A stretch of 64,000 nucleotides of DNA from Bacillus sp. DTU_2020_1000418_1_SI_GHA_SEK_038. Its GTDB lineage: Bacteria > Bacillota > Bacilli > Bacillales > Cytobacillaceae. Of the stretch, positions 1 through 64,000 are shown in pieces (position 1 is the stretch's first letter; each line of letters starts with the position of its first letter). Both the position numbers and the translations under genes were made by a program. Below the pieces are notes generated by a model, which was not told the origin of the DNA, made no database searches, and saw only the letters and a program-made list of their open reading frames with translations. The stretch is from NCBI RefSeq assembly GCF_032341175.1, contig NZ_CP135435.1:3224001-3288000 (forward strand). Direction: 5' to 3'.

Positions 1-470
1 GGGAAATGCTCGTTCATTGCAGTATGTAATTTCTCCTGTGAAAATAAATCTGGAAAAAAGTCAGGTACAATATTTTGCAATTTCCCTTTAAGATCCAGGA
101 TCATTTGTCTTGCTGTTTTTTTACCGACTCCCGGGAATTTCACAAGGAATGCTTCATCCTCATTTTCAATTGCCTGAACAACTTGTTCCGGTTCCCCAGA
201 TGCTAGAATAGCCAAAGCACCCTTTGGTCCAATTCCTGTAACATCTAATAGTTTAATAAACAGCGTTTTCTCTTCTCTCGAATGAAAACCGTATAATGCA
301 ATGACATCCTGTCTTACATGATGGTAAGTGAATACCTTAGCCTCCTGTCCTAAATCCTTTGAAAAACTAAATGGATTTGGGGTAGAGATTTGGTAACCTA
401 TCCCGTTATTCTCGATGACAACAAACTCGGGTCCAATATAGTCAACCCGCCCTTTAATAAATTCATACAA
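1..470 (-). CDS. ruvA: Holliday junction branch-migration subunit RuvA (partial, C-terminus outside window)
   Basis: This gene encodes the DNA-binding subunit of the RuvAB complex, which migrates Holliday junctions during recombinational repair. About 156 N-terminal residues are visible; the family is about 200 residues long, so the C-terminal RuvB-contact domain lies beyond base 1. Seen: the start reads [18 protein letters not shown], typical of the N-terminal OB fold, followed by two helix-hairpin-helix motifs (VTGIGPKGA and FPGVGKKTA). The start is a TTG at 468-470, chosen because GAGGAG lies nine bases upstream and the translation from it matches the family. Its upstream neighbour is bofC, the same order as in B. 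subtilis. Confidence is high for identity and good for the start. Confidence 0.93.
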
Positions 471-580
471 TGCCTTTCGCTCCTCTGTTTTGCTGTACAT
501 CATTGTATCATACTTTACATATATTCGTAGAGGAAATGACGGCAAAAGCCCAAGGCCCAAACATGTAAATTGTCTTCCAC

Positions 581-616
581 AAAAAAAGTGACAGCCACTA
601 AAAAAGCAGCTGTCAC
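581..616 (-). terminator. Rho-independent terminator of bofC
   Basis: On the minus strand an 8-bp perfect stem (GTGACAGC/GCTGTCAC) is followed by seven T residues. It lies just downstream of the bofC stop codon and separates bofC from ruvA. Confidence 0.85.
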
Positions 617-623
617 TGTCTAT

Positions 624-1160
624 TTAATTCGCTTGTTTTTCTACTTTGGAGTAAAATTTAAAGGTTTCCAGCACTTCAACAAACTGTTCCTTCGTTTTTA
701 TCGGGATTCCTTTTTTTAATTCCTCACACTTTTTACTTTCAAGCCTGCCTAAGTCGATCTGAAAAAAGGACTGGATGATATTTGACTTATGCGGCCTTCC
801 ATTAAAGATCGTTAAAACCCCTTTATCTGTAATGCCAAAATATCCGTTCGCTTTCAGTAATGGAGAAATGTCATCTATATACTTGCGAAAAATCATCTTC
901 TCTTCTTCCATATCTATAAGCTGCCATTCGTCATATTTTGCCCAAAATTCTTCCATGGACCAAATTGTTTCAGTAAGTAATTCCTGGCTTGCCTCTCCAT
1001 CCAAATACATACGCTCTAACACGACCGTTATATGCAGTGGTTCATCCAAAGTTGCAAAGTTGTTATTCTCCCTATTATCCTCTGCTAAACCATTAATAGG
1101 GGCATACTGAAACAAAATTAGAGTAGCAAAGCAAAGGGCTATGGACCAATTGGTTCTCAT
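624..1160 (-). CDS. bofC: BofC, forespore-secreted regulator of pro-sigma-K processing
   Basis: BofC is secreted from the forespore and restrains SpoIVB-dependent activation of the SpoIVFB protease, which times sigma-K appearance in the mother cell. The 178-residue product has a hydrophobic signal segment at about residues 6-25, then a small mixed alpha/beta protein carrying LHITVVLERMYLDGE and the C-terminal GITDKGVLTIFNGRP stretch seen in BofC. The ATG is preceded by AGGTGATC. The position next to ruvA matches B. subtilis. The SpoIVFA/FB complex that this pathway controls is also in the window (18.4-20.0 kb). Expression would be expected from forespore sigma factors, but I could not place a convincing promoter. 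Identification rests on sequence character plus synteny. Confidence 0.9.
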   Translation of the reverse strand: MRTNWSIALCFATLILFQYAPINGLAEDNRENNNFATLDEPLHITVVLERMYLDGEASQELLTETIWSMEEFWAKYDEWQLIDMEEEKMIFRKYIDDISPLLKANGYFGITDKGVLTIFNGRPHKSNIIQSFFQIDLGRLESKKCEELKKGIPIKTKEQFVEVLETFKFYSKVEKQAN

Positions 1161-1324
1161 ATTTGATCACCTCATTTTAAATACGGTGCCTAGATTTTTA
1201 TTTTGTACCATTAATATTGTGACCATATTTTTCTACCTTATCCGGTTATATTTGACAATTTTTTTTAATAAACAGTGAATTATTCATAACCAAAGAATAT
1301 AAGAAAAAAACTAAATATTTTAAC

Positions 1325-1353
1325 TATGATTAGCATGAAAGAAGCTCTATAAT
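1325..1353 (+). promoter_or_regulatory. Possible sigma-A promoter of the shikimate kinase-dehydroquinase fusion gene
   Basis: A perfect TATAAT (1348-1353) sits 17 bases after TATGAT and 36 bases before the start codon. The -35 is weak. A TTGACA at 1252-1257 also exists but has no well-spaced -10. Confidence 0.35.
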
Positions 1354-1389
1354 GAGGAAAAGTTATATTTACTAGGGGGATCATATATT

Positions 1390-2679
1390 TTGTTAAGTAG
1401 AGATATTCCTATGAGGGAAAAAAGCATTGTTTTTATTGGATTTATGGGAGTAGGAAAAACCACGATCGGAAATCTAGTTGCCGAAAGGCTTGGACGGAAA
1501 TTTATTGATACAGATGAAGAAATAGAAAAAGAATTTCAAATGCCTATTTCCCAGGTTTTTAGTCAGCTTGGTGAGAAGCAGTTTAGAGAGAAGGAAAAAA
1601 CTCTCATTACAAAATTGAGCCAAGAAGGGTCACAAATCTTATCTCTTGGGGGAGGCGCTTTTCTTCAGGAAGAGATTAGAGAAGCCTGTTTAGCGAATTG
1701 TATTGTTATTTATATTCATTTGCCTTGGGAAAGCTGGAAGGAAAGAATTCCTTTAATTATTGATAGCCGGCCTGTACTACAAGGTAAAACATTAGAAGAA
1801 ATCCAAGAGCTTTTTCAAAAAAGACAAGAAATTTATTCACATTACCATTACAAGTTTGAAACTGAAAATCTAGAGGCAGAAGATGTTTCTGACCGAATTG
1901 TAAAAGTATTACTTAATAACAAAGGATTAGCGGTTAAGAATATTGTGATTGGCGATGGCCGTCCGAAAATATGCGTCCCAATTATCGGAGAAACAATAAG
2001 TCAAATCAAAGAAGAGGCAGAGTTTTTAAAAACAATCCATGCAGATTTAGTAGAATGGCGAGCCGACTTTTTCGAAAATGTTGAGGACATAAACCAAGTT
2101 AAATTGGCTTTAGAAGTAATTCATGGAGAATTAGCTTCCATCCCAATTATTTTTACTTTTAGGAGTGCAAAGGAAGGAGGCGAAAAAGACATTAGCCTTG
2201 ACTACTATACAGAATTAAATAAAGCAGTCATCAAAACAGGCTTAGTGGATATTATTGATGTAGAGTTGTTCAGTGATGAGGATCTCGTTAAAGAGGTTGT
2301 TCATACCGCACACACTAATCATGTTTTCGTCATCATTTCTAATCATGACTTTGAAAAAACTCCTCCTAAGGATGAAATAATTAAACGCCTCCGTAAAGCG
2401 CAGGAGCTTGGCGGTGATCTTCCCAAAATCGCTGTCATGCCTACAACTGCAGCTGATGTTTTAACATTATTAGAAGCCACACTTACAATGAATGAACATT
2501 ATGCTGACCGTCCTATCATTACGATGTCGATGGCAGATAAAGGGATAATAAGCCGTTTATCAGGAGGAATTTTTGGTTCCAGCATAACATTCGGTTCTGC
2601 GAAAAAAGCATCTGCACCCGGACAAATAGCTGCTGCCGAATTACGGGGGATTTTAAACCTTCTTTACTGGAATAAGTAA
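1390..2679 (+). CDS. Bifunctional shikimate kinase / type I 3-dehydroquinate dehydratase fusion
   Basis: One open frame carries two shikimate-pathway enzymes. Residues about 10-170 are a complete shikimate kinase: P-loop GFMGVGKTT (17-25), the shikimate-binding DTDEE, FREKE, the GGGAF loop, the lid RPVLQG and the adenine-site KRQEIY. Residues about 178-429 are a type I dehydroquinate dehydratase: EWRADFFE, the catalytic His in SNHDFEKTP, the Schiff-base Lys in DLPKIAVMP, and the substrate-binding ISRLSGGIFGS and ASAPGQI. No catalytic residue appears to be missing. The TTG start at 1390 is supported by AGGGGGA nine bases upstream; an ATG at codon 8 is the alternative. The gene is on the plus strand between bofC and a spore lipoprotein gene on the other strand, so it looks inserted into the B. 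subtilis-type order. The two steps are not consecutive: dehydroquinase is step 3 and the kinase step 5. Confidence 0.95.
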   Translation: MLSRDIPMREKSIVFIGFMGVGKTTIGNLVAERLGRKFIDTDEEIEKEFQMPISQVFSQLGEKQFREKEKTLITKLSQEGSQILSLGGGAFLQEEIREACLANCIVIYIHLPWESWKERIPLIIDSRPVLQGKTLEEIQELFQKRQEIYSHYHYKFETENLEAEDVSDRIVKVLLNNKGLAVKNIVIGDGRPKICVPIIGETISQIKEEAEFLKTIHADLVEWRADFFENVEDINQVKLALEVIHGELASIPIIFTFRSAKEGGEKDISLDYYTELNKAVIKTGLVDIIDVELFSDEDLVKEVVHTAHTNHVFVIISNHDFEKTPPKDEIIKRLRKAQELGGDLPKIAVMPTTAADVLTLLEATLTMNEHYADRPIITMSMADKGIISRLSGGIFGSSITFGSAKKASAPGQIAAAELRGILNLLYWNK

Positions 2680-2681
2680 AG

Positions 2682-2713
2682 TTAGGAGCAAAGCTTTGCT
2701 TTGCTCCTAATTT
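2682..2713 (+). terminator. Terminator hairpin after the fusion gene
   Basis: A perfect 12-bp inverted repeat (TTAGGAGCAAAG / CTTTGCTCCTAA) begins just after the stop codon. The following T tract is short, so efficiency is uncertain. Confidence 0.7.
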
Positions 2714-2724
2714 CAAATCACAAT

Positions 2725-2826
2725 GGTTTCTGGACAGATTACTGCAATTTCACATAAACCTGTCCAAAATACTAAGGTTTTTGGACGGATTTCAGCGTTT
2801 TCGCAAAAACCTGTCCAAATAACCGA
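2725..2826. repeat. Two tandem degenerate ~51-bp palindromic repeat units
   Basis: Unit 1 starts at 2725 and unit 2 at 2776. Each opens with GGTTT(C/T)TGGAC and closes with ACCTGTCCAAA. In unit 1 the ends form a perfect 7-bp stem (TGGACAG, 2731-2737, with CTGTCCA, 2760-2766). In unit 2 TTGGACGG can pair with CTGTCCAA through one G-U wobble. The pair fills the space between the convergent fusion gene and the spore lipoprotein gene. Confidence 0.75.
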
Positions 2827-2830
2827 ATTT

Positions 2831-3493
2831 TCATCGTTTTTTCAGCGCATTAAAGATGTTTTGAGTATCTAAATTAATTTGATCCCTTGGACCGCCTTGC
2901 CGCAGGTCATTGTCGATGACTTTTATATGATTAAAGGTCGATGGGTCTGTTGCAATATAGGCAGTTTTTCCATTTAAATATGGACTAACTGCTTGGCGGA
3001 TTTTTGCTATTGTTTCTTGTTTTCGATCGTTGTCAGCAAGATTGACAGCAATTAGAACATCATTTCCCCTTACAAGTGATTCAACGTCCCTCACATTATT
3101 TACATGGGCAGCCTGATTAATTTGATTGATGAACTTTCCATCATAGCCTTCATAGTAAGAAGAACGCGGCTTTCGTTCGTTATTGCCTAAATGCCCATGG
3201 TAATTGGCATCATTCCGGCTGAAACCGTTATTTTGCAGTCGCTGGTAATTTCGGTCCCGATTATTGAAGGTTTGGTCCATCATTTCAGTAACGGGTCCAT
3301 CATTATCCACTTCATCCAGAATTCGGGCATTTCCTCCGCCATTTCGCTGATTATCACTTGAATAATAGCCTATAGGCTGAACGTTATTATTGTTTCGATC
3401 TTGGACAGCTGTTTCATTATCATTTATGCCGCATCCAGCTAAACTAATGGACATGATCGCGGCAACAGGCAGTGAAAGTAGCTTTTTATTCAA
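2831..3493 (-). CDS. YhcN/YlaJ-family sporulation lipoprotein, CoxA-like
   Basis: This is a secreted lipoprotein of the YhcN/YlaJ family, which is found on spores and in cortex of Bacillus. A start at TTG 3491-3493 is preferred because GAGGGGG lies eight bases upstream. It gives MNKKLLSLPVAAIMSISLAGCG, a lipoprotein signal with lipobox LAGC and the cysteine near residue 21. The middle is rich in Asn, Arg and Gly. The C-terminal half (about 125-220) has the family's ALVAVNLADN-like strand, seen here as VLIAVNLADNDRKQ, then IAKIRQAVSPYL. In B. subtilis a family member, coxA (yrbB), lies between bofC and safA, so synteny favours CoxA. Just upstream an inverted repeat ATGAGC-TAAT-GCTCAT overlaps the probable promoter region. 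Confidence 0.8.
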   Translation of the reverse strand: MNKKLLSLPVAAIMSISLAGCGINDNETAVQDRNNNNVQPIGYYSSDNQRNGGGNARILDEVDNDGPVTEMMDQTFNNRDRNYQRLQNNGFSRNDANYHGHLGNNERKPRSSYYEGYDGKFINQINQAAHVNNVRDVESLVRGNDVLIAVNLADNDRKQETIAKIRQAVSPYLNGKTAYIATDPSTFNHIKVIDNDLRQGGPRDQINLDTQNIFNALKKR

Positions 3494-3595
3494 GCGAACA
3501 ACCCCCTCGCTAATATAAAAGCATGAGCTAATGCTCATTAATAGGGTGGCAGTTTTGACTTACTTTCATTCTGTCCAGTTACGTCCAATTAACAC

Positions 3596-4570
3596 TCATT
3601 CAACCTTAGATTGCAATTCCTTGAAAAAATTTTGCCTCTCTTTAAATTGACCAACTGTTATATTCAGCAATTGTTGAATTTTCTCCTGCTGTACATGCGA
3701 CCTTTCTCTTATCGCACGATTCCATTCCCTGAATATGTCCGTTGGATACCCAAGTCCATATAGAAATCCCTTTTCAAGTATAAACGGGTGCATGATCTTA
3801 AAACCAGCCAGATCCTTGAATGACCAGTCTAGGTAAGGCAATATCCTATTGGCATATTGAAGATAGTCGGAATGTGAATGTCCTAGGCTAATTAAATCAA
3901 AGTCAATCAGATGTAATTCACCGTTGTTTGCTCGCAAAAAATTATGGTGGGCGACATCTCCATGCAGAATAACCTTTTTCCCGCTTAGGAAGAAGTTTTG
4001 CTCTGCCTGAATTCCTTTTAAGGACCAGTCTGCCCAAACAAGTAATTCATTAATGATTTCTTTTTGCACATAATACTTTATGATCGGCAGATTATTTAAA
4101 AATATAGCTGATCTTTCGTTCCATTTAGCTAATTGATTAAAATGGGAGAGTCCCCGTTCAAATTTTTTTGCCAGACTTTTTGTTGCTGAGTGAAAATCGT
4201 TTAATAAGCTTAAACCTTCCAGTTGATCTTTCAGTTGATGAAATGTAAATGGAAAATCCGAAGGCTGGATATATTCTAGACAACTATAAAAGCTACCTTC
4301 AAAATGTAATGGCGGATACTTCGCCAATTGATAAAAGGAATATGTTTTTAAAAATCCTTCACCTTTCAGTACCCTTAAAAAATCTTCCTGTTGCTTTAGT
4401 CGTGAAAAACTAGAAAATCCCTTTAATATAAAATCCATATCCGGTGACTTAACATAAAAAACCTTTTTTCTAATTGGTTTAATATCTTCAATTGTAATCG
4501 TAAGCTGATTTTGTAAATAGGAGAAGAGACGATTAATAAATAAATCGTCTCCTCCGTGATTAATCTTCAT
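3596..4570 (-). CDS. Spore-coat kinase-like protein (CotS/YsxE-type aminoglycoside phosphotransferase fold) downstream of safA
   Basis: The protein resembles the CotS/YutH/YsxE group of spore-coat-associated proteins with an aminoglycoside phosphotransferase fold. The catalytic elements are present: a conserved-looking Lys in DFILKGFSSF of the N-lobe, the Brenner loop VILHGDVAHHNFL (His, Asp and Asn in place), and LIDFDLISLGH for metal binding. It should therefore be able to transfer phosphate; the substrate is unknown. The start is placed at ATG 4568-4570 (MKINHGGDD), overlapping the end of safA by 11 bases and preceded by GAAGAGAG; a longer frame runs back to 4636 inside safA. The overlap implies translational coupling with SafA, so a role in coat assembly is inferred. 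The exact start is uncertain. Confidence 0.8.
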   Translation of the reverse strand: MKINHGGDDLFINRLFSYLQNQLTITIEDIKPIRKKVFYVKSPDMDFILKGFSSFSRLKQQEDFLRVLKGEGFLKTYSFYQLAKYPPLHFEGSFYSCLEYIQPSDFPFTFHQLKDQLEGLSLLNDFHSATKSLAKKFERGLSHFNQLAKWNERSAIFLNNLPIIKYYVQKEIINELLVWADWSLKGIQAEQNFFLSGKKVILHGDVAHHNFLRANNGELHLIDFDLISLGHSHSDYLQYANRILPYLDWSFKDLAGFKIMHPFILEKGFLYGLGYPTDIFREWNRAIRERSHVQQEKIQQLLNITVGQFKERQNFFKELQSKVE

Positions 4571-6458
4571 AATCGCTGCTCTCTTCAAAGCTCCGAGGCA
4601 TCCCGAAAGCGTGACCTCCCATTGGTCCCTGTCCATATGGACTCATATATGGATTCATTTGTCCAGGCATTGGATAGCCCATTTGCGGGTAACCCGTTTG
4701 CTGTCCATATGGAGTACCGTACATAGGAGCTGCTCCCATGTCATACATTCCAGGTGATCCATAGCCTGGATTATAGGCCCCCTGAAACATTTGTGGAGCT
4801 CCGCTGCCGCAGCCACAATCTTCCTTTACTCCTTGTACAGGCATCATCGACATTTTGCTTTGAGTCGGCATTACCGGCATCTGACTTTGAGTTGGCATCA
4901 TCGGCATTTGAGCTTCTGTTGGCATTAGTGGCATTTGGCTTTGAATTGGCATTAGTGGCATTTGGCTTTGAATTGGCATCATTGGCATTTGACTTTGAGT
5001 TGGCATCATTGGCATTTGACTTTGAGTTGGCATCATCGGCATTTGGCTTTGAGTTGGCATCATCGGCATCTGGGCCATTTCAGGAGATTCCTCCATCACT
5101 CCTTGTACTTGGGGCATTACTCCCATTTGCGGATAACCATACGGCATTTGCCCATATGGCATCGGACCGCAAAAACCGGATCCAGGCATGACTGGAGATA
5201 TTGGAATCATTTGTGCTGGATAAGGAGGGCATGGCGCCTGTGGATAACCATAGGCTGGCTGCATAGCTGGTGCCGTAAATGTTGGCTGAAGCGGCAACTG
5301 TTGCTGCCCCATTTCTTCTACACCCATTACTGGTGCTGGCATTTGAGCTCCTTGTACTTGAGTATAGGCTGGATTCATGTGTGGCATTTGATGCATCGGC
5401 ATGAATGAAGATGATTCCTCAAAACCAGGGCTTTCCACACCTGCTAATCCGTAATGCGGCATTTGATGCATCGGCATTGCTGGTGCCTGATACATAGGCA
5501 TAGTTGCTGCCCCCTGAACTTGCGGGTAACCCATAGCATGAGGATATCCACCTGGAAACCCAGCGCCAGGCATTACTTGAGAAACAGGATAAAAACTTTG
5601 TGGTTGATATGGATACATTGGCTGATAAAACCCTCCTTGTTGTTTATGAACATTCGATTCACTTTCAATTGATTCAGGGCTTTCATGGGCAATTGGTTTA
5701 ACTTGTGGAAGGATGTTTACTGGTTTGGGCGGGAGCTGTGGTACCGGCTTCTGTGCCGCTAAATTCATGTAGTAGTTTTGGTCTGATTCAGGCATAATGG
5801 GCTTTGGCATTTTTGGAGCGTATGGTTTAATGGGCATCTCTTCTTGTGGTGACACCATTTTTGGTAATTGCTTTGGTGTTTCCATCTGTGGTGACACCAT
5901 TTTTGGTAATTGCTTTGGTGTTTCCATCTGTGGTGATACCATTTTCGGTAATTGCTTTGGTGCTTCTGCCTGTGGTGATACCATTTTCGGCAATTGCTTT
6001 GGCGCTTCTGCCTGTGGTGATACCATTTTCGGCAATTGCTTTGGCGCTTCCACCTGTGGTGATACCGCTTTTGGCAATTGCTTTGGTGCTTCCACCTTTG
6101 GTGATACCGCTTTTGGCAATTGCTTTGGTGCTTCCATCTGCGGCGCTTCTTTTATCGGTATTTCTTTTGGTGCTTCAACTACAGGCAATGTCATTGGTTT
6201 TTCTTTAGCAAAGGGGTGTTCTGTAATAGGCATTTCCTTTTTAGCACCCATACTGATTTTTGTTTCCGGCATGCCTCCTATTGGAGCTTCTTTTTTGATG
6301 GATCCTCCAGATCCAGGTACTTTTATTTTCATGCCGGGCATAATCATATCAGGATTACTGAGCTGTGTATTCATCTTTTTCAGCTCTTCAAAATTCACGC
6401 CGTACTTTTTGGCGATCTTCCAAAGAGTATCCCCTTTTTGTACGATATGGATCTTCAC
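4560..6458 (-). CDS. safA: SafA, LysM spore-coat morphogenetic protein with two expanded repeat arrays
   Basis: SafA organises the inner coat at the cortex-coat interface and is brought there by SpoVID. The start is GTG 6456-6458, with AGGAGGG eight bases upstream; a longer frame reaches 6479. Residues 1-50 are a LysM domain (VKIHIVQKGDTLWKIAKKYG, ending MIMPGMKIKVP). The rest is low complexity, rich in Pro, Met, Gln, Gly and Tyr. Two tandem arrays stand out: seven 14-residue units of the form EAPKQLPKMVSPQA (about 5840-6140), and nine 9-residue units of the form QMPMMPTQS (about 4835-5080). The product is 632 residues, against about 390 in B. subtilis, and much of the excess is repeat. The Met-rich C-terminal region allows internal initiation as known for B. 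subtilis SafA, but no specific site is shown here. Confidence 0.93.
   Translation of the reverse strand: MKIHIVQKGDTLWKIAKKYGVNFEELKKMNTQLSNPDMIMPGMKIKVPGSGGSIKKEAPIGGMPETKISMGAKKEMPITEHPFAKEKPMTLPVVEAPKEIPIKEAPQMEAPKQLPKAVSPKVEAPKQLPKAVSPQVEAPKQLPKMVSPQAEAPKQLPKMVSPQAEAPKQLPKMVSPQMETPKQLPKMVSPQMETPKQLPKMVSPQEEMPIKPYAPKMPKPIMPESDQNYYMNLAAQKPVPQLPPKPVNILPQVKPIAHESPESIESESNVHKQQGGFYQPMYPYQPQSFYPVSQVMPGAGFPGGYPHAMGYPQVQGAATMPMYQAPAMPMHQMPHYGLAGVESPGFEESSSFMPMHQMPHMNPAYTQVQGAQMPAPVMGVEEMGQQQLPLQPTFTAPAMQPAYGYPQAPCPPYPAQMIPISPVMPGSGFCGPMPYGQMPYGYPQMGVMPQVQGVMEESPEMAQMPMMPTQSQMPMMPTQSQMPMMPTQSQMPMMPIQSQMPLMPIQSQMPLMPTEAQMPMMPTQSQMPVMPTQSKMSMMPVQGVKEDCGCGSGAPQMFQGAYNPGYGSPGMYDMGAAPMYGTPYGQQTGYPQMGYPMPGQMNPYMSPYGQGPMGGHAFGMPRSFEESSDYED
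4835..5080 (-). repeat. Nine coding 27-bp tandem repeats in safA
   Basis: Nine consecutive copies encode Q-M-P-(M/L/V)-M-P-(T/I)-Q-S variants. Several neighbouring copies are almost identical at the base level, as expected of recent slippage or unequal exchange. Confidence 0.9.
5840..6140 (-). repeat. Seven coding 42-bp tandem repeats in safA
   Basis: Seven 14-codon copies encode E-(A/T)-P-K-Q-L-P-K-(A/M)-V-S-P-(Q/K)-x. Copies nearest the centre are the most alike. Because the unit length is a multiple of three, copy-number change would keep the frame. The periodicity also leaves long open frames on the opposite strand. Confidence 0.9.
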
Positions 6459-6489
6459 TCTGAATTCCCTCCTAGTCAAATGTCCATAT

Positions 6490-6516
6490 AGTGTATGTCA
6501 AAGTGGGCAAATTGCT
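6490..6516 (-). promoter_or_regulatory. Probable sigma-E promoter of safA
   Basis: On the minus strand CATACACT (6490-6497) matches the sigma-E -10 consensus CATACANT. An AT-rich TTAGCAAT lies 13 bases upstream as a weak -35. It lies about 30 bases before the chosen GTG start. In B. subtilis safA is transcribed by sigma-E, which supports the call. Confidence 0.5.
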
Positions 6517-6642
6517 AACAATCTACACAAAAACTTATGCGATTATTATCAATAATATGATTAGAGACCTTTTTTACAACGAATTTAAATATTTTTTTTA
6601 TAGGTATTTGTTAAACTTTCTTGTTGTTTGACTTTAATATAA

Positions 6643-6668
6643 AAGAAAACCCCCGAAACGGAGGTTTA
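6643..6668 (-). terminator. Terminator of the nadBCA operon
   Basis: On the minus strand AAACCTCCG-TTT-CGGGGGTTT followed by TCTTTT forms a stem-loop that overlaps the nadA stop codon. Confidence 0.8.
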
Positions 6669-7772
6669 TGATTGGATTAGCATTCTTTCTAATGCAAGCT
6701 TTGCATTTGCTGCAATTGCTTTATCTACTTTTATTAGGTTATGCTCTTCACTTTGTTCAATCGTCTCCAGACACCAGACAAGATGAGGCAAATCGATACG
6801 ATTCATCGTCAGGCATGGACACATATGAGGATTTAACGAGATAATATGTTTATCCGGATGCTGCTTAATAATTCGGTTGACAAGATTCATTTCTGTTCCA
6901 ATTGCCCAGGATGAACCTTTCTCAGCTTTATTAATCGCATTAATAATATAATTGGTCGATCCTGCCATATCTGAAAGAGCCACTACTTCTCTTGAACATT
7001 CAGGATGGACGATAATTTTCATACCTGGATAAGTACTGCGGACATCCTCGATATTCGCGACTGTGAAATTCTCATGGACGGAGCAATGCCCCTTCCAGAG
7101 GATAACCTTTATATTCTCGATCGGACCTTCATACTCAAGGGTATCACTGATCGGATTCCACACAGCCATTTCCTCAAGGCCAATACCTAAATTATAGGCC
7201 GTATTTCTGCCTAAATGCTGATCAGGTAAGAATAAGATCCTGGATTTTTGTTCAAATGCCCATTGAACCATTTTTTCTGCATTCGAAGAGGTAACTGTAG
7301 CGCCGCCGTGCTCACCGACAAAGGACTTAATGGCAGCAGTTGAATTCACATATGTTAATGGAAGGATCGTTTCTCCAAAAAGGTTGATTAACTTTTCCCA
7401 TGCTCTTTCTGTTTGGTAAATATCCGCCATATCCGCCATTGAGCAACCTGCTCGCATATCAGGAAGATAAACCTTTTGACTTTCTGTAGTCAAAATATCA
7501 GCAGTTTCTGCCATAAAATGAACACCGCAAAAAACAATATGCTCTGCCTCTTTATTTTCCTCAGATAATTGAGCGAGCTTCAAGGAATCTCCAGTTGCAT
7601 CTGCAAATTGAATCACTTCATCCTTTTGGTAATGGTGACCCGGAATAAACAACTTTTTCCCAAGTTTATTTCTAATGGATTTTACTCTATTCTCTAGTTC
7701 TTCTGTTGTCATATTTCGATATTTCTCTGGAAGAACATTTGACCCCTTTTCAAGCGTTTGAAATATATTCAT
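6666..7772 (-). CDS. nadA: Quinolinate synthase NadA
   Basis: NadA condenses iminoaspartate (from NadB) with dihydroxyacetone phosphate to give quinolinate, the second step of de novo NAD synthesis. It is a cytoplasmic enzyme with an oxygen-sensitive [4Fe-4S] cluster. The 368-residue product has the usual length for the longer Bacillus type. Typical stretches include [14 protein letters not shown] near residue 42, [36 protein letters not shown], and the C-terminal [13 protein letters not shown], which supply cluster cysteines. It is last in nadB-nadC-nadA, about 60 bases after nadC, and ends in a terminator. Because NadA needs an iron-sulfur cluster, the divergent cysteine desulfurase gene is a plausible sulfur supplier. 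Confidence 0.96.
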
Positions 7773-7831
7773 CTCTTTTTCCCCTTTGCGGTATTTATCT
7801 ATAATAGTTGTTTGAAATATCTTCTATTGAT

Positions 7832-8671
7832 TTACTCCCCAACCTTAACCTTTACACTGATATCTAATGATTTAGCTGAATGGGTTAAGAAGCCAAGTGA
7901 GATATAATCAACTCCTGTATCACTGTAGCTAGAAAGATTGTCAAGTGTAATTCCGCCAGATGCTTCTGTAACTATCCCTTCAGGCACGTATGGAATCCAT
8001 TCCTTTATTTCTTCAGGCTGTCTATTGTCAAACATGATAACGTCCGCACTAGCTGCAGCAGCCTCCATTACTTGTGCTTTAGTTTCGGTCTCTACCTCAA
8101 TCTTAACCATATGACCAATATGTGAACGAACAGCTGAAACTGCCTTTTCAATCGAGCCAGCGAAGGTGATATGATTGTCTTTAATCATCACAGCATCATA
8201 AAGTCCGTAACGGTGGTTAAAGCCACCTCCACAGCGTACAGCGTATTTTTCCAGCATTCTTAGGCCCGGCGTTGTTTTTCTTGTATCACAAATTTTCGTA
8301 TGAGAACTATTTAATTCGGAAACAGCTTTATTAGTAATTGTTGCAATACCACTCATTCGCTGAATAAGATTAAGAATGACTCTTTCACCCTTTAGTAAAT
8401 GGGCTACAGTTCCTTCTGCTGTTGCTAAAACTTGCCCATTCTCAATGGTTTCCCCATCCTTTATCTTCATTTCGACTTTAATTTCGTTGTCCAGAATGGA
8501 AAATCCAGTCCGAATAACATCCTCCCCGCAGAAAATTCCATGATCCTTAGCAATAAAAACGATTTCCCCTTTTTCCTCTTTTCCGAAAATAAGCTCACTC
8601 GTAATATCCCGATCACCAATATCCTCCAAAAAAAATTGCTCAAGTTGCAAGCGCAGCTTTAATTTGTTCAT
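7832..8671 (-). CDS. nadC: Nicotinate-nucleotide pyrophosphorylase (carboxylating) NadC
   Basis: NadC (quinolinate phosphoribosyltransferase) converts quinolinate and PRPP to nicotinate mononucleotide with release of CO2. The 279-residue protein shows EDIGDRDITSE at the N-terminus, RTGFSILD, then GERVILNLIQRMSGIAT, ICDTRKTTPGLRMLEKYAVRCGGGFNHR (the substrate-binding core) and the C-terminal barrel sequence VEVETETKAQ, IMFDN, EASGGITLDN. The start is placed at the second possible ATG (8669-8671), because AAAGGATGA lies upstream of it and would include the first ATG. The start overlaps the 3' end of nadB by about 30 bases, suggesting coupled translation. Confidence 0.95.
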   Translation of the reverse strand: MNKLKLRLQLEQFFLEDIGDRDITSELIFGKEEKGEIVFIAKDHGIFCGEDVIRTGFSILDNEIKVEMKIKDGETIENGQVLATAEGTVAHLLKGERVILNLIQRMSGIATITNKAVSELNSSHTKICDTRKTTPGLRMLEKYAVRCGGGFNHRYGLYDAVMIKDNHITFAGSIEKAVSAVRSHIGHMVKIEVETETKAQVMEAAAASADVIMFDNRQPEEIKEWIPYVPEGIVTEASGGITLDNLSSYSDTGVDYISLGFLTHSAKSLDISVKVKVGE

Positions 8672-10229
8672 GCTTATCATCCTTTTCAGTTTTTCGGCGA
8701 TGGATTATTTGCTTTCGCAGCCAATCCCGATCATTTTCACACGGATAATCCTGTCTGAAATGTCCACCGCGGCTTTCTGTTCTTTTTAAAGCTGAATCTG
8801 TTACAAGCCATGCAGTTATTAGCATGAATATCATTTCGATTTCTTCAATTGATAAGTTATCAATATTCCCATCCAATTGCTTATTGATATGAAAGCTTTC
8901 AAGCCATTCCTTCTGCCTAGAGAGGCCATCCTTCGTGCGCATAATTCCGACATTCTCCATCATCAATTTTTGGATGCTAGCTTGAGAAGGCAGTTGTTTT
9001 GTTATACTCATTGGAATCGATGATTGTCCATATGATTTCAAAGAAACTGAATGCAATACTGGAGAAGTATTAATCCATTCAGCGAGTTTTTTTCCGATGA
9101 ATAATCCTTCCAGCAAGGAATTACTTGCAAGTCTATTTGCTCCATGGATGCCTGAACAAGCTGCTTCCCCAATTGCATAAAGCCCTTCTAAACTGCTCCG
9201 TCCTAATAAATCCGTTATGATACCGCCCATTAAGAAGTGACTGCCTGGAACTATAGGAAGAAGCCCTTCCTTTATGTTGATCCCATGTTCCTCACATAAA
9301 GCAGTTATCGTTGGAAAACGTTCTTCAAATCCCTTTACAGAAGAAATATCCAGAAAAACGGGCTCTCCATTTTCAAGATAGTGGTAAATGGTTTGAGATA
9401 CGATATGTCTCGGTGCTAAATCACTTAATGGATGGATGCTTTCCATAATCGATTTGCCAGCCTTTGTTACAAGGCGTCCTCCTTCACCACGAACTGCTTC
9501 TGAGATTAATCCAACCGCTTTTCCGTTAATATGAAGCAAGGTCGGATGGAACTGGATAAATTCCATATCAGTGATCTCGGCACCTGCCCTATAAGCAAGA
9601 GCAATTCCATCTCCAGTAACTGTGTCAGCATTCGAGGTATAAGCAAATAGCCGTCCACAGCCTCCCGTTGCTAAAACAATATGTTCACCAAAAAAGACTT
9701 CTGTTCTTCCATCTGGATATTTCCCTTTGACACCGATGCATCTCTCTCCAGCATCATCCATTAATAAGTCAAATACAAAAACATTTTCCATAATGGTTAT
9801 ATTCTGGTTTACATTTGCAGTCATAAATTGAATGAGATTTCTCCCGGTGGCATCGCCTCCACTGTGAACTATGCGATGATCACTATGTGCTCCTTCCATC
9901 CCGAGAAGGAGTTCCCCATCCGTTCCTATATCAAATGAACAGCCTTCAGCTATTAAGCCATTTATTAATGCTGGGCCTTCTTCCGTTATTTTCTTTACCG
10001 CCTCAGGATCATTATGAAATCTTCCCGCTTCCAACGTATCCAGATAATGCTTATCTGGATGATCCATTTTCCCTACTGCCGCGGCTACACCTCCTTGAGC
10101 GAAAAATGAATTACTATTATAAACATTAGACTTTGTGAGAATAATCACATTTAAGTCACAGCGAAGACTCTTTGCTAATTGCAAAGCCGATATCCCGCTG
10201 CCAATAATGATGACATTGCACTTTTTCAT
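8640..10229 (-). CDS. nadB: L-aspartate oxidase NadB
   Basis: NadB is an FAD enzyme that oxidises L-aspartate to iminoaspartate, the first step of de novo NAD synthesis. The 529-residue product starts with a dinucleotide-binding GxGxxxL motif (VIIIGSGISALQLAKSL), then SNSFFAQGGVAAAVG, EGAHSDHRIVHSGGDATGR (active-site region), EFIQFHPTLLH, SEAVRGEGGRLV, LAPRHIVSQ and SGIHGANRLASNSLLEG, all typical of the succinate dehydrogenase flavoprotein-like family. The ATG has AGGAGG six bases upstream. It is first in the operon and is preceded by a candidate NiaR operator. Confidence 0.96.
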   Translation of the reverse strand: MKKCNVIIIGSGISALQLAKSLRCDLNVIILTKSNVYNSNSFFAQGGVAAAVGKMDHPDKHYLDTLEAGRFHNDPEAVKKITEEGPALINGLIAEGCSFDIGTDGELLLGMEGAHSDHRIVHSGGDATGRNLIQFMTANVNQNITIMENVFVFDLLMDDAGERCIGVKGKYPDGRTEVFFGEHIVLATGGCGRLFAYTSNADTVTGDGIALAYRAGAEITDMEFIQFHPTLLHINGKAVGLISEAVRGEGGRLVTKAGKSIMESIHPLSDLAPRHIVSQTIYHYLENGEPVFLDISSVKGFEERFPTITALCEEHGINIKEGLLPIVPGSHFLMGGIITDLLGRSSLEGLYAIGEAACSGIHGANRLASNSLLEGLFIGKKLAEWINTSPVLHSVSLKSYGQSSIPMSITKQLPSQASIQKLMMENVGIMRTKDGLSRQKEWLESFHINKQLDGNIDNLSIEEIEMIFMLITAWLVTDSALKRTESRGGHFRQDYPCENDRDWLRKQIIHRRKTEKDDKHEQIKAALAT

Positions 10230-10244
10230 ATTTACCTCCTGTTT

Positions 10245-10268
10245 TTACAGGTGTCTTGACACTTATAT
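10245..10268 (-). promoter_or_regulatory. Candidate NiaR (NadR) operator upstream of nadB
   Basis: The palindrome GTGTC-TT-GACAC (10251-10262) extends outward imperfectly (ACAGGTGTC / GACACTTAT). It lies about 20 bases upstream of the nadB start and just downstream of the candidate -10, where repressor binding would block initiation. The niaR gene itself lies beyond the divergent gene. The site was recognised by symmetry and place, and not by matching to a matrix. Confidence 0.55.
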
Positions 10269-10293
10269 TTACATAGATTTAAAATTATGACAA
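10266..10293 (-). promoter_or_regulatory. Candidate sigma-A promoter of nadBCA
   Basis: On the minus strand TTGTCA (10288-10293) and TAAATA (10266-10271) are separated by 16 bases and lead into the NiaR-type palindrome. Confidence 0.45.
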
Positions 10294-10311
10294 GAGTTTT
10301 TATAGATTTTG

Positions 10312-10341
10312 TTAAAGATTAGCAGCTCTATCATTTATAAT
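10312..10341 (+). promoter_or_regulatory. Candidate promoter of the cysteine desulfurase-niaR operon
   Basis: A perfect TATAAT (10336-10341) lies 18 bases after TTAAAG and about 40 bases before the desulfurase ATG. Confidence 0.4.
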
Positions 10342-10381
10342 TTCAGAGAATAAGAGAATATGACTATGGAGTGATCTAGGG

Positions 10382-11524
10382 ATGAAATATTTTGATTATG
10401 CTGCTAGCTGCCCTCTCGATAAGGAGGCAGCTGAGACATTTGTAAAGGCAGCAACCCAATATTATGGAAACTCACAAAGCCTGCATGATACAGGGAGTGA
10501 CGCCAGCAGCTTATTAGAAAATTGCCGAAGTGGATGGGCCAATTTACTTCAAGTTCAGAAGGAGGGAATTTATTTTACGAGTGGGGGCTCTGAAGGTAAT
10601 TTCCTTGCGGTTCACGCACTGTTAACAGCGGCGAAAAAAAAGGGCAAGCATATCATAACTAGCATGGCAGAGCATTCGTCCATTCATAGCACGTTAGAAA
10701 AATTAGTCAATGATCATCATTATGAAGTATCAGCAGTCCCCTTAGATTCTAATGGAATAGTTGATTTGAATCAGTTAAGATCAACAATTAGGGAGGATAC
10801 CGTGCTAATAACCATTCAACATGGAAATTCTGAGATAGGCACCCTCCAGCCTCTTGAAGAAATTAGTATGCTCTGCAAAAAGAATCAAATACTGTTCCAC
10901 AGCGATTGCGTACACACATTTGGGAAAACGGATTTTAGTAAAATGGCTTTATTGGCCGACAGTCTCTCTATTTCTGGACATAAATTTTTCGGACCTAAAG
11001 GAACTGGGGCTGTTTATATAAATCCCCATTTACATTGGATGCCCTACTACCCAAAAACATCTCATGAAAGAGGCTTTAGGCTAGGTACTGTTAATGTCCC
11101 GGGTATTGCAGCAATGACCGTAGCTGCCCAAAAGGCTGACAAGAATTTAGAAAATAACACAAATCATTACCAGCAGCTGCGGAAGACCTTATTACATGCC
11201 CTTGAACCTATACAGGATCAATATATTATTTATGGCTCTGATCATAATCAACAGCTCCCTTCAACGATTGGAATGAGCTTGAAAGGCATAGAAGGTCAAT
11301 ATGTGATGCTTGAGTGTAATCGGATGGGCTTTGCCGTTTCAACAGGAAGTGCTTGCCAGGTTGGCATGCAAACAATATCTAAAACGATGAATGCCATGGG
11401 AATTGCAGGGAAGGAAGCGAAAGAGTTTATTAGAATTTCCTTTGGCTGGAATACAACAGAAGCAGACACAGAAGCATTAGGGAAAGCCCTTGTGAGAATA
11501 GCACAAGAATTTCTTCCGAGTTAA
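10382..11524 (+). CDS. nifS: Cysteine desulfurase (NifS/IscS type) of the NAD biosynthesis locus
   Basis: This PLP enzyme removes sulfur from cysteine for delivery to iron-sulfur clusters. In this genomic position in Bacillus it is thought to serve NadA. The 380-residue protein starts at MKYFDYAASCPLD, has FTSGGSEGNFLA near residue 65, the PLP-lysine in SISGHKFFGPKGTGA (about 200) and the catalytic cysteine in FAVSTGSACQVGM (about 318). RFRLGT-like FRLGTVNVPG is also present. It is divergent from nadB across a 150-bp regulatory gap, and is followed 71 bases later by niaR on the same strand. The start is supported by GGAGTGATC upstream. Confidence 0.93.
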   Translation: MKYFDYAASCPLDKEAAETFVKAATQYYGNSQSLHDTGSDASSLLENCRSGWANLLQVQKEGIYFTSGGSEGNFLAVHALLTAAKKKGKHIITSMAEHSSIHSTLEKLVNDHHYEVSAVPLDSNGIVDLNQLRSTIREDTVLITIQHGNSEIGTLQPLEEISMLCKKNQILFHSDCVHTFGKTDFSKMALLADSLSISGHKFFGPKGTGAVYINPHLHWMPYYPKTSHERGFRLGTVNVPGIAAMTVAAQKADKNLENNTNHYQQLRKTLLHALEPIQDQYIIYGSDHNQQLPSTIGMSLKGIEGQYVMLECNRMGFAVSTGSACQVGMQTISKTMNAMGIAGKEAKEFIRISFGWNTTEADTEALGKALVRIAQEFLPS

Positions 11525-11595
11525 GCAAATTTAATATTACAGAACTTATATGTTAAAATGTATCATTATCGTCATATAAAGGGAGATATTGAAAA

Positions 11596-12132
11596 ATGAA
11601 GGATCAGAAAAAGGTACTCGGTGAGGAAAGAAGAGAACTGCTGCTCGAGTTATTAAAGACAAATGGCGAACCGATAACAGGCAATGAGCTAGCAGCTAGA
11701 ACAAACGTAAGCAGACAGGTCATTGTAGGGGATATTACATTGCTTAAAGCAAGAGGAGAGCCTATCATTGCTACAAGCCAAGGATATATGTACTTAACAC
11801 AGGCTGCCATCTCCACTTCTGTTGAACGAACCGTAGCAAGCTCCCACACTCCCGAAAGAACAGAAGAAGAGCTGAATTTGCTAGTGGACCATGGAGTAAC
11901 CGTAAAGGATGTGCGCATTGAACATCCTGTATATGGAGATTTGATTGCTTCTGTAATGGTTTCAAATCGAAAGGAAGTCAAGCAATTTATTGAAAAAATA
12001 AAGGCAACAAATGCTGCCTACCTATCAGAGCTTACAGAAGGCATTCACCTCCACACCCTCCAAGCGGCCTCCGAACATAAACTCGATGAAGCAGTCGATG
12101 CTTTAAAAAAAGCTAATTTTATGGTGGAATAA
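11596..12132 (+). CDS. niaR: NiaR/NadR-type transcriptional repressor of NAD synthesis (HTH + 3H domains)
   Basis: This niacin-responsive repressor (YrxA in B. subtilis) shuts off NAD synthesis genes when nicotinate is available. The 178-residue protein has an N-terminal winged helix (residues about 10-70: RRELLLELLKTNGEPITGNELAARTNVSRQVIVGD contains the HTH) and a C-terminal 3H domain with characteristic histidines: LLVDHGVTVKDVRIEHPVYGDL and LTEGIHLHTLQA. It follows the desulfurase gene and is next to the nad operon it probably controls; the palindrome upstream of nadB is the likely target. It ends in a bidirectional terminator. Confidence 0.93.
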   Translation: MKDQKKVLGEERRELLLELLKTNGEPITGNELAARTNVSRQVIVGDITLLKARGEPIIATSQGYMYLTQAAISTSVERTVASSHTPERTEEELNLLVDHGVTVKDVRIEHPVYGDLIASVMVSNRKEVKQFIEKIKATNAAYLSELTEGIHLHTLQAASEHKLDEAVDALKKANFMVE

Positions 12133-12137
12133 GAAAA

Positions 12138-12165
12138 AGGATCCCAATGACCGGGATCCTCTTTA
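12138..12165. terminator. Bidirectional terminator between niaR and pheA
   Basis: AGGATCCC-AATGACC-GGGATCCT has 8-bp arms. On the minus strand it is followed by TTTTTCTT; on the plus strand by CTTT. Confidence 0.85.
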
Positions 12166-12174
12166 TAAGATAGC

Positions 12175-13053
12175 TCATATATAGTGAACTCGGCTTTTTT
12201 CCATGCCGAGCTGAAAGTATGGATAGCTTCCGAGAATTTTCACTTTACAGTCTAATGCTTCTAGTTCAGCGACTACTCCTGGAATAAGTACATCATCCTG
12301 CTTCATATCCACATCGATAATAAAGAAGTAATTACCAAGACCCGTTTTCATTGGTCTCGATTCAATCTTAGAAAGATTTAGTCTTCTCCAGGCAAAAGCT
12401 GAAAGAACCTGATGAAGAGCTCCGGCACGATCATCGGGCAAAGTAATCATGACGGTCGTTTTGTAGCCCTTAAATGATGCCTTCTCTTCCCGCAAATGCA
12501 CATCGTTCTTCGATAGAACAATAAATCGAGTATGGTTATAGCTTACATCGTGAATATCCTCACGTACAATTTCAAGACCATATTCCTTCGCCGCAAGCTC
12601 GTTAGCAATGGCTCCCGCTTTAATGTCTGGATGTTCCTTTACAAACTGAGCTGCTGCAGCGGTTGATGTTGTTTTTTCACACGGCGTCCCCTTTAGCTCT
12701 TTATGCAGAAATCTATGACATTGAGCTAAAGCATGAGAATGGCTGTATACAACACCAGTTTCCTTCCAGTGATCTTTATTTGCCGGATGAACCATAAAAT
12801 GCTGCCTAATCGGACAAGTGATTTCCCCAACGATTGGCAGATCTACTTCATGAACTAAATAATCAAGTGTAATATTAACCGATCCCTCAAGTGCATTCTC
12901 TAGTGGTACTACTGCTATTTCAATGTCATCCTCTATTAAAGCATCAAAACAATCAGGAATTGTTAAATAGGGTACAGCCTGTTCTTCGGGAAACATTTCC
13001 CGTACAGCGATGTCAGTAAATGTTGCTTTTGGACCCAAATAACCTACTTTCAC
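12175..13053 (-). CDS. pheA: Prephenate dehydratase PheA
   Basis: PheA converts prephenate to phenylpyruvate in phenylalanine synthesis and is feedback-controlled through a C-terminal ACT domain. From the GTG at 13051-13053 (AGGGAGA upstream; the longer frame has a poorer context) the protein starts VKVGYLGPKATFTDIAV and is 292 residues. The catalytic domain (1-190) includes VVPLENALEGSVN, the essential Thr in HDVSYNHTRFIVL (TRF motif), and the substrate-binding TSTAAAAQFV. The ACT domain (about 205-285) has the ligand-binding ESRP motif (KIESRPMKTGLGNYFFIID). It is monofunctional, with no chorismate mutase domain. pheB lies upstream on the same strand. Confidence 0.95.
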   Translation of the reverse strand: MKVGYLGPKATFTDIAVREMFPEEQAVPYLTIPDCFDALIEDDIEIAVVPLENALEGSVNITLDYLVHEVDLPIVGEITCPIRQHFMVHPANKDHWKETGVVYSHSHALAQCHRFLHKELKGTPCEKTTSTAAAAQFVKEHPDIKAGAIANELAAKEYGLEIVREDIHDVSYNHTRFIVLSKNDVHLREEKASFKGYKTTVMITLPDDRAGALHQVLSAFAWRRLNLSKIESRPMKTGLGNYFFIIDVDMKQDDVLIPGVVAELEALDCKVKILGSYPYFQLGMEKSRVHYI

Positions 13054-13192
13054 GAATATCTCTCCCTTACCTACATACAATCTTTAATACTAATACTTTA
13101 CCACTTTACATTAAGAATGTATGTAATCAATTTTGATTGTTTTGAAAAAAGGCCCATAAAAGAAAAAATCAAGGCCGGAAGAGGTACATAGA

Positions 13193-13648
13193 TTATGCAC
13201 CTGAACCGAGTACCTCAACTTTTTCTACAAACTCTAGTTTTCTTAAATTTGCGAGCAACTCTTCAATTTCCATAGCCATCTCTGTAATATTTAAGCTCAG
13301 GGTCACGTTTGCCCTTCCCATTAAAGGGATCGTTTGGTGAATCGTCATTACATTACATCCAGAAGAGGCAACTACAGCAAGTAAATGGGATAAAGTACCT
13401 GAACGATCTTCCAGATAGAAAAATAAAGTAATTAATCTTTCTTTGACCACAGTATGGAAAGGAAAGACAGTATCCCTGTATTTATAAAAGGCGCTCCTGC
13501 TCAAATCCACCTTTTGCACTGCATCCCAAACGGATTCTGCCTTCCCTCTCTCAATCATTTCTTTTGCATCTAACGTTTTTTTCATAGCCTCAGGAAGAAC
13601 ATCCTCCCGAACGAGGTAAAATTTCTTATCGAACTTCTCCTGTCTCAT
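13193..13648 (-). CDS. pheB: ACT domain-containing protein PheB
   Basis: This small protein has an N-terminal part of about 65 residues (including a helix resembling [25 protein letters not shown]) and a C-terminal ACT domain (about 70-147: [31 protein letters not shown] is the start, ending [10 protein letters not shown]). The family is conserved beside pheA and obg in Bacillus. It has been linked to aromatic amino-acid regulation, but the biochemical role is not settled. It is 151 residues long and has a GGAGTG site before the ATG. It lies between obg (28 bases upstream) and pheA (about 140 bases downstream), so it may be cotranscribed with obg. Confidence 0.92.
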
Positions 13649-13675
13649 ACCTACACTCCATTAAGCCTGAAGAGA

Positions 13676-14962
13676 TTATTCTATAAACTCAAACTCATAT
13701 TCAAGAAGCTTTACCGTATCCCCATCTTTTGCCCCTTTTTCGCGGAGAGCTTCATCAACACCCATTCCACGAAGCTGTCTTGCAAATCGGCGGACAGACT
13801 CATCCCGAGTAAAGTCCGTCATCTTGAAGAGCTTCTCAATAGCGTCTCCTGAAACAATAAATGTGCCAGCTGAATCCCTTGTAATGACAAATTCAGTTTC
13901 TTCCGCTTCATGTTTATATACTACGCGATGGACACCTGTTTCGACCTCATCATGCAGCGGGAATTCAGGTGTTTTTTCGATTTTATCAGCAACAGCAAAT
14001 ATTAAATCTCTTAATCCCTGCCTTGTAATTGCCGAAATCGGGAAGACCGGATAATCTTCTTCAATTTGCTCTTTGAACTTTTGAAGATTTTCTTCTGCTC
14101 CAGGCATTTCCATTTTATTTGCTACAATAACTTGGGGTCTTTCTGTTAAGCGCAAATTATATTCTCGTAGTTCTTTATTAATGGTTAAGTAATCTTCATA
14201 AGGATCTCTGCCTTCTGTAGCCGCCATGTCGATGACGTGAACGATTACACGGGTACGTTCAATATGTCTTAGAAATTGATGGCCAAGACCGACTCCTGAG
14301 TGTGCCCCCTCGATTAATCCCGGCAGGTCTGCTAGGACAAAGCTGCGCCCGTCTTCTGTTTCAACCATACCTAGATTTGGAGCAATAGTTGTAAAATGGT
14401 ATTCTGCAATTTTCGGTCTAGCTGAAGATACAACAGATAATAGCGTTGATTTTCCTACGCTTGGAAAGCCAACAAGCCCAGCATCAGCCAAAAGCTTTAA
14501 TTCAAGAATAACTTCTCTCTCGATTCCCGGCTCCCCATGCTCTGATAATTCCGGTGCTGGATTAGAAGGAGTGGCAAACCTTGAGTTTCCTCTTCCTCCT
14601 CGTCCGCCTCTTGCAATCACAGCTCGTTGGCCATGCTCTGTCAGGTCAGCAATTATCTCATTTGTTTCTACATCTGTGACAACTGTACCAGGGGGAACCT
14701 TAACAATCATATCTTTAGCATTTCTGCCATGCTGGTTTTTGGACATGCCATGCTCCCCGCGCGTAGCCTTAAAATGGCGCTGATAACGGAAATCCATTAG
14801 TGTACGCAGCCCTTCGTTTACTTCAAAGACAACGTCTGCACCCTTACCGCCATCTCCGCCTGCAGGCCCTCCCTTAGGAACATATTTTTCGCGGCGGAAG
14901 GCAACCATGCCATTGCCTCCATCTCCGCCTTTAACATAAATTTTTACCTGATCGACAAACAT
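13676..14962 (-). CDS. obg: GTPase Obg
   Basis: Obg is an essential ribosome-associated GTPase involved in 50S maturation, stress signalling and sporulation initiation. The 428-residue product contains the glycine-rich Obg fold (1-158; [15 protein letters not shown] and [14 protein letters not shown]), a G domain (about 159-330; G1 [10 protein letters not shown]3 [10 protein letters not shown]4 NKMEMPG, G5 SAITRQG) and the C-terminal OCT domain (about 345-425). The ATG is preceded by GGGAGG. The gene lies directly downstream of spo0B, as in B. subtilis where the two are an operon linking Obg to the phosphorelay. Confidence 0.97.
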
Positions 14963-15042
14963 ATTATTCCTCCCGTCTTAGCTGTTTCAATTTCATAAAA
15001 CAGCAAGAACTGTTTGTATTCCTTATGTACAATGATGATGGT

Positions 15043-15585
15043 CTATTTACTAGGGGAAACAAAAAAATCAAATGATAGTTCTTGTTCAGTCCAGCTTTGA
15101 ATGACAATTTCCGGAAAAGCTGATCCTTTTGTCTCCAAAAATTGCACTAGCTGAATCTTATTTAATATTATCCCTCTAAAATCAAAAAAGAAACGGGTTC
15201 CGTCTATTTGCGGATCAATTGTAACGGATAAATGATTCTCATTAAATGGCTTAATGGCTGAATTCAAATGTTTAAAGAAGGAACTAGTCCAATTTGTCAG
15301 CCAATCATCATCCAAAAAACCGCTCACTGAACTTTCCATTACATCATATTCAATTTGAAATGAATGATTTTCCCAATTATATGTAAGAAGCAAGGAGGCG
15401 AATTGAGGAATATTCAAGTTAGACAGCTTAGCTTCAGCTTGGGCATCAACAACAATTTCATTAATTATTTCTTTAGCCCGGTCAATTTTATTTAATGCCA
15501 AATTCCCTTTTATTAGTTGGATTTTGTTTAACCAGTCGTGGCGTGCGAAACGCAGCACCTCGATTACATCCCAATCTGTTTTCAT
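15043..15585 (-). CDS. spo0B: Spo0B sporulation phosphotransferase
   Basis: Spo0B passes phosphate from Spo0F to Spo0A in the phosphorelay that starts sporulation. The ATG at 15583-15585 (AGGAG seven bases upstream) gives 180 residues; the open frame continues upstream to 15675 but that part does not look like Spo0B. The phosphorylated histidine is His16 in ARHDWLNKIQ, the counterpart of B. subtilis His30, on the first helix of the four-helix bundle. QLIKGNLAL and DAQAEAKLSNL follow as in the family. The C-terminal half is a degenerate histidine-kinase-like ATPase fold without nucleotide motifs, as expected. Compared with B. subtilis Spo0B the N-terminus is shorter by about 14 residues. obg follows after 80 bases. 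Confidence 0.93.
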   Translation of the reverse strand: MKTDWDVIEVLRFARHDWLNKIQLIKGNLALNKIDRAKEIINEIVVDAQAEAKLSNLNIPQFASLLLTYNWENHSFQIEYDVMESSVSGFLDDDWLTNWTSSFFKHLNSAIKPFNENHLSVTIDPQIDGTRFFFDFRGIILNKIQLVQFLETKGSAFPEIVIQSWTEQELSFDFFVSPSK

Positions 15586-15692
15586 ACATGCACTCCTACA
15601 CAGCATATTAAGTTTCAGTAAACTGCTTGCTGTTAGTATATCAAAAAACCAGGCAGACGTAAGCAAAATATACACTATTTAAACCAAAAAGA

Positions 15693-15717
15693 AAACTCTA
15701 ACCATTTAGGCTAGAGT
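15693..15717 (-). terminator. Terminator of the rplU-prp-rpmA operon
   Basis: AACTCTAACC and GGCTAGAGTT form a 10-bp stem with one mismatch and a 5-base loop. On the minus strand it is followed by TTCTTTTT. It isolates the ribosomal protein operon from spo0B-obg. Confidence 0.85.
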
Positions 15718-15732
15718 TATCTTAAGCATTCC

Positions 15733-16026
15733 TTATGCTTCTTGAGCTGCAGGATATACGCTAACTTGTTTACGATCACGGCCAAGGCGCTCGAATTTAA
15801 CAACACCGTCCACTTTCGCGAAAAGTGTATCATCTCCACCTTTACCAACGTTTACACCTGGATAAATTCTAGTACCGCGTTGACGGTAAAGAATTGAACC
15901 ACCAGTTACGAACTGACCATCAGCACGCTTAGCACCAAGGCGCTTCGCGATAGAATCACGGCCGTTCTTCGTTGAACCTACTCCCTTTTTAGAAGCAAAT
16001 AACTGAAGATCTAATTTTAGTAACAT
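15733..16026 (-). CDS. rpmA: 50S ribosomal protein L27 with cleavable N-terminal extension
   Basis: L27 sits near the peptidyl transferase centre. This 97-residue precursor begins [25 protein letters not shown]. In Firmicutes the first nine residues (through LQLF) are removed by the Prp protease, leaving the Ala-Ser-Lys-Lys end that reaches the active centre. The substrate sequence for that cleavage is present here in full, and the prp gene is immediately upstream, with its stop codon abutting the rpmA ATG. The Shine-Dalgarno AGGAGGTGG is inside the end of prp. Confidence 0.97.
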
Positions 16027-16371
16027 TTATTCCACCTCCTGCTTTTTGAAGGTCATTTTTATATGCTGCCCGTATTGCTCTTCAATCGTCTGCAATGAGA
16101 CAACCATTCCTTCTAAAAGAAGTTGAATTTTCTCATTTGTTTCTTCCGGCAAATGTTCCGGAATGACACAGCGGAGAAAACCGTCCTCTTTTTGCTCAAT
16201 TTCGGGTGTAATGCCGATTAAAGCATGCACCGCATTAATTGCGCCAATCGATACGGCTGATACGCCTGCACAGACAATATCATTCCCTCTTTCAGCAAAA
16301 AAGGCATGGCCGCTTATTTCAAATGACTGAATTACTCCGGACTCTTTACGATTCACCGTAACTTGAATCAT
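16027..16371 (-). CDS. prp: Ribosomal processing cysteine protease Prp (YsxB)
   Basis: Prp cuts the N-terminal extension from ribosomal protein L27. The ATG at 16369-16371 gives a 114-residue protein starting MIQVTVNRKESG. The catalytic pair is visible as His22 in FEISGHAFFAE and Cys34 in GNDIVCAGVSAVS, the same numbering as described for the S. aureus enzyme. The longer open frame to 16401 overlaps rplU and is not supported by a binding site. The gene lies between rplU and rpmA, overlapping neither in the preferred model, and is surely cotranscribed with both. Confidence 0.94.
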   Translation of the reverse strand: MIQVTVNRKESGVIQSFEISGHAFFAERGNDIVCAGVSAVSIGAINAVHALIGITPEIEQKEDGFLRCVIPEHLPEETNEKIQLLLEGMVVSLQTIEEQYGQHIKMTFKKQEVE

Positions 16372-16381
16372 ATTAATCGCC

Positions 16382-16690
16382 TTAAGCGTTGATCTTTTCA
16401 ATCACAACTTTAGTGTATGGCTGACGATGACCTTGCTTTTTGCGATAGTTTTTCTTCGCTTTGTACTTGAAAACAATAATTTTCTTCGCACGGCCTTGCT
16501 TTTCAACTTTAGCTGTAACAGTAGCTCCTTCAACAACAGGGCTTCCTACTTTTACATTGTCTCCGCCAACGAAAAGAACTTTATCAAAAGTTACTGTTTC
16601 GCCTGCTTCTGCGTTTAGCTTTTCGATGTAGATAGCTTGACCTTCTTCTACACGTACTTGCTTACCACCAGTTTCAATAATCGCGTACAT
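16382..16690 (-). CDS. rplU: 50S ribosomal protein L21
   Basis: L21 is a large-subunit protein that binds 23S rRNA. The ATG at 16688-16690 (AGGAGG eight bases upstream) gives 102 residues, the same length as in B. subtilis, starting [17 protein letters not shown]. The C-terminal [22 protein letters not shown] is characteristic, although split by only a short basic linker. It is the first gene of rplU-prp-rpmA and is preceded by a structured leader. Confidence 0.98.
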
Positions 16691-16691
16691 G

Positions 16692-16815
16692 AACTGCACC
16701 TCCTCTTAGACTAAGACTCGCCATCGTCAGGCGTCTCACATCACTTGAAAGTAATGCAAAAACTTATGACCTGTTCTGAGCGGTTGTAGCACGGGTGCGC
16801 TACAAACATAACATG
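16692..16815 (-). promoter_or_regulatory. L21-type ribosomal protein leader
   Basis: The 5' untranslated region upstream of rplU contains a hairpin at its 5' end (TTGTAGCGC / GTGCTACAA on the minus strand), an internal region and the GAGACGCCTGACGATGGCGAGTC segment just before the Shine-Dalgarno site; GACGCC/GGCGAGTC can pair. Length, place and the GC-rich conserved blocks fit the L21 leader described for Bacillus, thought to bind L21 and lower expression of its own operon. I could not run a covariance model. Confidence 0.7.
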
Positions 16816-16818
16816 AAA

Positions 16819-16848
16819 ATCCTATCATAAATCGCCCTAAAATGTCAA
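16819..16848 (-). promoter_or_regulatory. Sigma-A promoter of rplU-prp-rpmA
   Basis: On the minus strand TTGACA (16843-16848), an 18-base spacer and TGATAGGAT (-10 16819-16824 with extended TGn). The -35 overlaps the stop codon of the upstream ribonuclease gene. Confidence 0.7.
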
Positions 16849-18317
16849 TTAGATTCTAGCTTTTTTATTAATTCAGCAAATGTTCCAAATTGCCGAATCT
16901 CATAAAATGGATTTATAGAATGACTGTTGCTAAAAATTATCTTTAGACCGAGCAATTCCTCCATCCTTTTCTTGTGGGCATTATTTTCTCCTGAGAAAGT
17001 CCTCTGAACATCCTGTGTAGCTTCAATTAAGGCAGCCTCATAGTCCCCGCCTCTATGCTCCCACAGTTCTCTTTCCAGACGAAAAGCGATTGTTTCTGGA
17101 CTTAGTACCCGCCCTGTCCCCTCACAGCTAGTGCATTTTATTGTTAAGGCTTCTGACAGGGCAGGCTTGGTCTTCTTCCGCGTTAATTGCAGGATGCCGA
17201 GCGGGGTAAAGCCAATTACGTTTGTCCGTCTCTCATCTTTTCTTAGTTCTTTTTCCAGCAGGCTGAGAATCCGATGACGATCTTTCTCCTTCTTCATATC
17301 AATGAAGTCGATTAAGATCATACCGCCAATATCGCGTAGGCGAATTTGTCTAGCCGCCTCCACTGCTGCCCATTCATTTGTTTTCAGGATCGTGTCGGAA
17401 AGCTCGTGTTTTCCCGAGTATTTCCCTGTATTCACATCGATGACTGTTAAAGCCTCTGCCTCGTCAAAAATTAAATAGGCTCCATTATCTAGCCATACAA
17501 TTCTCTTTAATGCTTTTTCAATTTCATGTTCAAGCCTAAAAGCAGAAAAAATATTCTCTTTCCCACTATAAAGCTGTATGGAGCATGGAAATTTTTGCTG
17601 AATTTCAGCCTTCAAAGCAGAATCATCAACAATGATTTCACTTATTTCAAGTTTCTCTACATCCTCAGAAATTTCATCAATCAATGAATTTCGCTGGAGC
17701 ACATTTCCTGGTTTTTTTAAAGCACCAGCAGTATGAAGGAGTTCCCTGTTTTTTTGCCGAAGCTCTTCAAGCTCAGCTATTAATTGTTCTTTCGGTGTAT
17801 TTCTTGATGATGTTCGAAAAATTAGCCCTTCTTCTGGCTCCTTTATTTCATGGCCGAGCTCACGCAGCTTTTCTCTTTCTAGGCTATCTTCAATTTTTTT
17901 TGACACAGCAACATAACGTCCTAGGGGCATGTAAATTAAATGATTTCCTTGCAGCTCAATAACACCAGATAGACGCGGCCCCTTTGTTCCTGCTGCATCC
18001 TTTTCCACTTGAATGAGAAGCTTCTCCCCTTGATGCACATAAGCGGAAATGCTCTTAGAGTCTTTTATATTTTTATCCCCTTCTGCCTGTATAAATGAAG
18101 CCAGCTTATCCCGATGTAAATATCCGCTTTTTTCCTCACCAATTTCAATAAAGGCTGCGTTCATCCCAGGAAGCACCTTTTCAACAATGCCTAAATAAAT
18201 ATTGCCTACAGCAGATTGCTGCTTAGGCTGCTGAATATATAGTTTTTCTACCATGTTATTTTTTACTAAAGCATAGCGTTTTTCCCTTGTTAAACTGTTT
18301 ATAATTATTGTATACAA
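16845..18317 (-). CDS. rng: Ribonuclease E/G family endoribonuclease (RNase G-like)
   Basis: The family makes single-strand cuts in rRNA precursors and mRNA. The 490-residue protein has an N-terminal S1 domain (about 35-125; VGNIYLGIVEKVLPGMNAAFIEIGEEKSGYLH), a DNase I-like catalytic region with LTVIDVNTGKYSG and GGMILIDFIDMKKEKDR (two metal-binding aspartates), and the zinc-link CTSCEGTGR near residue 405. The long C-terminal scaffold of RNase E is absent, so it is RNase G sized. The TTG start at 18315-18317 has GAGGA seven bases upstream. B. subtilis lacks this enzyme and relies on RNase Y; many other Bacillaceae keep it here, between spoIVFB and rplU. Confidence 0.92.
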   Translation of the reverse strand: MYTIIINSLTREKRYALVKNNMVEKLYIQQPKQQSAVGNIYLGIVEKVLPGMNAAFIEIGEEKSGYLHRDKLASFIQAEGDKNIKDSKSISAYVHQGEKLLIQVEKDAAGTKGPRLSGVIELQGNHLIYMPLGRYVAVSKKIEDSLEREKLRELGHEIKEPEEGLIFRTSSRNTPKEQLIAELEELRQKNRELLHTAGALKKPGNVLQRNSLIDEISEDVEKLEISEIIVDDSALKAEIQQKFPCSIQLYSGKENIFSAFRLEHEIEKALKRIVWLDNGAYLIFDEAEALTVIDVNTGKYSGKHELSDTILKTNEWAAVEAARQIRLRDIGGMILIDFIDMKKEKDRHRILSLLEKELRKDERRTNVIGFTPLGILQLTRKKTKPALSEALTIKCTSCEGTGRVLSPETIAFRLERELWEHRGGDYEAALIEATQDVQRTFSGENNAHKKRMEELLGLKIIFSNSHSINPFYEIRQFGTFAELIKKLESN

Positions 18318-18412
18318 ATTAGTTCCTCACTTTGAAATAAAAGCTTTGTTTAACCTTATTGATGAAATTGTCTTTGATCCTTCACGTTAGTCATACAGGC
18401 TTTTTCATAGAC

Positions 18413-19279
18413 CTAATACATATAGAGCAAATCCCCAATTCGGGATGTAACCATTTTTTCCGTAAAATAAGCATGTAAAAGCTCGTTTTCGTCCATTGAA
18501 CCCTTTTCTTTCCCGTTTTTTTCGATAATAATTGGATGCTTAAATCCTCGCTGAAATTTCTCGAGCACATGCATGACCATTTCATCCTCTTCCACTACAA
18601 TCGGCTTTAACTGACGAAAGTCACTATTCTTCCCATAATACCTCTCAAGCAGAAACCGCATGAAGACGTACCGGCTTTGCTTCCATTCATGATACAGGGA
18701 AAATAGCAAAAAGGCGATAACTACCCAAATATTTAAATTGATTGGTGAAAAAGTTAAGATAAAAACAGAAAATAGCACTGTACAAGCAGCAGAAATTAGC
18801 AAAACTCTTCGATGCGCATTTGGAAATGATTGATAGATGGATAAGAGGAGAAAAACAAGTTTTCCTCCATCAAGCGGCCAAATGGGCAGCAGATTAAATA
18901 AGAGGATCATTAGATTATACTGAATGAACAGCTCGTACATGCCTTCTGAAAGAAACGAAAGCTGATAAAGAAGGTAGGCAGCGCCCATCATCCAAAGATG
19001 CTGGAGAGGACCTGATAGAATAACGACCAGTTCTTCCTTTAATGGTCGATTTCCATGCTCCTCCATTTCTGCAACCCCGCCAAATGGCAGCAGGGCAATC
19101 CGTTTAATCCTCCACGAAAAAAAAGACGCCGCTGCCGCATGCCCCATTTCATGAATAAAAATTATAAGCAAAAATAGAGACACTTCTATAAAGTGTGCGG
19201 TCATAACAGCTAATCCAATAACGACCCATAGAAGCGGGTGAATATGAATATATTTTATCAATCCTGCAAATTTATTCAA
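18413..19279 (-). CDS. spoIVFB: Stage IV sporulation protein FB, pro-sigma-K processing intramembrane metalloprotease
   Basis: SpoIVFB is a site-2-type zinc metalloprotease in the outer forespore membrane that cleaves pro-sigma-K in the mother cell. The 288-residue protein has several hydrophobic segments, the HExxH zinc motif as HEMGH at residues 43-47, the third ligand region NLLPIWPLDGGK, and a C-terminal CBS-like domain (about 200-285) that senses ATP in the family. It overlaps spoIVFA by eight bases, so translation is coupled. The Zn residues fall at the same numbers as in B. subtilis (His43, Glu44, His47). Confidence 0.95.
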   Translation of the reverse strand: MNKFAGLIKYIHIHPLLWVVIGLAVMTAHFIEVSLFLLIIFIHEMGHAAAASFFSWRIKRIALLPFGGVAEMEEHGNRPLKEELVVILSGPLQHLWMMGAAYLLYQLSFLSEGMYELFIQYNLMILLFNLLPIWPLDGGKLVFLLLSIYQSFPNAHRRVLLISAACTVLFSVFILTFSPINLNIWVVIAFLLFSLYHEWKQSRYVFMRFLLERYYGKNSDFRQLKPIVVEEDEMVMHVLEKFQRGFKHPIIIEKNGKEKGSMDENELLHAYFTEKMVTSRIGDLLYMY

Positions 19280-20048
19280 ATGGGATCACCTGTATTGGGT
19301 CAATAAAATCATCACCCTTTTTTATGGCAAAATAAAAGGAACCCTTCTCTCCATCCTCCATCGCAGTTGACTTACCCAATTGGGTGCCTTTTTCAGCATA
19401 TTCCATAAGATTCACGTTAATTTCTTCTAAATTTCCATACCATGATTCACTATTATCAGCGTGGCTAATAATCACGGTTTTTCCAAAGCCGTCCTTTTTC
19501 CCAGCAAATTTAACCAAACCTTCACTCATAGCGACTACAGCGGCATCCTTGCTCGTTTCAATCGTAATTCTTTGCCCATTTTCCTGAAAATCCTCAAGAA
19601 TTCTAGCTGCAGCCGGTAAAGCATACTCTGTTTTAGGAGTTAATTCCTTTTTCCCTTCCTTCTCATCCTTAATTGGTAAAAGGGCAAGCGGTTTTCCGAA
19701 TTTCTCTTCATACCAATTCGCGACAGCAACAAATTGAAAGTCAGTCTCCATCGTTTTCGTGACAAAGTTCCTCGCAGTTTCAAAGGTTCCAGCGCTGTTT
19801 TTGAACATAATGGCAACTATTAAGAATAGGCATGCAGAGGCAAGTATTTTAAATAAGAAATTTTCTTTTCGGAATAAAGGATGAGAGCCTTCTTCTCCTC
19901 TGCCGTCATAGGAAGAAATCCTATCAAAGCCATATCTTTCTTCATCTTCCGTCCAAAGATTTTGTTTTTTTATCGGTTTCGCCATGCGCTCTCGTTCTTT
20001 TTTTCTTCGTTCCATCCGTCTTCGAATTTCGTCAGCTCGTGATCTCAT
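19272..20048 (-). CDS. spoIVFA: Stage IV sporulation protein FA, regulator/anchor of SpoIVFB
   Basis: SpoIVFA holds SpoIVFB in an inactive complex with BofA until the forespore signal protease SpoIVB cuts it. From ATG 20046-20048 the protein starts MRSRADEIRRRMERRKKE, matching B. subtilis MSHRADEIRKRLEKRRK; an in-frame TTG at 20084 gives 12 extra residues without family support. It has a basic cytoplasmic N-terminus, one membrane segment (about 80-100, ILASACLFLIVAIMF), then an intermembrane-space part ending in a LytM/M23-like fold (VKFAGKKDGFGKTVIISHAD, ENGQRITIE). It lacks the zinc ligands of active M23 peptidases. It ends DDFIDPIQVIPFE, the family signature. Confidence 0.95.
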   Translation of the reverse strand: MRSRADEIRRRMERRKKERERMAKPIKKQNLWTEDEERYGFDRISSYDGRGEEGSHPLFRKENFLFKILASACLFLIVAIMFKNSAGTFETARNFVTKTMETDFQFVAVANWYEEKFGKPLALLPIKDEKEGKKELTPKTEYALPAAARILEDFQENGQRITIETSKDAAVVAMSEGLVKFAGKKDGFGKTVIISHADNSESWYGNLEEINVNLMEYAEKGTQLGKSTAMEDGEKGSFYFAIKKGDDFIDPIQVIPFE

Positions 20049-20105
20049 ACGCCCCCACCATTCCCTTACGATTTCTTTGTACAAGTCTATGAGTTGTCCA
20101 TAGGG

Positions 20106-20134
20106 AGTATGACTTGAAAGTTTCGTTCATATCA
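20106..20134 (-). promoter_or_regulatory. Possible sigma-E promoter of spoIVFA-spoIVFB
   Basis: On the minus strand GATATG is followed 16 bases later by CATACTCC, a partial match to sigma-E elements, in front of an operon known to be sigma-E dependent in B. subtilis. The spacing is slightly long. Confidence 0.35.
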
Positions 20135-20181
20135 AGGAACTTTAAGTGGGAGTGCTGTCAAATGACTTGTTAAATCAATAT

Positions 20182-20211
20182 AAAAAAGCCAAGGAATAAT
20201 CCAAGGCTTTT
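20182..20211 (-). terminator. Terminator of the mre-min operon
   Basis: AAAGCC-AA-GG, loop AATAAT, CC-AA-GGCTTT: a stem with one A-A internal loop, followed on the minus strand by TTTTTTA. It begins at the minD stop codon. Confidence 0.75.
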
Positions 20212-21013
20212 ACTTTACACCAAAAAACTTTTTAATTTTCGAAAAAACACCTACGTGATCTTCCTCTAGGGGCTGAAGAGGAATCGATTCTCCTAAAATT
20301 CGGCGGGCTATGTTTCTATAAGCTATTGATGCTTTGCTGTTTGGATTTAACGCAATCGGTTCTCCATGATTAGAAGCTTTAATAACTTCATCATCATCTG
20401 CCACAATACCTATTAATTCAATAGACAGATGAGCGGCGATTTCATCCACATCGAGCATATCCCCGTTTTTCATCATTTGACTGCGGATCCTATTAATGAC
20501 TAGCTTTGGCGCTTCAACATTTTCCTCTTTCTCTAGCAGGCCAATGATGCGGTCTGCGTCACGAACAGCTGAGACTTCAGGTGTTGTCACAACAATTGCT
20601 TTGTCAGCTCCTGCAACAGCATTTCGATATCCATGCTCAATACCTGCAGGGCAATCAATAATAATATAATCGTAGTCTTGTTTTAATTCATTGATGAGGA
20701 TCTTCATTTGTTCTGGATTTACCGCAGTTTTGTCACTTGTTTGTGCGGCAGGCAATAAATAAAGCATATCTTCAAACCGTTTATCTTTCACAAGTGCCTG
20801 ATGAATTTTGCATCGACCCTCTAATACATCAACTAAATCATAGATAATACGATTTTCAAGTCCCATCACCACATCTAAATTACGGAGGCCAATGTCTGTA
20901 TCGACGAGACAAACCCTTTTTCCTTGCAGAGCTAAAGCTGTTCCAATATTAGCTGAAGTTGTCGTTTTTCCAACTCCACCTTTACCTGATGTAATGACAA
21001 TTGCTACTCCCAT
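20210..21013 (-). CDS. minD: Septum site-determining ATPase MinD
   Basis: MinD is a membrane-associated ATPase that recruits MinC to block division at the poles. The 267-residue protein has the deviant Walker A KGGVGKTTTSANIG at residues 11-24, the Walker B-like YIIIDCPAGI, and a C-terminal amphipathic helix VGVFSKIKKFFGVK that binds membrane. It starts one base after minC ends, so the two are cotranslated. The order mreB-mreC-mreD-minC-minD matches B. subtilis. Confidence 0.97.
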   Translation of the reverse strand: MGVAIVITSGKGGVGKTTTSANIGTALALQGKRVCLVDTDIGLRNLDVVMGLENRIIYDLVDVLEGRCKIHQALVKDKRFEDMLYLLPAAQTSDKTAVNPEQMKILINELKQDYDYIIIDCPAGIEHGYRNAVAGADKAIVVTTPEVSAVRDADRIIGLLEKEENVEAPKLVINRIRSQMMKNGDMLDVDEIAAHLSIELIGIVADDDEVIKASNHGEPIALNPNSKASIAYRNIARRILGESIPLQPLEEDHVGVFSKIKKFFGVK

Positions 21014-21014
21014 C

Positions 21015-21692
21015 CTATTGTCCCCCTTCCAATCTCGTAATATTTGGTCTTAGATGCATCAACACTTGCAATCTATCTACTGTTATTTGATCTAGTTCAT
21101 TTATGTAAGCACATTCCATTTCTCTTTTTTCCTGGTCTTGATTTTGATCAGGAGCTCTTGTAATACAAGAGGCAATACGCAATTGTGAAGGCTTCATGCT
21201 AGATGCTGCAACGATTGCTTCTTTATTACCATAAAAGCCCGCATGTGCTATCCCCTTTAAGGTCCCCATTATAAAAATATTTCCGCCTGCAATAACGGTC
21301 CCTCCAGGATTCACATCTCCTACGAGAAGTAGATCGCCTGGTACATGCAATACTTGTCCAGACCTAATAATTCTAGCAATTGGTATTATTTCGGTTGCTT
21401 CTTTTAATTTTGCTGCTTCTTCTTTCGTTATTACATTGGAAATGATTGAATCAACGACAAGGTTTTTCTTTTGCCGAATAAGCTCTTTAACCTCTTCTTC
21501 CTGCTCGTTCGTTAAATATCTGTTGCCAACCTGAACCTTTACTGTGATTAGGTGATCTTCACGTGATCTCGAGCTTTCCGAAAGCTTAATATCCAACTCT
21601 TTTTTTAAATCTTCATAAGAACAGGAATCATCGAGATGGAGTGTTAATCCATCCTTTGTCCCTTTAATCGTTACATTTTGGAATTTCTTCAT
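21015..21692 (-). CDS. minC: Septum site-determining protein MinC
   Basis: MinC inhibits FtsZ assembly when held at the membrane by MinD. From ATG 21690-21692 (AGAGGTGA about ten bases upstream) the product is 225 residues and starts [18 protein letters not shown]. The N-terminal FtsZ-inhibiting domain covers about 1-100; the C-terminal beta-helix domain (105-210) includes [21 protein letters not shown] and [16 protein letters not shown], which bind MinD and dimerise. A longer open frame to 21722 has no binding site. Confidence 0.95.
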
Positions 21693-22011
21693 GTCAAGAT
21701 GTTCACCTCTAGAAAAGCGCAAGCGCCTTTAGCTGCCATTATGCAGGAGAAATATTGACAAATTAGTCAGTTTCCTAACATTCTCCTTACATTTTTAGCA
21801 CCTGTATATTCTACTTCATTTACTAACGCAAGGCACGCCTAATATAAGGATACTCCTTTAGCCATCATCAAAAGAGGTATCCTCTTATCATTAGGGTTTA
21901 AAAGATTTTTCCTTTAAATAAAAAGAATTCGACAGAAATACTAGAAAATCCTTTTTCTGATAAGAATTCATTGATAAAAAGTGTGGAATTTTATTTTTAC
22001 AAAAAACAAAT
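21693..22011. other. 319-bp gap between mreD and minC: no gene, one REP-like fragment and one weak hairpin
   Basis: No supported reading frame. At 21710-21735 is AGAAAAGCGCAAGCGCC, which has the look of a short dispersed repeat common in Bacillaceae intergenic DNA. At about 21849-21883 an AGGATACTC/GAGGTATCCT inverted repeat could form a hairpin with one bulge; on the minus strand it is followed by only a few T residues, so termination between mreD and minC is uncertain. Confidence 0.5.
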
Positions 22012-22527
22012 CTATATGTCCAAACTGGCTACTAACTTATCATAATGCTTTTTAAGCGGATAAGCTGCAATAATAATGAAAATTAAATTAAAAATTGCTG
22101 TTGGAAGAAAACGAAGTGACAGAAAAGTAGAAAATGGCATGTTTGTCCGATGAATAAGGAAATACATTTCATAAACGCCTAATTCCAAAAGCAGAACCCC
22201 AATCATTGCAACACACGAAACAATGACAATATTCGTTTGAAATATTTTCATCAGCTTTAAAATAATATAGGAAACTAATGGAAACATAAATAAATAAATC
22301 CCGATGATTTCGGTATATACAATATCAAAAAGGAGTCCAACAAAGAAGCTATAAATGATTCCATACTTTTTTGGTCCATAAACCGTTAGAAAAATTAAGG
22401 CAACCATTAAAAACCTAGGAGCAATAATATAGGATTCCCCAAAAGTTTTTTCAGGCATTAACTCAACAAAAATGCTTTCTGCAATGAAAAACAAAATGAA
22501 TAAAAGAGGAAGAAGAAATTTTCTCAC
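22012..22527 (-). CDS. mreD: Rod shape-determining protein MreD
   Basis: MreD is a small integral membrane part of the elongation complex that co-operates with MreC in lateral wall synthesis. The 171-residue protein has about five hydrophobic segments, ends in the basic PLKKHYDKLVASL and includes the family-like GLLFDIVYTEIIGIYLFMFPLVSYI. Its start overlaps the mreC stop by four bases (ATGA), which supports translational coupling. Confidence 0.93.
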   Translation of the reverse strand: MRKFLLPLLFILFFIAESIFVELMPEKTFGESYIIAPRFLMVALIFLTVYGPKKYGIIYSFFVGLLFDIVYTEIIGIYLFMFPLVSYIILKLMKIFQTNIVIVSCVAMIGVLLLELGVYEMYFLIHRTNMPFSTFLSLRFLPTAIFNLIFIIIAAYPLKKHYDKLVASLDI

Positions 22528-23408
22528 AGTTCCTCCTCCTTATCATCTATCATATCTTCCAAGTCAGGCTGTAAAGACTTCCTATTTACAACCATCACAT
22601 GCTCAATATCATATAAATTTGCCCCTGGCTCCACATAGGCTGTTAAAGTCAGGCCATATTCAGCAGGAGCAACTTCAACTACCTTTCCGATTGGGAGATT
22701 CTTTGGGAACACCCCGCCCTTGCCGGAACTGATGACATTTTGCCCCTTTTCTACCTTTGCATCGAATGGAATTCTTTTCAGTAATAGAAGACCTTTATCT
22801 TTGTCATATCCCTCAATCAGGCCATAATAGCTGTTTCCATCTGCCTGAATTTCAGCCGAAATACGATTAGTCGGATCCATCGCACTTAATAGCTGTACTG
22901 TAGAGGTTAAAGGCTGACTACTTTTTACCTTCCCGATTAAACCATTTGCGGTAATGACAGCCATATTTTGTTTAATGCCATCCTTAGATCCTTTATTGAT
23001 AATTAGAAGATCAGTCCATCTATCCGGGTTTCTTCCAATAACAGTAGCTTGTATCGGATCAAATTCACTTAATGATTCCTTTTTATCGAGAATTTCACGA
23101 AGCTCGGCATTGTCCTTTTTTAGCATTTGTACATCCGCTTCAAGGCGTGCGAGTTCATCCAGCCGCTTTTTTAACTCTTTATTTTCCGTATATGTATTTT
23201 GCAAGTCTTGCAAATTTTCAAAGAAACCAGCAACATAATGAGTTGGACGTGAAATGGCTGTTTGAATCCATCCAGTTGTATCCTTGACAAATTGCTCTGG
23301 CCAGCTTAATTTTTCACGTTCTTTTAATGAAAACCCAATCAATGCCACGAGAATAATGATGCTAACAAGCAAAATAATCAGGCGTTTATTCAGAAAGAAT
23401 TGTGGCAT
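22524..23408 (-). CDS. mreC: Rod shape-determining protein MreC
   Basis: MreC spans the membrane once and organises penicillin-binding proteins of the lateral wall. The ATG at 23406-23408 (GAGGTG eight bases upstream) gives 294 residues starting MPQFFLNKRLI. There is one membrane segment (about 9-28), a coiled coil (about 65-110, LQDLQNTYTENKELKKRLDELARLE... region) and the beta-rich domain with NKGSKDGIKQNMAV, TANGLIGKV and SSGKGGVFPKNLPIGKV. It ends in an acidic tail EDMIDDKEEEL. The next upstream gene is mreB. Confidence 0.95.
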   Translation of the reverse strand: MPQFFLNKRLIILLVSIIILVALIGFSLKEREKLSWPEQFVKDTTGWIQTAISRPTHYVAGFFENLQDLQNTYTENKELKKRLDELARLEADVQMLKKDNAELREILDKKESLSEFDPIQATVIGRNPDRWTDLLIINKGSKDGIKQNMAVITANGLIGKVKSSQPLTSTVQLLSAMDPTNRISAEIQADGNSYYGLIEGYDKDKGLLLLKRIPFDAKVEKGQNVISSGKGGVFPKNLPIGKVVEVAPAEYGLTLTAYVEPGANLYDIEHVMVVNRKSLQPDLEDMIDDKEEEL

Positions 23409-23500
23409 TCTTAACACCTCAATTTACTATTTGTATAAAAATAACTAGGAGCTTAATATTTACACGTAAGTCTAAATCCTTTAAAAATCACACGATTGGA

Positions 23501-23528
23501 GCCCAGTCACTATTTTAGGTGAGTGGGC
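23501..23528. other. Hairpin between mreB and mreC
   Basis: GCCCAGTCAC and GTGAGTGGGC form a 10-bp stem with one mismatch and an 8-base loop. No T tract follows on the transcribed (minus) strand, so it looks more like a processing or stability element than a terminator. Confidence 0.5.
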
Positions 23529-23541
23529 TTCTATCATGTTA

Positions 23542-24558
23542 TTATCGGGAATCCCTTGATTTATTTTTAAATAAATCAATGTGATCCAGTGCTTTTCCCG
23601 TACCAATCGCTACACAATCAAGCGGATTTTCTGCAATTAATACCGGCATTTTGGTTTCTTCACTAATTACCTTGTCCAAGTTTCGAAGCAAGGCACCTCC
23701 GCCAGTTAAAACAATCCCGCGATCCATAATATCAGCTGCAAGCTCTGGAGGTGTTTTCTCCAGCGTTACCTTAACAGCATCAACAATAGCATAAACTGTG
23801 TCATGCAGAGCTTTAGAAATTTCCTCTGCCGTAATTTCAATCGTCTTAGGAAGTCCTGTTAAAAGATCACGACCGCGAATTTCGAAATTTTCAATTCCGT
23901 CCGGGTCACCTGCTGAACCAATTTCGACTTTAATCGTTTCAGACGTACGATCACCGATTAAAAGATTATAATGTTTACGAATGTAATTAATAATTGCTTC
24001 ATCCATATTATTTCCAGCAACACGAACAGACTGGCTAGTTACAATGCCGCCTAAAGAAATGATTGCTACCTCAGTTGTTCCCCCGCCAATATCAACAACC
24101 ATGCTGCCTGTTGGCTCCCATACAGGAAGATTTGCCCCGATTGCAGCTGCAAATGGCTCCTCTATTGGGTAAGCATCTCTTGCTCCTGCTTGACGTGTAG
24201 CATCTATAACGGCACGCTGCTCAACTGCGGTAATTCCTGACGGTACACAAACCATCACATAAGGCTTTCCTGAGAAAAGGCCTTTGCTTTTATTTGCTTG
24301 CTTAATATAGTATTTCATCATGACGGCTGTTGTTTCATAATCAGCAATTACCCCATCCTTCATAGGACGAAGTGCCACGATATTCCCTGGTGTCCGGCCG
24401 ATCATGTTTTTTGCATCATTTCCGACAGCCACAATATTTTTTGTGTCCGTTTGCAATGCCACAACTGAAGGCTCTCTGACAACAATCCCTTTCCCTTTTA
24501 CATAAACAAGTGTATTAGCTGTTCCTAAATCAATTCCTAGATCCTTTGTACCAAACAT
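23542..24558 (-). CDS. mreB: Actin-like rod shape-determining protein MreB
   Basis: MreB forms membrane-bound filaments that direct cell-wall synthesis along the side wall. The 338-residue protein starts [24 protein letters not shown] (phosphate 1 motif), and has [31 protein letters not shown] (phosphate 2) and [15 protein letters not shown] (adenosine motif). Only one mreB-type gene is visible in the window. GGGAG precedes the ATG. It heads mreBCD-minCD; radC lies 168 bases upstream. Confidence 0.98.
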
Positions 24559-24726
24559 CGTTTGTATCTCCCTTTCTGATACGAAATGCGAAAATTGACA
24601 GAGCCAGCAGATGGCTGACTGTTACATTTATTTTCAAAAAAGTTACTTTTCGAATAGGTGATTATATTCATTCACGTAAAAAAGCATAAACAATATTATA
24701 GCTTATCGTCAAATAAAAACATAGTG

Positions 24727-25416
24727 TTATAAATACCCTTTTTCCTTCAGACTCACAAATTTATTTTCACCAATAATGAGATGATCGAGCACTTCAATAC
24801 CAATTATCTTTCCGCATTCAGAAAGTCTTTTCGTCACCTCGATGTCCTCTCTGCTTGGAGCAGGATCTCCGCTAGGATGATTATGGGCACAAATGATTGA
24901 AGCAGCCGAACGCCGGAAAGCTTCCTTGAACACCTCCCTTGGGTGCACAATCGAGGCATTTAGGCTGCCGATAAAAACAGTTTGCTTGTGAAGGACTTGA
25001 TTTTTGGTGTTTAGATAGAGGCAAACGAAATGCTCCTGAGAAAGGAAACGCATGTCGTTCATGACATATTTTGCCCCGTCCTCTGGAGAGCGGATTGTAT
25101 AACGGTCGTCATAAGATAAATTGGATATTCTCCTGCCAATTTCAACGGCTGCCAAGAGTTGAATGGCTTTTGCTGTACCAATGCCCTTTATAGAAGTGAT
25201 TTCATCTAAAGATGCATCCTTTAAAAGTCTTAAGCCTTCGAAATGGGTTAGCAGACGGTTGGATAATTGGAGCACCGATTCATCTTTTGTACCAGTACGA
25301 AGAAGGATGGCAACAAGTTCATGGGTAGATAAACTTTGAGGTCCATTTTGGATAAAACGTTCCCTAGGTCGTTCATCCTGCGGAAAATCCTTAATCAATA
25401 AGCTTTGTGTTTCCAT
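24727..25416 (-). CDS. radC: RadC family protein (JAB/MPN metal-binding domain)
   Basis: The gene (ysxA in B. subtilis) encodes a protein with an N-terminal helix-hairpin-helix region (about 50-80; ITSIKGIGTAKAIQLLAAVEIGRRI) and a C-terminal MPN/JAB domain carrying the metal-ligand signature HNHPSGDPAPSREDIEVTKRL. The early idea of a role in DNA repair has not held up, and the true function is unclear. The length of 229 residues is typical, and GGGAGG precedes the ATG. It lies between maf and mreB as in B. subtilis. Confidence 0.93.
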   Translation of the reverse strand: METQSLLIKDFPQDERPRERFIQNGPQSLSTHELVAILLRTGTKDESVLQLSNRLLTHFEGLRLLKDASLDEITSIKGIGTAKAIQLLAAVEIGRRISNLSYDDRYTIRSPEDGAKYVMNDMRFLSQEHFVCLYLNTKNQVLHKQTVFIGSLNASIVHPREVFKEAFRRSAASIICAHNHPSGDPAPSREDIEVTKRLSECGKIIGIEVLDHLIIGENKFVSLKEKGYL

Positions 25417-25471
25417 AGTTCCATTTCCTCCCTTTCACTTGGGTGTAAGGGAGATTAAGATGAATTTGAAA

Positions 25472-26047
25472 TTAAGAAGCTGGAGGGAAAAATCCAGCGC
25501 TCCTTAATTCTCGAACTGTCTTTGATAGAGGTAGGCCAACAACAGAGAAGTAATCGCCATTAATTTCCTTAACTAGGACGCTGCCGAAGCCTTGAATCCC
25601 GTAGGCTCCTGCCTTATCAAACGGTTCACCGGTGTCAATGTAAGCATTTATTTCTTCATCTGAAAGCTCCCAAAACACCACATCTGTTTTTACATAGAAA
25701 ATTTTCTCTTTTTCCGGTGCAATTATGGATACCCCTGTAAAGACAGAATGGATATTACCCGATAAACTTTTTAGCATCGAAAATGCTTCAGATCTATCCT
25801 TTGGTTTACCTAGCACTATGTCTTCCAGAACAACTACCGTATCTGCACCAATGACAAATGACTCTGGGTTTTGTAAGCTTACTGCCTTTGCTTTTCTACT
25901 GCTGAGCTCCATGACAATTTCACCCGGTGTTAATGCCGGGTCAAAGCTTTCATCGACATCACTGCTGGATACTTCAAAGGTTAAATGAAGATTTTCAAGA
26001 AGTTCTTTTCGTCGTGGAGAAGAAGAGGCTAGTATGAGGTTTTTCAT
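25472..26047 (-). CDS. maf: Maf nucleotide pyrophosphatase
   Basis: Maf-family proteins are nucleoside triphosphate pyrophosphatases that act on dTTP/UTP or modified nucleotides; B. subtilis Maf also affects septum formation. The 191-residue protein has the family motifs: LASSSPRRKELL at residues 6-17, SRKAKAV, VIGADTVV (catalytic Asp) and DKAGAYGIQGFGSVLV. The PFDKAGAYGIQG form is typical of the dTTP/UTP subgroup. It lies between spoIIB and radC as in B. subtilis. Confidence 0.95.
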   Translation of the reverse strand: MKNLILASSSPRRKELLENLHLTFEVSSSDVDESFDPALTPGEIVMELSSRKAKAVSLQNPESFVIGADTVVVLEDIVLGKPKDRSEAFSMLKSLSGNIHSVFTGVSIIAPEKEKIFYVKTDVVFWELSDEEINAYIDTGEPFDKAGAYGIQGFGSVLVKEINGDYFSVVGLPLSKTVRELRSAGFFPPAS

Positions 26048-26409
26048 ATAATCACCTTACCTTAAATTTGTATCATATTCGGGAGATACACCTATATCGT
26101 ACCAAAATTCGGCAGGACAAACAATTTTATAGCGGCAAATATTAAAACTTTCTATTCTTTAATGAGACTAGGTGCTTTACCTCGTTACCTAACCAAAATA
26201 AAAAAAGAGTCTGTCGAATATATAGCCAACAGACTCCAATAATTTGTGTTATTTCCCAGAAAATATTCGATAAAGGGTGGTTAATGTCGAAAAATAGTAG
26301 TTTGCTTTTAATATTGGCTAAGGTTTTTAATAGGCACTTAACAGTATTGAATCTTTTATCCGAAACACCCAAATATCTACTTAAGTTATGTACATGTAAA
26401 TATGTACTT
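26048..26409. other. 362-bp gap between maf and spoIIB: terminator only
   Basis: Apart from the spoIIB terminator I see no gene. A 76-codon minus-strand frame (26142-26372) has a biased hydrophobic composition, no good binding site and contains the terminator, so it is not called. Confidence 0.6.
26200..26236 (-). terminator. Terminator of spoIIB
   Basis: GAGTCTGT (26207-26214) and ACAGACTC (26229-26236) form a perfect 8-bp stem; on the minus strand it is followed by TTTTTTTATTTT. Confidence 0.85.
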
Positions 26410-27489
26410 TTACATCGATTGATAAACTGAAAGGAATTCGAGCAAATGCTGTTGAACCTTTGTTAAAGCTGTAATATCTTTTGACTCTTTATATGCCAAT
26501 AATTGTTGATGGGCATGAGTTAGCTCATTATTTAATGAAAGAATCCCCTTGTTTTTTAGTTGATCTTCTTTAATCGACTTTATGCTTTCCATTTGGGCTG
26601 CTATTTTATCGATAATAGCATCTGATAATGTATGGGTCCTCGCCGCTTCCGATGCCCCCTCAGCTATAGCTTGATAAATGGCAGGCGCAGCATCGATTAC
26701 TTTTTTCTCCTCTGGAAGAAGCCCCTCTAGTGATTTCTCCTCTAATGTGACAGGCTTTGCAAAAGCTTCATAACCTTTATCTTTAAATTGATTTCCTATT
26801 TCCTTCGCGTCTTCAATACTTGAGGAAACACTTAAATAAAGTACGGCTTGTCCATTTATTTCAATTACCTTTGAAGGAATTCCTTTTTGTATATGATCCT
26901 CTTCAATTTGCCTTGCCGCTTCAATATTAGAAAATACACCGCCTTGAATAACAAAGGTTGATAGAGGCTGTAAAACACCTGTTTCTGTATCTGCAGGTTG
27001 TTTAATATCTTCCTCTACGGCTGGCTCGGCAGTTACAGGCTGTTCAATTTCGGCTGAATTTTCAGTTATGACTAGCTTTAGCATAATAAATCCAAAACCT
27101 GTCCCTAGTAAAATAGCGAAAAACACTGTAATGAATATGGACGTTAGAAATCCCTTATGCCCATTCTTTTTAAAGCTTTGGCCAAATGTTCTAATTCCCT
27201 TTTTATTAACAGTTTTCGTTTTTGTCGCTATATTATACTCTCTTAAATCAGGTTCAATCGCGTCCTCTGGAAGGATCCAATCAAAGCTATCATCTTCAGT
27301 CGTTTCCTTAGCTGCTGCCGATTCCTTAAATGATAAATCGTCCCATTTTTCTGTTCTGTTTTCCTCTCGTAAACTCTCAATTTTAATATCCTCTATATGT
27401 TTTTCTTCCACAAGGTTTTCTTCATAAGACCGTTGCTTGCCATTTATTTTTATCGTAATCGTTCTACCTTTTTCCGGGCCTTCCACCAT
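26410..27489 (-). CDS. spoIIB: Stage II sporulation protein B (SPOR domain)
   Basis: SpoIIB helps septal peptidoglycan thinning at the start of engulfment, together with SpoIIDMP. From ATG 27487-27489 (GGGGGA just upstream) the protein is 359 residues. It starts MVEGPEKGRTITIKINGKQRSYEE, similar to the ITVKINGK-type start of the family. It has an acidic cytoplasmic part, one membrane segment (about 120-145, FLTSIFITVFFAILLGTGFGFIMLKL region) and an extracellular SPOR domain (about 175-250, FVIQGGVFSNIEAARQIEEDH). The last 100 residues are helical. The longer frame to 27504 begins upstream of the binding site. Synteny with maf supports the call. Confidence 0.9.
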   Translation of the reverse strand: MVEGPEKGRTITIKINGKQRSYEENLVEEKHIEDIKIESLREENRTEKWDDLSFKESAAAKETTEDDSFDWILPEDAIEPDLREYNIATKTKTVNKKGIRTFGQSFKKNGHKGFLTSIFITVFFAILLGTGFGFIMLKLVITENSAEIEQPVTAEPAVEEDIKQPADTETGVLQPLSTFVIQGGVFSNIEAARQIEEDHIQKGIPSKVIEINGQAVLYLSVSSSIEDAKEIGNQFKDKGYEAFAKPVTLEEKSLEGLLPEEKKVIDAAPAIYQAIAEGASEAARTHTLSDAIIDKIAAQMESIKSIKEDQLKNKGILSLNNELTHAHQQLLAYKESKDITALTKVQQHLLEFLSVYQSM

Positions 27490-27540
27490 TCGTCCCCCTT
27501 CCATGTCGATTGCTGATTAAGTTTCATCCTAACATATCGA

Positions 27541-27575
27541 AAAAAAAAAATAACAAGACTTTTGTCGTCTTGTTA
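27541..27575 (-). terminator. Strong terminator at the end of the pilus operon
   Basis: TAACAAGAC and GTCTTGTTA form a perfect 9-bp stem with a 7-base loop; a run of ten T residues follows on the minus strand. It separates pilO from spoIIB. Confidence 0.92.
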
Positions 27576-27606
27576 CGGGGGATTTTCGTCAAATTTTTTA
27601 TAGTTA

Positions 27607-28362
27607 TTATTTAAGTGGAATTTCAATAACTTGACCTGTTTTGATATTTCCTGACATACTAAACGGGTTCTTTTTATTACTTGTATTTGGAACTTCCATT
27701 TTTGGCAGCTGATCAATTAAATCAGTTAATGTTGGCATGTAGAAGGCTGATATGGTGATTTCTGTCTCAATAGCCAATTTCTCTTGATCTGCAGAAATGA
27801 TTTCGTCCTGTCCATAAATTTGCAGATTTTCAACAATAATAGTTCTAGTTTCTGATTCAAGTGATTGTATGAATTTTTCCAAACTAAAATAATCGGCGGA
27901 CTTAACGGTTAGAACGACTGTTGTTTTTTTCATTCCTGCAGGCATTGGAATGCTTGGTTTTTCATCGGCCTTTTCTGCTGTTTCTTCATCGTCTGTTTCC
28001 TGTGTTTCTTCAGCTGATTCTTCTTCCAATTCGCTATCAGAAAAATCCATATTTGAAACAAGACTCCCTGACACAGTTTCTGCCTTTTCAATATCAAGTA
28101 GCAGCTGTTCTACTAACGGCTGCACAGGGATTTCCTTTTGGAGGGCTTCTGTGCTTTCGAACGTATCAGTTCCAGTTTCTTTAATTTGATTTTCTATAAC
28201 TGAAAGCAATTGTTCTTCTGTTTGCAATTCCCTTTGCTTATTAGCTAATGTGGTCTTTAATGGCTGGATATATAAAAAGTAGAGCCCGGTAAATAGTAAT
28301 ATTAATAGGATGATTCCTGTTATCCCGATGAGCTTTCCTTTTTTCGATGATAGAAGGGTCAT
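27607..28362 (-). CDS. pilO: PilO-like type IV pilus assembly protein
   Basis: PilO and PilN form the inner alignment complex of type IV pili, anchored by PilM. The 251-residue protein has one N-terminal membrane segment (about 10-33), a coiled-coil stretch (about 35-65) and a ferredoxin-like C-terminal region with MKKTTVVLTVKSADYFSLEKFIQSLES and RTIIVENLQIYGQ. An acidic insert of Glu and Asp (about residues 108-140) is unusual. The gene overlaps the 3' end of pilN by four bases and ends the operon. Identity rests on place and architecture, because PilO sequences diverge strongly. Confidence 0.8.
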   Translation of the reverse strand: MTLLSSKKGKLIGITGIILLILLFTGLYFLYIQPLKTTLANKQRELQTEEQLLSVIENQIKETGTDTFESTEALQKEIPVQPLVEQLLLDIEKAETVSGSLVSNMDFSDSELEEESAEETQETDDEETAEKADEKPSIPMPAGMKKTTVVLTVKSADYFSLEKFIQSLESETRTIIVENLQIYGQDEIISADQEKLAIETEITISAFYMPTLTDLIDQLPKMEVPNTSNKKNPFSMSGNIKTGQVIEIPLK

Positions 28363-28988
28363 GATTCTTCCCCTCCTTCATTGAAAGCCTCTTTTTTTAG
28401 GACAGACCGATTTAACATTACTTCATATTCAGCAAAATAACGCGGAAGAATTTGCTGCTCGTCTAAATCCAGCTTTTTTTCTTCGGCTTGATTGCTGTTT
28501 TTCTCTGTCAAATCGATTGTTGCCAGTTTAAGAATCATAGCCTCTTCCACCCAGTATGAATCAAGCAAGTTTTTTAAATAATAGGAGGCTTCCCGGCTTG
28601 TATCAAATTGCACGAGTACAACAATACTACCTGTTTCTTCATAAGAAAGGGTTTGGATAAATCCCCTTTCAGGCAATAAAGCAGTTAATTTTCTTAATAT
28701 AGGGACTGTTTTAATCGGGTAATCCTGAGCCCAATTAACAGCCTTATTTAGTTCTTCAACAGAATTTAAGGATTCTGCATCCATCATTTTCGCTTGTTCC
28801 GCAGCAATTAATTCCTGTATCACATTCTGCTGCTGTGTTATCGTTTCTATTTTCCCCTTATAGCCTTGTCCAAGCCAAATAGTCACCCCGATGCCGATTA
28901 ACACGATAAAAGCGAGTATCCCCATTAACAATAAAAGAGATGTATTTCTCGGTTCCTTTTTTGGAAGTAAGTTAATCTCAACGAGCAT
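28359..28988 (-). CDS. pilN: PilN-like type IV pilus assembly protein
   Basis: PilN links cytoplasmic PilM to PilO across the membrane. The 209-residue protein begins MLVEINLLPKKEPRN; the INLLP motif is the peptide that docks into PilM in other species. A membrane segment (about 18-40) follows, then a coiled coil and a C-terminal domain with TALLPERGFIQTLSYEETGSIVVLVQFDT. The start lies two bases after the pilM stop and the end overlaps pilO by four bases. Confidence 0.88.
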   Translation of the reverse strand: MLVEINLLPKKEPRNTSLLLLMGILAFIVLIGIGVTIWLGQGYKGKIETITQQQNVIQELIAAEQAKMMDAESLNSVEELNKAVNWAQDYPIKTVPILRKLTALLPERGFIQTLSYEETGSIVVLVQFDTSREASYYLKNLLDSYWVEEAMILKLATIDLTEKNSNQAEEKKLDLDEQQILPRYFAEYEVMLNRSVLKKEAFNEGGEES

Positions 28989-28990
28989 GC

Positions 28991-29968
28991 TTACACCTCT
29001 TTCAATGCAAGCCCCAGAGTTAGATAATGTGATCGAGGCAAATTATCTTCTGTTGCTAAATGAATGATTTGATGTGGAATTTCAAACCTCGTTTGTATTT
29101 CTTTTTCGATTAGATCAAGGTATGGATGGTCGCCATTTAACAATATTTTAGACACATGCTGTTTTCCTTGATTAATCGAATAACGATAGAAGTCCATAAA
29201 CTTACTAATCTCTTTATAGATGTCTTCCAATTGAAAAGACAATTCTTCTAATTCTCCATTAAATTCTATCTCCTGCATTCCTATCTTACTCGTTCTATAC
29301 GTCCATTGATCTTCATCAAAATCAATCATTAAGTGATGCATAAAAAGAGGAAGCTGGTTTTCAAAGATACATAGATTGACCATATTTAAGTCAAAATGGA
29401 TCATTAATAGCCGTTCATCCTTCGCAGGCATTCCTAAACGATCATAAAGCCGGTATAGGGACAGTGGAGAGATATCCGCTGCCACTGGGGCCAATTTTAT
29501 ATTCGTAAATAAAGAGGAATAATCTAATATGTTTTCTTCCTGCGCAGCAAATATTAATACTTCCTTGTTATCCTTATTTTTATTTACGATATACGTATCA
29601 AAAACAGGTTCATCAAACGGGAGATGTATACTAGTGCCAAGTTCCAAATATAAATATCCATTGATTTCATCATCCTTAACATCCACAGGTATGTTAGCCT
29701 TACGGATAATCACGAATGAATCCGGAACGATGAAACGAACGGAACGCTTTTGAATTTTCCAATCAGTTATACACTCTTCAAGTATTGTTTCTAAAGTGTC
29801 ATGATCAATAATTTTCCCGTCTCGAACAATCCCAAACGGAATAAACCGCTCTCCCCATCTGTGGACGCTAAGCGGATTCGATTGCTTCAATTCGACAAAC
29901 CGAATCGAATAGTCATTAATAACGATATTAATGATACGGTTTTTTCGCGAAAAAAGGGAAAGTGCCAT
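28991..29968 (-). CDS. pilM: PilM-like type IV pilus assembly protein (actin-like)
   Basis: PilM is a cytoplasmic actin-fold protein that binds the PilN N-terminus. The 325-residue protein starts FSRKNRIINIVINDYSIRFVELKQ (phosphate-binding strand pair). It includes the family-typical region RSVRFIVPDSFVIIRKANIPVD and the second lobe with KILLNGDHPYLDLIEKEI. The nucleotide motifs are weak, as in many PilM of Gram-positive species. It lies between pilD and pilN. Confidence 0.87.
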   Translation of the reverse strand: MALSLFSRKNRIINIVINDYSIRFVELKQSNPLSVHRWGERFIPFGIVRDGKIIDHDTLETILEECITDWKIQKRSVRFIVPDSFVIIRKANIPVDVKDDEINGYLYLELGTSIHLPFDEPVFDTYIVNKNKDNKEVLIFAAQEENILDYSSLFTNIKLAPVAADISPLSLYRLYDRLGMPAKDERLLMIHFDLNMVNLCIFENQLPLFMHHLMIDFDEDQWTYRTSKIGMQEIEFNGELEELSFQLEDIYKEISKFMDFYRYSINQGKQHVSKILLNGDHPYLDLIEKEIQTRFEIPHQIIHLATEDNLPRSHYLTLGLALKEV

Positions 29969-29989
29969 CGAATAAACCCCTAACTAAAT

Positions 29990-30745
29990 TCAAGATGCCA
30001 ATAACTTAAAGTAACTTTGGATAATAAAATCACCATAAAAATAAGCGGTCAATGTTCCTGCAGCGATAAATGGACCAAATGAAATTGGATTTTTCCTTTT
30101 CAGTTTTCCGATCAATAACCCAATTATACCAAAAACCGCCCCGTACAAGGTTGCTAGAAAGAAAGATAGCAGAACGATTTTCAAACCAACCACTAGTCCT
30201 AACAAAGCAAAGAGCTTAATATCCCCGCCGCCCATTCCACCTTTGCTAATAATGGCAATCAAAAGCAGAAGAAAAAATCCGACAGCCGCTCCCAATACGG
30301 AATCCCACCAAGGATGAAGTGGGATAAAAATCCGTTCCAACAAAAAAAGCCCTGTGAAAAAAAGCAGTACTTTATCAGGGATAATCATATACGTGATATC
30401 TGAAACGAAAATAATCATAAATAATGAAATTAATGTCCAGGCGACAAACAGCTCGCTTGACCAGCCAAGGATTAATGGTGCCGCTACAAATAGCAGTCCT
30501 GTCAGCAGCTCCACAAATGGGTAAAGAGGAGAAATGCGCGTCTTGCATTGGCGGCATTTCCCTCCTTGGATAAGGTATGACAGAACTGGGATCAGTTCAT
30601 AAGGCTTGAGCTGATGTTTGCATTTTGGACAGGCTGACCGCGGTGCCACAATGGATTGGTTTTTTGGGACGCGGAGGCCGATGACGTTGTAGAAGGAGCC
30701 AAATATTACACCGATTATTAAAATATAGATTAAAAGAAAGTGCAT
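29990..30745 (-). CDS. pilD: Prepilin peptidase / N-methyltransferase PilD (ComC counterpart)
   Basis: PilD cuts prepilin leaders and methylates the new N-terminus. The 251-residue polytopic membrane protein carries the methyltransferase-domain zinc cysteines Cys39, Cys42, Cys64 and Cys67 (CPKC and CRQC) and the two catalytic aspartates in FVSDITYMIIPD (about residue 116) and GGMGGGDIKLFALLGL (about 177). In B. subtilis the only pilus-type gene at this chromosomal place, between spoIIB and folC, is comC, the prepilin peptidase needed for competence. This gene is therefore probably its counterpart and may serve both this pilus and any competence pseudopilus encoded elsewhere. Confidence 0.94.
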   Translation of the reverse strand: MHFLLIYILIIGVIFGSFYNVIGLRVPKNQSIVAPRSACPKCKHQLKPYELIPVLSYLIQGGKCRQCKTRISPLYPFVELLTGLLFVAAPLILGWSSELFVAWTLISLFMIIFVSDITYMIIPDKVLLFFTGLFLLERIFIPLHPWWDSVLGAAVGFFLLLLIAIISKGGMGGGDIKLFALLGLVVGLKIVLLSFFLATLYGAVFGIIGLLIGKLKRKNPISFGPFIAAGTLTAYFYGDFIIQSYFKLLAS

Positions 30746-30777
30746 TGGCTAACACTCCTTTATTTTTATTAATTTCT

Positions 30778-31227
30778 TTAACTATTTGAATGTTTATCGA
30801 ATTGTTGTGAATTAACCTTATTAAGATCACCCACAAATTTAGTCCCTGATACCTCACCCTTCGCTTGATGTTTTGATGTTGCATCAATAGTAATTTTCCC
30901 ATCAGGTGTTATAGTCACTGTCCAAGCTGATAGATTTGCATCAGTTATTTCTATATATTCTTTGAATTTTTTGTCAGTATCAGTATCACCATTTGAATAC
31001 CCTGTGCTAACACTAGGAGTACCATTAGCCGCTATAAATAACTTTCCTGCAGAAAGTAATTGAACAGCATCTGCTTTTGCTGCATCATACTTTGATTTTG
31101 CCATAATATTCCCAATACTAGGAACCGCAATCGCCGCAATAATCCCCAAAATAACTACAACTGCCAATAACTCAACCAACGTCAACCCACGCTGATCCTT
31201 CAATCTTTTTCCAATCATCTTAAACAT
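30778..31227 (-). CDS. pilA: Major type IV prepilin
   Basis: The 149-residue precursor has a 14-residue leader ending in Arg-Gly, with cleavage before Leu15 in QRG|LTLVELLAVVVILG, Glu at mature position 5, and the hydrophobic N-terminal helix ending PSIGNIMAKSKYDAAKADA. The mature protein of 135 residues has a small globular head with Gly, Thr and Asp but no cysteine. Placement between pilC and pilD, with its own 100-bp upstream gap, suggests this is the most abundant pilin of the locus. Major status is inferred, not shown. Confidence 0.88.
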   Translation of the reverse strand: MFKMIGKRLKDQRGLTLVELLAVVVILGIIAAIAVPSIGNIMAKSKYDAAKADAVQLLSAGKLFIAANGTPSVSTGYSNGDTDTDKKFKEYIEITDANLSAWTVTITPDGKITIDATSKHQAKGEVSGTKFVGDLNKVNSQQFDKHSNS

Positions 31228-31333
31228 ACAAATCTCCCTCTCTATTAATTATGTAATATGACATAAGACCTACTTATAATTATACTTGAAGCTAAATAAA
31301 ATAAAAGATAAAAATGTTAATATTTTGCAAACA

Positions 31334-32539
31334 TTACCCTACCTGATTAAATATATCAAACATCGGCACCATAATAGATGTCACAATCGTTCCGACAATG
31401 CCAGCAAGAAATACAATCATTATCGGTTCGATAAGAGACTTGATTCTATCTGTACTGTTTTCTACCTCTTTTTCATAGAAATCAGCTACTTTCCCTAGCA
31501 TAGCATCAAGGGAACCTGTTTCTTCTCCGATGACAATCATTTGTGTTACCAAGGGAGGAAAGGCCCAGTGCTTTTTCATTGGCTCTGTAATAGATTGTCC
31601 CTTTTCAAGAGCGGTTCTAGACTCGCGTATAACTTTAGCGATCACTTCATTATCTACTACCCTTTCAACGATTGTCATTGCCTGTAAAATGGGAACAGAA
31701 CTAGTAAATAACGAGCTTAATGTTCTTGTCATCCTTGCCAATACTGCCTTTTGAAGCATCTTTCCGAAAATAGGAATTCTCAAAATAAAGTAGTCTAAAT
31801 AATATTTCGTTTGAAGGTTTTTCCGCAATAAAACAATCGTTATGACAAACCCTATAAAAAGTAAAACAATTAACCACCAAAACCTCTGCATAATCTCACT
31901 TGAATTTAAAACTAATCTCGTTATTGCAGGCAGCTCCCCGCCAAAATCTTCAAACATGGCAACAAATGTAGGGACAACTGATACTAATAGGAAAATAACA
32001 ACCCCTATAGCTACAATACCAACAACAATCGGGTAAGCGAGCGCAGATGAAATCTTCTGCCTTGTATTATGCTGTTTTTCAAAATGTTCCGCAAGTCTGT
32101 CGAGCGTTTCATCCATATTACCGCCAGCTTCACCAGCGCGGACCATATTAATAAACATGGGCGTAAAGATTTTTTTATGTTTGGCTGCTGCTTCTGACAA
32201 TGGATTTCCTTCACGGAGGTCCTGCTCAATATCAAGCAGGGCTTTTTTCAATGCTTTACTCTCCGTTTGAGCAGATAGTATTTTCGTAGAATCAACTACG
32301 GAAACCCCTGCCTTTAAAAGTGTTGAAAACTGTCTTAAATAAATGACAAAATGCTGAAGCTTTACTGGATTTCCAATGGAAATATCTTTTGTAAGCATCG
32401 ATTCAGGGACTTCGGTAATTTCTAAAACCCTGATTCCATCCTCCCTCAGCTTAAACATTGCTTCCCTTTTGGAGGACGAGTTAATAACACCTTCTATTTT
32501 TCCTTTGCGGTCTCTTCCGGAATATTTAAACCGAGCCAT
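31334..32539 (-). CDS. pilC: PilC, inner-membrane platform protein of the type IV pilus
   Basis: PilC is the membrane platform on which the PilB and PilT motors act. The 401-residue protein has two T2SF repeats (about 67-190 and 270-395), each with a cytoplasmic helical bundle and membrane segments; typical sequences are VRAGEAGGNMDETLDRLAEHFEKQ and IVIGEETGSLDAMLGKVADFYEKEVE. The N-terminal MARFKYSGRDRKGKIEGVINSSS is standard for GspF/PilC. It abuts pilT upstream. Confidence 0.95.
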   Translation of the reverse strand: MARFKYSGRDRKGKIEGVINSSSKREAMFKLREDGIRVLEITEVPESMLTKDISIGNPVKLQHFVIYLRQFSTLLKAGVSVVDSTKILSAQTESKALKKALLDIEQDLREGNPLSEAAAKHKKIFTPMFINMVRAGEAGGNMDETLDRLAEHFEKQHNTRQKISSALAYPIVVGIVAIGVVIFLLVSVVPTFVAMFEDFGGELPAITRLVLNSSEIMQRFWWLIVLLFIGFVITIVLLRKNLQTKYYLDYFILRIPIFGKMLQKAVLARMTRTLSSLFTSSVPILQAMTIVERVVDNEVIAKVIRESRTALEKGQSITEPMKKHWAFPPLVTQMIVIGEETGSLDAMLGKVADFYEKEVENSTDRIKSLIEPIMIVFLAGIVGTIVTSIMVPMFDIFNQVG

Positions 32540-32540
32540 A

Positions 32541-33581
32541 TTAAATCAATATCTCCTGTAAAAATGGCTCCGCGGTTTCCTTCGAAATTATCCCTGTTTG
32601 AATAAGATCCTTGATGCTGCTTTCAAGCGTATGCATTCCTTGCGCACGGGATGTTTGCATAATGCTGACAATTTGATGAATCTTTTCATTTCGTATAAGA
32701 TTCGCTACAGCCGAATTATTAATTAAAATTTCTGTTGCCGCTTTACGCCCTGCCTGATCTTCTCTACGGAACAATCGCTGGGAAATAACCGCAACAAGAA
32801 CAGAAGCAAGCTGAATTCGAATTTGTGGCTGCTGTTCAGGTGGAAAAACATCGATAATCCGGTTAATTGTTGCTGGGGCACTTGATGTATGCAATGTACC
32901 CAACACTAAATGTCCTGTTTCCGCTGCAGTAATCGCAGTTTGAATCGTTTCCAAATCGCGCATCTCACCAACTAAGATAATGTCAGGATCCTGACGAAGT
33001 GCAGCCCTTAGCCCATTCGCAAAATTCCTTGTATCAAAGCCAACTTCACGCTGGTCAATTATAGAATTCCCATGCTTATGCAAATACTCAATCGGATCCT
33101 CAAGTGTAATAATATGCTTTCTCATTGAGTCATTCATATACTGGATCATCGAAGCAAGAGTTGTTGATTTACCACTGCCTGTCGGACCTGTAACTAGAAC
33201 GAGTCCTTGTGGCTTTGCAGCAATTTTCCGTAAAATATCGGGTAATTCAAGTTCATCAATCGTAGGAATTCTTGTAGGAACAACCCGTATCGCCATCGCA
33301 ATACACGATCTTTGATGATATGTATTTACACGAAATCTCGAAACGCCAGGAATCCCATATGAGAAATCCAATTCGCCCTTGTCCTTAAACTGCTCCCACA
33401 TATGTTCTGGAATAATCGCTCGTGCCATACCTTCAGTCTCTTCCGGCTTTAATGAATCTTTCCCGTATTTCTTCAGATCGCCATTAATTCTAAAGATTGG
33501 CTGAATACCTACAGTTAAATGCAAATCTGATGCTTTTAATTCAAATGCGGCGCGTAATAAATAATCTATTTTTTCCTTCAT
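32541..33581 (-). CDS. pilT: PilT, pilus retraction ATPase
   Basis: PilT is the hexameric ATPase that disassembles the pilus and causes retraction and twitching. The 346-residue protein starts at ATG 33579-33581 (AGGGG eight bases upstream). It shows Walker A GPTGSGKSTTLASM, the Asp box ITLEDPIEYLH, Walker B DIILVGEMRDLETI, the His box GHLVLGTLHTSSA, and the C-terminal PilT signature region beginning at SRAQGMHTLESSIKDL. Its presence means that the pilus is expected to be retractile and not a simple pseudopilus. Confidence 0.95.
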   Translation of the reverse strand: MKEKIDYLLRAAFELKASDLHLTVGIQPIFRINGDLKKYGKDSLKPEETEGMARAIIPEHMWEQFKDKGELDFSYGIPGVSRFRVNTYHQRSCIAMAIRVVPTRIPTIDELELPDILRKIAAKPQGLVLVTGPTGSGKSTTLASMIQYMNDSMRKHIITLEDPIEYLHKHGNSIIDQREVGFDTRNFANGLRAALRQDPDIILVGEMRDLETIQTAITAAETGHLVLGTLHTSSAPATINRIIDVFPPEQQPQIRIQLASVLVAVISQRLFRREDQAGRKAATEILINNSAVANLIRNEKIHQIVSIMQTSRAQGMHTLESSIKDLIQTGIISKETAEPFLQEILI

Positions 33582-33592
33582 TCCTCGCACCC

Positions 33593-35254
33593 CTATTCAA
33601 GTATAGCGACTCGTAATACTTCTTCAGTAGTTGTTAGTCCTTGTTTTACCTTAAGAAGACCATCATCAATAAGGAAAATTGTCTTATTTTTAATGGCTAA
33701 CTCTCTTAATTTAGTAATAGAATCCCCATTCATAATTGTTCTTCTAATATCATCGCTGACGACAAGTACCTCATGAATAGCAATCCTGCCCTTGTAGCCC
33801 GTCATATTACAAGATGAGCAGCCGCGCCCGCGCGTGATTTTGTCTACACTCATCCCTCTTTTTGCAAAAATCTCTATTTCTCGTTTAGAAGGTGCATTTT
33901 CCTCTGCACAATCTCGGCAAATTCTTCTAACAAGCCTTTGAGCGACAATTCCGCTAAGAGACGAGGCAACTAGAAATGGCTCAACTCCCATATCCATTAA
34001 TCTAGTAATTGTACCAATAGAATCGTTCGTATGGAGGGTACTCAATACTAGATGCCCTGTAAGGGAAGCTCGAATGGCGACTTCCACTGTTTCCTTATCC
34101 CGAATCTCACCGACCATAATAATATTTGGGTCTTGGCGTAGAATAGATCGCAATCCTGCTGCGAATGTCATCCCGATATTGGAATTTACTTGAATTTGAT
34201 TTACGCCCTCAAGCTGGTACTCAACTGGGTCTTCAATCGTAATAATATTCACTTCTTCACTATTTAACTGATTTAATGCCGCATATAAAGTCGATGATTT
34301 CCCAGAACCTGTAGGGCCTGTTAACAGTACAATTCCAGTAGGCTTTTCGATCATCTCCATAAATCTTTTTAAGTTTAATTTATTGAAACCAAGCTTATTA
34401 ATATCATTTAAAGAACTGCCTAAATCAAGAATCCGCATAACAATTTTTTCCCCAAAAACAGTGGGCAGTGTCGAAACACGCAAATCTACAGGGTGAAAAT
34501 CAAGATTGACTTTAATTCTCCCATCCTGTGGGACGCGGTGCTCGGTGATGTCCAAGTTTGCGATTATCTTAATTCTAGCAGTTAGCACACTCTGCATATG
34601 CTTCGGTAAAACCCGTTCAACCCTTAGTACACCATCTATTCTGTAGCGGACAACAACCTTCGTTTCTTGCGGATCAATATGAATATCACTTGCCTTCATC
34701 GCTACTGCAGTCGACAAAATTTGATTCACTAATTTCACTATTGGTGAATCCTGATCAGTAATTTTCTCTTCTTGAACCATCTCAGTTGGCTGATTATCAA
34801 CTAGTAACTCTTCAAAGCCTTCATCAATGTCATAATACTTATTAATGGCTCTTAAAATATCGTCTTTCGTAGCAATCGCAGTCTCAATTTGAAAGCCAGT
34901 TGATAGACGCAGATCATCAATTGCAAAAAAATCCATCGGGTCTGCCATCGCGACAAACAGCTTGTCCCCATCTTTTTTTAATGGAATAAGAAGCTGGCGT
35001 TTTGCTGTTTCTTTCGGAATAATATTGAATAGCTTTGTATCAAAAGGATACCGGTACAAGCTAATATGTGGAATACCAAGCTGGAATTCAAGTACTTCAA
35101 TAAGCTGCTGCTCTGTTATGTATCCCCTTTGAAGCAAGGCATCCCCAAGCTTTTGTCCATCACTTTTTTCCTTTAAAGTCAGAAGGAGCTGATCTTCTGT
35201 AATAAGACCAGCATATACAAGTAAATCTCCAAGCCGCTTCCGAATTTGTTTCAT
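33593..35254 (-). CDS. pilB: PilB, pilus extension ATPase with N-terminal MshEN-type domain
   Basis: PilB powers pilus polymerisation. The 553-residue protein has an N-terminal MshEN-type region (about 7-62) with two tandem half-motifs, RLGDLLVYAGLITEDQLLLTL and KLGDALLQRGYITEQQLIEVL, the kind that binds c-di-GMP in MshE. A second N-terminal domain follows (about 70-150). The ATPase core has Walker A GPTGSGKSSTLYAALNQL, Asp box ITIEDPVEYQLEGV, Walker B NIIMVGEIRDKETVE and the tetracysteine CRDC...CSSC. It lies just upstream of pilT. Nucleotide-messenger binding is inferred from motif only. Confidence 0.95.
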   Translation of the reverse strand: MKQIRKRLGDLLVYAGLITEDQLLLTLKEKSDGQKLGDALLQRGYITEQQLIEVLEFQLGIPHISLYRYPFDTKLFNIIPKETAKRQLLIPLKKDGDKLFVAMADPMDFFAIDDLRLSTGFQIETAIATKDDILRAINKYYDIDEGFEELLVDNQPTEMVQEEKITDQDSPIVKLVNQILSTAVAMKASDIHIDPQETKVVVRYRIDGVLRVERVLPKHMQSVLTARIKIIANLDITEHRVPQDGRIKVNLDFHPVDLRVSTLPTVFGEKIVMRILDLGSSLNDINKLGFNKLNLKRFMEMIEKPTGIVLLTGPTGSGKSSTLYAALNQLNSEEVNIITIEDPVEYQLEGVNQIQVNSNIGMTFAAGLRSILRQDPNIIMVGEIRDKETVEVAIRASLTGHLVLSTLHTNDSIGTITRLMDMGVEPFLVASSLSGIVAQRLVRRICRDCAEENAPSKREIEIFAKRGMSVDKITRGRGCSSCNMTGYKGRIAIHEVLVVSDDIRRTIMNGDSITKLRELAIKNKTIFLIDDGLLKVKQGLTTTEEVLRVAILE

Positions 35255-35277
35255 ATATTATCCCTGCTTTTTCGAAA

Positions 35278-36582
35278 TTATTTCATTTGTTCGTAAGATT
35301 TGCCCCAAAGGTCACTATTCGATTCAATTACTCCATTAGTCTCCTTTGCATCGTCAATTTCTGGTTGATTACTGTTTTGAGGACCCTCATCTGTAGACTC
35401 ACTAGGCGGGCTCTCACTGCCAACTGCATCATTGGTAAGAAGACCATACACATCTATTTGATGAATAGGGGGATAATAATCTTCAGATATCACTTCACTT
35501 ATTAGGAGAGCCCCTTTTTCATCATAAATCTCACGAATAACTTTAATGAATAATCCTTCTTTTCCTTGTCTCTCAACTACCTTTTCACCAGGTTTTAATA
35601 GATTATTATATTGCTTAATAATTTTAGGCTTAAAGCTTTGCTCATCCTTTGTAAGTACAGCATACTTATTTAAAAAGGACTTCCCTTTCAGCGAAAGGAT
35701 TAACGTATTGTCAATAGATTCCATATTAATTTCAAATGGCACTTCATTCGGATTAGCAAAAATAAGATCTATATTTTTTTGTGAATCTACTTTTGCTTCA
35801 AAACCTATTGGGATATATCCCGGCTTTTCAATGCCGATATTTCTTTCAATAATAGCAAAATTAGTCGGCAAAATTAATTGATAGATTCCAGAAGATATGG
35901 CATTTATGGCTTCTGCAGACTCGTTCTTAAGTCCCTTTTCTTCTATCAACTCAAGCAGTGAGAACCTTTTATTAGCTGGAATCTCAATTGTGGAAAGTTT
36001 ATCCAATATACTGCTAAAATAAATTGTATCTGTTTTAACTTGAACCTCTTGAATAACAACATCTTCGTTAGTACCTGAACCTGTAATATAGTCTTCAAGC
36101 TTTAATTCAAGTTGCTCAGATTGTAAAAGTGTTGCACTTTTTAACAAGTCTGTCTGTAATTTCTCAAAGTCAATAGATTGGGAATCTATTGCTGGGTAAG
36201 AATTCAAGATAGCATCTTCTAGAGTGTACTCTTCAAAATGAACATTAACCAAATTCTCTTGCCCATTTTGTGCTGTATTAACTGATTCCATAACATTAAA
36301 ACGAAACAAAGCATTGTCTAACTGGATCTGACTTTCTTTAAAACGAATATTTATAACCATATCATCTAACCAAATGGTCAGCTGCTCGTCTACCGCTCTC
36401 ATCGCCTCTGATTCAGTTTTGTCTGAAATATTAACATTTCCAACCATTGTATTCTCATCAAAGGTGTCAATGTTATTTAACATCAAATTAAAGGCGGAAG
36501 CTCCATAGTGTGAGAAGGCGAAGATAAAAAAAGTACAAAGGAAAAGCACAATAAAAATTTTAACGCCCTGCTTGTTTTTCAC
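35278..36582 (-). CDS. Membrane-anchored protein with degenerate VanW-like domain, pilus-locus associated
   Basis: The 434-residue product has a membrane anchor at about residues 8-28 and otherwise lies outside the membrane. Residues about 205-310 resemble a VanW domain: RFSLLELIEEKG, then SSGIYQLILPTNFAIIERN, PGYIPIGFEAKVD, and DLIFANPNEVPFEINMES. The usual GGGICQVSS core is replaced by ISSGIYQLI, so the conserved glycines and cysteine are lost. After it comes a short G5-like beta region (VVERQGKEGLFIKVIREIYDEKG) and an acidic, Ser/Pro-rich tail. Its place directly upstream of pilB, with a 24-base gap, argues for a pilus-related job, perhaps at the cell wall. The function is unknown. Confidence 0.7.
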   Translation of the reverse strand: MKNKQGVKIFIVLFLCTFFIFAFSHYGASAFNLMLNNIDTFDENTMVGNVNISDKTESEAMRAVDEQLTIWLDDMVINIRFKESQIQLDNALFRFNVMESVNTAQNGQENLVNVHFEEYTLEDAILNSYPAIDSQSIDFEKLQTDLLKSATLLQSEQLELKLEDYITGSGTNEDVVIQEVQVKTDTIYFSSILDKLSTIEIPANKRFSLLELIEEKGLKNESAEAINAISSGIYQLILPTNFAIIERNIGIEKPGYIPIGFEAKVDSQKNIDLIFANPNEVPFEINMESIDNTLILSLKGKSFLNKYAVLTKDEQSFKPKIIKQYNNLLKPGEKVVERQGKEGLFIKVIREIYDEKGALLISEVISEDYYPPIHQIDVYGLLTNDAVGSESPPSESTDEGPQNSNQPEIDDAKETNGVIESNSDLWGKSYEQMK

Positions 36583-36613
36583 CTAGCCGACTCCCCTTTG
36601 ATCTGCTTATCAC

Positions 36614-37438
36614 TTACTTATGAAATATAAGTTCTTCTATCTCGATTTCTTCATTCAAATCGGATTTTTCCTTGTTAACTTTTTCTAATAGAACCTCTTC
36701 AGTAAACACAATTTCCTCTATTTCTTCCATGACTGGTTGAGGAACAGGTTCAATTGTATTAGGCATATCTTCTGTTTCCTTATCCCCTATATCATTTCCT
36801 TCAAGTAATTTCTCAATTTCCGACATATAGGTGTTTTCAGTTTGATTTCCTGGATACTCTCTATTACTCACGTCTTCATTAGTACTGATATTTGCCACCC
36901 GATTCTCAAGAAATGAAACATCCTCATCAAAGTCTAGAGGATCTTCAGGTGTTTTAGTTTCAGTAACTTTTTGTTCATGTAGTTCCTCTCCAGCCTGTTC
37001 TTCCTCGTAGGGGGAATATTCTAGTTCCTTTAAGTCATCCTCTTCTTGAGGAATCTCGATTGCTGTAGCTGCCTCATTTAGTACAAGCGGTAAAGTTTCT
37101 TTTTCTATGACTATATTTGGTTTCTTATCTTCTCTATGTAAAGTTTCTTTTTCTAAGGAAATAATTTCCTCGTCTACTATTTTAGAATCAACTTTCTTTA
37201 AGGCAGTTTCCACTATTCGTTTCTCTAACAAAAGGGATACTAACAAACAAAGCAGAGAAATAATCAATATCGTTTGATACAATGGGAATTGCATATTAGC
37301 CAATAGTCCTACATTTGCTAATAAAAATGCAACACCAATTATCCCTAGTTTCCATTTCCATGAAAACCCCATCGGCAATAAAAACATAATGGGCGCAAGA
37401 ATTAACAACGAAACTATCAAAAATATAACAGTTATCAT
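36614..37438 (-). CDS. Unrecognised membrane protein with long acidic cytoplasmic tail, first gene of the pilus operon
   Basis: I do not recognise this family. The 274-residue protein has three or so hydrophobic segments in the first 65 residues (1-20, 27-45, 52-66) and then about 205 residues rich in Glu, Asp, Ile and Val, with low-complexity segments such as EEIEEIVFTEEVLLEKVNKEK. The tail is probably disordered or helical. A GGGGG/AGAGGA purine stretch precedes the ATG. It is the promoter-proximal gene of the minus-strand pilus operon and is divergent from the minor pilin operon. A scaffolding or localisation role is possible but nothing in the sequence shows it. Confidence 0.75.
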   Translation of the reverse strand: MITVIFLIVSLLILAPIMFLLPMGFSWKWKLGIIGVAFLLANVGLLANMQFPLYQTILIISLLCLLVSLLLEKRIVETALKKVDSKIVDEEIISLEKETLHREDKKPNIVIEKETLPLVLNEAATAIEIPQEEDDLKELEYSPYEEEQAGEELHEQKVTETKTPEDPLDFDEDVSFLENRVANISTNEDVSNREYPGNQTENTYMSEIEKLLEGNDIGDKETEDMPNTIEPVPQPVMEEIEEIVFTEEVLLEKVNKEKSDLNEEIEIEELIFHK

Positions 37439-37657
37439 TCCTCTACACCCCCATGAGAATTATAATCCCAATTTATCACAAAAACCGCAGGAAAAATGTT
37501 ACAGATTATCAAAACCTACTAAAAAAGACCTAAAATAAAACATATAATGGATGATACATATTGTATAATAAAAGTGGGTATTTAGGAAGATTATTAATGT
37601 GTGACTTTTCTAGTATTCCATTAATATGCAATCGACCTCAAAAGGAGGTAATATGTT

Positions 37658-38086
37658 GTGCATTGTGATAATCAAAAAGGATTAACCTTGGTAGAAGTAC
37701 TACTATCTATTGTTATTTTGACGATAATCCTCGGTACTATTATTAAATTTTTCCCCCAAATGGGAATGATGAACAAACAGAATGAGATTAAACAGGAGGC
37801 AGTGAATATTGCAAAAGAAATATTAATTGATTGGCAGAATAAAGGGGATGACCTGAAGAAATTCCTTACTAATCCGTCTAGTAATGTCCTTCCTGGATAT
37901 AGCCATAATGATGACAAATATTTTTATTTTAATGAAACAAAAGGAAATTTAAATATTGAAGTAAAAATTAGAAAGAAACCTGATTTAGACGGTTATCCCT
38001 CTAAAGCTTATCTCGTTCATATCAAACTTAAAAATAATCAAGGAAAAAAAATAAGTGAAACTTATGGATACATAATTGTTATCTAG
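37658..38086 (+). CDS. Minor prepilin 1 (class III signal, GspI/PilV-like place)
   Basis: The 142-residue precursor starts at GTG 37658 (AAAGGAGG nine bases upstream; an in-frame stop lies just before). A leader of eight residues ends in Lys-Gly, with cleavage at QKG|LTLVEVLLSIVILT and Glu at mature position 5. The mature protein has the N-terminal pilin helix and a small beta-rich head with a C-terminal Tyr/Ile-rich strand. It is first of three plus-strand genes overlapping or nearly so, divergent from the main pilus operon. Similar sets of minor pilins form the initiating tip complex in other species. Confidence 0.87.
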   Translation: MHCDNQKGLTLVEVLLSIVILTIILGTIIKFFPQMGMMNKQNEIKQEAVNIAKEILIDWQNKGDDLKKFLTNPSSNVLPGYSHNDDKYFYFNETKGNLNIEVKIRKKPDLDGYPSKAYLVHIKLKNNQGKKISETYGYIIVI

Positions 38087-38096
38087 GGGGATGGCA

Positions 38097-38537
38097 ATGC
38101 TTAAACAAAATCAAAACGGACTTACTTTAATTGAATTGCTTGCAATAATTTCTATCTTGTCAATTGTAGGTGTAATAATATGGAGTGTGTTTTTCCAAGG
38201 TGTAAAATATTCTAATAATGCTGTAACAAGAAACCAAATGCAACAGGAAGCTAATATTATTACTACAAAACTGAAAGAAATTCATCTAACCTCTGAAAAA
38301 TATTCTATTGTTTCTAACAATGGCATAATTGCAGTAACCTATGATGATAAAAATGGTACTTCACAAGAAGTAATTTTTGAAAATAGTAATTTAGAATTTT
38401 CATCTACATCCATAAATAATAGAATTCCAAAAGAAACTGATACTCGATTTACTCTTATTGTAACTGACAAGGATTCAGGCAATTCACATTCAATCACCAC
38501 CCTTCTATACCGACTGAAAGGGGGAAATAATAAATGA
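38097..38537 (+). CDS. Minor prepilin 2 (GspJ/PilW-like)
   Basis: The 146-residue precursor starts at ATG 38097, six bases after AGGGGG; upstream in-frame starts would include the ribosome-binding site. The leader ends NQNG with cleavage before LTLIELLAIISILSIVG, and Glu is at mature position 5. The mature head has features of the PilW/GspJ group: an N-terminal helix followed by NQMQQEANIITTKLKEIH and a beta-sheet head. It begins ten bases after minor pilin 1 and overlaps minor pilin 3 by four bases. Confidence 0.86.
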   Translation: MLKQNQNGLTLIELLAIISILSIVGVIIWSVFFQGVKYSNNAVTRNQMQQEANIITTKLKEIHLTSEKYSIVSNNGIIAVTYDDKNGTSQEVIFENSNLEFSSTSINNRIPKETDTRFTLIVTDKDSGNSHSITTLLYRLKGGNNK

Positions 38538-39802
38538 TCGTTGAAAATGAAAAAGGTTATACACTTGTTGCTGTACTTTTGACCGTGACAATATTTATGC
38601 TTCTTGCTTTTTCATTTATGGGACAAGCAGCAAATAGTATGAAACAGAATAAGGCTGTGGAAACGAAATCCCAGTCAGTGGCTCTTGCTGAAATGGGGGT
38701 TACTTATTTTCAGCATGCCATCCAAAATATATTTAAATCCAATTATCAATCTATCGTCCAACAGGTTAAATCTATACGTGAGAGCGATAAAATAAAAAGA
38801 ACAAATGATGAATATACACAAATTGCTATGAATTTAATGAAGGATATAATAAAAAATGAATTAAATCCAACCGCCATTTCAATTGATGATAACCCAGGAG
38901 CAAATTTCTCGATACAATATAATAAGAACTCAAATCTTAAACAAGATGGAAAAGTGCTTAAGATAGATTTTAAAAGTATTGGTACCGAAAATGGAAAAAT
39001 CACTACGATTGAAACTGTTATGAATATTGATTTTAGCGAGTTAATGAGTGACAGTGGGACCGGAGAGACTGGTAATACCGGTGTACAAAATGCTATTTTA
39101 CCTTCTGGTAATGACATTCCGGACCCAGGAAATTTAAGTGCTTGTGATAATGATAATAAGAAGGTTGATTATTCAAATATTAAATGTCAAGTAAATGGTA
39201 GCGATAGCTATGATAATAACGATCAATTAATCTTTAATAATTCTATTTTTAAGGTTACCGGTGCACTTTCTCTTCCTCAAATGAACAAGGACATAATTAA
39301 TTCTACATTATATGTACTTGGAAGTATGACTACTGGGAATATGAATAGTCTTACCCATTTAAAATTACATGTTAATGGAGCTGGTCATTTTGGTCACTTT
39401 AATGGAAGCGGATTAACTGATTCAATAATTGAGATTGGTGGAAATGCTAAATTTGATAATATGAAACTTTTGCGGTCTACTATTTATGTTGGTGAATATA
39501 AAGCAAATTTTGGACAAATTAACGGAATGGAGAACTCTGTAATTTTCGTTAATTCTGATACAGATATAAAAGGTCTCGATATTGGAAGTAACTCCACAGT
39601 TTGTGTTAATGGATTTCTAAAAATCGAAAATAATTTTAATAGCAATTCAAATAGTAAAGTCTATGCTAAAAATAGCAATAACAATAATGTAATAAAAGGT
39701 GATGCGGCTTTTAAAGATGGTGGTGCGTGTTCGAGAAAATCTGGATCTCTAATATCTTGGGGCGATCTCTCGATATATGCGGACTATGATTATAAATATT
39801 AG
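38534..39802 (+). CDS. Large minor prepilin (PilX/GspK-like N-terminus) with long Gly/Asn-rich beta domain
   Basis: The 422-residue protein has an eight-residue leader and a prepilin-like site EKG|YTLVAVLLTVTIF, but Ala takes the place of Glu at mature position 5, as in GspK-type tip pseudopilins. An N-terminal helix (to about 60) is followed by a helical region and, from about residue 195, a C-terminal domain of roughly 225 residues with short repeating strands rich in Asn, Gly, Ser and Val (for example LKLHVNGAGHFGHFNG, IIEIGGNAKFDNMK, STIYVGEYKANFGQ). This looks like a beta-helix or bactofilin-like fold. All four cysteines are in this C-terminal part. It closes the minor pilin operon. A tip or adhesive role is inferred. 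Confidence 0.82.
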   Translation: MIVENEKGYTLVAVLLTVTIFMLLAFSFMGQAANSMKQNKAVETKSQSVALAEMGVTYFQHAIQNIFKSNYQSIVQQVKSIRESDKIKRTNDEYTQIAMNLMKDIIKNELNPTAISIDDNPGANFSIQYNKNSNLKQDGKVLKIDFKSIGTENGKITTIETVMNIDFSELMSDSGTGETGNTGVQNAILPSGNDIPDPGNLSACDNDNKKVDYSNIKCQVNGSDSYDNNDQLIFNNSIFKVTGALSLPQMNKDIINSTLYVLGSMTTGNMNSLTHLKLHVNGAGHFGHFNGSGLTDSIIEIGGNAKFDNMKLLRSTIYVGEYKANFGQINGMENSVIFVNSDTDIKGLDIGSNSTVCVNGFLKIENNFNSNSNSKVYAKNSNNNNVIKGDAAFKDGGACSRKSGSLISWGDLSIYADYDYKY

Positions 39803-39848
39803 CTCAACTTTCCCACATATTATTAACACAAATTTTTATCACTATTAT

Positions 39849-39876
39849 AAAGACCCCCAAAACCTTGGGGGTCTTT
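39849..39876. terminator. Bidirectional terminator between minor pilins and diguanylate cyclase
   Basis: AAAGACCCCCAA and TTGGGGGTCTTT form a perfect 12-bp stem with a short loop. T residues follow on the plus strand, and TTTATAATAG follows on the minus strand. Confidence 0.92.
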
Positions 39877-39877
39877 C

Positions 39878-41593
39878 CTATTTCACATACTCCGCCACCC
39901 GGTTCCTGCCCGCTCTCTTCGCTCCGACATACAACGCTCGGTCGGCGTGGCGGATTAGGGCAAGCGGTTCATCGGCATCTTGAGGGGCTGATGCCACTCC
40001 GATGGAACCAGTGATATGAACTTGCTGTGGTTGGTCCCGTTTATCGATATGCTGGGTTAGGAGGAATGGATGGTTAGCGATGGCTTGTCTGACTGTTTCA
40101 GCAATTTTTACAGCATTGCTTTTCTTAACGTCTGGGAGAAGGATCACGAACTCTTCTCCACCATATCGTGCAACCATGCCCTTATCGCCGATTAAATCCA
40201 TTAGGACATCTGCTAACTGGCAAAGGATTTCATTCCCGCTTTGATGCCCATACATATCGTTAACAGCTTTAAAGTGGTCAATATCAAGGATGATCAGGGA
40301 GATTTCTTCCCGCACATTTTGCAATATTTTTTCGAATTCGGTGCTTAAAAAGTTCTCAAAATAGCGATAATTGTAAAGCTTAGTTAAAGCACAGCGTTCA
40401 CTTTGTGCTTTTGTTTTTTCATAATTTCTTGCATTTTCGAGTGCTATGGCAAAGTGGGAGCATAGAATATCAACGATCATTAGCTGAGATTTTTCATAGG
40501 CCCTTTTCCCAGAAGATGCTAAGAATAGTACCCCAACGGCCTCGCTATTACGGACAATCGGCATACTTAAAACGCTTTCGACCTTGTCAGGCATATAGCC
40601 TTTCACAATATTCTTCCACTCTTTTTGCGAGCTGAAAAGTGCCGCTTTCTTCTGTTGCCAAACAAGGCCGCTAATCCCTTCACTTTTCCTGAGCGGCTCC
40701 ATTTTAGAACATTTTATTACTCCCTTTTCAACCTGACGAATGATTTGTAATTCCTCATTATCAATGATATCGAGAATATAGGCATAATCGACAGGCAGCA
40801 TTTCTGTCAGCTTCTGAATAAATAAATCCAGTACCTCATCTACATTTAATCTTTCTGCCAGCTGATGGCCGATTTCTGTCGCGCTTTGCAATAATTTATT
40901 TATTTTTCTGCTAGAGTAATATAAATTCAAAATAACTGAAAGGCTGGCAAATGGAATTCCGACAAAAATAAGCGCAACGAGTCCCAATTCTTTATATAGA
41001 ATAAAAAGTACAAAACCCATCGGGAAAGTAATAATTGTTGTAATAGTTTCCCAAATAAAATCAATTCCAAATGTCTCCCGTTTCCCATTATAAAGAACCA
41101 AATTAATGATCCAAATAAAGAAATGATTGAAAACATAATAGAGAATCGGATAAATAGGGATCAGCCAAAAAGAATGATCGATGTCCGCTAATCTTGCACC
41201 AGGGCTGCCGCCAAGCATGTAATAAGTTGCACCGCTCAGGAAAGAAACGAACATAAACATAAGTGAATTTAAAGGAATCCGAAAAAATTGTTCTTTTGGT
41301 AATTTAACTCTTATGAATAAAACAATTATCGTTAACTGAAGAATAATCAATTCAACAAACAAGCCGAATGTTAAAAATACAGCCCAGGCGACCCACTGTA
41401 TTAAAAAAATAGGTGATCCGTTTATAATCATTGGAGTTGCTGCTACAAAGAACGCAAGAATTAGAAAAACGATAATGTCAATTTCATGTCCAGCTATATG
41501 AGGCGGGTATAATTGATAGATTAGCCATAGACTGGGTGGGAATATGAAGAGCCACAGCCCCCAAATCATCTTTTTCTTTATAGCACTTATCAT
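39878..41593 (-). CDS. Membrane diguanylate cyclase (multi-TM, GAF, GGDEF)
   Basis: This protein should synthesise c-di-GMP. The 571-residue product has about eight hydrophobic segments in residues 10-230, a GAF-like domain (about 255-395, including VLDLFIQKLTEMLPVDYAYIL and VLSMPIVRNSEAVGVLFLAS) and a C-terminal GGDEF domain (about 400-570). The active-site motif is GGEEF in VARYGGEEFVILLP, with LTKLYNYRYFENFL and DIDHFKAVNDMYGHQSGNEIL as usual. There is no RxxD inhibitory site at the expected place before GGEEF, so product inhibition through that site seems absent. It lies convergent with the minor pilin operon and upstream of folC on the minus strand. Confidence 0.93.
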   Translation of the reverse strand: MISAIKKKMIWGLWLFIFPPSLWLIYQLYPPHIAGHEIDIIVFLILAFFVAATPMIINGSPIFLIQWVAWAVFLTFGLFVELIILQLTIIVLFIRVKLPKEQFFRIPLNSLMFMFVSFLSGATYYMLGGSPGARLADIDHSFWLIPIYPILYYVFNHFFIWIINLVLYNGKRETFGIDFIWETITTIITFPMGFVLFILYKELGLVALIFVGIPFASLSVILNLYYSSRKINKLLQSATEIGHQLAERLNVDEVLDLFIQKLTEMLPVDYAYILDIIDNEELQIIRQVEKGVIKCSKMEPLRKSEGISGLVWQQKKAALFSSQKEWKNIVKGYMPDKVESVLSMPIVRNSEAVGVLFLASSGKRAYEKSQLMIVDILCSHFAIALENARNYEKTKAQSERCALTKLYNYRYFENFLSTEFEKILQNVREEISLIILDIDHFKAVNDMYGHQSGNEILCQLADVLMDLIGDKGMVARYGGEEFVILLPDVKKSNAVKIAETVRQAIANHPFLLTQHIDKRDQPQQVHITGSIGVASAPQDADEPLALIRHADRALYVGAKRAGRNRVAEYVK

Positions 41594-41677
41594 TTATACC
41601 CCTCCTCTCTAACTTTTATAGGATAATAGTAATAGTAATATGAACATCTTATCAAATTTTCAAAATAATGTCACATA

Positions 41678-42985
41678 TCATTTTTCTACTTTTTCTGCTA
41701 GAAAAGGCTTCATTTCCGATAAAAAGTAAAGAGAGCCTGTTATTACAAGAATATCGTTTTCCTCCAGTGTACTGACATTTTCTTCAATTTCTTTCTTCCA
41801 ATCAGGATTAAAGTGCTTATTCTTATTTCCGCTTAATTCAAATAACGCCTTGGCTTTAGCAGCACGTGGGTAATCGAATTCAACAAATGTGATTTTGTCA
41901 GCAATTGCATCTAAATTCCCAATCATTTTATCCAGTTTTTTATCGGCAAGAGCTGTAAAGATAAGGTTTATTTTTTTATCACTAAAACGCTTTTTAAGCT
42001 CACTTACTAATGCTGCGACTCCTTCTTCATTATGAGCGCCATCAATAACAATGACAGGATCTTTAGACATCATTTCAAATCTGCCTGGCCAGTAAGCCTT
42101 TTTTAAACCGCTGTAAAGATGCTTATCCTCGATTAAAAAGGAATAAAACTTATTTAATACTTCTGCTGCCATTACCGCTAATGCAGCATTCTCTGTCTGA
42201 TGCGTTCCTGCCATCGATATTTCGAGATTGTCCCATTCTTTAAATGGTGTTTTTTGCGTAAATACTTCACCAGTTTGGCTTGATTTGTGATCTTTAATGA
42301 CTATCTGGTTTCCAAGTGAATAGACAGGTGCTTTCATCTCTGCTGCTTTTTCAAGGATTACTTCTAGAGCTTCCTTCTGCTTAACAGCTGTGATCACACT
42401 TATACCTGGTTTAATAATTCCTGCTTTTTCAAAAGCAATCTCCGCATGTGTATCTCCGAGTATGCCTGTGTGGTCAAGACCGATGTTTGTAATGATGGAG
42501 AGAATCGGTAAAATAACGTTAGTTGAATCAAATCTGCCACCGAGTCCTACTTCATAAAGGACAATATCAACTGGGTTTACTCGTCCAAAATATTGAAAAG
42601 CCATGGCTGTAATGATTTCAAATTCAGTCGGACCGCCAAGCTCTGTCTCCTCTAATTCTAGGGAAAGGGGATAGATGTCATTAGCTAACCTGACAATGTC
42701 TTCATCGCTTACTGGCACCCCATTGATCGAAATTCTCTCATTAAATAGTTCGAAATAGGGTGAGGTAAACGTCCCAACCTCATACCCTGCCTCCTGAAGG
42801 ATCGAGCGCAAATAGGTAACAGTTGATCCTTTGCCATTTGTTCCGCCTATATGTACAGCTTTTACCCTTCTCTCTGGGTGTTCCAGTTTTTCCATCATCC
42901 ATTCCATTCTTTTTAGCCCTGGCTTAACTCCAAGCCTGAGCCTAGAGTGAATCCAAGAAACAGCCTCTTCATAAGTTGTGAACAT
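41678..42985 (-). CDS. folC: Folylpolyglutamate synthase / dihydrofolate synthase FolC
   Basis: FolC adds glutamate to dihydropteroate and extends polyglutamate tails of folate. From ATG 42983-42985 (GGAGG upstream) the protein is 435 residues. It shows the P-loop HIGGTNGKGSTV at about residues 43-54, TSPYFELFNERI, the GLGGRFDSTNV motif (Mur ligase-like), NIGLDHTGILGDT, AGTHQTENAALAV and VIDGAHNEEG. In B. subtilis folC directly follows comC; here the pilus locus takes that place. valS lies upstream. Confidence 0.96.
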   Translation of the reverse strand: MFTTYEEAVSWIHSRLRLGVKPGLKRMEWMMEKLEHPERRVKAVHIGGTNGKGSTVTYLRSILQEAGYEVGTFTSPYFELFNERISINGVPVSDEDIVRLANDIYPLSLELEETELGGPTEFEIITAMAFQYFGRVNPVDIVLYEVGLGGRFDSTNVILPILSIITNIGLDHTGILGDTHAEIAFEKAGIIKPGISVITAVKQKEALEVILEKAAEMKAPVYSLGNQIVIKDHKSSQTGEVFTQKTPFKEWDNLEISMAGTHQTENAALAVMAAEVLNKFYSFLIEDKHLYSGLKKAYWPGRFEMMSKDPVIVIDGAHNEEGVAALVSELKKRFSDKKINLIFTALADKKLDKMIGNLDAIADKITFVEFDYPRAAKAKALFELSGNKNKHFNPDWKKEIEENVSTLEENDILVITGSLYFLSEMKPFLAEKVEK

Positions 42986-43092
42986 GTTTACTGCCTCCAA
43001 AGTATGACGTAGTATTATGTATTTTTATAAACCAATTCTCAAATATCAAGAGGAAGACGAACCCAAACAATTGGATTCGCCTTCAATCAAAA

Positions 43093-45738
43093 TTATTCCC
43101 CTTTTAATTCTTTAATGCGGGCTTCTACAGCAGCTCTTTTTTCACTGTAATCCTGCTCTTTTGCCTTCTCTTCTTCAATTACCTTTTCAGGAGCCTTTTT
43201 GATAAAGCCTTCATTGCTAAGTTTCTTTTGAACCCGTTCTACTTCTTTATCTAGCTTCTCCCATTCCTTCTGCAGACGGACGACTTCTTCCTCGATATTG
43301 ATTAACCCTTCAAGTGGAAGATTAATCTCGGCACCTGTAACGATAGAAGTCATTGCCTTGTCTGGTGTATCTACTTCAATTGCAACAGTTAACTCTTCTG
43401 GGTTACAGAATCGTTCAATGTAACCGCGGTTATTTTCTAAAGTACGAAGAACAGTCTCGTCTTTAGCCTTTAAAATCATTTTGATTTTCTTGCTCATTGG
43501 CGTGTTTACTTCTGCACGGCTGTTACGAACGGAACGAATGATTTCCACTAGCAGCTTCATTTCGCCAGCCGCCTGATGGTCTGTGAAATCAGCATTTGCT
43601 TTAGGCCATTCGGCAACTGTAATTGACTCTCCTGCGTGAGGAAGGTTTTGCCAAATTTCCTCCGTGATAAACGGCATGAACGGATGCAGCAGACGCATTG
43701 TGTTGTCTAGTACATAAGCTAAAATCGAGCGTGTAGTTTTCTTAGCTCCTTCGTCTTCACCGTAAAGCGGAAGCTTCGCCATTTCAATATACCAGTCACA
43801 GAAGTCATCCCAGATAAAGTTGTATAGGACGCGGCCAACCTCTCCGAATTCGTAGCGGTCTGATAATCTTGTTACCGTTTCGATCGTTTCATTTAATCGA
43901 GTTAAAATCCATTTATCTGCAACTGATTTTTCACCAGTTAAATCGATTTCATCGTATGTCAGTCCATCCATATTCATTAAGGCGAAACGGGATGCATTCC
44001 AAATTTTGTTCGCAAAGTTCCAAGTTGCTTCCACCTTTTCCATGCTGAAACGCAAATCATGTCCTGGTGAGCTTCCCGTTGATAAGAAATAACGAAGAGA
44101 ATCTGCGCCGTACTTATCAATAACATCCATTGGATCTACTCCGTTGCCGAGGGATTTACTCATTTTGCGTCCTTCAGCATCACGAACTAAACCATGGATT
44201 AATACATCTTTAAATGGTCTTTGATCCGTAAATTCAAGCCCTTGGAAAATCATACGAGATACCCAGAAGAAAATAATATCATAGCCTGTAACAAGACAAG
44301 CAGTTGGATAATAGCGTTTGAAATCCGCGGATTCAACATCCGGCCAGCCCATTGTGGAGAATGGCCATAATGCAGAGCTAAACCATGTATCTAATACGTC
44401 CTTATCTTGTTCCCAGTTCTCGATATCTTCTGGTGCCTCATGTGCAACATATACTTCACCAGTTTCTTTATGATACCAAGCTGGAATGCGATGTCCCCAC
44501 CAAAGCTGACGGGAAATGCACCAGTCACGAATATTTTCCATCCAGCGAAGGTACGTATTTTCAAATCGATCCGGAACAAAGTTAACTTTTTCTTCCTTCG
44601 ATTGTAGGGCAATGGCCTCATCTGCTAATGGCTGCATTTTTACGAACCACTGTGTTGACAAATAAGGCTCTACTACGGCGCCGCTGCGCTCAGAGTGGCC
44701 AACTGAATGCATATGTTCTTCAATTTTGAAAAGTACCCCTTGCTCTTGCAGATCCTTAACAATTTGCTTACGGCATTCGAAACGGTCCATATCCTTATAT
44801 TTTCCCGCTCTTTCATTCATTGTGCCATCTTCATTCATGACAAGAACTCGTTCAAGATTATGGCGATTTCCAATTTCAAAGTCATTCGGGTCATGCGCTG
44901 GTGTAATCTTAACTGCACCTGAACCAAATTCCATATCAACATAATCATCACCAACAATTGGAATTTCACGTCCAACAATCGGAAGCTTAACTGTTTTACC
45001 AATTAAGTGCTTATAACGATCATCTTCAGGATGAACAGCTACTGCCGTGTCACCTAACATTGTTTCTGGACGTGTTGTCGCAATTTCTATATGTCCTGAG
45101 CCATCTGTAAGCGGGTATTTCATATGGTAGAACGCACCCTGAATATCTTTATGGATTACCTCGATGTCAGAAAGTGCCGTCTTAGTTGATGGGTCCCAGT
45201 TGATAATATATTCGCCCCGGTAAATTAGCCCCTTATTATACAATGTAACAAATACTTCACGAACAGCCTTTGATAAGCCTTCATCAAGTGTAAAACGCTC
45301 ACGGGTATAATCTAAACCAAGTCCAAGCTTAGACCATTGCTGGCGGATATGGCTGGCGTATTCCTCTTTCCATTTCCAAGTTTCTTCAACAAACTTTTCA
45401 CGGCCTAAATCATAGCGGCTTTTTCCTTCTCCGCGAAGCTTTTCCTCTACTTTTGCCTGTGTAGCAATCCCAGCGTGGTCCATCCCTGGAAGCCAAAGGA
45501 CATCATAACCCTGCATACGCTTCATCCGCGTTAAAATGTCTTGAAGAGTTGTATCCCATGCGTGACCTAAATGAAGCCTTCCTGTCACGTTTGGAGGTGG
45601 AATAACGATTGTATACGGCTCTTTATCCGCATCATCCTTAGCCTCGAAAAATTTCCCCTTAAGCCACCATTCATAACGTCCCTGTTCAATTGATTGAGGG
45701 TCATATTTGGTTGGCATAGTTAATTCTTTTGTTTCCAT
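43093..45738 (-). CDS. valS: Valyl-tRNA synthetase
   Basis: ValS charges tRNA-Val and edits mischarged threonine. The start is ATG 45736-45738 (AAAGGA about nine bases upstream), giving 881 residues starting [16 protein letters not shown]. The class I signatures are [13 protein letters not shown] (HIGH) near residue 50 and [14 protein letters not shown] (KMSKS) near 525. The CP1 editing domain (about 190-340) includes [20 protein letters not shown]. The anticodon-binding domain and a C-terminal coiled coil (about 810-880) follow. A T-box leader lies upstream. Confidence 0.98.
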
Positions 45739-45777
45739 TACACACATTCCTTTCTGATACATTCATTCTCTTGAAAA

Positions 45778-46122
45778 AACAAAAAACCCCACTCGTCATA
45801 AAAGGACGAATGGAGTTTGCTTCGCGGTACCACCTTTTTTTCAACCGAAAATAGAAATGCGGATGCGGCTTTATTTAAAAAGCATCTGCAATCTACATTT
45901 GATTGACTCTTAACTAGATAACGGATTTCCCGTCCTTCACTACTCGAAAATACATTCTTTCATGAAAGAAGCTCAAGGGCGACCTTCCAACGGTTCTGCT
46001 TAGAAAACCTTTCAGCTAATAGTTTTCCTCTCTTTAAGCAAATGGCCATCGTACTCTTCCCTGTCGTAGCTGTTCATTTATAATTGTCTAGATTTAGCGC
46101 CTAGCGCCTATACTTTTCTTTA
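45778..46122 (-). promoter_or_regulatory. T-box riboswitch leader of valS
   Basis: On the minus strand the leader contains AGTACGATGG in the stem I base, a long stem I with GGAAAAC/GTTTTC pairing, and the diagnostic T-box GGTGGTACCGCG (complement at about 45822-45836). It is followed by a terminator of ACTCCATTCGTC pairing with GACGAGTGGGGT and then TTTTTT. Uncharged tRNA-Val would stabilise the antiterminator. The valine specifier codon could not be placed with certainty by eye. Confidence 0.93.
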
Positions 46123-46128
46123 TTCAAT

Positions 46129-46158
46129 ATAGTACCTAATAAATAGGATGGACGTCAA
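46129..46158 (-). promoter_or_regulatory. Sigma-A promoter of the valS leader
   Basis: On the minus strand TTGACG (46153-46158), an 18-base spacer and TACTAT (46129-46134), placed so that transcription would start near 46122, just before the T-box leader. Confidence 0.6.
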
Positions 46159-46321
46159 TCATTATTCCCTATTTATCAATATATTATACGATTGGACTTC
46201 ATTGGTGCATCAAGTTTGATCAATTTGCCATTTGACAGTTTAGATTAATCCAAATTAAAAAGCACGATCATTGGGGATAACACATAGTATGATATGAGAA
46301 ATGTTGGAAAGGGGCATGTAA

Positions 46322-46513
46322 ATGAGAAGAAGGTATAATCCTTATACACTGCCGCCGTGGTTAAAAACAATAAGAGGGGCCTGCTCCCAATTCATTATTC
46401 CATTTTGCTGTTTTCAAGGAATACGTGTTATTATATTTCCAACTACCTTTGACGTACTATTCCTTGCTGTTTTAATATTTATTGCTGTTGCCTTTCGTCT
46501 TGAGTTATTATAG
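46322..46513 (+). CDS. Small membrane protein of unknown function (63 residues)
   Basis: The ATG follows GGAAAGGGG by seven bases, a very good binding site. The product starts MRRRYNPYTLPPWLK and has two hydrophobic stretches (about 24-40 and 44-60), so it is basic at the N-terminus and membrane-inserted. It sits alone between the valS leader and ysxE and ends right before a stem-loop that can serve as its terminator. Its codon pattern and binding site suggest a real gene. I recall similar short proteins in other Bacillaceae but cannot check this. Function unknown. Confidence 0.7.
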   Translation: MRRRYNPYTLPPWLKTIRGACSQFIIPFCCFQGIRVIIFPTTFDVLFLAVLIFIAVAFRLELL

Positions 46514-46514
46514 G

Positions 46515-46540
46515 GCCCAAAATCCTTTTAATTTTGGGCT
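46515..46540. terminator. Bidirectional terminator between the small membrane gene and ysxE
   Basis: GCCCAAAAT (46515-46523) and ATTTTGGGC (46531-46539) form a 9-bp stem with a 7-base loop. It overlaps the ysxE stop codon. Confidence 0.75.
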
Positions 46541-47589
46541 CCTTCTTGTTGTGCAGCAGCCTCAGCCTGTGCTTTTGCTTCCTGCTTTTGCCTCTCGATC
46601 TCTTCCATCCTCGACAATACGTATTCCGTATTTTTTACTCGCCAATATTGCTTTTGATAGTGCAAAAGAATCTTTCGTTCATGATGGCTATAAGGATTTT
46701 TATAATATTTCTCAGCTGCACGAATAACCGCTCCTGGATGGGCAAAATAGCTTTGAAATAGCAGCAGTTCATCCTCCTTTAATGGGAAGTATTTCAAATA
46801 AGTATAAATCCATTCAATACAATCCTCTGCTCTCCTCGGAAAGGTTTTCAACGTACGTGACAAAAACGGCAGCAAGTCATGCAAAGGTGATCCTTGCTTA
46901 GCACGTTCAAAGTTTGAGAAGTAGCCATAGCCTCTTTCATCATATAAAAAATGGTCTGTTGAAATTTTCCCATGAACGGTTACAATTCTCGCTTTTTCAT
47001 GATCCTTCGTTTTTTCATACCACTCTTTAAGTTTTCTAATTGAGAAATCTAAAGCCTGGTTCATTTCGTTATAGGAAAGGACAAACATTAATTCAAAGGG
47101 GGACAAATAGTCTCTCTGTTCACAGGCTTCCATAAATCCTTCCAAAAATTCCTTTTCCTTTTCCCTTTCTAACAGTGTTTTTTCAAAATGCTCAGCTCTA
47201 TCTTCTTTACTAATCTTTAATTCAGTTGCTGATAAAGTATGGAGTCTAGCTAGTTCACGAAAGAGCTGATGGTGGCGTTCATGGCTTAATTCATTTGCTT
47301 CATTCATCATCCAGGGCATGAGGTAATAAAGTTCATTTTCATGTAATACAGCGTACCTTCCATCTAGAGTTGGAAAAACAGGTACGATGCGGTTATAGCC
47401 CTTTTGATATAGACTTTGGATTTGCTTGACAAAATCTCCCCCGTGTCTTGGGTCGATTTTTTTTAAGGCAAAAACTCCTTTATTGGAATAGACTTTTTGA
47501 ATCCTTCCCATTTCCTCAACAAAATGCGGTTCTATTGCATAATGCTTTAAAATTGGAGAAACCTGTCGTAATCGATTCTTTTCATTCAT
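46528..47589 (-). CDS. ysxE: YsxE, spore-coat protein of the CotS/aminoglycoside phosphotransferase fold, catalytic motifs lost
   Basis: YsxE is a spore-coat protein encoded next to spoVID in Bacillus. From ATG 47587-47589 (AGGTGATT upstream) the protein is 353 residues. The fold is suggested by an N-lobe with the Lys in KGVFALKKIDPRHG and the kinase-loop region RIVTVHGKISTDHFLYDERG. There the expected HGDxxxxN is changed to HGKxxxxH, and the following metal motif DFD has become SNFERA, so phosphotransfer activity is unlikely. The C-terminus is a Gln/Ala/Glu-rich tail (about 335-353). It lies 108 bases after spoVID, with a hairpin and a repeat remnant between. Confidence 0.88.
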   Translation of the reverse strand: MNEKNRLRQVSPILKHYAIEPHFVEEMGRIQKVYSNKGVFALKKIDPRHGGDFVKQIQSLYQKGYNRIVPVFPTLDGRYAVLHENELYYLMPWMMNEANELSHERHHQLFRELARLHTLSATELKISKEDRAEHFEKTLLEREKEKEFLEGFMEACEQRDYLSPFELMFVLSYNEMNQALDFSIRKLKEWYEKTKDHEKARIVTVHGKISTDHFLYDERGYGYFSNFERAKQGSPLHDLLPFLSRTLKTFPRRAEDCIEWIYTYLKYFPLKEDELLLFQSYFAHPGAVIRAAEKYYKNPYSHHERKILLHYQKQYWRVKNTEYVLSRMEEIERQKQEAKAQAEAAAQQEGAQN

Positions 47590-47604
47590 AAGAATCACCT
47601 GCCT

Positions 47605-47640
47605 TTATAGAGGAGCGTAAACGCCAATGTGCTGGAGCTA
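47605..47640. repeat. Remnant of a Bacillaceae dispersed intergenic repeat
   Basis: GGAGCGTAAACGCC followed by GCTGGAGCTAGAC resembles the short GC-rich dispersed repeat (GCGCTAGGCGC / TGGAGCTAGACA type) common between Bacillaceae genes. A related fragment (TTTAGCGCCTAGCGCC) occurs at 46093-46109 in the valS leader region. Confidence 0.5.
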
Positions 47641-47647
47641 GACAAAT

Positions 47648-47680
47648 AGAAAAACTGAGCAGGTTCGTATTTACCTGCCC
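47648..47680 (-). terminator. Possible terminator between spoVID and ysxE
   Basis: GCAGGT and ACCTGC with a 8-base loop, extended by GGG/C pairs, followed on the minus strand by AGTTTTTCTATTT. It would lower read-through from spoVID into ysxE. Confidence 0.55.
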
Positions 47681-47697
47681 AGCCTGTTATTTAGAAA

Positions 47698-48813
47698 TTA
47701 TTTGTGGGCAACGGCTACAGGGATATAAAGGACCTGCCCCTCATATATATCTTGACTAATTTCCAAATGATTCACACTAAGCAACCGTTGAACAGGAATT
47801 TCATATCTTTCTGCAATGATATCGATCGTATCACCAAGCTGAACGATGCATACCTTAAGCTTAGCCACATCATCCTCTGACTTTCGGGCAAAAAATTCAG
47901 TTAAAGACATGCTTTTCTTTTTCGATGGCTTTTTCTTCTTTTTATCAGCAGCTTCCTCTTTTTCAGCAGCCTTTTTGGCTACATGATCAGAGGATTCGTC
48001 ACTGCTGGATTCTTGATGATTTTCCATCTCAACTTCCTGCATCGGGCTTTCTTCCACATTTGGCATCGAATAGATTTCTTCGGCAGAAGGAGGTTGTTGT
48101 TCACTTCTTTGGGCCGAGAAGGAGATTTCTGGCTGTATTTCAATCTTTTCCGCAACAGCCTCTTCCTGAACTACTTCAATTCTTACTGCCTCTTCAGGCT
48201 GTTTTTTTGCTTCAGCCTCAAATGGAACAAAAATTGGATTTTTTTCCTTTTCTCCAAATGTCTCTCTTTCCTCTGCTGATTCTTCCTCTGCTTTTAAATT
48301 CCAATTTAATTCAGGCGTTGCCTCTTCTATATGATAAGCAGGCTCTTGATCCTCAGTCTCTGTTCTTGGAGGGGCATGCTGCTGTTCCCCGTACAAACCA
48401 GAAATAGTAAGATTCGCAGTTAACTTCATACAGCTTCTTTCGGGAAAAACATAATCAAAAGATTCGACTAACACATCAATATCATGAACACTTTCGATTC
48501 TATTTCTAGGTATCGTTATGTCTACCGGGAAGAAGTGAGTGAATTCACATACTCCTTCATCTCTTTCTTCGACTACTTGAATAAATTTCGGAGCTGTAAA
48601 GGAATCCTCATATTCTATTTCTGCTGTTTCGTGCCGCTTAAATTCACCAGATAGCTCGAGTGCTCCTTGAATCGTTACATATTGATCATTTTCTTGAATA
48701 AGAATATCTGGATCAAGTGAAATTGAAATTAATTCAGATACTTCCTGTCCTTTTTGAAACCATACAGATTCCTCTAAAGAAAATCGTAAGCACGATGGGT
48801 TTCCTTGAGACAA
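47698..48813 (-). CDS. spoVID: Stage VI sporulation protein D (SpoVID), LysM coat morphogenetic protein
   Basis: SpoVID drives encasement of the forespore by coat proteins and recruits SafA. The TTG at 48811-48813 has GGAGG six bases upstream and gives a 371-residue protein starting MSQGNPSCLRFSLEESVWFQKGQEV, close to the B. subtilis N-terminus. Residues about 1-150 are the conserved encasement domain (VSELISISLDPDI, FTHFFPVDITIPRNRI). The middle (about 160-300) is acidic and low complexity. A Lys-rich segment (KKKKKPSKKK) precedes the C-terminal LysM domain (about 322-370, VCIVQLGDTIDIIAERYE). The gene lies after hemL as in B. subtilis. SafA is also in this window. Confidence 0.95.
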   Translation of the reverse strand: MSQGNPSCLRFSLEESVWFQKGQEVSELISISLDPDILIQENDQYVTIQGALELSGEFKRHETAEIEYEDSFTAPKFIQVVEERDEGVCEFTHFFPVDITIPRNRIESVHDIDVLVESFDYVFPERSCMKLTANLTISGLYGEQQHAPPRTETEDQEPAYHIEEATPELNWNLKAEEESAEERETFGEKEKNPIFVPFEAEAKKQPEEAVRIEVVQEEAVAEKIEIQPEISFSAQRSEQQPPSAEEIYSMPNVEESPMQEVEMENHQESSSDESSDHVAKKAAEKEEAADKKKKKPSKKKSMSLTEFFARKSEDDVAKLKVCIVQLGDTIDIIAERYEIPVQRLLSVNHLEISQDIYEGQVLYIPVAVAHK

Positions 48814-48920
48814 AGCGACTCCTCCTTTCATAACCTTTACGTTTAATCACTATGTCATTTACACTTTATGAGAATGATAATTTTTTTATGATTGAAAATA
48901 ACACAGCTCGGCAAAAAACT

Positions 48921-48954
48921 AATAAAAAAACACCCATCTAAAAAGATGAGTGTC
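48921..48954 (-). terminator. Terminator of the hemAXCDBL operon
   Basis: ACACTCATCT-TTTT-AGATGGGTGT on the minus strand gives a 10-bp stem with one G-U pair and is followed by TTTTTTT. Confidence 0.9.
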
Positions 48955-48960
48955 AGGTAT

Positions 48961-50250
48961 TTAGCCTTTAAGCTTTGAAAATGCAATTTCTGTTGCTTGC
49001 AGCGTTTTTTCAATATCTTCATCACTATGTGCCGTTGATAGGAAGAGGCCTTCAAACTGTGATGGTGGAAGGAATACTCCTTGATTAGCCATTTCTTGGT
49101 AATAGGATGCAAAATAATCTAGGTTTGATGATTTAGCTTTGTCATAGTTAATCACATCTTCATTTGTAAAGAAGAAACCAATCATTGATCCAGCACGATT
49201 AAAAGTGTGCGGGATTTCATATTTTTCCGCAGCCGCTTTTATGCCAGCTTCCAATAAATCCCCTTTACGCTGGAATTCTTTATATGAATCTGGAGTTAAC
49301 TGACTCAATGTTTCATAGCCAGCCGTCATTGCTAATGGATTTCCAGACAAAGTTCCTGCCTGATAAATAGGACCGCTCGGTGCGATTTGCTCCATAATTT
49401 CCGCTTTTCCGCCATATGCACCAACTGGTAGTCCTCCGCCGATTACTTTACCTAGACAAGTAATATCTGGTGTAACATTGTAATAGCCTTGAGCACAATG
49501 GTAGTCAACACGGAAGCCTGTCATAACCTCGTCAAAGATTAAGAGGGCACCATATTGACTTGTGATGTCTCTCAAGCCTTCCAAGAAGCCTGGAAGCGGC
49601 GGAACAACTCCCATATTCCCAGCAACAGGCTCTGCAATGATACAGGCAATGTCTTCACCAAATTGTTCAAATGCATATTTAACACTTTCTAAATCATTAT
49701 AAGGGACAGTAATGGTGTTTTTCGCAACACTTTCTGGAACACCTGGGCTATCAGGAAGTCCAAGTGTAGCGACCCCAGACCCCGCTTTAATAAGCAGGGA
49801 ATCGCCATGCCCGTGGTAGCAGCCTTCAAATTTCAAAATTTTATTTCGCCCCGTATAGCCGCGTGCAAGTCTTAAAGCACTCATTGTTGCTTCTGTACCT
49901 GAAGAGACCATGCGGACGACCTCAATTGAAGGTACTCTCTCCTGGACTAGCTTGGCTAAGTCATTTTCTTGAACAGTCGGTGCACCGAAGCTAGTTCCCA
50001 TTTCAGCAACCTTTTTAATTGCTTCCACAACTCGATCATTCGAATGTCCGAGTATCAGGGGGCCCCAAGATAAAACATAGTCAATATATTCATTGCCATC
50101 AATATCATAAATTTTAGAGCCTTTTCCTCGTTCCATGAAAATTGGATCCATCTTAACGGATTTAAAGGCACGAACTGGTGAGTTGACCCCGCCTGGCATT
50201 AATTTACTTGCTTCCTTAAAAGCCTGAATAGATTTTTCGTAAGAGCGCAT
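48961..50250 (-). CDS. hemL: Glutamate-1-semialdehyde 2,1-aminomutase HemL
   Basis: HemL moves the amino group of glutamate-1-semialdehyde to make 5-aminolevulinate, the last step of the C5 route. It is a PLP enzyme of 429 residues. It shows [19 protein letters not shown] at the N-terminus, [42 protein letters not shown] and the PLP-lysine in [18 protein letters not shown] (about 267). It is the last gene of the haem operon and is separated from hemB by 170 bases containing a tandem repeat pair. Confidence 0.97.
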
Positions 50251-50296
50251 TTAATCCCTCTTCTCAATTTAATGTATTTCTGAATTCCACTTAGTC

Positions 50297-50399
50297 TTAA
50301 CTCCCTTGAATCTGTATTCTTACCATGAAGGGCGTTATACAGCTCCTTTAACTACCTTCAGTCCGAACTTCTTGCACTGAAGGGCGTTTTATAGCGCTT
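50297..50399. repeat. Two tandem degenerate ~51-bp palindromic repeat units between hemB and hemL
   Basis: Unit 1 (50297-50347) and unit 2 (from 50348) both start TTAACT and share the string GAAGGGCGTT. In unit 2 CCTTCAGT (50355-50362) pairs perfectly with ACTGAAGG (50376-50383); in unit 1 only CCCTT/AAGGG remains paired. The arrangement and period resemble those at 2725-2826 and 63575-63680, although the sequence differs. Confidence 0.65.
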
Positions 50400-50420
50400 C
50401 ATTCATAGGAGTGAATTTTA

Positions 50421-51398
50421 TTATTTGTTTCGAAGCCATCTAGCGGCGTCTTTAGCGTGATACGTAATAATTAAATCACAGCCGGAACGCTTCATTCCGA
50501 CTAACATTTCCATAACAATTCTCTCTTCATCAATCCAGCCATTTTGAGAGGCTGCTTTCACCATGGAATATTCTCCGCTCACATTATAAATAACTAGTGG
50601 GAGATTAATATTATTTTTCACATCACGGACGATATCGAGATAAGGCATTCCGGGCTTTACAATTATAAAATCTGCGCCTTCCATTAAATCGGATTCAGCT
50701 TCACGCAGAGCCTCCATGCGGTTTGCCGGATCCATTTGGTAAGCTTTACGATCACCAAATTGAGGTGTACTGTCAGCCGCATCACGGAATGGGCCATAGA
50801 ATGCTGATGCATATTTCACGGCATAAGACATAATAGGTACATTTTCAAAGCCAGATTCATCTAAGCCCGCACGAATCGCAGCAACAAATCCATCCATCAT
50901 ATTTGATGGAGCAATAATATCTGCGCCTGCTTTTGCTTGACTGACAGCGGTTTGCACTAATAAATCAAGTGAAGCATCATTTAAAACTTGTCCATTCTCA
51001 ATTACACCGCAATGCCCATGGCTCGTGTACTCACATAGACAAGTATCTGCAATAACAATTACTTCAGGAAACTTTTCTTTAATTAATCTAGTCGCCTCTT
51101 GGACAATTCCATGATCGTGATACGCCTGGTTGCCGCATTCATCTTTTTCAACTGGGATTCCAAAAAGCAGCACAGATTTAATCCCTAATGAAACAACCTC
51201 ATTCATTTCTTCTTCTAGATGATCTAATGATAAATTGTAAATTCCTGGCATTGAGGAAATTTCTCTTTTAATATCTTTTCCTTCAGCAACAAAAATCGGA
51301 TAAATCAAGTCGTCTGTAGTTAGATGGTTTTCACGAACTAAAGCTCTCATGTTTGGACTTTGGCGAAGTCTTCTATGTCTTGTAAATTGGATATCCAT
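50421..51398 (-). CDS. hemB: Porphobilinogen synthase HemB
   Basis: HemB condenses two 5-aminolevulinates to porphobilinogen. From ATG 51396-51398 (AAAGGAGTG upstream) the protein is 325 residues starting [14 protein letters not shown]. The Zn-binding cysteines are present in [15 protein letters not shown], the first active-site lysine in [22 protein letters not shown] and the Schiff-base lysine in [13 protein letters not shown]. It lies between hemD and hemL. Confidence 0.97.
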
Positions 51399-51423
51399 CA
51401 GAATCACTCCTTTTTTTGAAAAA

Positions 51424-52212
51424 TTACATTTTCATGTTTACGTATTCAATAATACTTTCGAGCATATGGTCAGATGTATAGATGGCTGGCTCACAGTGGA
51501 CATCTAGTCCGTATGATTTTATTCTATCCTTTGTAATAGGGCCAATCGTGCTAATAATACTATTTTCAAGCCTATGAAAAAGCTGATTTTCCTTCATCAC
51601 TCTCATAAAATGATCGACAGTAGAGGGACTTGTGAAGGCAAGGATATCAATCTTTCCTTTAGAAAATACCTCTATTAATTTTGTTCTGCTTTCATCAGGA
51701 AAGAAGGTCTCATACATGATTACTTCGTCCACATTCGCGCCTTTTTCCGTTAAGGATGTATAAATAATATTTCTAGCTAGATTCCCTTTAGGGATTAAAA
51801 TATTCATCCCGGCTTTCACAATTGGCAAGAAATCCTTAACAAAACCTTCCGCTACATATTCATTCGGAATAAAATCCACTTCTATTCCTGCTTTTAGCAG
51901 ACAGGCTTCTGTTCTTTTTCCAATAGCTGCGATTTTAGGCAATTTCATTTTTTCCGGAGAGTCAATAAAAGACAGAAAAGTCTCAACCGTGACATTGCTC
52001 GTAAAAATAATCCAATCATAAGTATGTAACTGATTAATAATCTTAATAATCTCTTCCGAAACATTTACAGGCTTAAAAGCGATGAGAGGAATTTCAACAG
52101 GAATTCCTCCATAGCCTTTAATTAAATTTGAAAAGGTTTTTGCATGCTCTTTTCCTCTTGGAACGAGGACCGACATCCCCTTTAGAGGATTGCCCTCGCC
52201 TCCACCGGTCAT
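51424..52212 (-). CDS. hemD: Uroporphyrinogen-III synthase HemD
   Basis: HemD closes hydroxymethylbilane into uroporphyrinogen III with inversion of ring D. The 262-residue protein has two alternating alpha/beta lobes, with the family's weak motifs visible: [14 protein letters not shown] near the N-terminus, [39 protein letters not shown], and [23 protein letters not shown] in the second lobe. The sequence of this family varies greatly, so place in the operon counts. It overlaps hemC by four bases. Confidence 0.94.
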
Positions 52213-53144
52213 TCGCGATCCAGCTCCTCTTTCACCTGATCGATTAAATCTTTAGCTCCCTGCTTAATTAAGCGATTAGCCGCTTCAATTCCGACTTTCT
52301 CAGGATCTAAGCCTTTCACTTGTTCTGAGTAGATTATTTTTCCATCTGGAGATCCGACTAGGCAGGTTAACACAATTTCTTCGTCTCCGTTAAGCTCTGC
52401 AAAGCCCGCAATTGGTACCTGGCAGCCTCCCTCCATTTTGTGAAGGAATGCTCGCTCTGCTCGAACCGTTGCATCTGTTTTCTTGCATGTAAATTTATCT
52501 AATAAGCCACGAAGCTCTTCATCATCGCCGCGGCACTCAATTGAAAGTGCTCCCTGCCCGATTGCAGGCAAGCAAATATCTGGGTCTAACAATTCTGTCA
52601 CGACGTCACTTGCCCATCCAAGTCTCTTTAACCCGGCGGCAGCCAAAAGAATCGCATCATAATCATCTGTTTCAAGCTTGGCAAGTCTTGTATCTATATT
52701 TCCTCTAATCCATTTAATTTCTAAATCTGGACGGCGAGCAAGCAGCTGTGCCCCTCTGCGCAAGCTGCTCGTTCCGATTACAGCCCCTGGTTTAAGATCA
52801 GCGAAACGAATATGGCCTTTGGAAATTAGCGCATCCCGGTGATCTTCTCTTTCAGGAATACTGCCGATTATGAGCCCTTCAGGAAGAACTGCGGGCATAT
52901 CCTTCATACTGTGGACAGCCATATCAATTTCTTTATCCAGCATGGCCTGTTCGATTTCTTTCACAAACAAACCTTTCCCGCCGACCTTTGAAAGCGTCAC
53001 ATCTAATATGCGGTCCCCTTTAGTAACAATTTCCTTCACTTCAAAATCAAAGGATGGATCAATCGCCTTCAATTGATCGATAACCCAATTTGTTTGTGTT
53101 AATGCAAGTTTACTTCTACGAGAACCAACGATAATTTTTCTCAT
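52209..53144 (-). CDS. hemC: Hydroxymethylbilane synthase HemC
   Basis: HemC polymerises four porphobilinogens on a dipyrromethane cofactor. The 311-residue protein starts [21 protein letters not shown] and shows the substrate-binding [53 protein letters not shown] and the cofactor-binding Cys in [12 protein letters not shown] (about 241). AGGAGG lies six bases before the ATG. Confidence 0.97.
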
Positions 53145-53158
53145 GACAGCCTCCTAAT

Positions 53159-53992
53159 TTACGAATACCAGAAATGGAAAGATGATAGTGAACCGAATAA
53201 AAAGAAGTTAATCAAAACAATTAGAAAGGAAGCAATATTCCATAATGCTAATTGCTTCCCAGCAAGCCCCTTGCCTACTTTTAAATAAAGATAAATGCTG
53301 TATGCAGCAATCACAATAAAAGAACCGACTACTTTAGAATCGTACCAATTCATATCTGGGACCTTAAGATATGCCCACTGAACACCTAAGATTAAGCTGA
53401 TCATCAACATGGGAACACCGATTACATTTAATACATATGAGGTTTTATCCAGCTTCGATAAATCAGCAACCCTTAATAGCCGTGGGCCCCATTTCTTTCT
53501 TTTCAAAAGATCGTACTGAATTAAATATAATACGGAAAATACAAAAGACAAGGAAAATGCCCCATATGACAATATAGCAACGGTAATATGAATAAGCAGC
53601 AATTCAGAAATCAGCTTTTGTGCCATCACATGTGACTCATATTGAACAGGAGCAAATGTGTGTATGGCCATTATGATAAAACCAAGTACATTCGCAAAAA
53701 AGACAAAAAAATCGACTCTTAGTAAACGGTTGAATGCTAATGACAAGGTAATAAGCACCCAAACATAGAAATATAATCCTTCAAAAATTGTGAGGACAGG
53801 AAATCTGCCTGTTTGTTTCATATACAAAAAGAGAAAGACCGTTTGTAAAAGCCATACAAATGCAAGTAACCAGAAGGCAATTCGGTTTGCCTTCCGGTTA
53901 TGATGTAAGAAATCAATAAAGTATAGTAAGACACACAAGGCATACAGAACGACAGTGGCTTCGTGCAGCCTTGTCATATAAATATCGATCAT
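53159..53992 (-). CDS. hemX: HemX, membrane protein of the haem operon
   Basis: HemX is an integral membrane protein of the CcsA/CcmC-like family; in B. subtilis it lowers the cellular level of HemA. From ATG 53990-53992 (AGGAG nine bases upstream) the product is 277 residues with about eight hydrophobic segments. The family-like EGLYFYVWVLITLSLAFN and WAYLKVPDMNWYDSKVV are seen, and a tryptophan-rich haem motif such as WGxWxWD is not. It lies between hemA and hemC. Confidence 0.92.
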   Translation of the reverse strand: MIDIYMTRLHEATVVLYALCVLLYFIDFLHHNRKANRIAFWLLAFVWLLQTVFLFLYMKQTGRFPVLTIFEGLYFYVWVLITLSLAFNRLLRVDFFVFFANVLGFIIMAIHTFAPVQYESHVMAQKLISELLLIHITVAILSYGAFSLSFVFSVLYLIQYDLLKRKKWGPRLLRVADLSKLDKTSYVLNVIGVPMLMISLILGVQWAYLKVPDMNWYDSKVVGSFIVIAAYSIYLYLKVGKGLAGKQLALWNIASFLIVLINFFLFGSLSSFHFWYS

Positions 53993-54004
53993 ATCCAAGT
54001 ACTC

Positions 54005-55351
54005 CTACGATTGAAAGGAAGCCTGTGACATATGAGCGATAGAGTTTTGTGATTCGGCTGTTTGTGTGATTATCCGCTCGGAAACAAGTTCTTCGATATT
54101 AAAAATTTTTATAAATAAATCTAACGACTTATCAGCATCCTTACCCCCAGCCATTTCCTTCGCCTGTAAAATAGGATCCTTTAATAGCTGATTAATAATG
54201 CTCTTTGTATGTTTATTTAATACCTTTTTATCTCGTTCACTTAAGTTTGGCAGCTTTCTTTCAATACTTTCCATTGTTTCAGCTTGAATGGCTAATGCTT
54301 TTTCCCTTAAAGCAGAGATAACGGGAACGACACCAAGTAAATTCAGCCATTGTTTAAATTCAATAATTTCCTGCTCAATCATGAGCTGAATGGTTTCAGC
54401 TGCCTTCTTACGTTCCTGCAGATTTGCTTCAACAATACCTTCAAGGTCATCTATATCATATAAGAAGACAGTATCTAACTCAGCGAGGGCTGGGTCCAAA
54501 TCACGCGGCACTGCGATGTCAACCATGAATAAGGGCTTCCCTTTTCGCATCTTTTCAACGCCTGTCATCATTTCCTTAGTGACAACAAATCCTTTTGCAC
54601 CAGTGGAACTGATTAGAATGTCCGCTTCAATTAATGAGCACTGAAGTTCTTGAAGAGTTTTCGCCTGGCCAGCGTAACGGCCAGCTAAATCCTGCGCTTT
54701 TTCAAACGTACGATTAATAACGGTTACCTTACTTGCACCGTTTGCATGCAGATTTTGAATAGCAAGCTCGCCCATTTTACCGGCGCCCAGAATAAGCACA
54801 TGCTTATTCTCTAATGAACCAAATATCTTTTTTGCCAGCTCCACAGCTGCATAGCTGACAGAAACAGCGTTGGCACCAATTTCCGTTTCAGAATGAGCAC
54901 GTTTAGCCAACGTAACTGCTTGTTTAAATAAATGATTAAACACCGTTCCAATCGTATGATCTGCCTGTGCCTGCAGAAAGCTTGTACGGACCTGTCCCAA
55001 AATTTGAGTTTCCCCAAGGATCATGGAATTCAGCCCGCAAGAGACATTAAATAAATGCTCAATAGACCCTTCCTGCTCATAAATAAACAAATAAGGAGAA
55101 AATTCTTCTTTTTCTATTTTAAACCACTCTGATAAAAATTCTTTAATATAGTAACGGCCTGTATGAAGCTGATCCACTACCGCATAGATTTCAGTCCGAT
55201 TACAAGTAGACAGAATAACATTCTCAAGGATGCTTTTTTTATTCTTAAGCGTTTTCATAGCATCTGGTAATTGAGAAGGGTTAAACGTCAATCTCTCCCG
55301 AATTTCAACAGGGGCCGTTATATAATTTAGACCAACAACGACTATATGCAT
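54005..55351 (-). CDS. hemA: Glutamyl-tRNA reductase HemA
   Basis: HemA reduces glutamyl-tRNA to glutamate-1-semialdehyde with NADPH, the first committed step. The 448-residue protein starts [21 protein letters not shown]. The catalytic cysteine is in [17 protein letters not shown] (about residue 49), the substrate region in [17 protein letters not shown], the NADPH-binding [13 protein letters not shown] (about 192) and the family-typical [15 protein letters not shown]. The C-terminal dimerisation helix runs to the end. It heads hemAXCDBL. Confidence 0.97.
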
Positions 55352-55385
55352 TTAAATTGACACCCCCAAATTAATTGCACAATAT

Positions 55386-55403
55386 TATCTTAATTGTAGC
55401 ACT
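55386..55403 (-). promoter_or_regulatory. Candidate extended -10 promoter of hemAXCDBL
   Basis: On the minus strand TGCTACAAT gives an extended -10 about 45 bases before the hemA ATG. The -35 is poor. The overlapping ACAATTA...TAATATTGT segment is loosely palindromic; B. subtilis hemA is under PerR, but this is not a convincing Per box. Confidence 0.35.
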
Positions 55404-55590
55404 TATTTCCCGTTAAATTATGCGAAAATGTGAACAGATCTTGAACTCCTATGATAAAATATTCATTGAATTCTAATAGATTCGTTCAAGAAATTTTTTT
55501 CTGTATTTATATTCGACAAAATACTCCCTTATGTACAGTATCAAAAATTACTAATAGATTCAAGTGAACCTTATTGGAAGCGGTGTAAAT

Positions 55591-56076
55591 ATGAAAAATC
55601 AGAGAATATTTCCTGGAATTATCTTAATTGGCTTCGGAGCTTACTTCTTTCTCCAGCAATCTGATATCACTCTTTTTCAGCCTTTTTTTACATGGCCAAG
55701 CCTATTAATCATCATTGGGATCGCTTTTTTATTCCAAGGCTACGGAGCAAAGGATTATCATGCCATCTTACCTGGAGTCATCTTAACGGGCTTTGGCTTG
55801 CATTTCCATGTCGTAAACCGTCTTGAAATATGGCCAGATCATATCGGAGCATTTATATTAATTATTGCTTTAGGTTTTTTACTTCAGCACCAAAAATCTA
55901 GAACCGGTTTATTTCAAGGACTACTATTTTTAATTTTAGCTTCCTTGCTATTATTTTATGACCGGATTGTTGTATGGTTTGGTTTATTGGAAAACGGTGT
56001 TTCAACCGCCTGGAAGTTTTGGCCTGCCATCTTTATTCTTGCGGGTGTTTATTTCCTGTTTTTTAAAAAGAAATAG
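55591..56076 (+). CDS. ysxD: YsxD-like membrane protein (LiaI/DUF5668-type membrane segments)
   Basis: The 161-residue product starts MKNQRIFPGIILIGFGAYFFL. It has about five hydrophobic segments in short pairs, with the repeating pattern (F/L)PGxILxGFGxxF and WPSLLIIIGIAFLFQGY typical of LiaF/LiaI-like and DUF5668 membrane regions. ATG 55591 has GGAAGCGG upstream; a GTG at 55564 would add nine residues. In B. subtilis ysxD is in this neighbourhood, near hemA. It is the only plus-strand gene here, convergent with the ABC transporter. Function unknown. The symbol is by place and character and is not certain. Confidence 0.75.
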   Translation: MKNQRIFPGIILIGFGAYFFLQQSDITLFQPFFTWPSLLIIIGIAFLFQGYGAKDYHAILPGVILTGFGLHFHVVNRLEIWPDHIGAFILIIALGFLLQHQKSRTGLFQGLLFLILASLLLFYDRIVVWFGLLENGVSTAWKFWPAIFILAGVYFLFFKKK

Positions 56077-56103
56077 AGGACAAGGTTATTATTCCCTGTC
56101 CTC
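56076..56103. terminator. Terminator between the ysxD-like gene and the ABC transporter
   Basis: GAGGACA and TGTCCTC with inner GG/CC pairs form a stem; TTTCTTTTT follows on the minus strand. Confidence 0.7.
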
Positions 56104-56108
56104 CATGT

Positions 56109-56846
56109 TTATAATACCGAATCTAAGAAGTGTTTCGTACGGGTTTCCTTTGGATTAGAGAATAAGTCCTTCGGATGTCCAACTTCGACAATACGGCCTT
56201 CATGCATATAGACGGCCCAATCAGCAACCTCTCTTGCAAAGCCCATTTCGTGTGTGACGACAACCATTGTCATTCCCTCTTCAGCCAGCTTCTTCATTGT
56301 GGCAAGAACCTCGCCAACAAGCTCAGGATCAAGAGCAGAAGTAGGCTCATCAAAAAGCATGATTTCTGGCTTCATCGCTAATGCCCTTGCAATCGCTACC
56401 CGCTGTTTTTGTCCGCCAGACAGCTTCGAGGGGTACACATTTTCCTTATCTGAAAGACCTACTTTTTTCAATAATGCTTTTCCTTCCGTAATAGCCTGCT
56501 CTTTAGAAAGTTTTTTCACATATATGGGAGCCTCAATAACATTTTCGAGTACTGTTTTATGCGGGAATAAATTAAAATGCTGAAATACCATTCCTACACG
56601 TGCCCGAACCTTATTGAGATCATGTGTTTCCTTCTCAATTTGTTCGCCGCCAATTACAACTAAACCACTATCCTTAAACTCCAGGAAATTGATGCATCGA
56701 AGAAGTGTGCTTTTCCCTGAACCGCTGGCGCCGATTAAACAAACCACTTCACTTTGCTTAACTGTCATATTAATATCCTTTAATACGTGCAAATCTCCAA
56801 ATGATTTATTTAACATGTCAACCTTTATCATAACCTGATCGCTCAT
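56109..56846 (-). CDS. Polar amino-acid ABC transporter, ATP-binding protein
   Basis: This is the ATPase of a polar amino-acid uptake transporter of the GlnQ/HisP group. The 245-residue protein has Walker [15 protein letters not shown] (about residues 38-51), Q-loop [12 protein letters not shown], signature [15 protein letters not shown], Walker [15 protein letters not shown] and the H-loop VVTHEMGF. The LRCINFLE and [13 protein letters not shown] wording is typical of the PAAT family. It is last of the three-gene operon SBP-permease-ATPase, 15 bases after the permease. Confidence 0.94.
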
Positions 56847-56861
56847 ATCATAACTCCTTTC

Positions 56862-57509
56862 TTAATCGCTGCTAGCCATTCTTTTCTCGATAAACCTGAC
56901 AATAATGGAGAAGAATAGAACTAATACTAAATAGTAAACAGCTACAATGAGCAAGTAGCTCATATAGTCGTATTTAATTGAACCTTGTGTAGTGGCTACA
57001 TTAAAGAGTTCGTACATTCCAATAAAGGATGCAAGAGAGGAATCCTTTAGGGCAATAATAAACTGATTACCAAGAGGCGGGAGTGCTCTGCGAATGGCCT
57101 GTGGAAGAATTATTCTCCTCATAGCTAAGGAAACCGTCATACCAAGAGAACGACCGGCTTCCATTTGCCCATGGTCGACAGACTGAATCGCCCCGCGGAA
57201 AATTTCAGCAATATAAGCACCGTTATGAAAGGCTAGTCCAAGAACAACAGCCCAGAAATCCGGCATATTGATAGAAGTTAACCCAAAGTAGAAAATAAAG
57301 ATTTGTACAACGAGCGGTGTTCCACGTACGAGAAAAATATAAGCATCCGCCACCAACTCTAATACCTTTACTTTTGATATTTTTAAAAAGGCAAAAAAGA
57401 GGCCGATAAATATAGCGATAAAAATGGATATAATCGTGAGTTGGAAGGTAAGTACCATCCCTTTTAAGAAAATGGGGTATGTGTCCATGAATTTTGTAAA
57501 TAAGTCCAT
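56862..57509 (-). CDS. Polar amino-acid ABC transporter, permease
   Basis: The 215-residue inner-membrane protein has five or so hydrophobic segments and the HisM/HisQ family pattern: FLVRGTPLVVQIFIFYFGL near the middle and the EAA motif EAGRSLGMTVSLAMRRIILPQAIRRALPPLG (its glycine at about residue 125). Only one permease gene is present, so it would act as a homodimer. It lies between the binding-protein and ATPase genes, 67 bases after the former, with an attenuating hairpin in between. Confidence 0.94.
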   Translation of the reverse strand: MDLFTKFMDTYPIFLKGMVLTFQLTIISIFIAIFIGLFFAFLKISKVKVLELVADAYIFLVRGTPLVVQIFIFYFGLTSINMPDFWAVVLGLAFHNGAYIAEIFRGAIQSVDHGQMEAGRSLGMTVSLAMRRIILPQAIRRALPPLGNQFIIALKDSSLASFIGMYELFNVATTQGSIKYDYMSYLLIVAVYYLVLVLFFSIIVRFIEKRMASSD

Positions 57510-57547
57510 AGGCTTTCCTCCTTCAACTAATAATTCTATTAATAAAT

Positions 57548-57570
57548 AGAGGATGACTCAGTCATCCTCT
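57548..57570 (-). terminator. Hairpin between the binding-protein and permease genes (partial terminator or stabiliser)
   Basis: A perfect 10-bp stem AGAGGATGAC/GTCATCCTCT with a three-base loop. The following tract on the minus strand is ATTTATT, so termination would be partial. Such hairpins can protect the upstream mRNA and give more binding protein than permease. Confidence 0.7.
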
Positions 57571-57576
57571 GTATGC

Positions 57577-58359
57577 TTATTCCTTCTCGGGGTCTTTCGT
57601 AATGTCATCACCAATGTACTTTTTACTGATTTCGGTTAATGTCCCGTTCTCATGTAATTTTTCAAGTGCTTCATTTATTTTTTTCAGAAGCTCTTCATTT
57701 TCTTTCGCAACGGCTATTGCTTGTTCACTTTTTCCTAGCAATTCTTTTCCAACGATCTTCATTCCGGCACCTATTGCCTCTTTACCTGTAATAAAATCAG
57801 TGATGACGGCATCATGCTTCCCTTTGCTCAATGCTTCAAGCGCTACGACATCACTATCATAAAATTTAATATTATCTGTAACAGGCTGGGCGACATCTGC
57901 GTAGGTAGTTCCTTTAGCTACAGCAATTTCTAATCCTTTTAAATCATCAATAGTTTCAACCGTACTGTCAGGACGCACATAGATTTGCGGTCCAGAATAG
58001 TAGTATGGAATCGAGAAGTTTACGGCTTCTAACCGCTCTTCCGTGATTGTATGACTAGCAACCGCAGCATCAAAGCGGCCAGATTTAACCCCTTCAACGA
58101 TGCCTCCAAACTTAAACTTTTTCTGAACAGGCTCTAGCCCAAGTTCTTTTGCTACCGCTTCTCCTACCTCAATGTCAAAACCGCTCATCGTTCCATCCGC
58201 ATTCGTCACACTAAATGGATTAAATTCACCTGATGATGCGTAAGTAAACTTTCCATCCTCGACTAGTTTAAATCCCTCTTTAGATGCATCCTTAGACCCA
58301 CAAGCAGCAAGAACAATAATAGAAATGAATAAAAGTAAACCTTTCCCTAAATGCTTCAC
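57577..58359 (-). CDS. Polar amino-acid ABC transporter, substrate-binding lipoprotein
   Basis: The 260-residue protein has a lipoprotein signal with lipobox LAAC (Cys at about residue 20) and two lobes of the SBP_bac_3 family: FTYASSGEFNPFSVTNADGTMSGFDIEVGEAVAKELGL-like start (the GFDIEV motif at about 62), KSGRFDAAVASHTITEERLEAVNFSIPYYYSG and IAVAKGTTYADVAQ. The exact substrate (cystine, glutamine, arginine or another) cannot be told from the sequence. It is first gene of the operon. Confidence 0.93.
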   Translation of the reverse strand: MKHLGKGLLLFISIIVLAACGSKDASKEGFKLVEDGKFTYASSGEFNPFSVTNADGTMSGFDIEVGEAVAKELGLEPVQKKFKFGGIVEGVKSGRFDAAVASHTITEERLEAVNFSIPYYYSGPQIYVRPDSTVETIDDLKGLEIAVAKGTTYADVAQPVTDNIKFYDSDVVALEALSKGKHDAVITDFITGKEAIGAGMKIVGKELLGKSEQAIAVAKENEELLKKINEALEKLHENGTLTEISKKYIGDDITKDPEKE

Positions 58360-58563
58360 TATCAGAAATTCTCCCTTCTTCTTCTTTCAAATTTTTTTCT
58401 ATTTACCTAAACATATGATAAGAATTCTCTTAAGATTCATATTTTCTGCTAAATGTATCATAATCAATTTATTTCGCTCGCTTCTAGCAGTCTAAAGCTT
58501 TTATACTTTTATATTCTATTACTATATTAAAATTTGCTATATCTCATTCTTATAGCACAATCA

Positions 58564-58592
58564 AAAATCCCGGTGCATTTCTGCATCGGGAT
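58564..58592 (-). terminator. Terminator of lonA-ysxC
   Basis: AATCCCGATGCA and TGCACCGGGATT pair with one mismatch; TTTTTGATTG follows on the minus strand. Confidence 0.85.
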
Positions 58593-58598
58593 TGGAGC

Positions 58599-59180
58599 TT
58601 ACATATAGCTTTTGAGAACCGACCAGGCTTCATCCTTCCCTTGTCCAGTTTCGGACGAAAAGAGAATCAGATGATCATTTGGATCGAGGTCTAGTGTTTC
58701 TTTCGTTATTTTTATATGCTTCTGCCATTTCGATTTCGGAACCTTATCTGCCTTCGTGGCAATAATGACACATGGGATTTCGTAATGCTTTAGGAAATTG
58801 TACATCATGATATCATCCTCTGTAGGAGGATGACGTAAATCAACTATCTGTACAACAGCTTTTAGCTGCTCTCTAGACGTTAAATACGTTTCAATCATTT
58901 TTCCCCAAGCTTCCCGTTCCTTTTTAGAAACTTTAGCGTAGCCATAACCTGGGACATCGACAAAATGCAATATCTCATTAATTAGGAAAAAATTTAACGT
59001 TTGTGTTTTTCCAGGCTTAGATGAGGTCCTAGCTAACGCTTTTCGATTTAACATTTTGTTAATAAACGATGATTTCCCAACATTGGATCTGCCTGCTAAA
59101 GCAAACTCCGGTAAAGCCTCACTAGGATATTGGTCAGGCTTTACCGCGCTAATGACGATGTCTGCTGAAACTACCTTCAT
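58599..59180 (-). CDS. ysxC: Ribosome biogenesis GTPase YsxC (EngB/YihA)
   Basis: YsxC is an essential GTPase for late assembly of the 50S subunit. The 193-residue protein shows G1 [12 protein letters not shown] (about residues 31-42), G2 [15 protein letters not shown]3 [10 protein letters not shown]4 [10 protein letters not shown] and G5 FSSETGQG. It overlaps the lonA stop by four bases, so the genes are coupled as in B. subtilis. Confidence 0.97.
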
Positions 59181-61504
59181 GCTTCTACACCACCAGTCAA
59201 TGCATGCTTTAACACTTCATCTACGTGGGAGACAAGCACAAATTCTAACTCGCCTCTGACACTCTCAGGTATATCATCAATATCCTTCTCATTATCCTTT
59301 GGAAGAATGATTTTAGTTAGACCCGCTCGATGAGCACTAAGTGTTTTTTCTTTAACGCCGCCAATTGGCAGGACGCGCCCACGTAATGTGATTTCCCCAG
59401 TCATGCCTATTTCTTTGCGAATTCGCTTGCCAGATAGTGCCGAAACTAATGCGGTTGTAATTGTAATACCAGCAGAAGGTCCATCCTTAGGAACAGCTCC
59501 TTCAGGAACGTGAATGTGGATATCATACTTTTCATGGAAATCTTCTTCAATTCCTAACTCACTAGCTTTGGAACGAACATAGCTAAAGGCTGCTTGAGCT
59601 GATTCTTTCATGACATCCCCAAGCTTCCCTGTGAGGACAAGCTTGCCTTTCCCAGGTGACAGTGACACTTCGATTTGCAGTGTATCCCCGCCAACCGTTG
59701 TATATGCAAGCCCTGTTGCCACACCCACTTGATCCTCAAGCTCAGCTTGCCCATAGCGAAAAATCGGTTTTCCTAGGAAGTCTTCTATATTTTTTTCCGT
59801 AATGATAACCTTTTTCTTCTCACCTGAAACTATAATCTTCGCTGTTTTCCGGCAAATGGTAGCCAGCTGTCTTTCAAGTCCGCGTACACCCGCTTCTCTT
59901 GTGTAATAGCGGACGACTTTTTGAATCCCGTCTTCGCGAATTTGAAGCTGAGATTTGGTGAGGCCATGCTCTTTTATTTGTTTCGGTAACAGATGGTCTT
60001 TAGCAATATGAATTTTCTCAAGTTCTGTATATCCGGCAATTGTGATGATTTCCATCCGGTCTCTTAAAGGTCCAGGTATAGTAGCCAAATTATTGGCTGT
60101 TGCGATAAACATGACTTTAGACAGATCATAGGTTTCCTCTATATAATGATCACTAAAATTATGATTTTGTTCAGGGTCTAGGACTTCAAGCATGGCTGAA
60201 GACGGGTCCCCCCGGAAGTCACTTGACATTTTATCAATTTCATCTAGTAAAAATACTGGATTGATTGTTCCTGCTTTCTTCATTCCCTGAATAATACGGC
60301 CTGGCATAGCACCTACATACGTTCTTCGATGTCCCCGAATTTCAGATTCATCGCGAACGCCACCTAGTGAAATACGGACAAAATTCCGATTAAGTGACGT
60401 AGCAATGGAACGTGCCAGGCTTGTTTTTCCTACTCCAGGGGGTCCTGCTAGACAGAGTATTGGCCCTTTTAACGAATTCGTCAGCTTTTGAACAGCTAAG
60501 TATTCCAGCACACGTTCTTTCACCTTTTCAAGGCCGTAATGGTCATTATTTAAAATACGTTCAGCTTTATGAATATCTAAATCATCTTCTGTTGCCTTGC
60601 TCCACGGCAAGGAAATCAGCCATTCAATGTAATTCCGGATAACGCCGCTTTCCGCAGAGCTTGAAGGAATTTTTTCATATCGATCAAGTTCTTTGAGTGC
60701 GGTCGTTTGAACATGCTCCGGCATGCCGGCTTTTTCAATTTTTTCAGTGAGGTCGGCAATCTCGCCTGTCTTTCCTTCTTTATCCCCAAGCTCTTTCTGG
60801 ATGGCCTTCATTTGTTCGCGCAAATAATATTCCTTCTGTGTTCGTTCCATTGATTTCTTTACGCGCTGACCAATTTTCTTTTCTAAATTTAATACTTCTT
60901 TTTCATTATGAATGATTTCGATAACTTGATTCATCCGCTCTTTGACATCAAAGGTTTCTAAAATGTCCTGTTTTTCCTTTAGCTTTAAAGGCAAATGGGA
61001 TGCAATAATATCTGCCATGCGACCAGGCTCTTCAATATCCGAAACCGCTGAATAGGTTTCCGCTGATACTTTTTTCGATACCTTTATGTATTGTTCAAAG
61101 TATTCCAGCATGGTCCTCATTAAAGCTTGATCTTCTGTATCCTTTGTTGTTTCCTCTTCGAATACTTCTATTTTGACTGCGTAGTGGTCAGGGTCATCTT
61201 TAAATTCGAGGATTTGCGCTCTTTTTAATCCTTCTACTAAAACCCGGATGGTCCCATTAGGAAGTTTAAGCATTTGTTTAACACGTGTTAATGTTCCAAT
61301 TTGGTATAAATCCTCTTCAGCCGGTTCATCTATCGAAATTTCTTTTTGCGTAGTCAGGAAAATTAAATGGTCATCTACCATCGCTTTTTCAAGGGCCAGT
61401 ACCGACTTTTCACGTCCAACATCTAAGTGTAGGACCATTGTTGGGTAAACTAGCAGACCCCTAAGCGGCAGGAGGGGGACGATGATTTCTTTCTTTTTCG
61501 CCAT
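59177..61504 (-). CDS. lonA: ATP-dependent protease LonA
   Basis: LonA is a cytoplasmic AAA+ protease for misfolded and some regulatory proteins. The 775-residue product has an N-terminal LAN domain (1-200; [14 protein letters not shown]), AAA+ module (about 320-500; Walker [15 protein letters not shown], Walker [11 protein letters not shown]) and a C-terminal serine-lysine protease domain with the catalytic Ser in [10 protein letters not shown] (about 678) and Lys in [20 protein letters not shown]. It overlaps ysxC downstream. Confidence 0.98.
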
Positions 61505-61704
61505 AACCTAGGAAGCACCTCCAAAATACATATCTTAATTAGCTTAAAATTGCTAATATTTTCTTTGTACAATTCTAACTTATTTGCGCAGCAGTGTCTA
61601 ATTTAAAAGCTAAGCAGCCTCAAAGGATCAATACACCCTGCTATTCAGGCTGATGCGGATATTTCTCGTGTCATCTTAGCTCCGCGTATCCGTATTCTCA
61701 GCAT

Positions 61705-61748
61705 AAAGAAAACTCCGGCTATCATGCTGGTAACAATAAGCCGAAGTT
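61705..61748 (-). terminator. Terminator of lonB
   Basis: AACTTCGGCT and AGCCGGAGTT pair with one mismatch across an 18-base loop; TTCTTTATGC follows on the minus strand. Confidence 0.7.
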
Positions 61749-61754
61749 GACCAT

Positions 61755-63422
61755 CTAAATGCTTTCTTTTTTTGCCAATTCAATTGAAGCAGTGATGGAT
61801 TGTTCCAGGTGAAAATTTTTCTTTAAGGCTAGTTCAAAAACTTCATTTAAATGGCTTACAGGAACAATTTTGATTCCGGTTATTTCTTTTAAAATGGATT
61901 GCATATTATCTTTTGGGATAATCACGGTTTGAGCACCAGCCTTTTTCGCTGCCTTCACTTTTGGATAAACACCGCCAACTGGTTTTACATGCCCATGTAT
62001 ACTGATTTCCCCTGTCATTGCAACGGTATGATCTATTGGATACTTATATATCGCAGAATAGATTCCTGTAGCCATCGCTATACCTGCTGATGGACCATCA
62101 ATTGGAACGCCTCCGGGAAAATTAACATGAATATCATAGTCGCTCGCAGGGACTCCCATCGATCGGAGAACGGTAATAACATTTTCAATGGATCCTCTTG
62201 CCATACTTTTTCTGCGAATGGATTTTCCTTGTCCGCCAATACTTTCCTCTTCAACAATTCCTGTAATATTGATACTGCCCTTTTCTTTAGCAGGAATGAT
62301 GGTTACCTCAATTTCTAGAAGAGCACCTGAATTTGGACCATATACAGCTAGACCATTTACTAAGCCCACTTCAGAGCTCGTGTTTATTTTTCGTTCCATT
62401 CTCGGTGTCAGCTGACTCGATTGAATCACCCACTCAATATCCTCATCTCTTATGTAATTTCGATCTTCTGTAATGGCAAGACCTGCTGCAATTTGGATCA
62501 TATTGACAGCTTCGCGGCCGTTCCTTGCGTAAGAAGAAAGTATCATTAATCCGTTCTCGCTAATGGCCAGATTCACTTTATCGGCTGCCCTTTTGCCGAC
62601 ATCAGCGATTTCTTCTTCGGCCAGCTCCCTGAAAAATACTTCCATACATCTGGATCGAATGGCTGGAGGAATTTCACTTGGGGTTCTTGTAGTTGCTCCA
62701 ATTAATCGAAAATCAGCGGGAAGTCCATTTTTAAAAATATCATGAATATGGTTTGGAATTTGGGTATTTTCCTCATTATAATATGCACTTTCCAAGAATA
62801 CTTTCCGATCCTCTAGCACTTTTAAAAGTTTATTCATTTGGATAGGGTGAAGTTCTCCAATTTCATCAATAAATAGGACGCCTCCATGTGCATTTGTGAC
62901 AGCCCCCTGTTTCGGTTGAGGAATTCCTGCTTGTCCCATGGCTCCTGCACCTTGATAAATGGGATCATGAACGGATCCAATCAACGGGTCTGCAATCCCT
63001 CTTTCATCAAATCGGGCAGTAGTTGCATCTAATTCGATAAATACGGATGATTGTTTAAAAGGGGATTTTGCCGTTCTTTTTGCTTCTTCTAACACCAATC
63101 TTGCTGCGGCTGTTTTTCCTACCCCTGGAGGACCATAAATGATCACATGCTGCGGGTTTGGGCTGCATAATGCTGCTTTTAATGATTTAATTCCATCCTC
63201 TTGACCTACTATGTCTGCAAAGCTTGATGGCCGAACTTTTTCTGCTAAAGGCTCAGTTAAAGAGATGGATCTCATCTTTTTCAATTGGTCCATTTCTTTT
63301 CTTGATTCTCTATCAATTGATACTTTCTGTGTGCGTTGATTTTTAAGCAAATTCCAGAAATATAGACCAATCACAATTCCAAAAAACAATTGAATAAATA
63401 AGGCGATCCCCGTCCAACTCAT
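61755..63422 (-). CDS. lonB: LonB, forespore-associated Lon-type protease
   Basis: LonB is the second Lon of Bacillus, in B. subtilis made under sigma-F in the forespore. The 555-residue protein has a hydrophobic N-terminal segment (about 5-25) that may anchor it, a AAA+ module (Walker [16 protein letters not shown] at about 94; Walker B VLFIDEIGEL) with an Lon-B specific order, and a C-terminal protease domain with the catalytic Ser in PIDGPSAGIAMATG (about 455) and Lys in HVKPVGGVYPKVKAAKKAGA. The N-terminal LAN domain of LonA is absent. It lies between clpX and lonA, as in B. subtilis. Confidence 0.95.
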   Translation of the reverse strand: MSWTGIALFIQLFFGIVIGLYFWNLLKNQRTQKVSIDRESRKEMDQLKKMRSISLTEPLAEKVRPSSFADIVGQEDGIKSLKAALCSPNPQHVIIYGPPGVGKTAAARLVLEEAKRTAKSPFKQSSVFIELDATTARFDERGIADPLIGSVHDPIYQGAGAMGQAGIPQPKQGAVTNAHGGVLFIDEIGELHPIQMNKLLKVLEDRKVFLESAYYNEENTQIPNHIHDIFKNGLPADFRLIGATTRTPSEIPPAIRSRCMEVFFRELAEEEIADVGKRAADKVNLAISENGLMILSSYARNGREAVNMIQIAAGLAITEDRNYIRDEDIEWVIQSSQLTPRMERKINTSSEVGLVNGLAVYGPNSGALLEIEVTIIPAKEKGSINITGIVEEESIGGQGKSIRRKSMARGSIENVITVLRSMGVPASDYDIHVNFPGGVPIDGPSAGIAMATGIYSAIYKYPIDHTVAMTGEISIHGHVKPVGGVYPKVKAAKKAGAQTVIIPKDNMQSILKEITGIKIVPVSHLNEVFELALKKNFHLEQSITASIELAKKESI

Positions 63423-63574
63423 ACTTTTCCCTCCTGCAATCTAGTTCTCGGTGATATATGCTAGTATCTCCCTGACTGAGTTGGAATAAACAAGATTTTA
63501 CTGTAAAAAGCTGGGGGGATTTTGAATATCTAGTTCGGATTTTTCATTGCCCGGTAGAGCTAAATTTTGACTTT

Positions 63575-63680
63575 TGCGGTAAATAAACGGCATCTTTATT
63601 GCCAGTAAAAGCCTTATTTAACCATGTGCGGTTAATAGACTTTATTCTCATTGACCAGCAAAAGCCTACTACCGCCTTCT
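63575..63680. repeat. Two tandem degenerate ~52-bp palindromic repeat units between clpX and lonB
   Basis: Unit 1 begins at 63575 and unit 2 at 63627, both with TGCGGT(A/T)AATA. Each ends with a copy of (C/T)(T/A)TTGnCCAG(T/C)AAAAGCCT. In unit 2 GGTTAAT can pair with ATTGACC through one G-U. In unit 1 GGTAA(A)TAAA can pair with TTTATTGCC. Confidence 0.6.
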
Positions 63681-63732
63681 AAGGTAAATGAATTGTCTTA
63701 GAATAAAATAATGAAAATCTCTAGGTAACATT

Positions 63733-63762
63733 AAAAGCCAAACCTGTTGAGGTTTGGCTTTT
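63733..63762 (-). terminator. Terminator of clpX
   Basis: AAAAGCCAAACCT and AGGTTTGGCTTTT form a perfect 13-bp stem with a four-base loop; T residues follow on the minus strand. Confidence 0.92.
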
Positions 63763-63790
63763 AATAAGACGTTGACCACTGCTTTTGCCT

Positions 63791-64000
63791 TAAGCTGAAG
63801 TTTTTCTTTCTTCTTTTATGATTGTGCCGTCTTCAAGAATTAGCTTTGGTGATGAATTCTCTGTGATTGCTTCCTTCGTAATGATACATTTTTTAATATC
63901 ATCACGTGAAGGAAGGTCAAACATGACATCCAGCATAATTCCTTCAATAATAGAACGAAGTCCGCGAGCACCTGTTTTGCGCTCAATGGCTTTTTTCGCA
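63791..64000 (-). CDS. clpX: ClpX, ATP-binding subunit of the ClpXP protease (partial, C-terminus)
   Basis: Only the last 69 codons lie in the window. They read [20 protein letters not shown], then [24 protein letters not shown] and end [14 protein letters not shown]. This is the C-terminal small domain of ClpX (the sensor 2 GARGLRSI motif is present). The neighbour lonB gives the same order as B. subtilis clpX-lonB-lonA. A terminator follows the stop. Confidence 0.95.

Follow-up and report, generated by a model that had tools for sequence, protein, structure and literature searches.

A type IV pilus locus between spoIIB and folC of a Bacillus genome and the probable relic status of the lone comC gene of B. 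subtilis

In Bacillus subtilis, the interval between spoIIB and folC holds comC alone. In the window (the whole 64,000-nucleotide stretch that we analyzed, from Bacillus sp. DTU_2020_1000418_1_SI_GHA_SEK_038), the same interval holds a type IV pilus cluster, as read from its sequence, with apparently intact genes. The initial annotation of this DNA offered two histories: either the cluster was inserted here, or B. subtilis kept only the peptidase of an ancestral locus. We asked what the cluster encodes and which history fits it better.

Gene content and layout of the locus

Ten genes lie in the order tm274-vanW-pilB-pilT-pilC-pilA-pilD-pilM-pilN-pilO, accompanied by three divergent minor pilin genes and a diguanylate cyclase gene. 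The features and their window positions are as follows.

26410..27504, minus: spoIIB (flank), SPOR domain 21.2 bits (cut-off 21), precedes maf
27550..27576, minus: terminator-like hairpin 3' of pilO, by consensus match
27607..28362, minus: pilO-like alignment protein, 251 aa, one transmembrane (TM) helix; T2SSM and T2SSM_b below cut-off, position after pilN
28359..28988, minus: pilN-like alignment protein, 209 aa, one TM helix; by position and helix, with homologues between pilM and pilO in relatives
28991..29968, minus: pilM, PilM_2 71.3 bits (cut-off 27)
29990..30745, minus: pilD prepilin peptidase (comC equivalent), A24_N_bact 116 bits, Peptidase_A24 70 bits
30778..31227, minus: pilA, major pilin candidate (G|LTLVE), N_methyl and TIGR02532 over cut-off
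31334..32539, minus: pilC platform protein, T2SSF 223 bits
32541..33590, minus: pilT retraction ATPase, TIGR01420 485 bits (cut-off 319)
33593..35254, minus: pilB extension ATPase with MshEN c-di-GMP domain, T2SSE 452 bits, MshEN 77.6, NF053729 57.5 (cut-off 38)
35278..36582, minus: VanW/G5 protein, membrane anchored, VanW PF04294 29.9 bits (cut-off 27), G5 fold in the model
36614..37438, minus: 274-aa protein with three N-terminal TM helices by hydropathy
37658..38086, plus: minor pilin 1 (G|LTLVE), N_methyl over cut-off; GTG start, uncertain
38076..38537, plus: minor pilin 2 (G|LTLIE), N_methyl over cut-off; TTG start, uncertain
38534..39802, plus: minor pilin 3, 422 aa, Ala at +5, tip candidate with a beta-solenoid in the model
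39878..41593, minus: GAF-GGDEF diguanylate cyclase (GGEEF), GGDEF 141 bits, adjoins folC
41678..43000, minus: folC (flank), TIGR01499 415 bits (cut-off 163)

The operon genes overlap or lie 1 to 106 bp apart, which, with the terminator-like site after pilO, is consistent with a single ten-gene operon; consensus matching found 16 such sites versus 10.6 expected in shuffles. All pilus genes named by the initial annotation are open frames in this interval, curated models back PilT, PilB, PilC, PilD, and PilM, and the flanking order is unchanged, with spoIIB on one side of the cluster and folC on the other.

The cluster encodes main components expected of a type IVa pilus: an extension ATPase with a platform protein (T2SSE and T2SSF over the Pfam cut-offs), a retraction ATPase (TIGR01420), and class III pilins with a prepilin peptidase (N_methyl in three pilins and an A24 peptidase). 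PilB scored just below the TIGR02538 equivalog cut-off (622 versus 676 bits), and PilT matched solved PilT chains with E values down to 7.7e-106. Both motors have intact Walker A and His-box motifs; by eye, their Walker B motifs read DPDIILVGEMRD and DPNIIMVGEIRD. CxxC pairs are present in PilB and PilD, and the aspartate motifs of PilD, also read by eye, are SDITYMIIPD and GMGGGDIK; a sequence search at E 0.001 returned no solved relative of PilD. Among the alignment proteins, PilM scored 88.4 bits against TIGR01175 (cut-off 133), and PilO fell just short of both T2SSM (26.2 bits, cut-off 27.8) and T2SSM_b (21.3 bits, cut-off 21.7). Because PilN matched no Pfam or NCBIfam family, it was assigned by position and its one TM helix only; the positions of pilM, pilN, and pilO are conserved in relatives. 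No Pfam or NCBIfam family was found for the 274-aa protein. PilB, with PilC and PilM-N-O, would extend the fiber, and PilT would retract it; the earlier step from pilT to retraction was a fair one.

PilD, the comG operon, and the minor pilins

PilD gave the only Peptidase_A24 match in the genome, and we found a single pil locus. The initial annotation had called for a search for a separate comG operon, and one is present elsewhere in the genome, although its comGA is split by a 42-kb prophage. A tad locus, read by eye, is also in the genome. The comG genes of B. subtilis lie away from its lone comC, and the Com pilus of that species needs no Pil homologues other than PilB, PilC, and PilD, according to the available text of PMC3244431. 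PilD should process the pilins of the cluster and presumably those of ComG too, as the sole prepilin peptidase found. PMC6668835 excluded prepilin peptidases from its further analysis on the ground that they are exchanged between systems.

Minor pilins 1 to 3 probably make the pilus tip. Minor pilin 3 is modeled as a pilin fold interrupted by a beta-solenoid (pLDDT 77, pTM 0.52), and this solenoid would be the binding head. Minor pilin 3 matches ComZ over residues 40 to 422 and Streptococcus sanguinis PilA over residues 31 to 422, and, as in ComZ, there is no Glu at +5; the alignment used 12 of 17 homologues. It had no Pfam match and only weak NCBIfam matches below cut-off, and a Foldseek search with the model gave nothing below 0.001. 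The C-terminal domains of the Caldicellulosiruptor tapirins (6n2b, 4wa0), proteins with a possible link to pili, also count among the nearest systems known. According to PMC6561018, ComZ of Thermus thermophilus (6qvi) is a GspK-like pilin that lacks Glu at +5 and into which a beta-solenoid is inserted; the model of minor pilin 3 would show a comparable arrangement. This partial likeness to a DNA-binding pilin, together with the interrupted comGA, would be expected if the pilus served mainly for DNA uptake in place of the Com pilus, which we consider unlikely.

Reduced loci and the history of the cluster

In 25 of the 33 family loci fetched where PilT was weak or missing, pilD lies between folC and maf with no pilB, pilT, or pilC frame. 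Other pil remnants were present in 13 of these 25 and none were seen in 12. In three more (L129, L133, and L135), frameshifts or a contig end interrupt the cluster, three (L127, L151, and L156) were not judged, and two (L136 and L153) are reduced with folC out of view. Relic frames were found in 15 of the 40 reduced loci of the pooled set. If comC is a relic, the peptidase should stand alone where the cluster used to be and other reduced loci should still carry pieces of pil genes, as these counts show.

Of 141 loci (the window included), 5 duplicates and 9 loci at other places were set aside before we counted states. Eight more were left unassigned (frameshifts, contig ends, mixed content, or a short peptidase), and 119 were assigned, 76 as full and 43 as reduced, in a set chosen to contain many reduced loci. 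The 94 loci with all three flanking genes gave a flank-gene tree with 14 changes, 13 of them forced by starred branches, and a range of 14 to 14 in 200 bootstraps. With this tree rooted on three loci of other families, 14 losses with no regain suffice, the root being three long-branch rows at which the program warns of two long branches meeting. Across 58 loci, distances in PilB, PilT, and PilC track those of the flanking genes (Pearson 0.72), and the flank and PilB/T/C trees agree on the two rows closest to the window. Starred flank splits recurred 17 times out of 35 in the PilB/T/C tree and 28 out of 59 in the PilD tree; this partial agreement leaves room for transfers among relatives.

In a sample of the class, pilT or pilD lay within 20 kb of folC in 82 of 151 genomes among the folC matches listed (142 genomes listed of the 150 with a match): 54 had both, 9 had pilT only, and 19 had pilD only. 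The 54 with both genes near folC span 22 family codes, again among the matches listed. Another 39 of the 151 had pilT or pilD at a distance from the listed folC or on a different contig, and a further 8 genomes had no listed folC.

These data bear on the first history, in which B. subtilis shows the original state and one or more insertions placed the cluster next to an older, solitary comC. In clinical isolates of Paenibacillus thiaminolyticus, PMC9765702 treats a pil cluster as a mobile insertion, and the pilus-protein trees here are only partly congruent with the flanks. Against it, 13 of the 25 reduced family loci still carry pil remnants next to pilD, full clusters lie close to folC in 22 family codes among the matches listed, and all 14 changes on the tree can be losses. 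These findings disfavor insertion, which we consider very unlikely. The second history, in which only the peptidase was kept, is favored by the same remnants and losses.

We consider it highly probable that the cluster encodes a monoderm type IVa pilus, was inherited from an ancestor predating the Bacillaceae and has kept its old place, and that the lone comC of B. subtilis is a relic after loss. These results suggest that the Bacillaceae had such pili ancestrally and commonly still have them. In B. subtilis and many relatives, the solitary gene appears to be the residue of a motility-type pilus that was lost repeatedly, with 14 losses on the sampled tree, and pilD alone would have been kept most likely because the Com pilus, a second pilus, needs its product. 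Since comGA is interrupted here, this proposed reason would be inoperative in the present strain unless the prophage leaves. In Bacillus anthracis, comC is elsewhere and spoIIB stands alone between folC and maf (PMC7232415, available text), so comC is not always kept in place. In the open-access literature, to the extent that its text was available, we found no paper describing comC as left over from a pil locus, and the available accounts of Bacillales operons in PMC3244431 and PMC9765702 do not discuss the folC-comC position or loss.

Distribution among relatives and integrity of the locus

Within the GTDB family, 159 of 193 genomes have a PilT that scores above the curated threshold. The cluster is not new in kind: the available text of PMC3244431 reports Bacillales pil operons in 2011 from Geobacillus, Exiguobacterium, and Bacillus sp. 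NRRL B-14911, the last later called B. infantis (PMC3244431 and PMC9765702, in part). The operons in these accounts are of the same kind, several with pilT, and their publication and the commonness of the cluster in relatives remove the novelty that the initial annotation had made conditional on such a check. A B. infantis locus (L052) has the same core genes ahead of spoIIB and maf as the window cluster. In PMC11371855, a Cytobacillus genome is listed as having six type IV pilus proteins along with a twitching protein, so that pilus genes of the genus were already in print. Most Gram-positive bacteria with pilT own a second pil operon without pilT (PMC3244431, available text), whereas one pil locus was found here. 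Whole pilB, pilT, and pilC frames were present in 57 of 80 named loci, with maf or radC downstream in 55 of the 57 and folC within the fetched stretch in 16.

Within its own genus, 22 of 36 genomes had PilT over the cut-off and 14 did not, a pattern that would accommodate a locus that is decaying or a silent remnant in this strain. We regard decay as highly improbable: the core frames are all open and full length, the motor motifs are intact, so that the motor genes show none of the disruption that the initial annotation had named as a refutation of function, and Bacillus sp. FJAT-29937 retains the same gene set, its PilB, PilT, and PilC being 92% identical. A type II-like secretion pseudopilus with no pilus is scarcely credible, for although PilC scored best as GspF (383.7, cut-off 424) and PilB nearly as well as GspE (608.8) as PilB (621.9), both below cut-off, PilT is over its curated cut-off and type II systems are without PilT (PMC9765702, available portion), PilM is present, and no cluster protein matched a secretin model.

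The diguanylate cyclase and c-di-GMP

Full and reduced loci together provide a natural experiment on pilus membership, which places the VanW/G5 gene in and the diguanylate cyclase gene out. The initial annotation had counted the cyclase with the pilus genes. Where folC was in view, 6 of 20 full loci carried the cyclase, as did 18 of 38 reduced ones (Fisher p 0.27), and on the tree 12 independent pairs changed in the same way in a mean of 2.4 cases and in the other way in 3.1. Neither measure supported an association, and we dropped the cyclase as a part of the pilus unit.

PilB itself carries the MshEN motif (NF053729, 57.5 over a cut-off of 38) and matches MshE (5htl) as well as PilB chains; this domain probably couples extension to c-di-GMP. 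PilB2 of Clostridium perfringens similarly carries a c-di-GMP-binding motif (PMC11656802, available text). The main pilus operon of Clostridioides difficile is under a c-di-GMP riboswitch (same text), whereas no such riboswitch was found at the Rfam gathering score within the window.

A VanW/G5 protein associated with the pilus cluster

The window-type vanW gene was found in 59 of 60 full loci versus 0 of 40 reduced loci, the latter figure being the weaker because a single deletion can take pilB and vanW together. Beyond the Bacillaceae-like set, the vanW of the window was matched in only 7 of 16 full loci. Judged by gene content, the VanW/G5 membrane protein is tied to the pilus cluster, and adjacency accounts for part of this. 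The genome has two VanW genes, and this one is the divergent second (31.6 bits versus 172.5 for the other). Besides its VanW domain, we propose a G5 domain and, at the N terminus, a domain that is peptidoglycan-binding-like; the alignment used 45 of the 49 homologues with coverage of at least 85%.

The protein probably holds or guides the pilus machine in peptidoglycan. We tentatively suggest that it may be a subunit so far unrecognized in the type IV pili of Bacillales, anchoring the machine in the thick wall or opening a path through it, although this is somewhat doubtful. If true, it would serve one-membrane cells as the wall-binding partners of the secretin serve two-membrane cells. B. subtilis YoaR, a VanW-family protein, shares with it the VanW domain and a possible peptidoglycan-binding domain. 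The same holds for a family of CPR bacteria that combines vanW with a peptidoglycan-binding domain and that PMC6744442 names where it treats families linked to pili. Two candidate sources on VanW and pili, PMC4704652 and PMC13234629, were discarded, as "VanW" there stands for people's names. The VanW/G5 protein differs from YoaR and the CPR proteins in that its gene sits in a pil operon.

The pil cluster between spoIIB and folC

The initial annotation described a type IV pilus locus in the interval that holds only comC in B. subtilis, and gene order and family models bear this out: the pil cluster between spoIIB and folC is real, and it is common. The interval has these edges in the window:

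26410-27504, spoIIB, one edge of the pil cluster interval
41678-43000, folC, the other edge

The minus strand carries tm274 (encoding a 274-residue protein with three N-terminal transmembrane helices), vanW (a membrane-anchored VanW/G5 protein gene), pilB, pilT, pilC, pilA, pilD, pilM, pilN, and pilO; the genes of this series are spaced 1 to 106 bp apart or overlap, with a terminator-like hairpin 3' of pilO. The plus strand carries three overlapping minor pilin genes, and a GAF-GGDEF protein gene adjoins folC. Family models supported the core genes, with PilT clearly over the TIGR01420 cut-off and PilB carrying an MshEN domain and scoring over the cut-off of the c-di-GMP motif model. PilO fell slightly under the cut-off of two family models, and PilN had no match in the family-model search. 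The Walker A and His-box motifs are unbroken in both motors. The 4.47-Mb genome, a single contig, gave one Peptidase_A24 match, pilD of the window, with no second found in this genome, which also has a tad-like locus. It gave eight secretion-ATPase family matches, including pilB, pilT, comGA (two pieces), and the tad locus; with the three weakest left aside, these revealed no second pil locus. Rfam matched a T-box leader 5' of valS (window 45799-46076) and an L21 leader (window 16704-16795).

PilT scored over the curated cut-off in 159 of 193 genomes of the GTDB family and in 22 of 36 in the strain's own genus, whose code we infer also includes Cytobacillus horneckiae and C. purgationiresistens. 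Among 80 named loci selected by likeness of PilD, 57 had whole pilB, pilT, and pilC frames (full loci), with maf or radC downstream in 55 of them; 16 were reduced (pilD without pilB, pilT, or pilC) or ended by a contig edge, and 7 were mixed or of another type. Full loci occur in Cytobacillus, Robertmurraya, Mesobacillus, Neobacillus, Anoxybacillus, Rossellomorea, Metabacillus, and Domibacillus, among others. Passages in Imam 2011 (PMC3244431) already list pil operons for Geobacillus, Exiguobacterium, and Bacillus sp. NRRL B-14911 and note that a significant number of such operons in Gram-positives include pilT, and a passage in a Cytobacillus genome paper (PMC11371855) names pilus and twitching proteins. 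Given these reports, in print since 2011, and the wide occurrence in relatives, the cluster itself is of a known type and its supposed novelty lapses. In Alkalibacillus, Piscibacillus, Filobacillus, and Allobacillus (fetched loci L111, L112, L118, L120, and L124), pilB, pilC, pilD, and pilM were present and pilT, vanW, and folC/maf were unmatched within the fetched stretch; these are apparently pil genes of another type at another place.

Probable inheritance and loss of the cluster

We consider it likely that the type IVa pilus locus was inherited and that the lone comC of B. subtilis is what stayed after the cluster was lost. Of 35 PilT-poor family genomes (34 below the cut-off plus one poor match), 33 had the peptidase, and we fetched those loci. 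In 25 of the 33, folC and maf flank the peptidase, and frames for pilB, pilT, and pilC are all missing. Pieces of pilA, pilC, pilT, pilM, pilN, pilO, or minor pilins persist in 13 of these 25 and are absent from the other 12. C. horneckiae retains a pilC piece, and C. purgationiresistens retains pilM-N-O and pieces of a pilin, minor pilins, and pilC.

In a class sample of 151 genomes, PilT was over the cut-off in 94 and the peptidase N-domain was present in 118. Among the folC matches listed, 82 genomes had pilT or pilD within 20 kb of folC: 54 had both genes, spanning 22 family codes, 9 had pilT only, and 19 had pilD only. In 39 genomes, pilT or pilD was farther from a listed folC or on a different contig, 8 had no folC among the matches listed, and 22 had neither gene at the cut-offs used. 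One family accounts for 11 of the 19 pilD-only genomes; in the four loci fetched from it (L167 to L170), folC, a lone peptidase, and radC are consecutive, which we take to be the Staphylococcus arrangement.

A tree of Maf, RadC, and MreB from 94 loci (58 full, 36 reduced) required at least 14 state changes, 13 of them forced by starred branches and with a range of 14 to 14 over 200 bootstrap trees; because the sample is enriched for reduced loci, this is a count for the set, not a rate. When three full loci from other families, which form long branches, serve as the root, all 14 changes are explicable as losses with zero regain. Comparison with pil phylogeny agreed in distances (Pearson 0.72 for PilB/T/C against flanks, 58 loci) and in the rows nearest to the window (both trees place Bacillus sp. 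FJAT-29937 and C. praedii there), but starred flank splits recurred only partly: the PilB/T/C tree recovered 17 of 35 and the PilD tree 28 of 59, so some transfer is possible.

Insertion is the interpretation given for Paenibacillus thiaminolyticus in passages of PMC9765702, where isolates have the whole cluster, read as mobile, and just the first 60 pilB codons are present in the reference strain; such a stump would also be expected after loss. A passage on B. anthracis (PMC7232415) places comC away from the folC-spoIIB site, so a relic peptidase can move or be replaced. This case and the 12 remnant-free loci slightly lower our confidence in inheritance followed by loss, which makes the lone comC explicable as a relic.

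Genes that accompany the pilus

Comparing full with reduced loci separates pilus genes from mere neighbors. In the Bacillaceae-like set, vanW was present in 59 of 60 full loci and 0 of 40 reduced loci, an association inflated by its adjacency in the locus; in the paired test on the tree, an average of 11.9 out of 13 pairs went the same way (median p ~0.0005). Outside this set, just 7 of the 16 full loci gave a vanW match. The genome has another VanW gene (G000:C1:955165-955551, on the strain's own contig; open frame of 310 aa), which scored far higher, at 172.5 bits.

The diguanylate cyclase had been assigned to the pilus set, an assignment we withdraw: with folC in view, it was present in 6 of 20 full versus 18 of 38 reduced loci, and the paired test showed no trend with the pilus. 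Its gene and folC share a strand and are 84 bp apart, so the two may be transcribed together. The cyclase does not qualify as a dedicated regulator of the pilus, though it could be a source of c-di-GMP for PilB.

A prophage in comGA

A separate comG locus exists elsewhere in the genome, but its comGA is in two pieces around a prophage. A segment of about 42 kb interrupts comGA inside the His box, between TGH and LVLST. It carries phage genes for portal, terminase, head, DnaB, and endolysin proteins and for a serine integrase, which adjoins the break. Judged from this split, the Com pilus of the strain should be inactive unless the prophage leaves.

G000:C1 about 3017770-3059700, prophage splitting comGA (fetched loci L010 6202-8437, L011 5397-5798, L043, L044)
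L185-L191 and L193, loci with this or a related integrase beside a comGA piece (genomes G000, G056, G088, G129, G140, G148, G183, G184)

Relatives of the integrase at an E value of 1e-90 occur in 18 of 193 family genomes, own included. In 8 of these, our strain plus 7 further genomes whose integrases are 50 to 75% identical, a comGA piece adjoins the integrase. Five of the seven have a first comGA piece that extends to residue 246, and the fetched stretch gave no second piece; in the other two, the second piece begins at its first residue and the first piece was not found. The break looks like the same place as in our strain, and the related integrases point to a recurrent comGA-targeting prophage group. 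A passage on Staphylococcus pseudintermedius (PMC7029219) already reports a prophage in comGA. Read by eye, the tad-like (Flp pilus) locus of the genome (L012 2715-9327) includes a CpaF-like ATPase.
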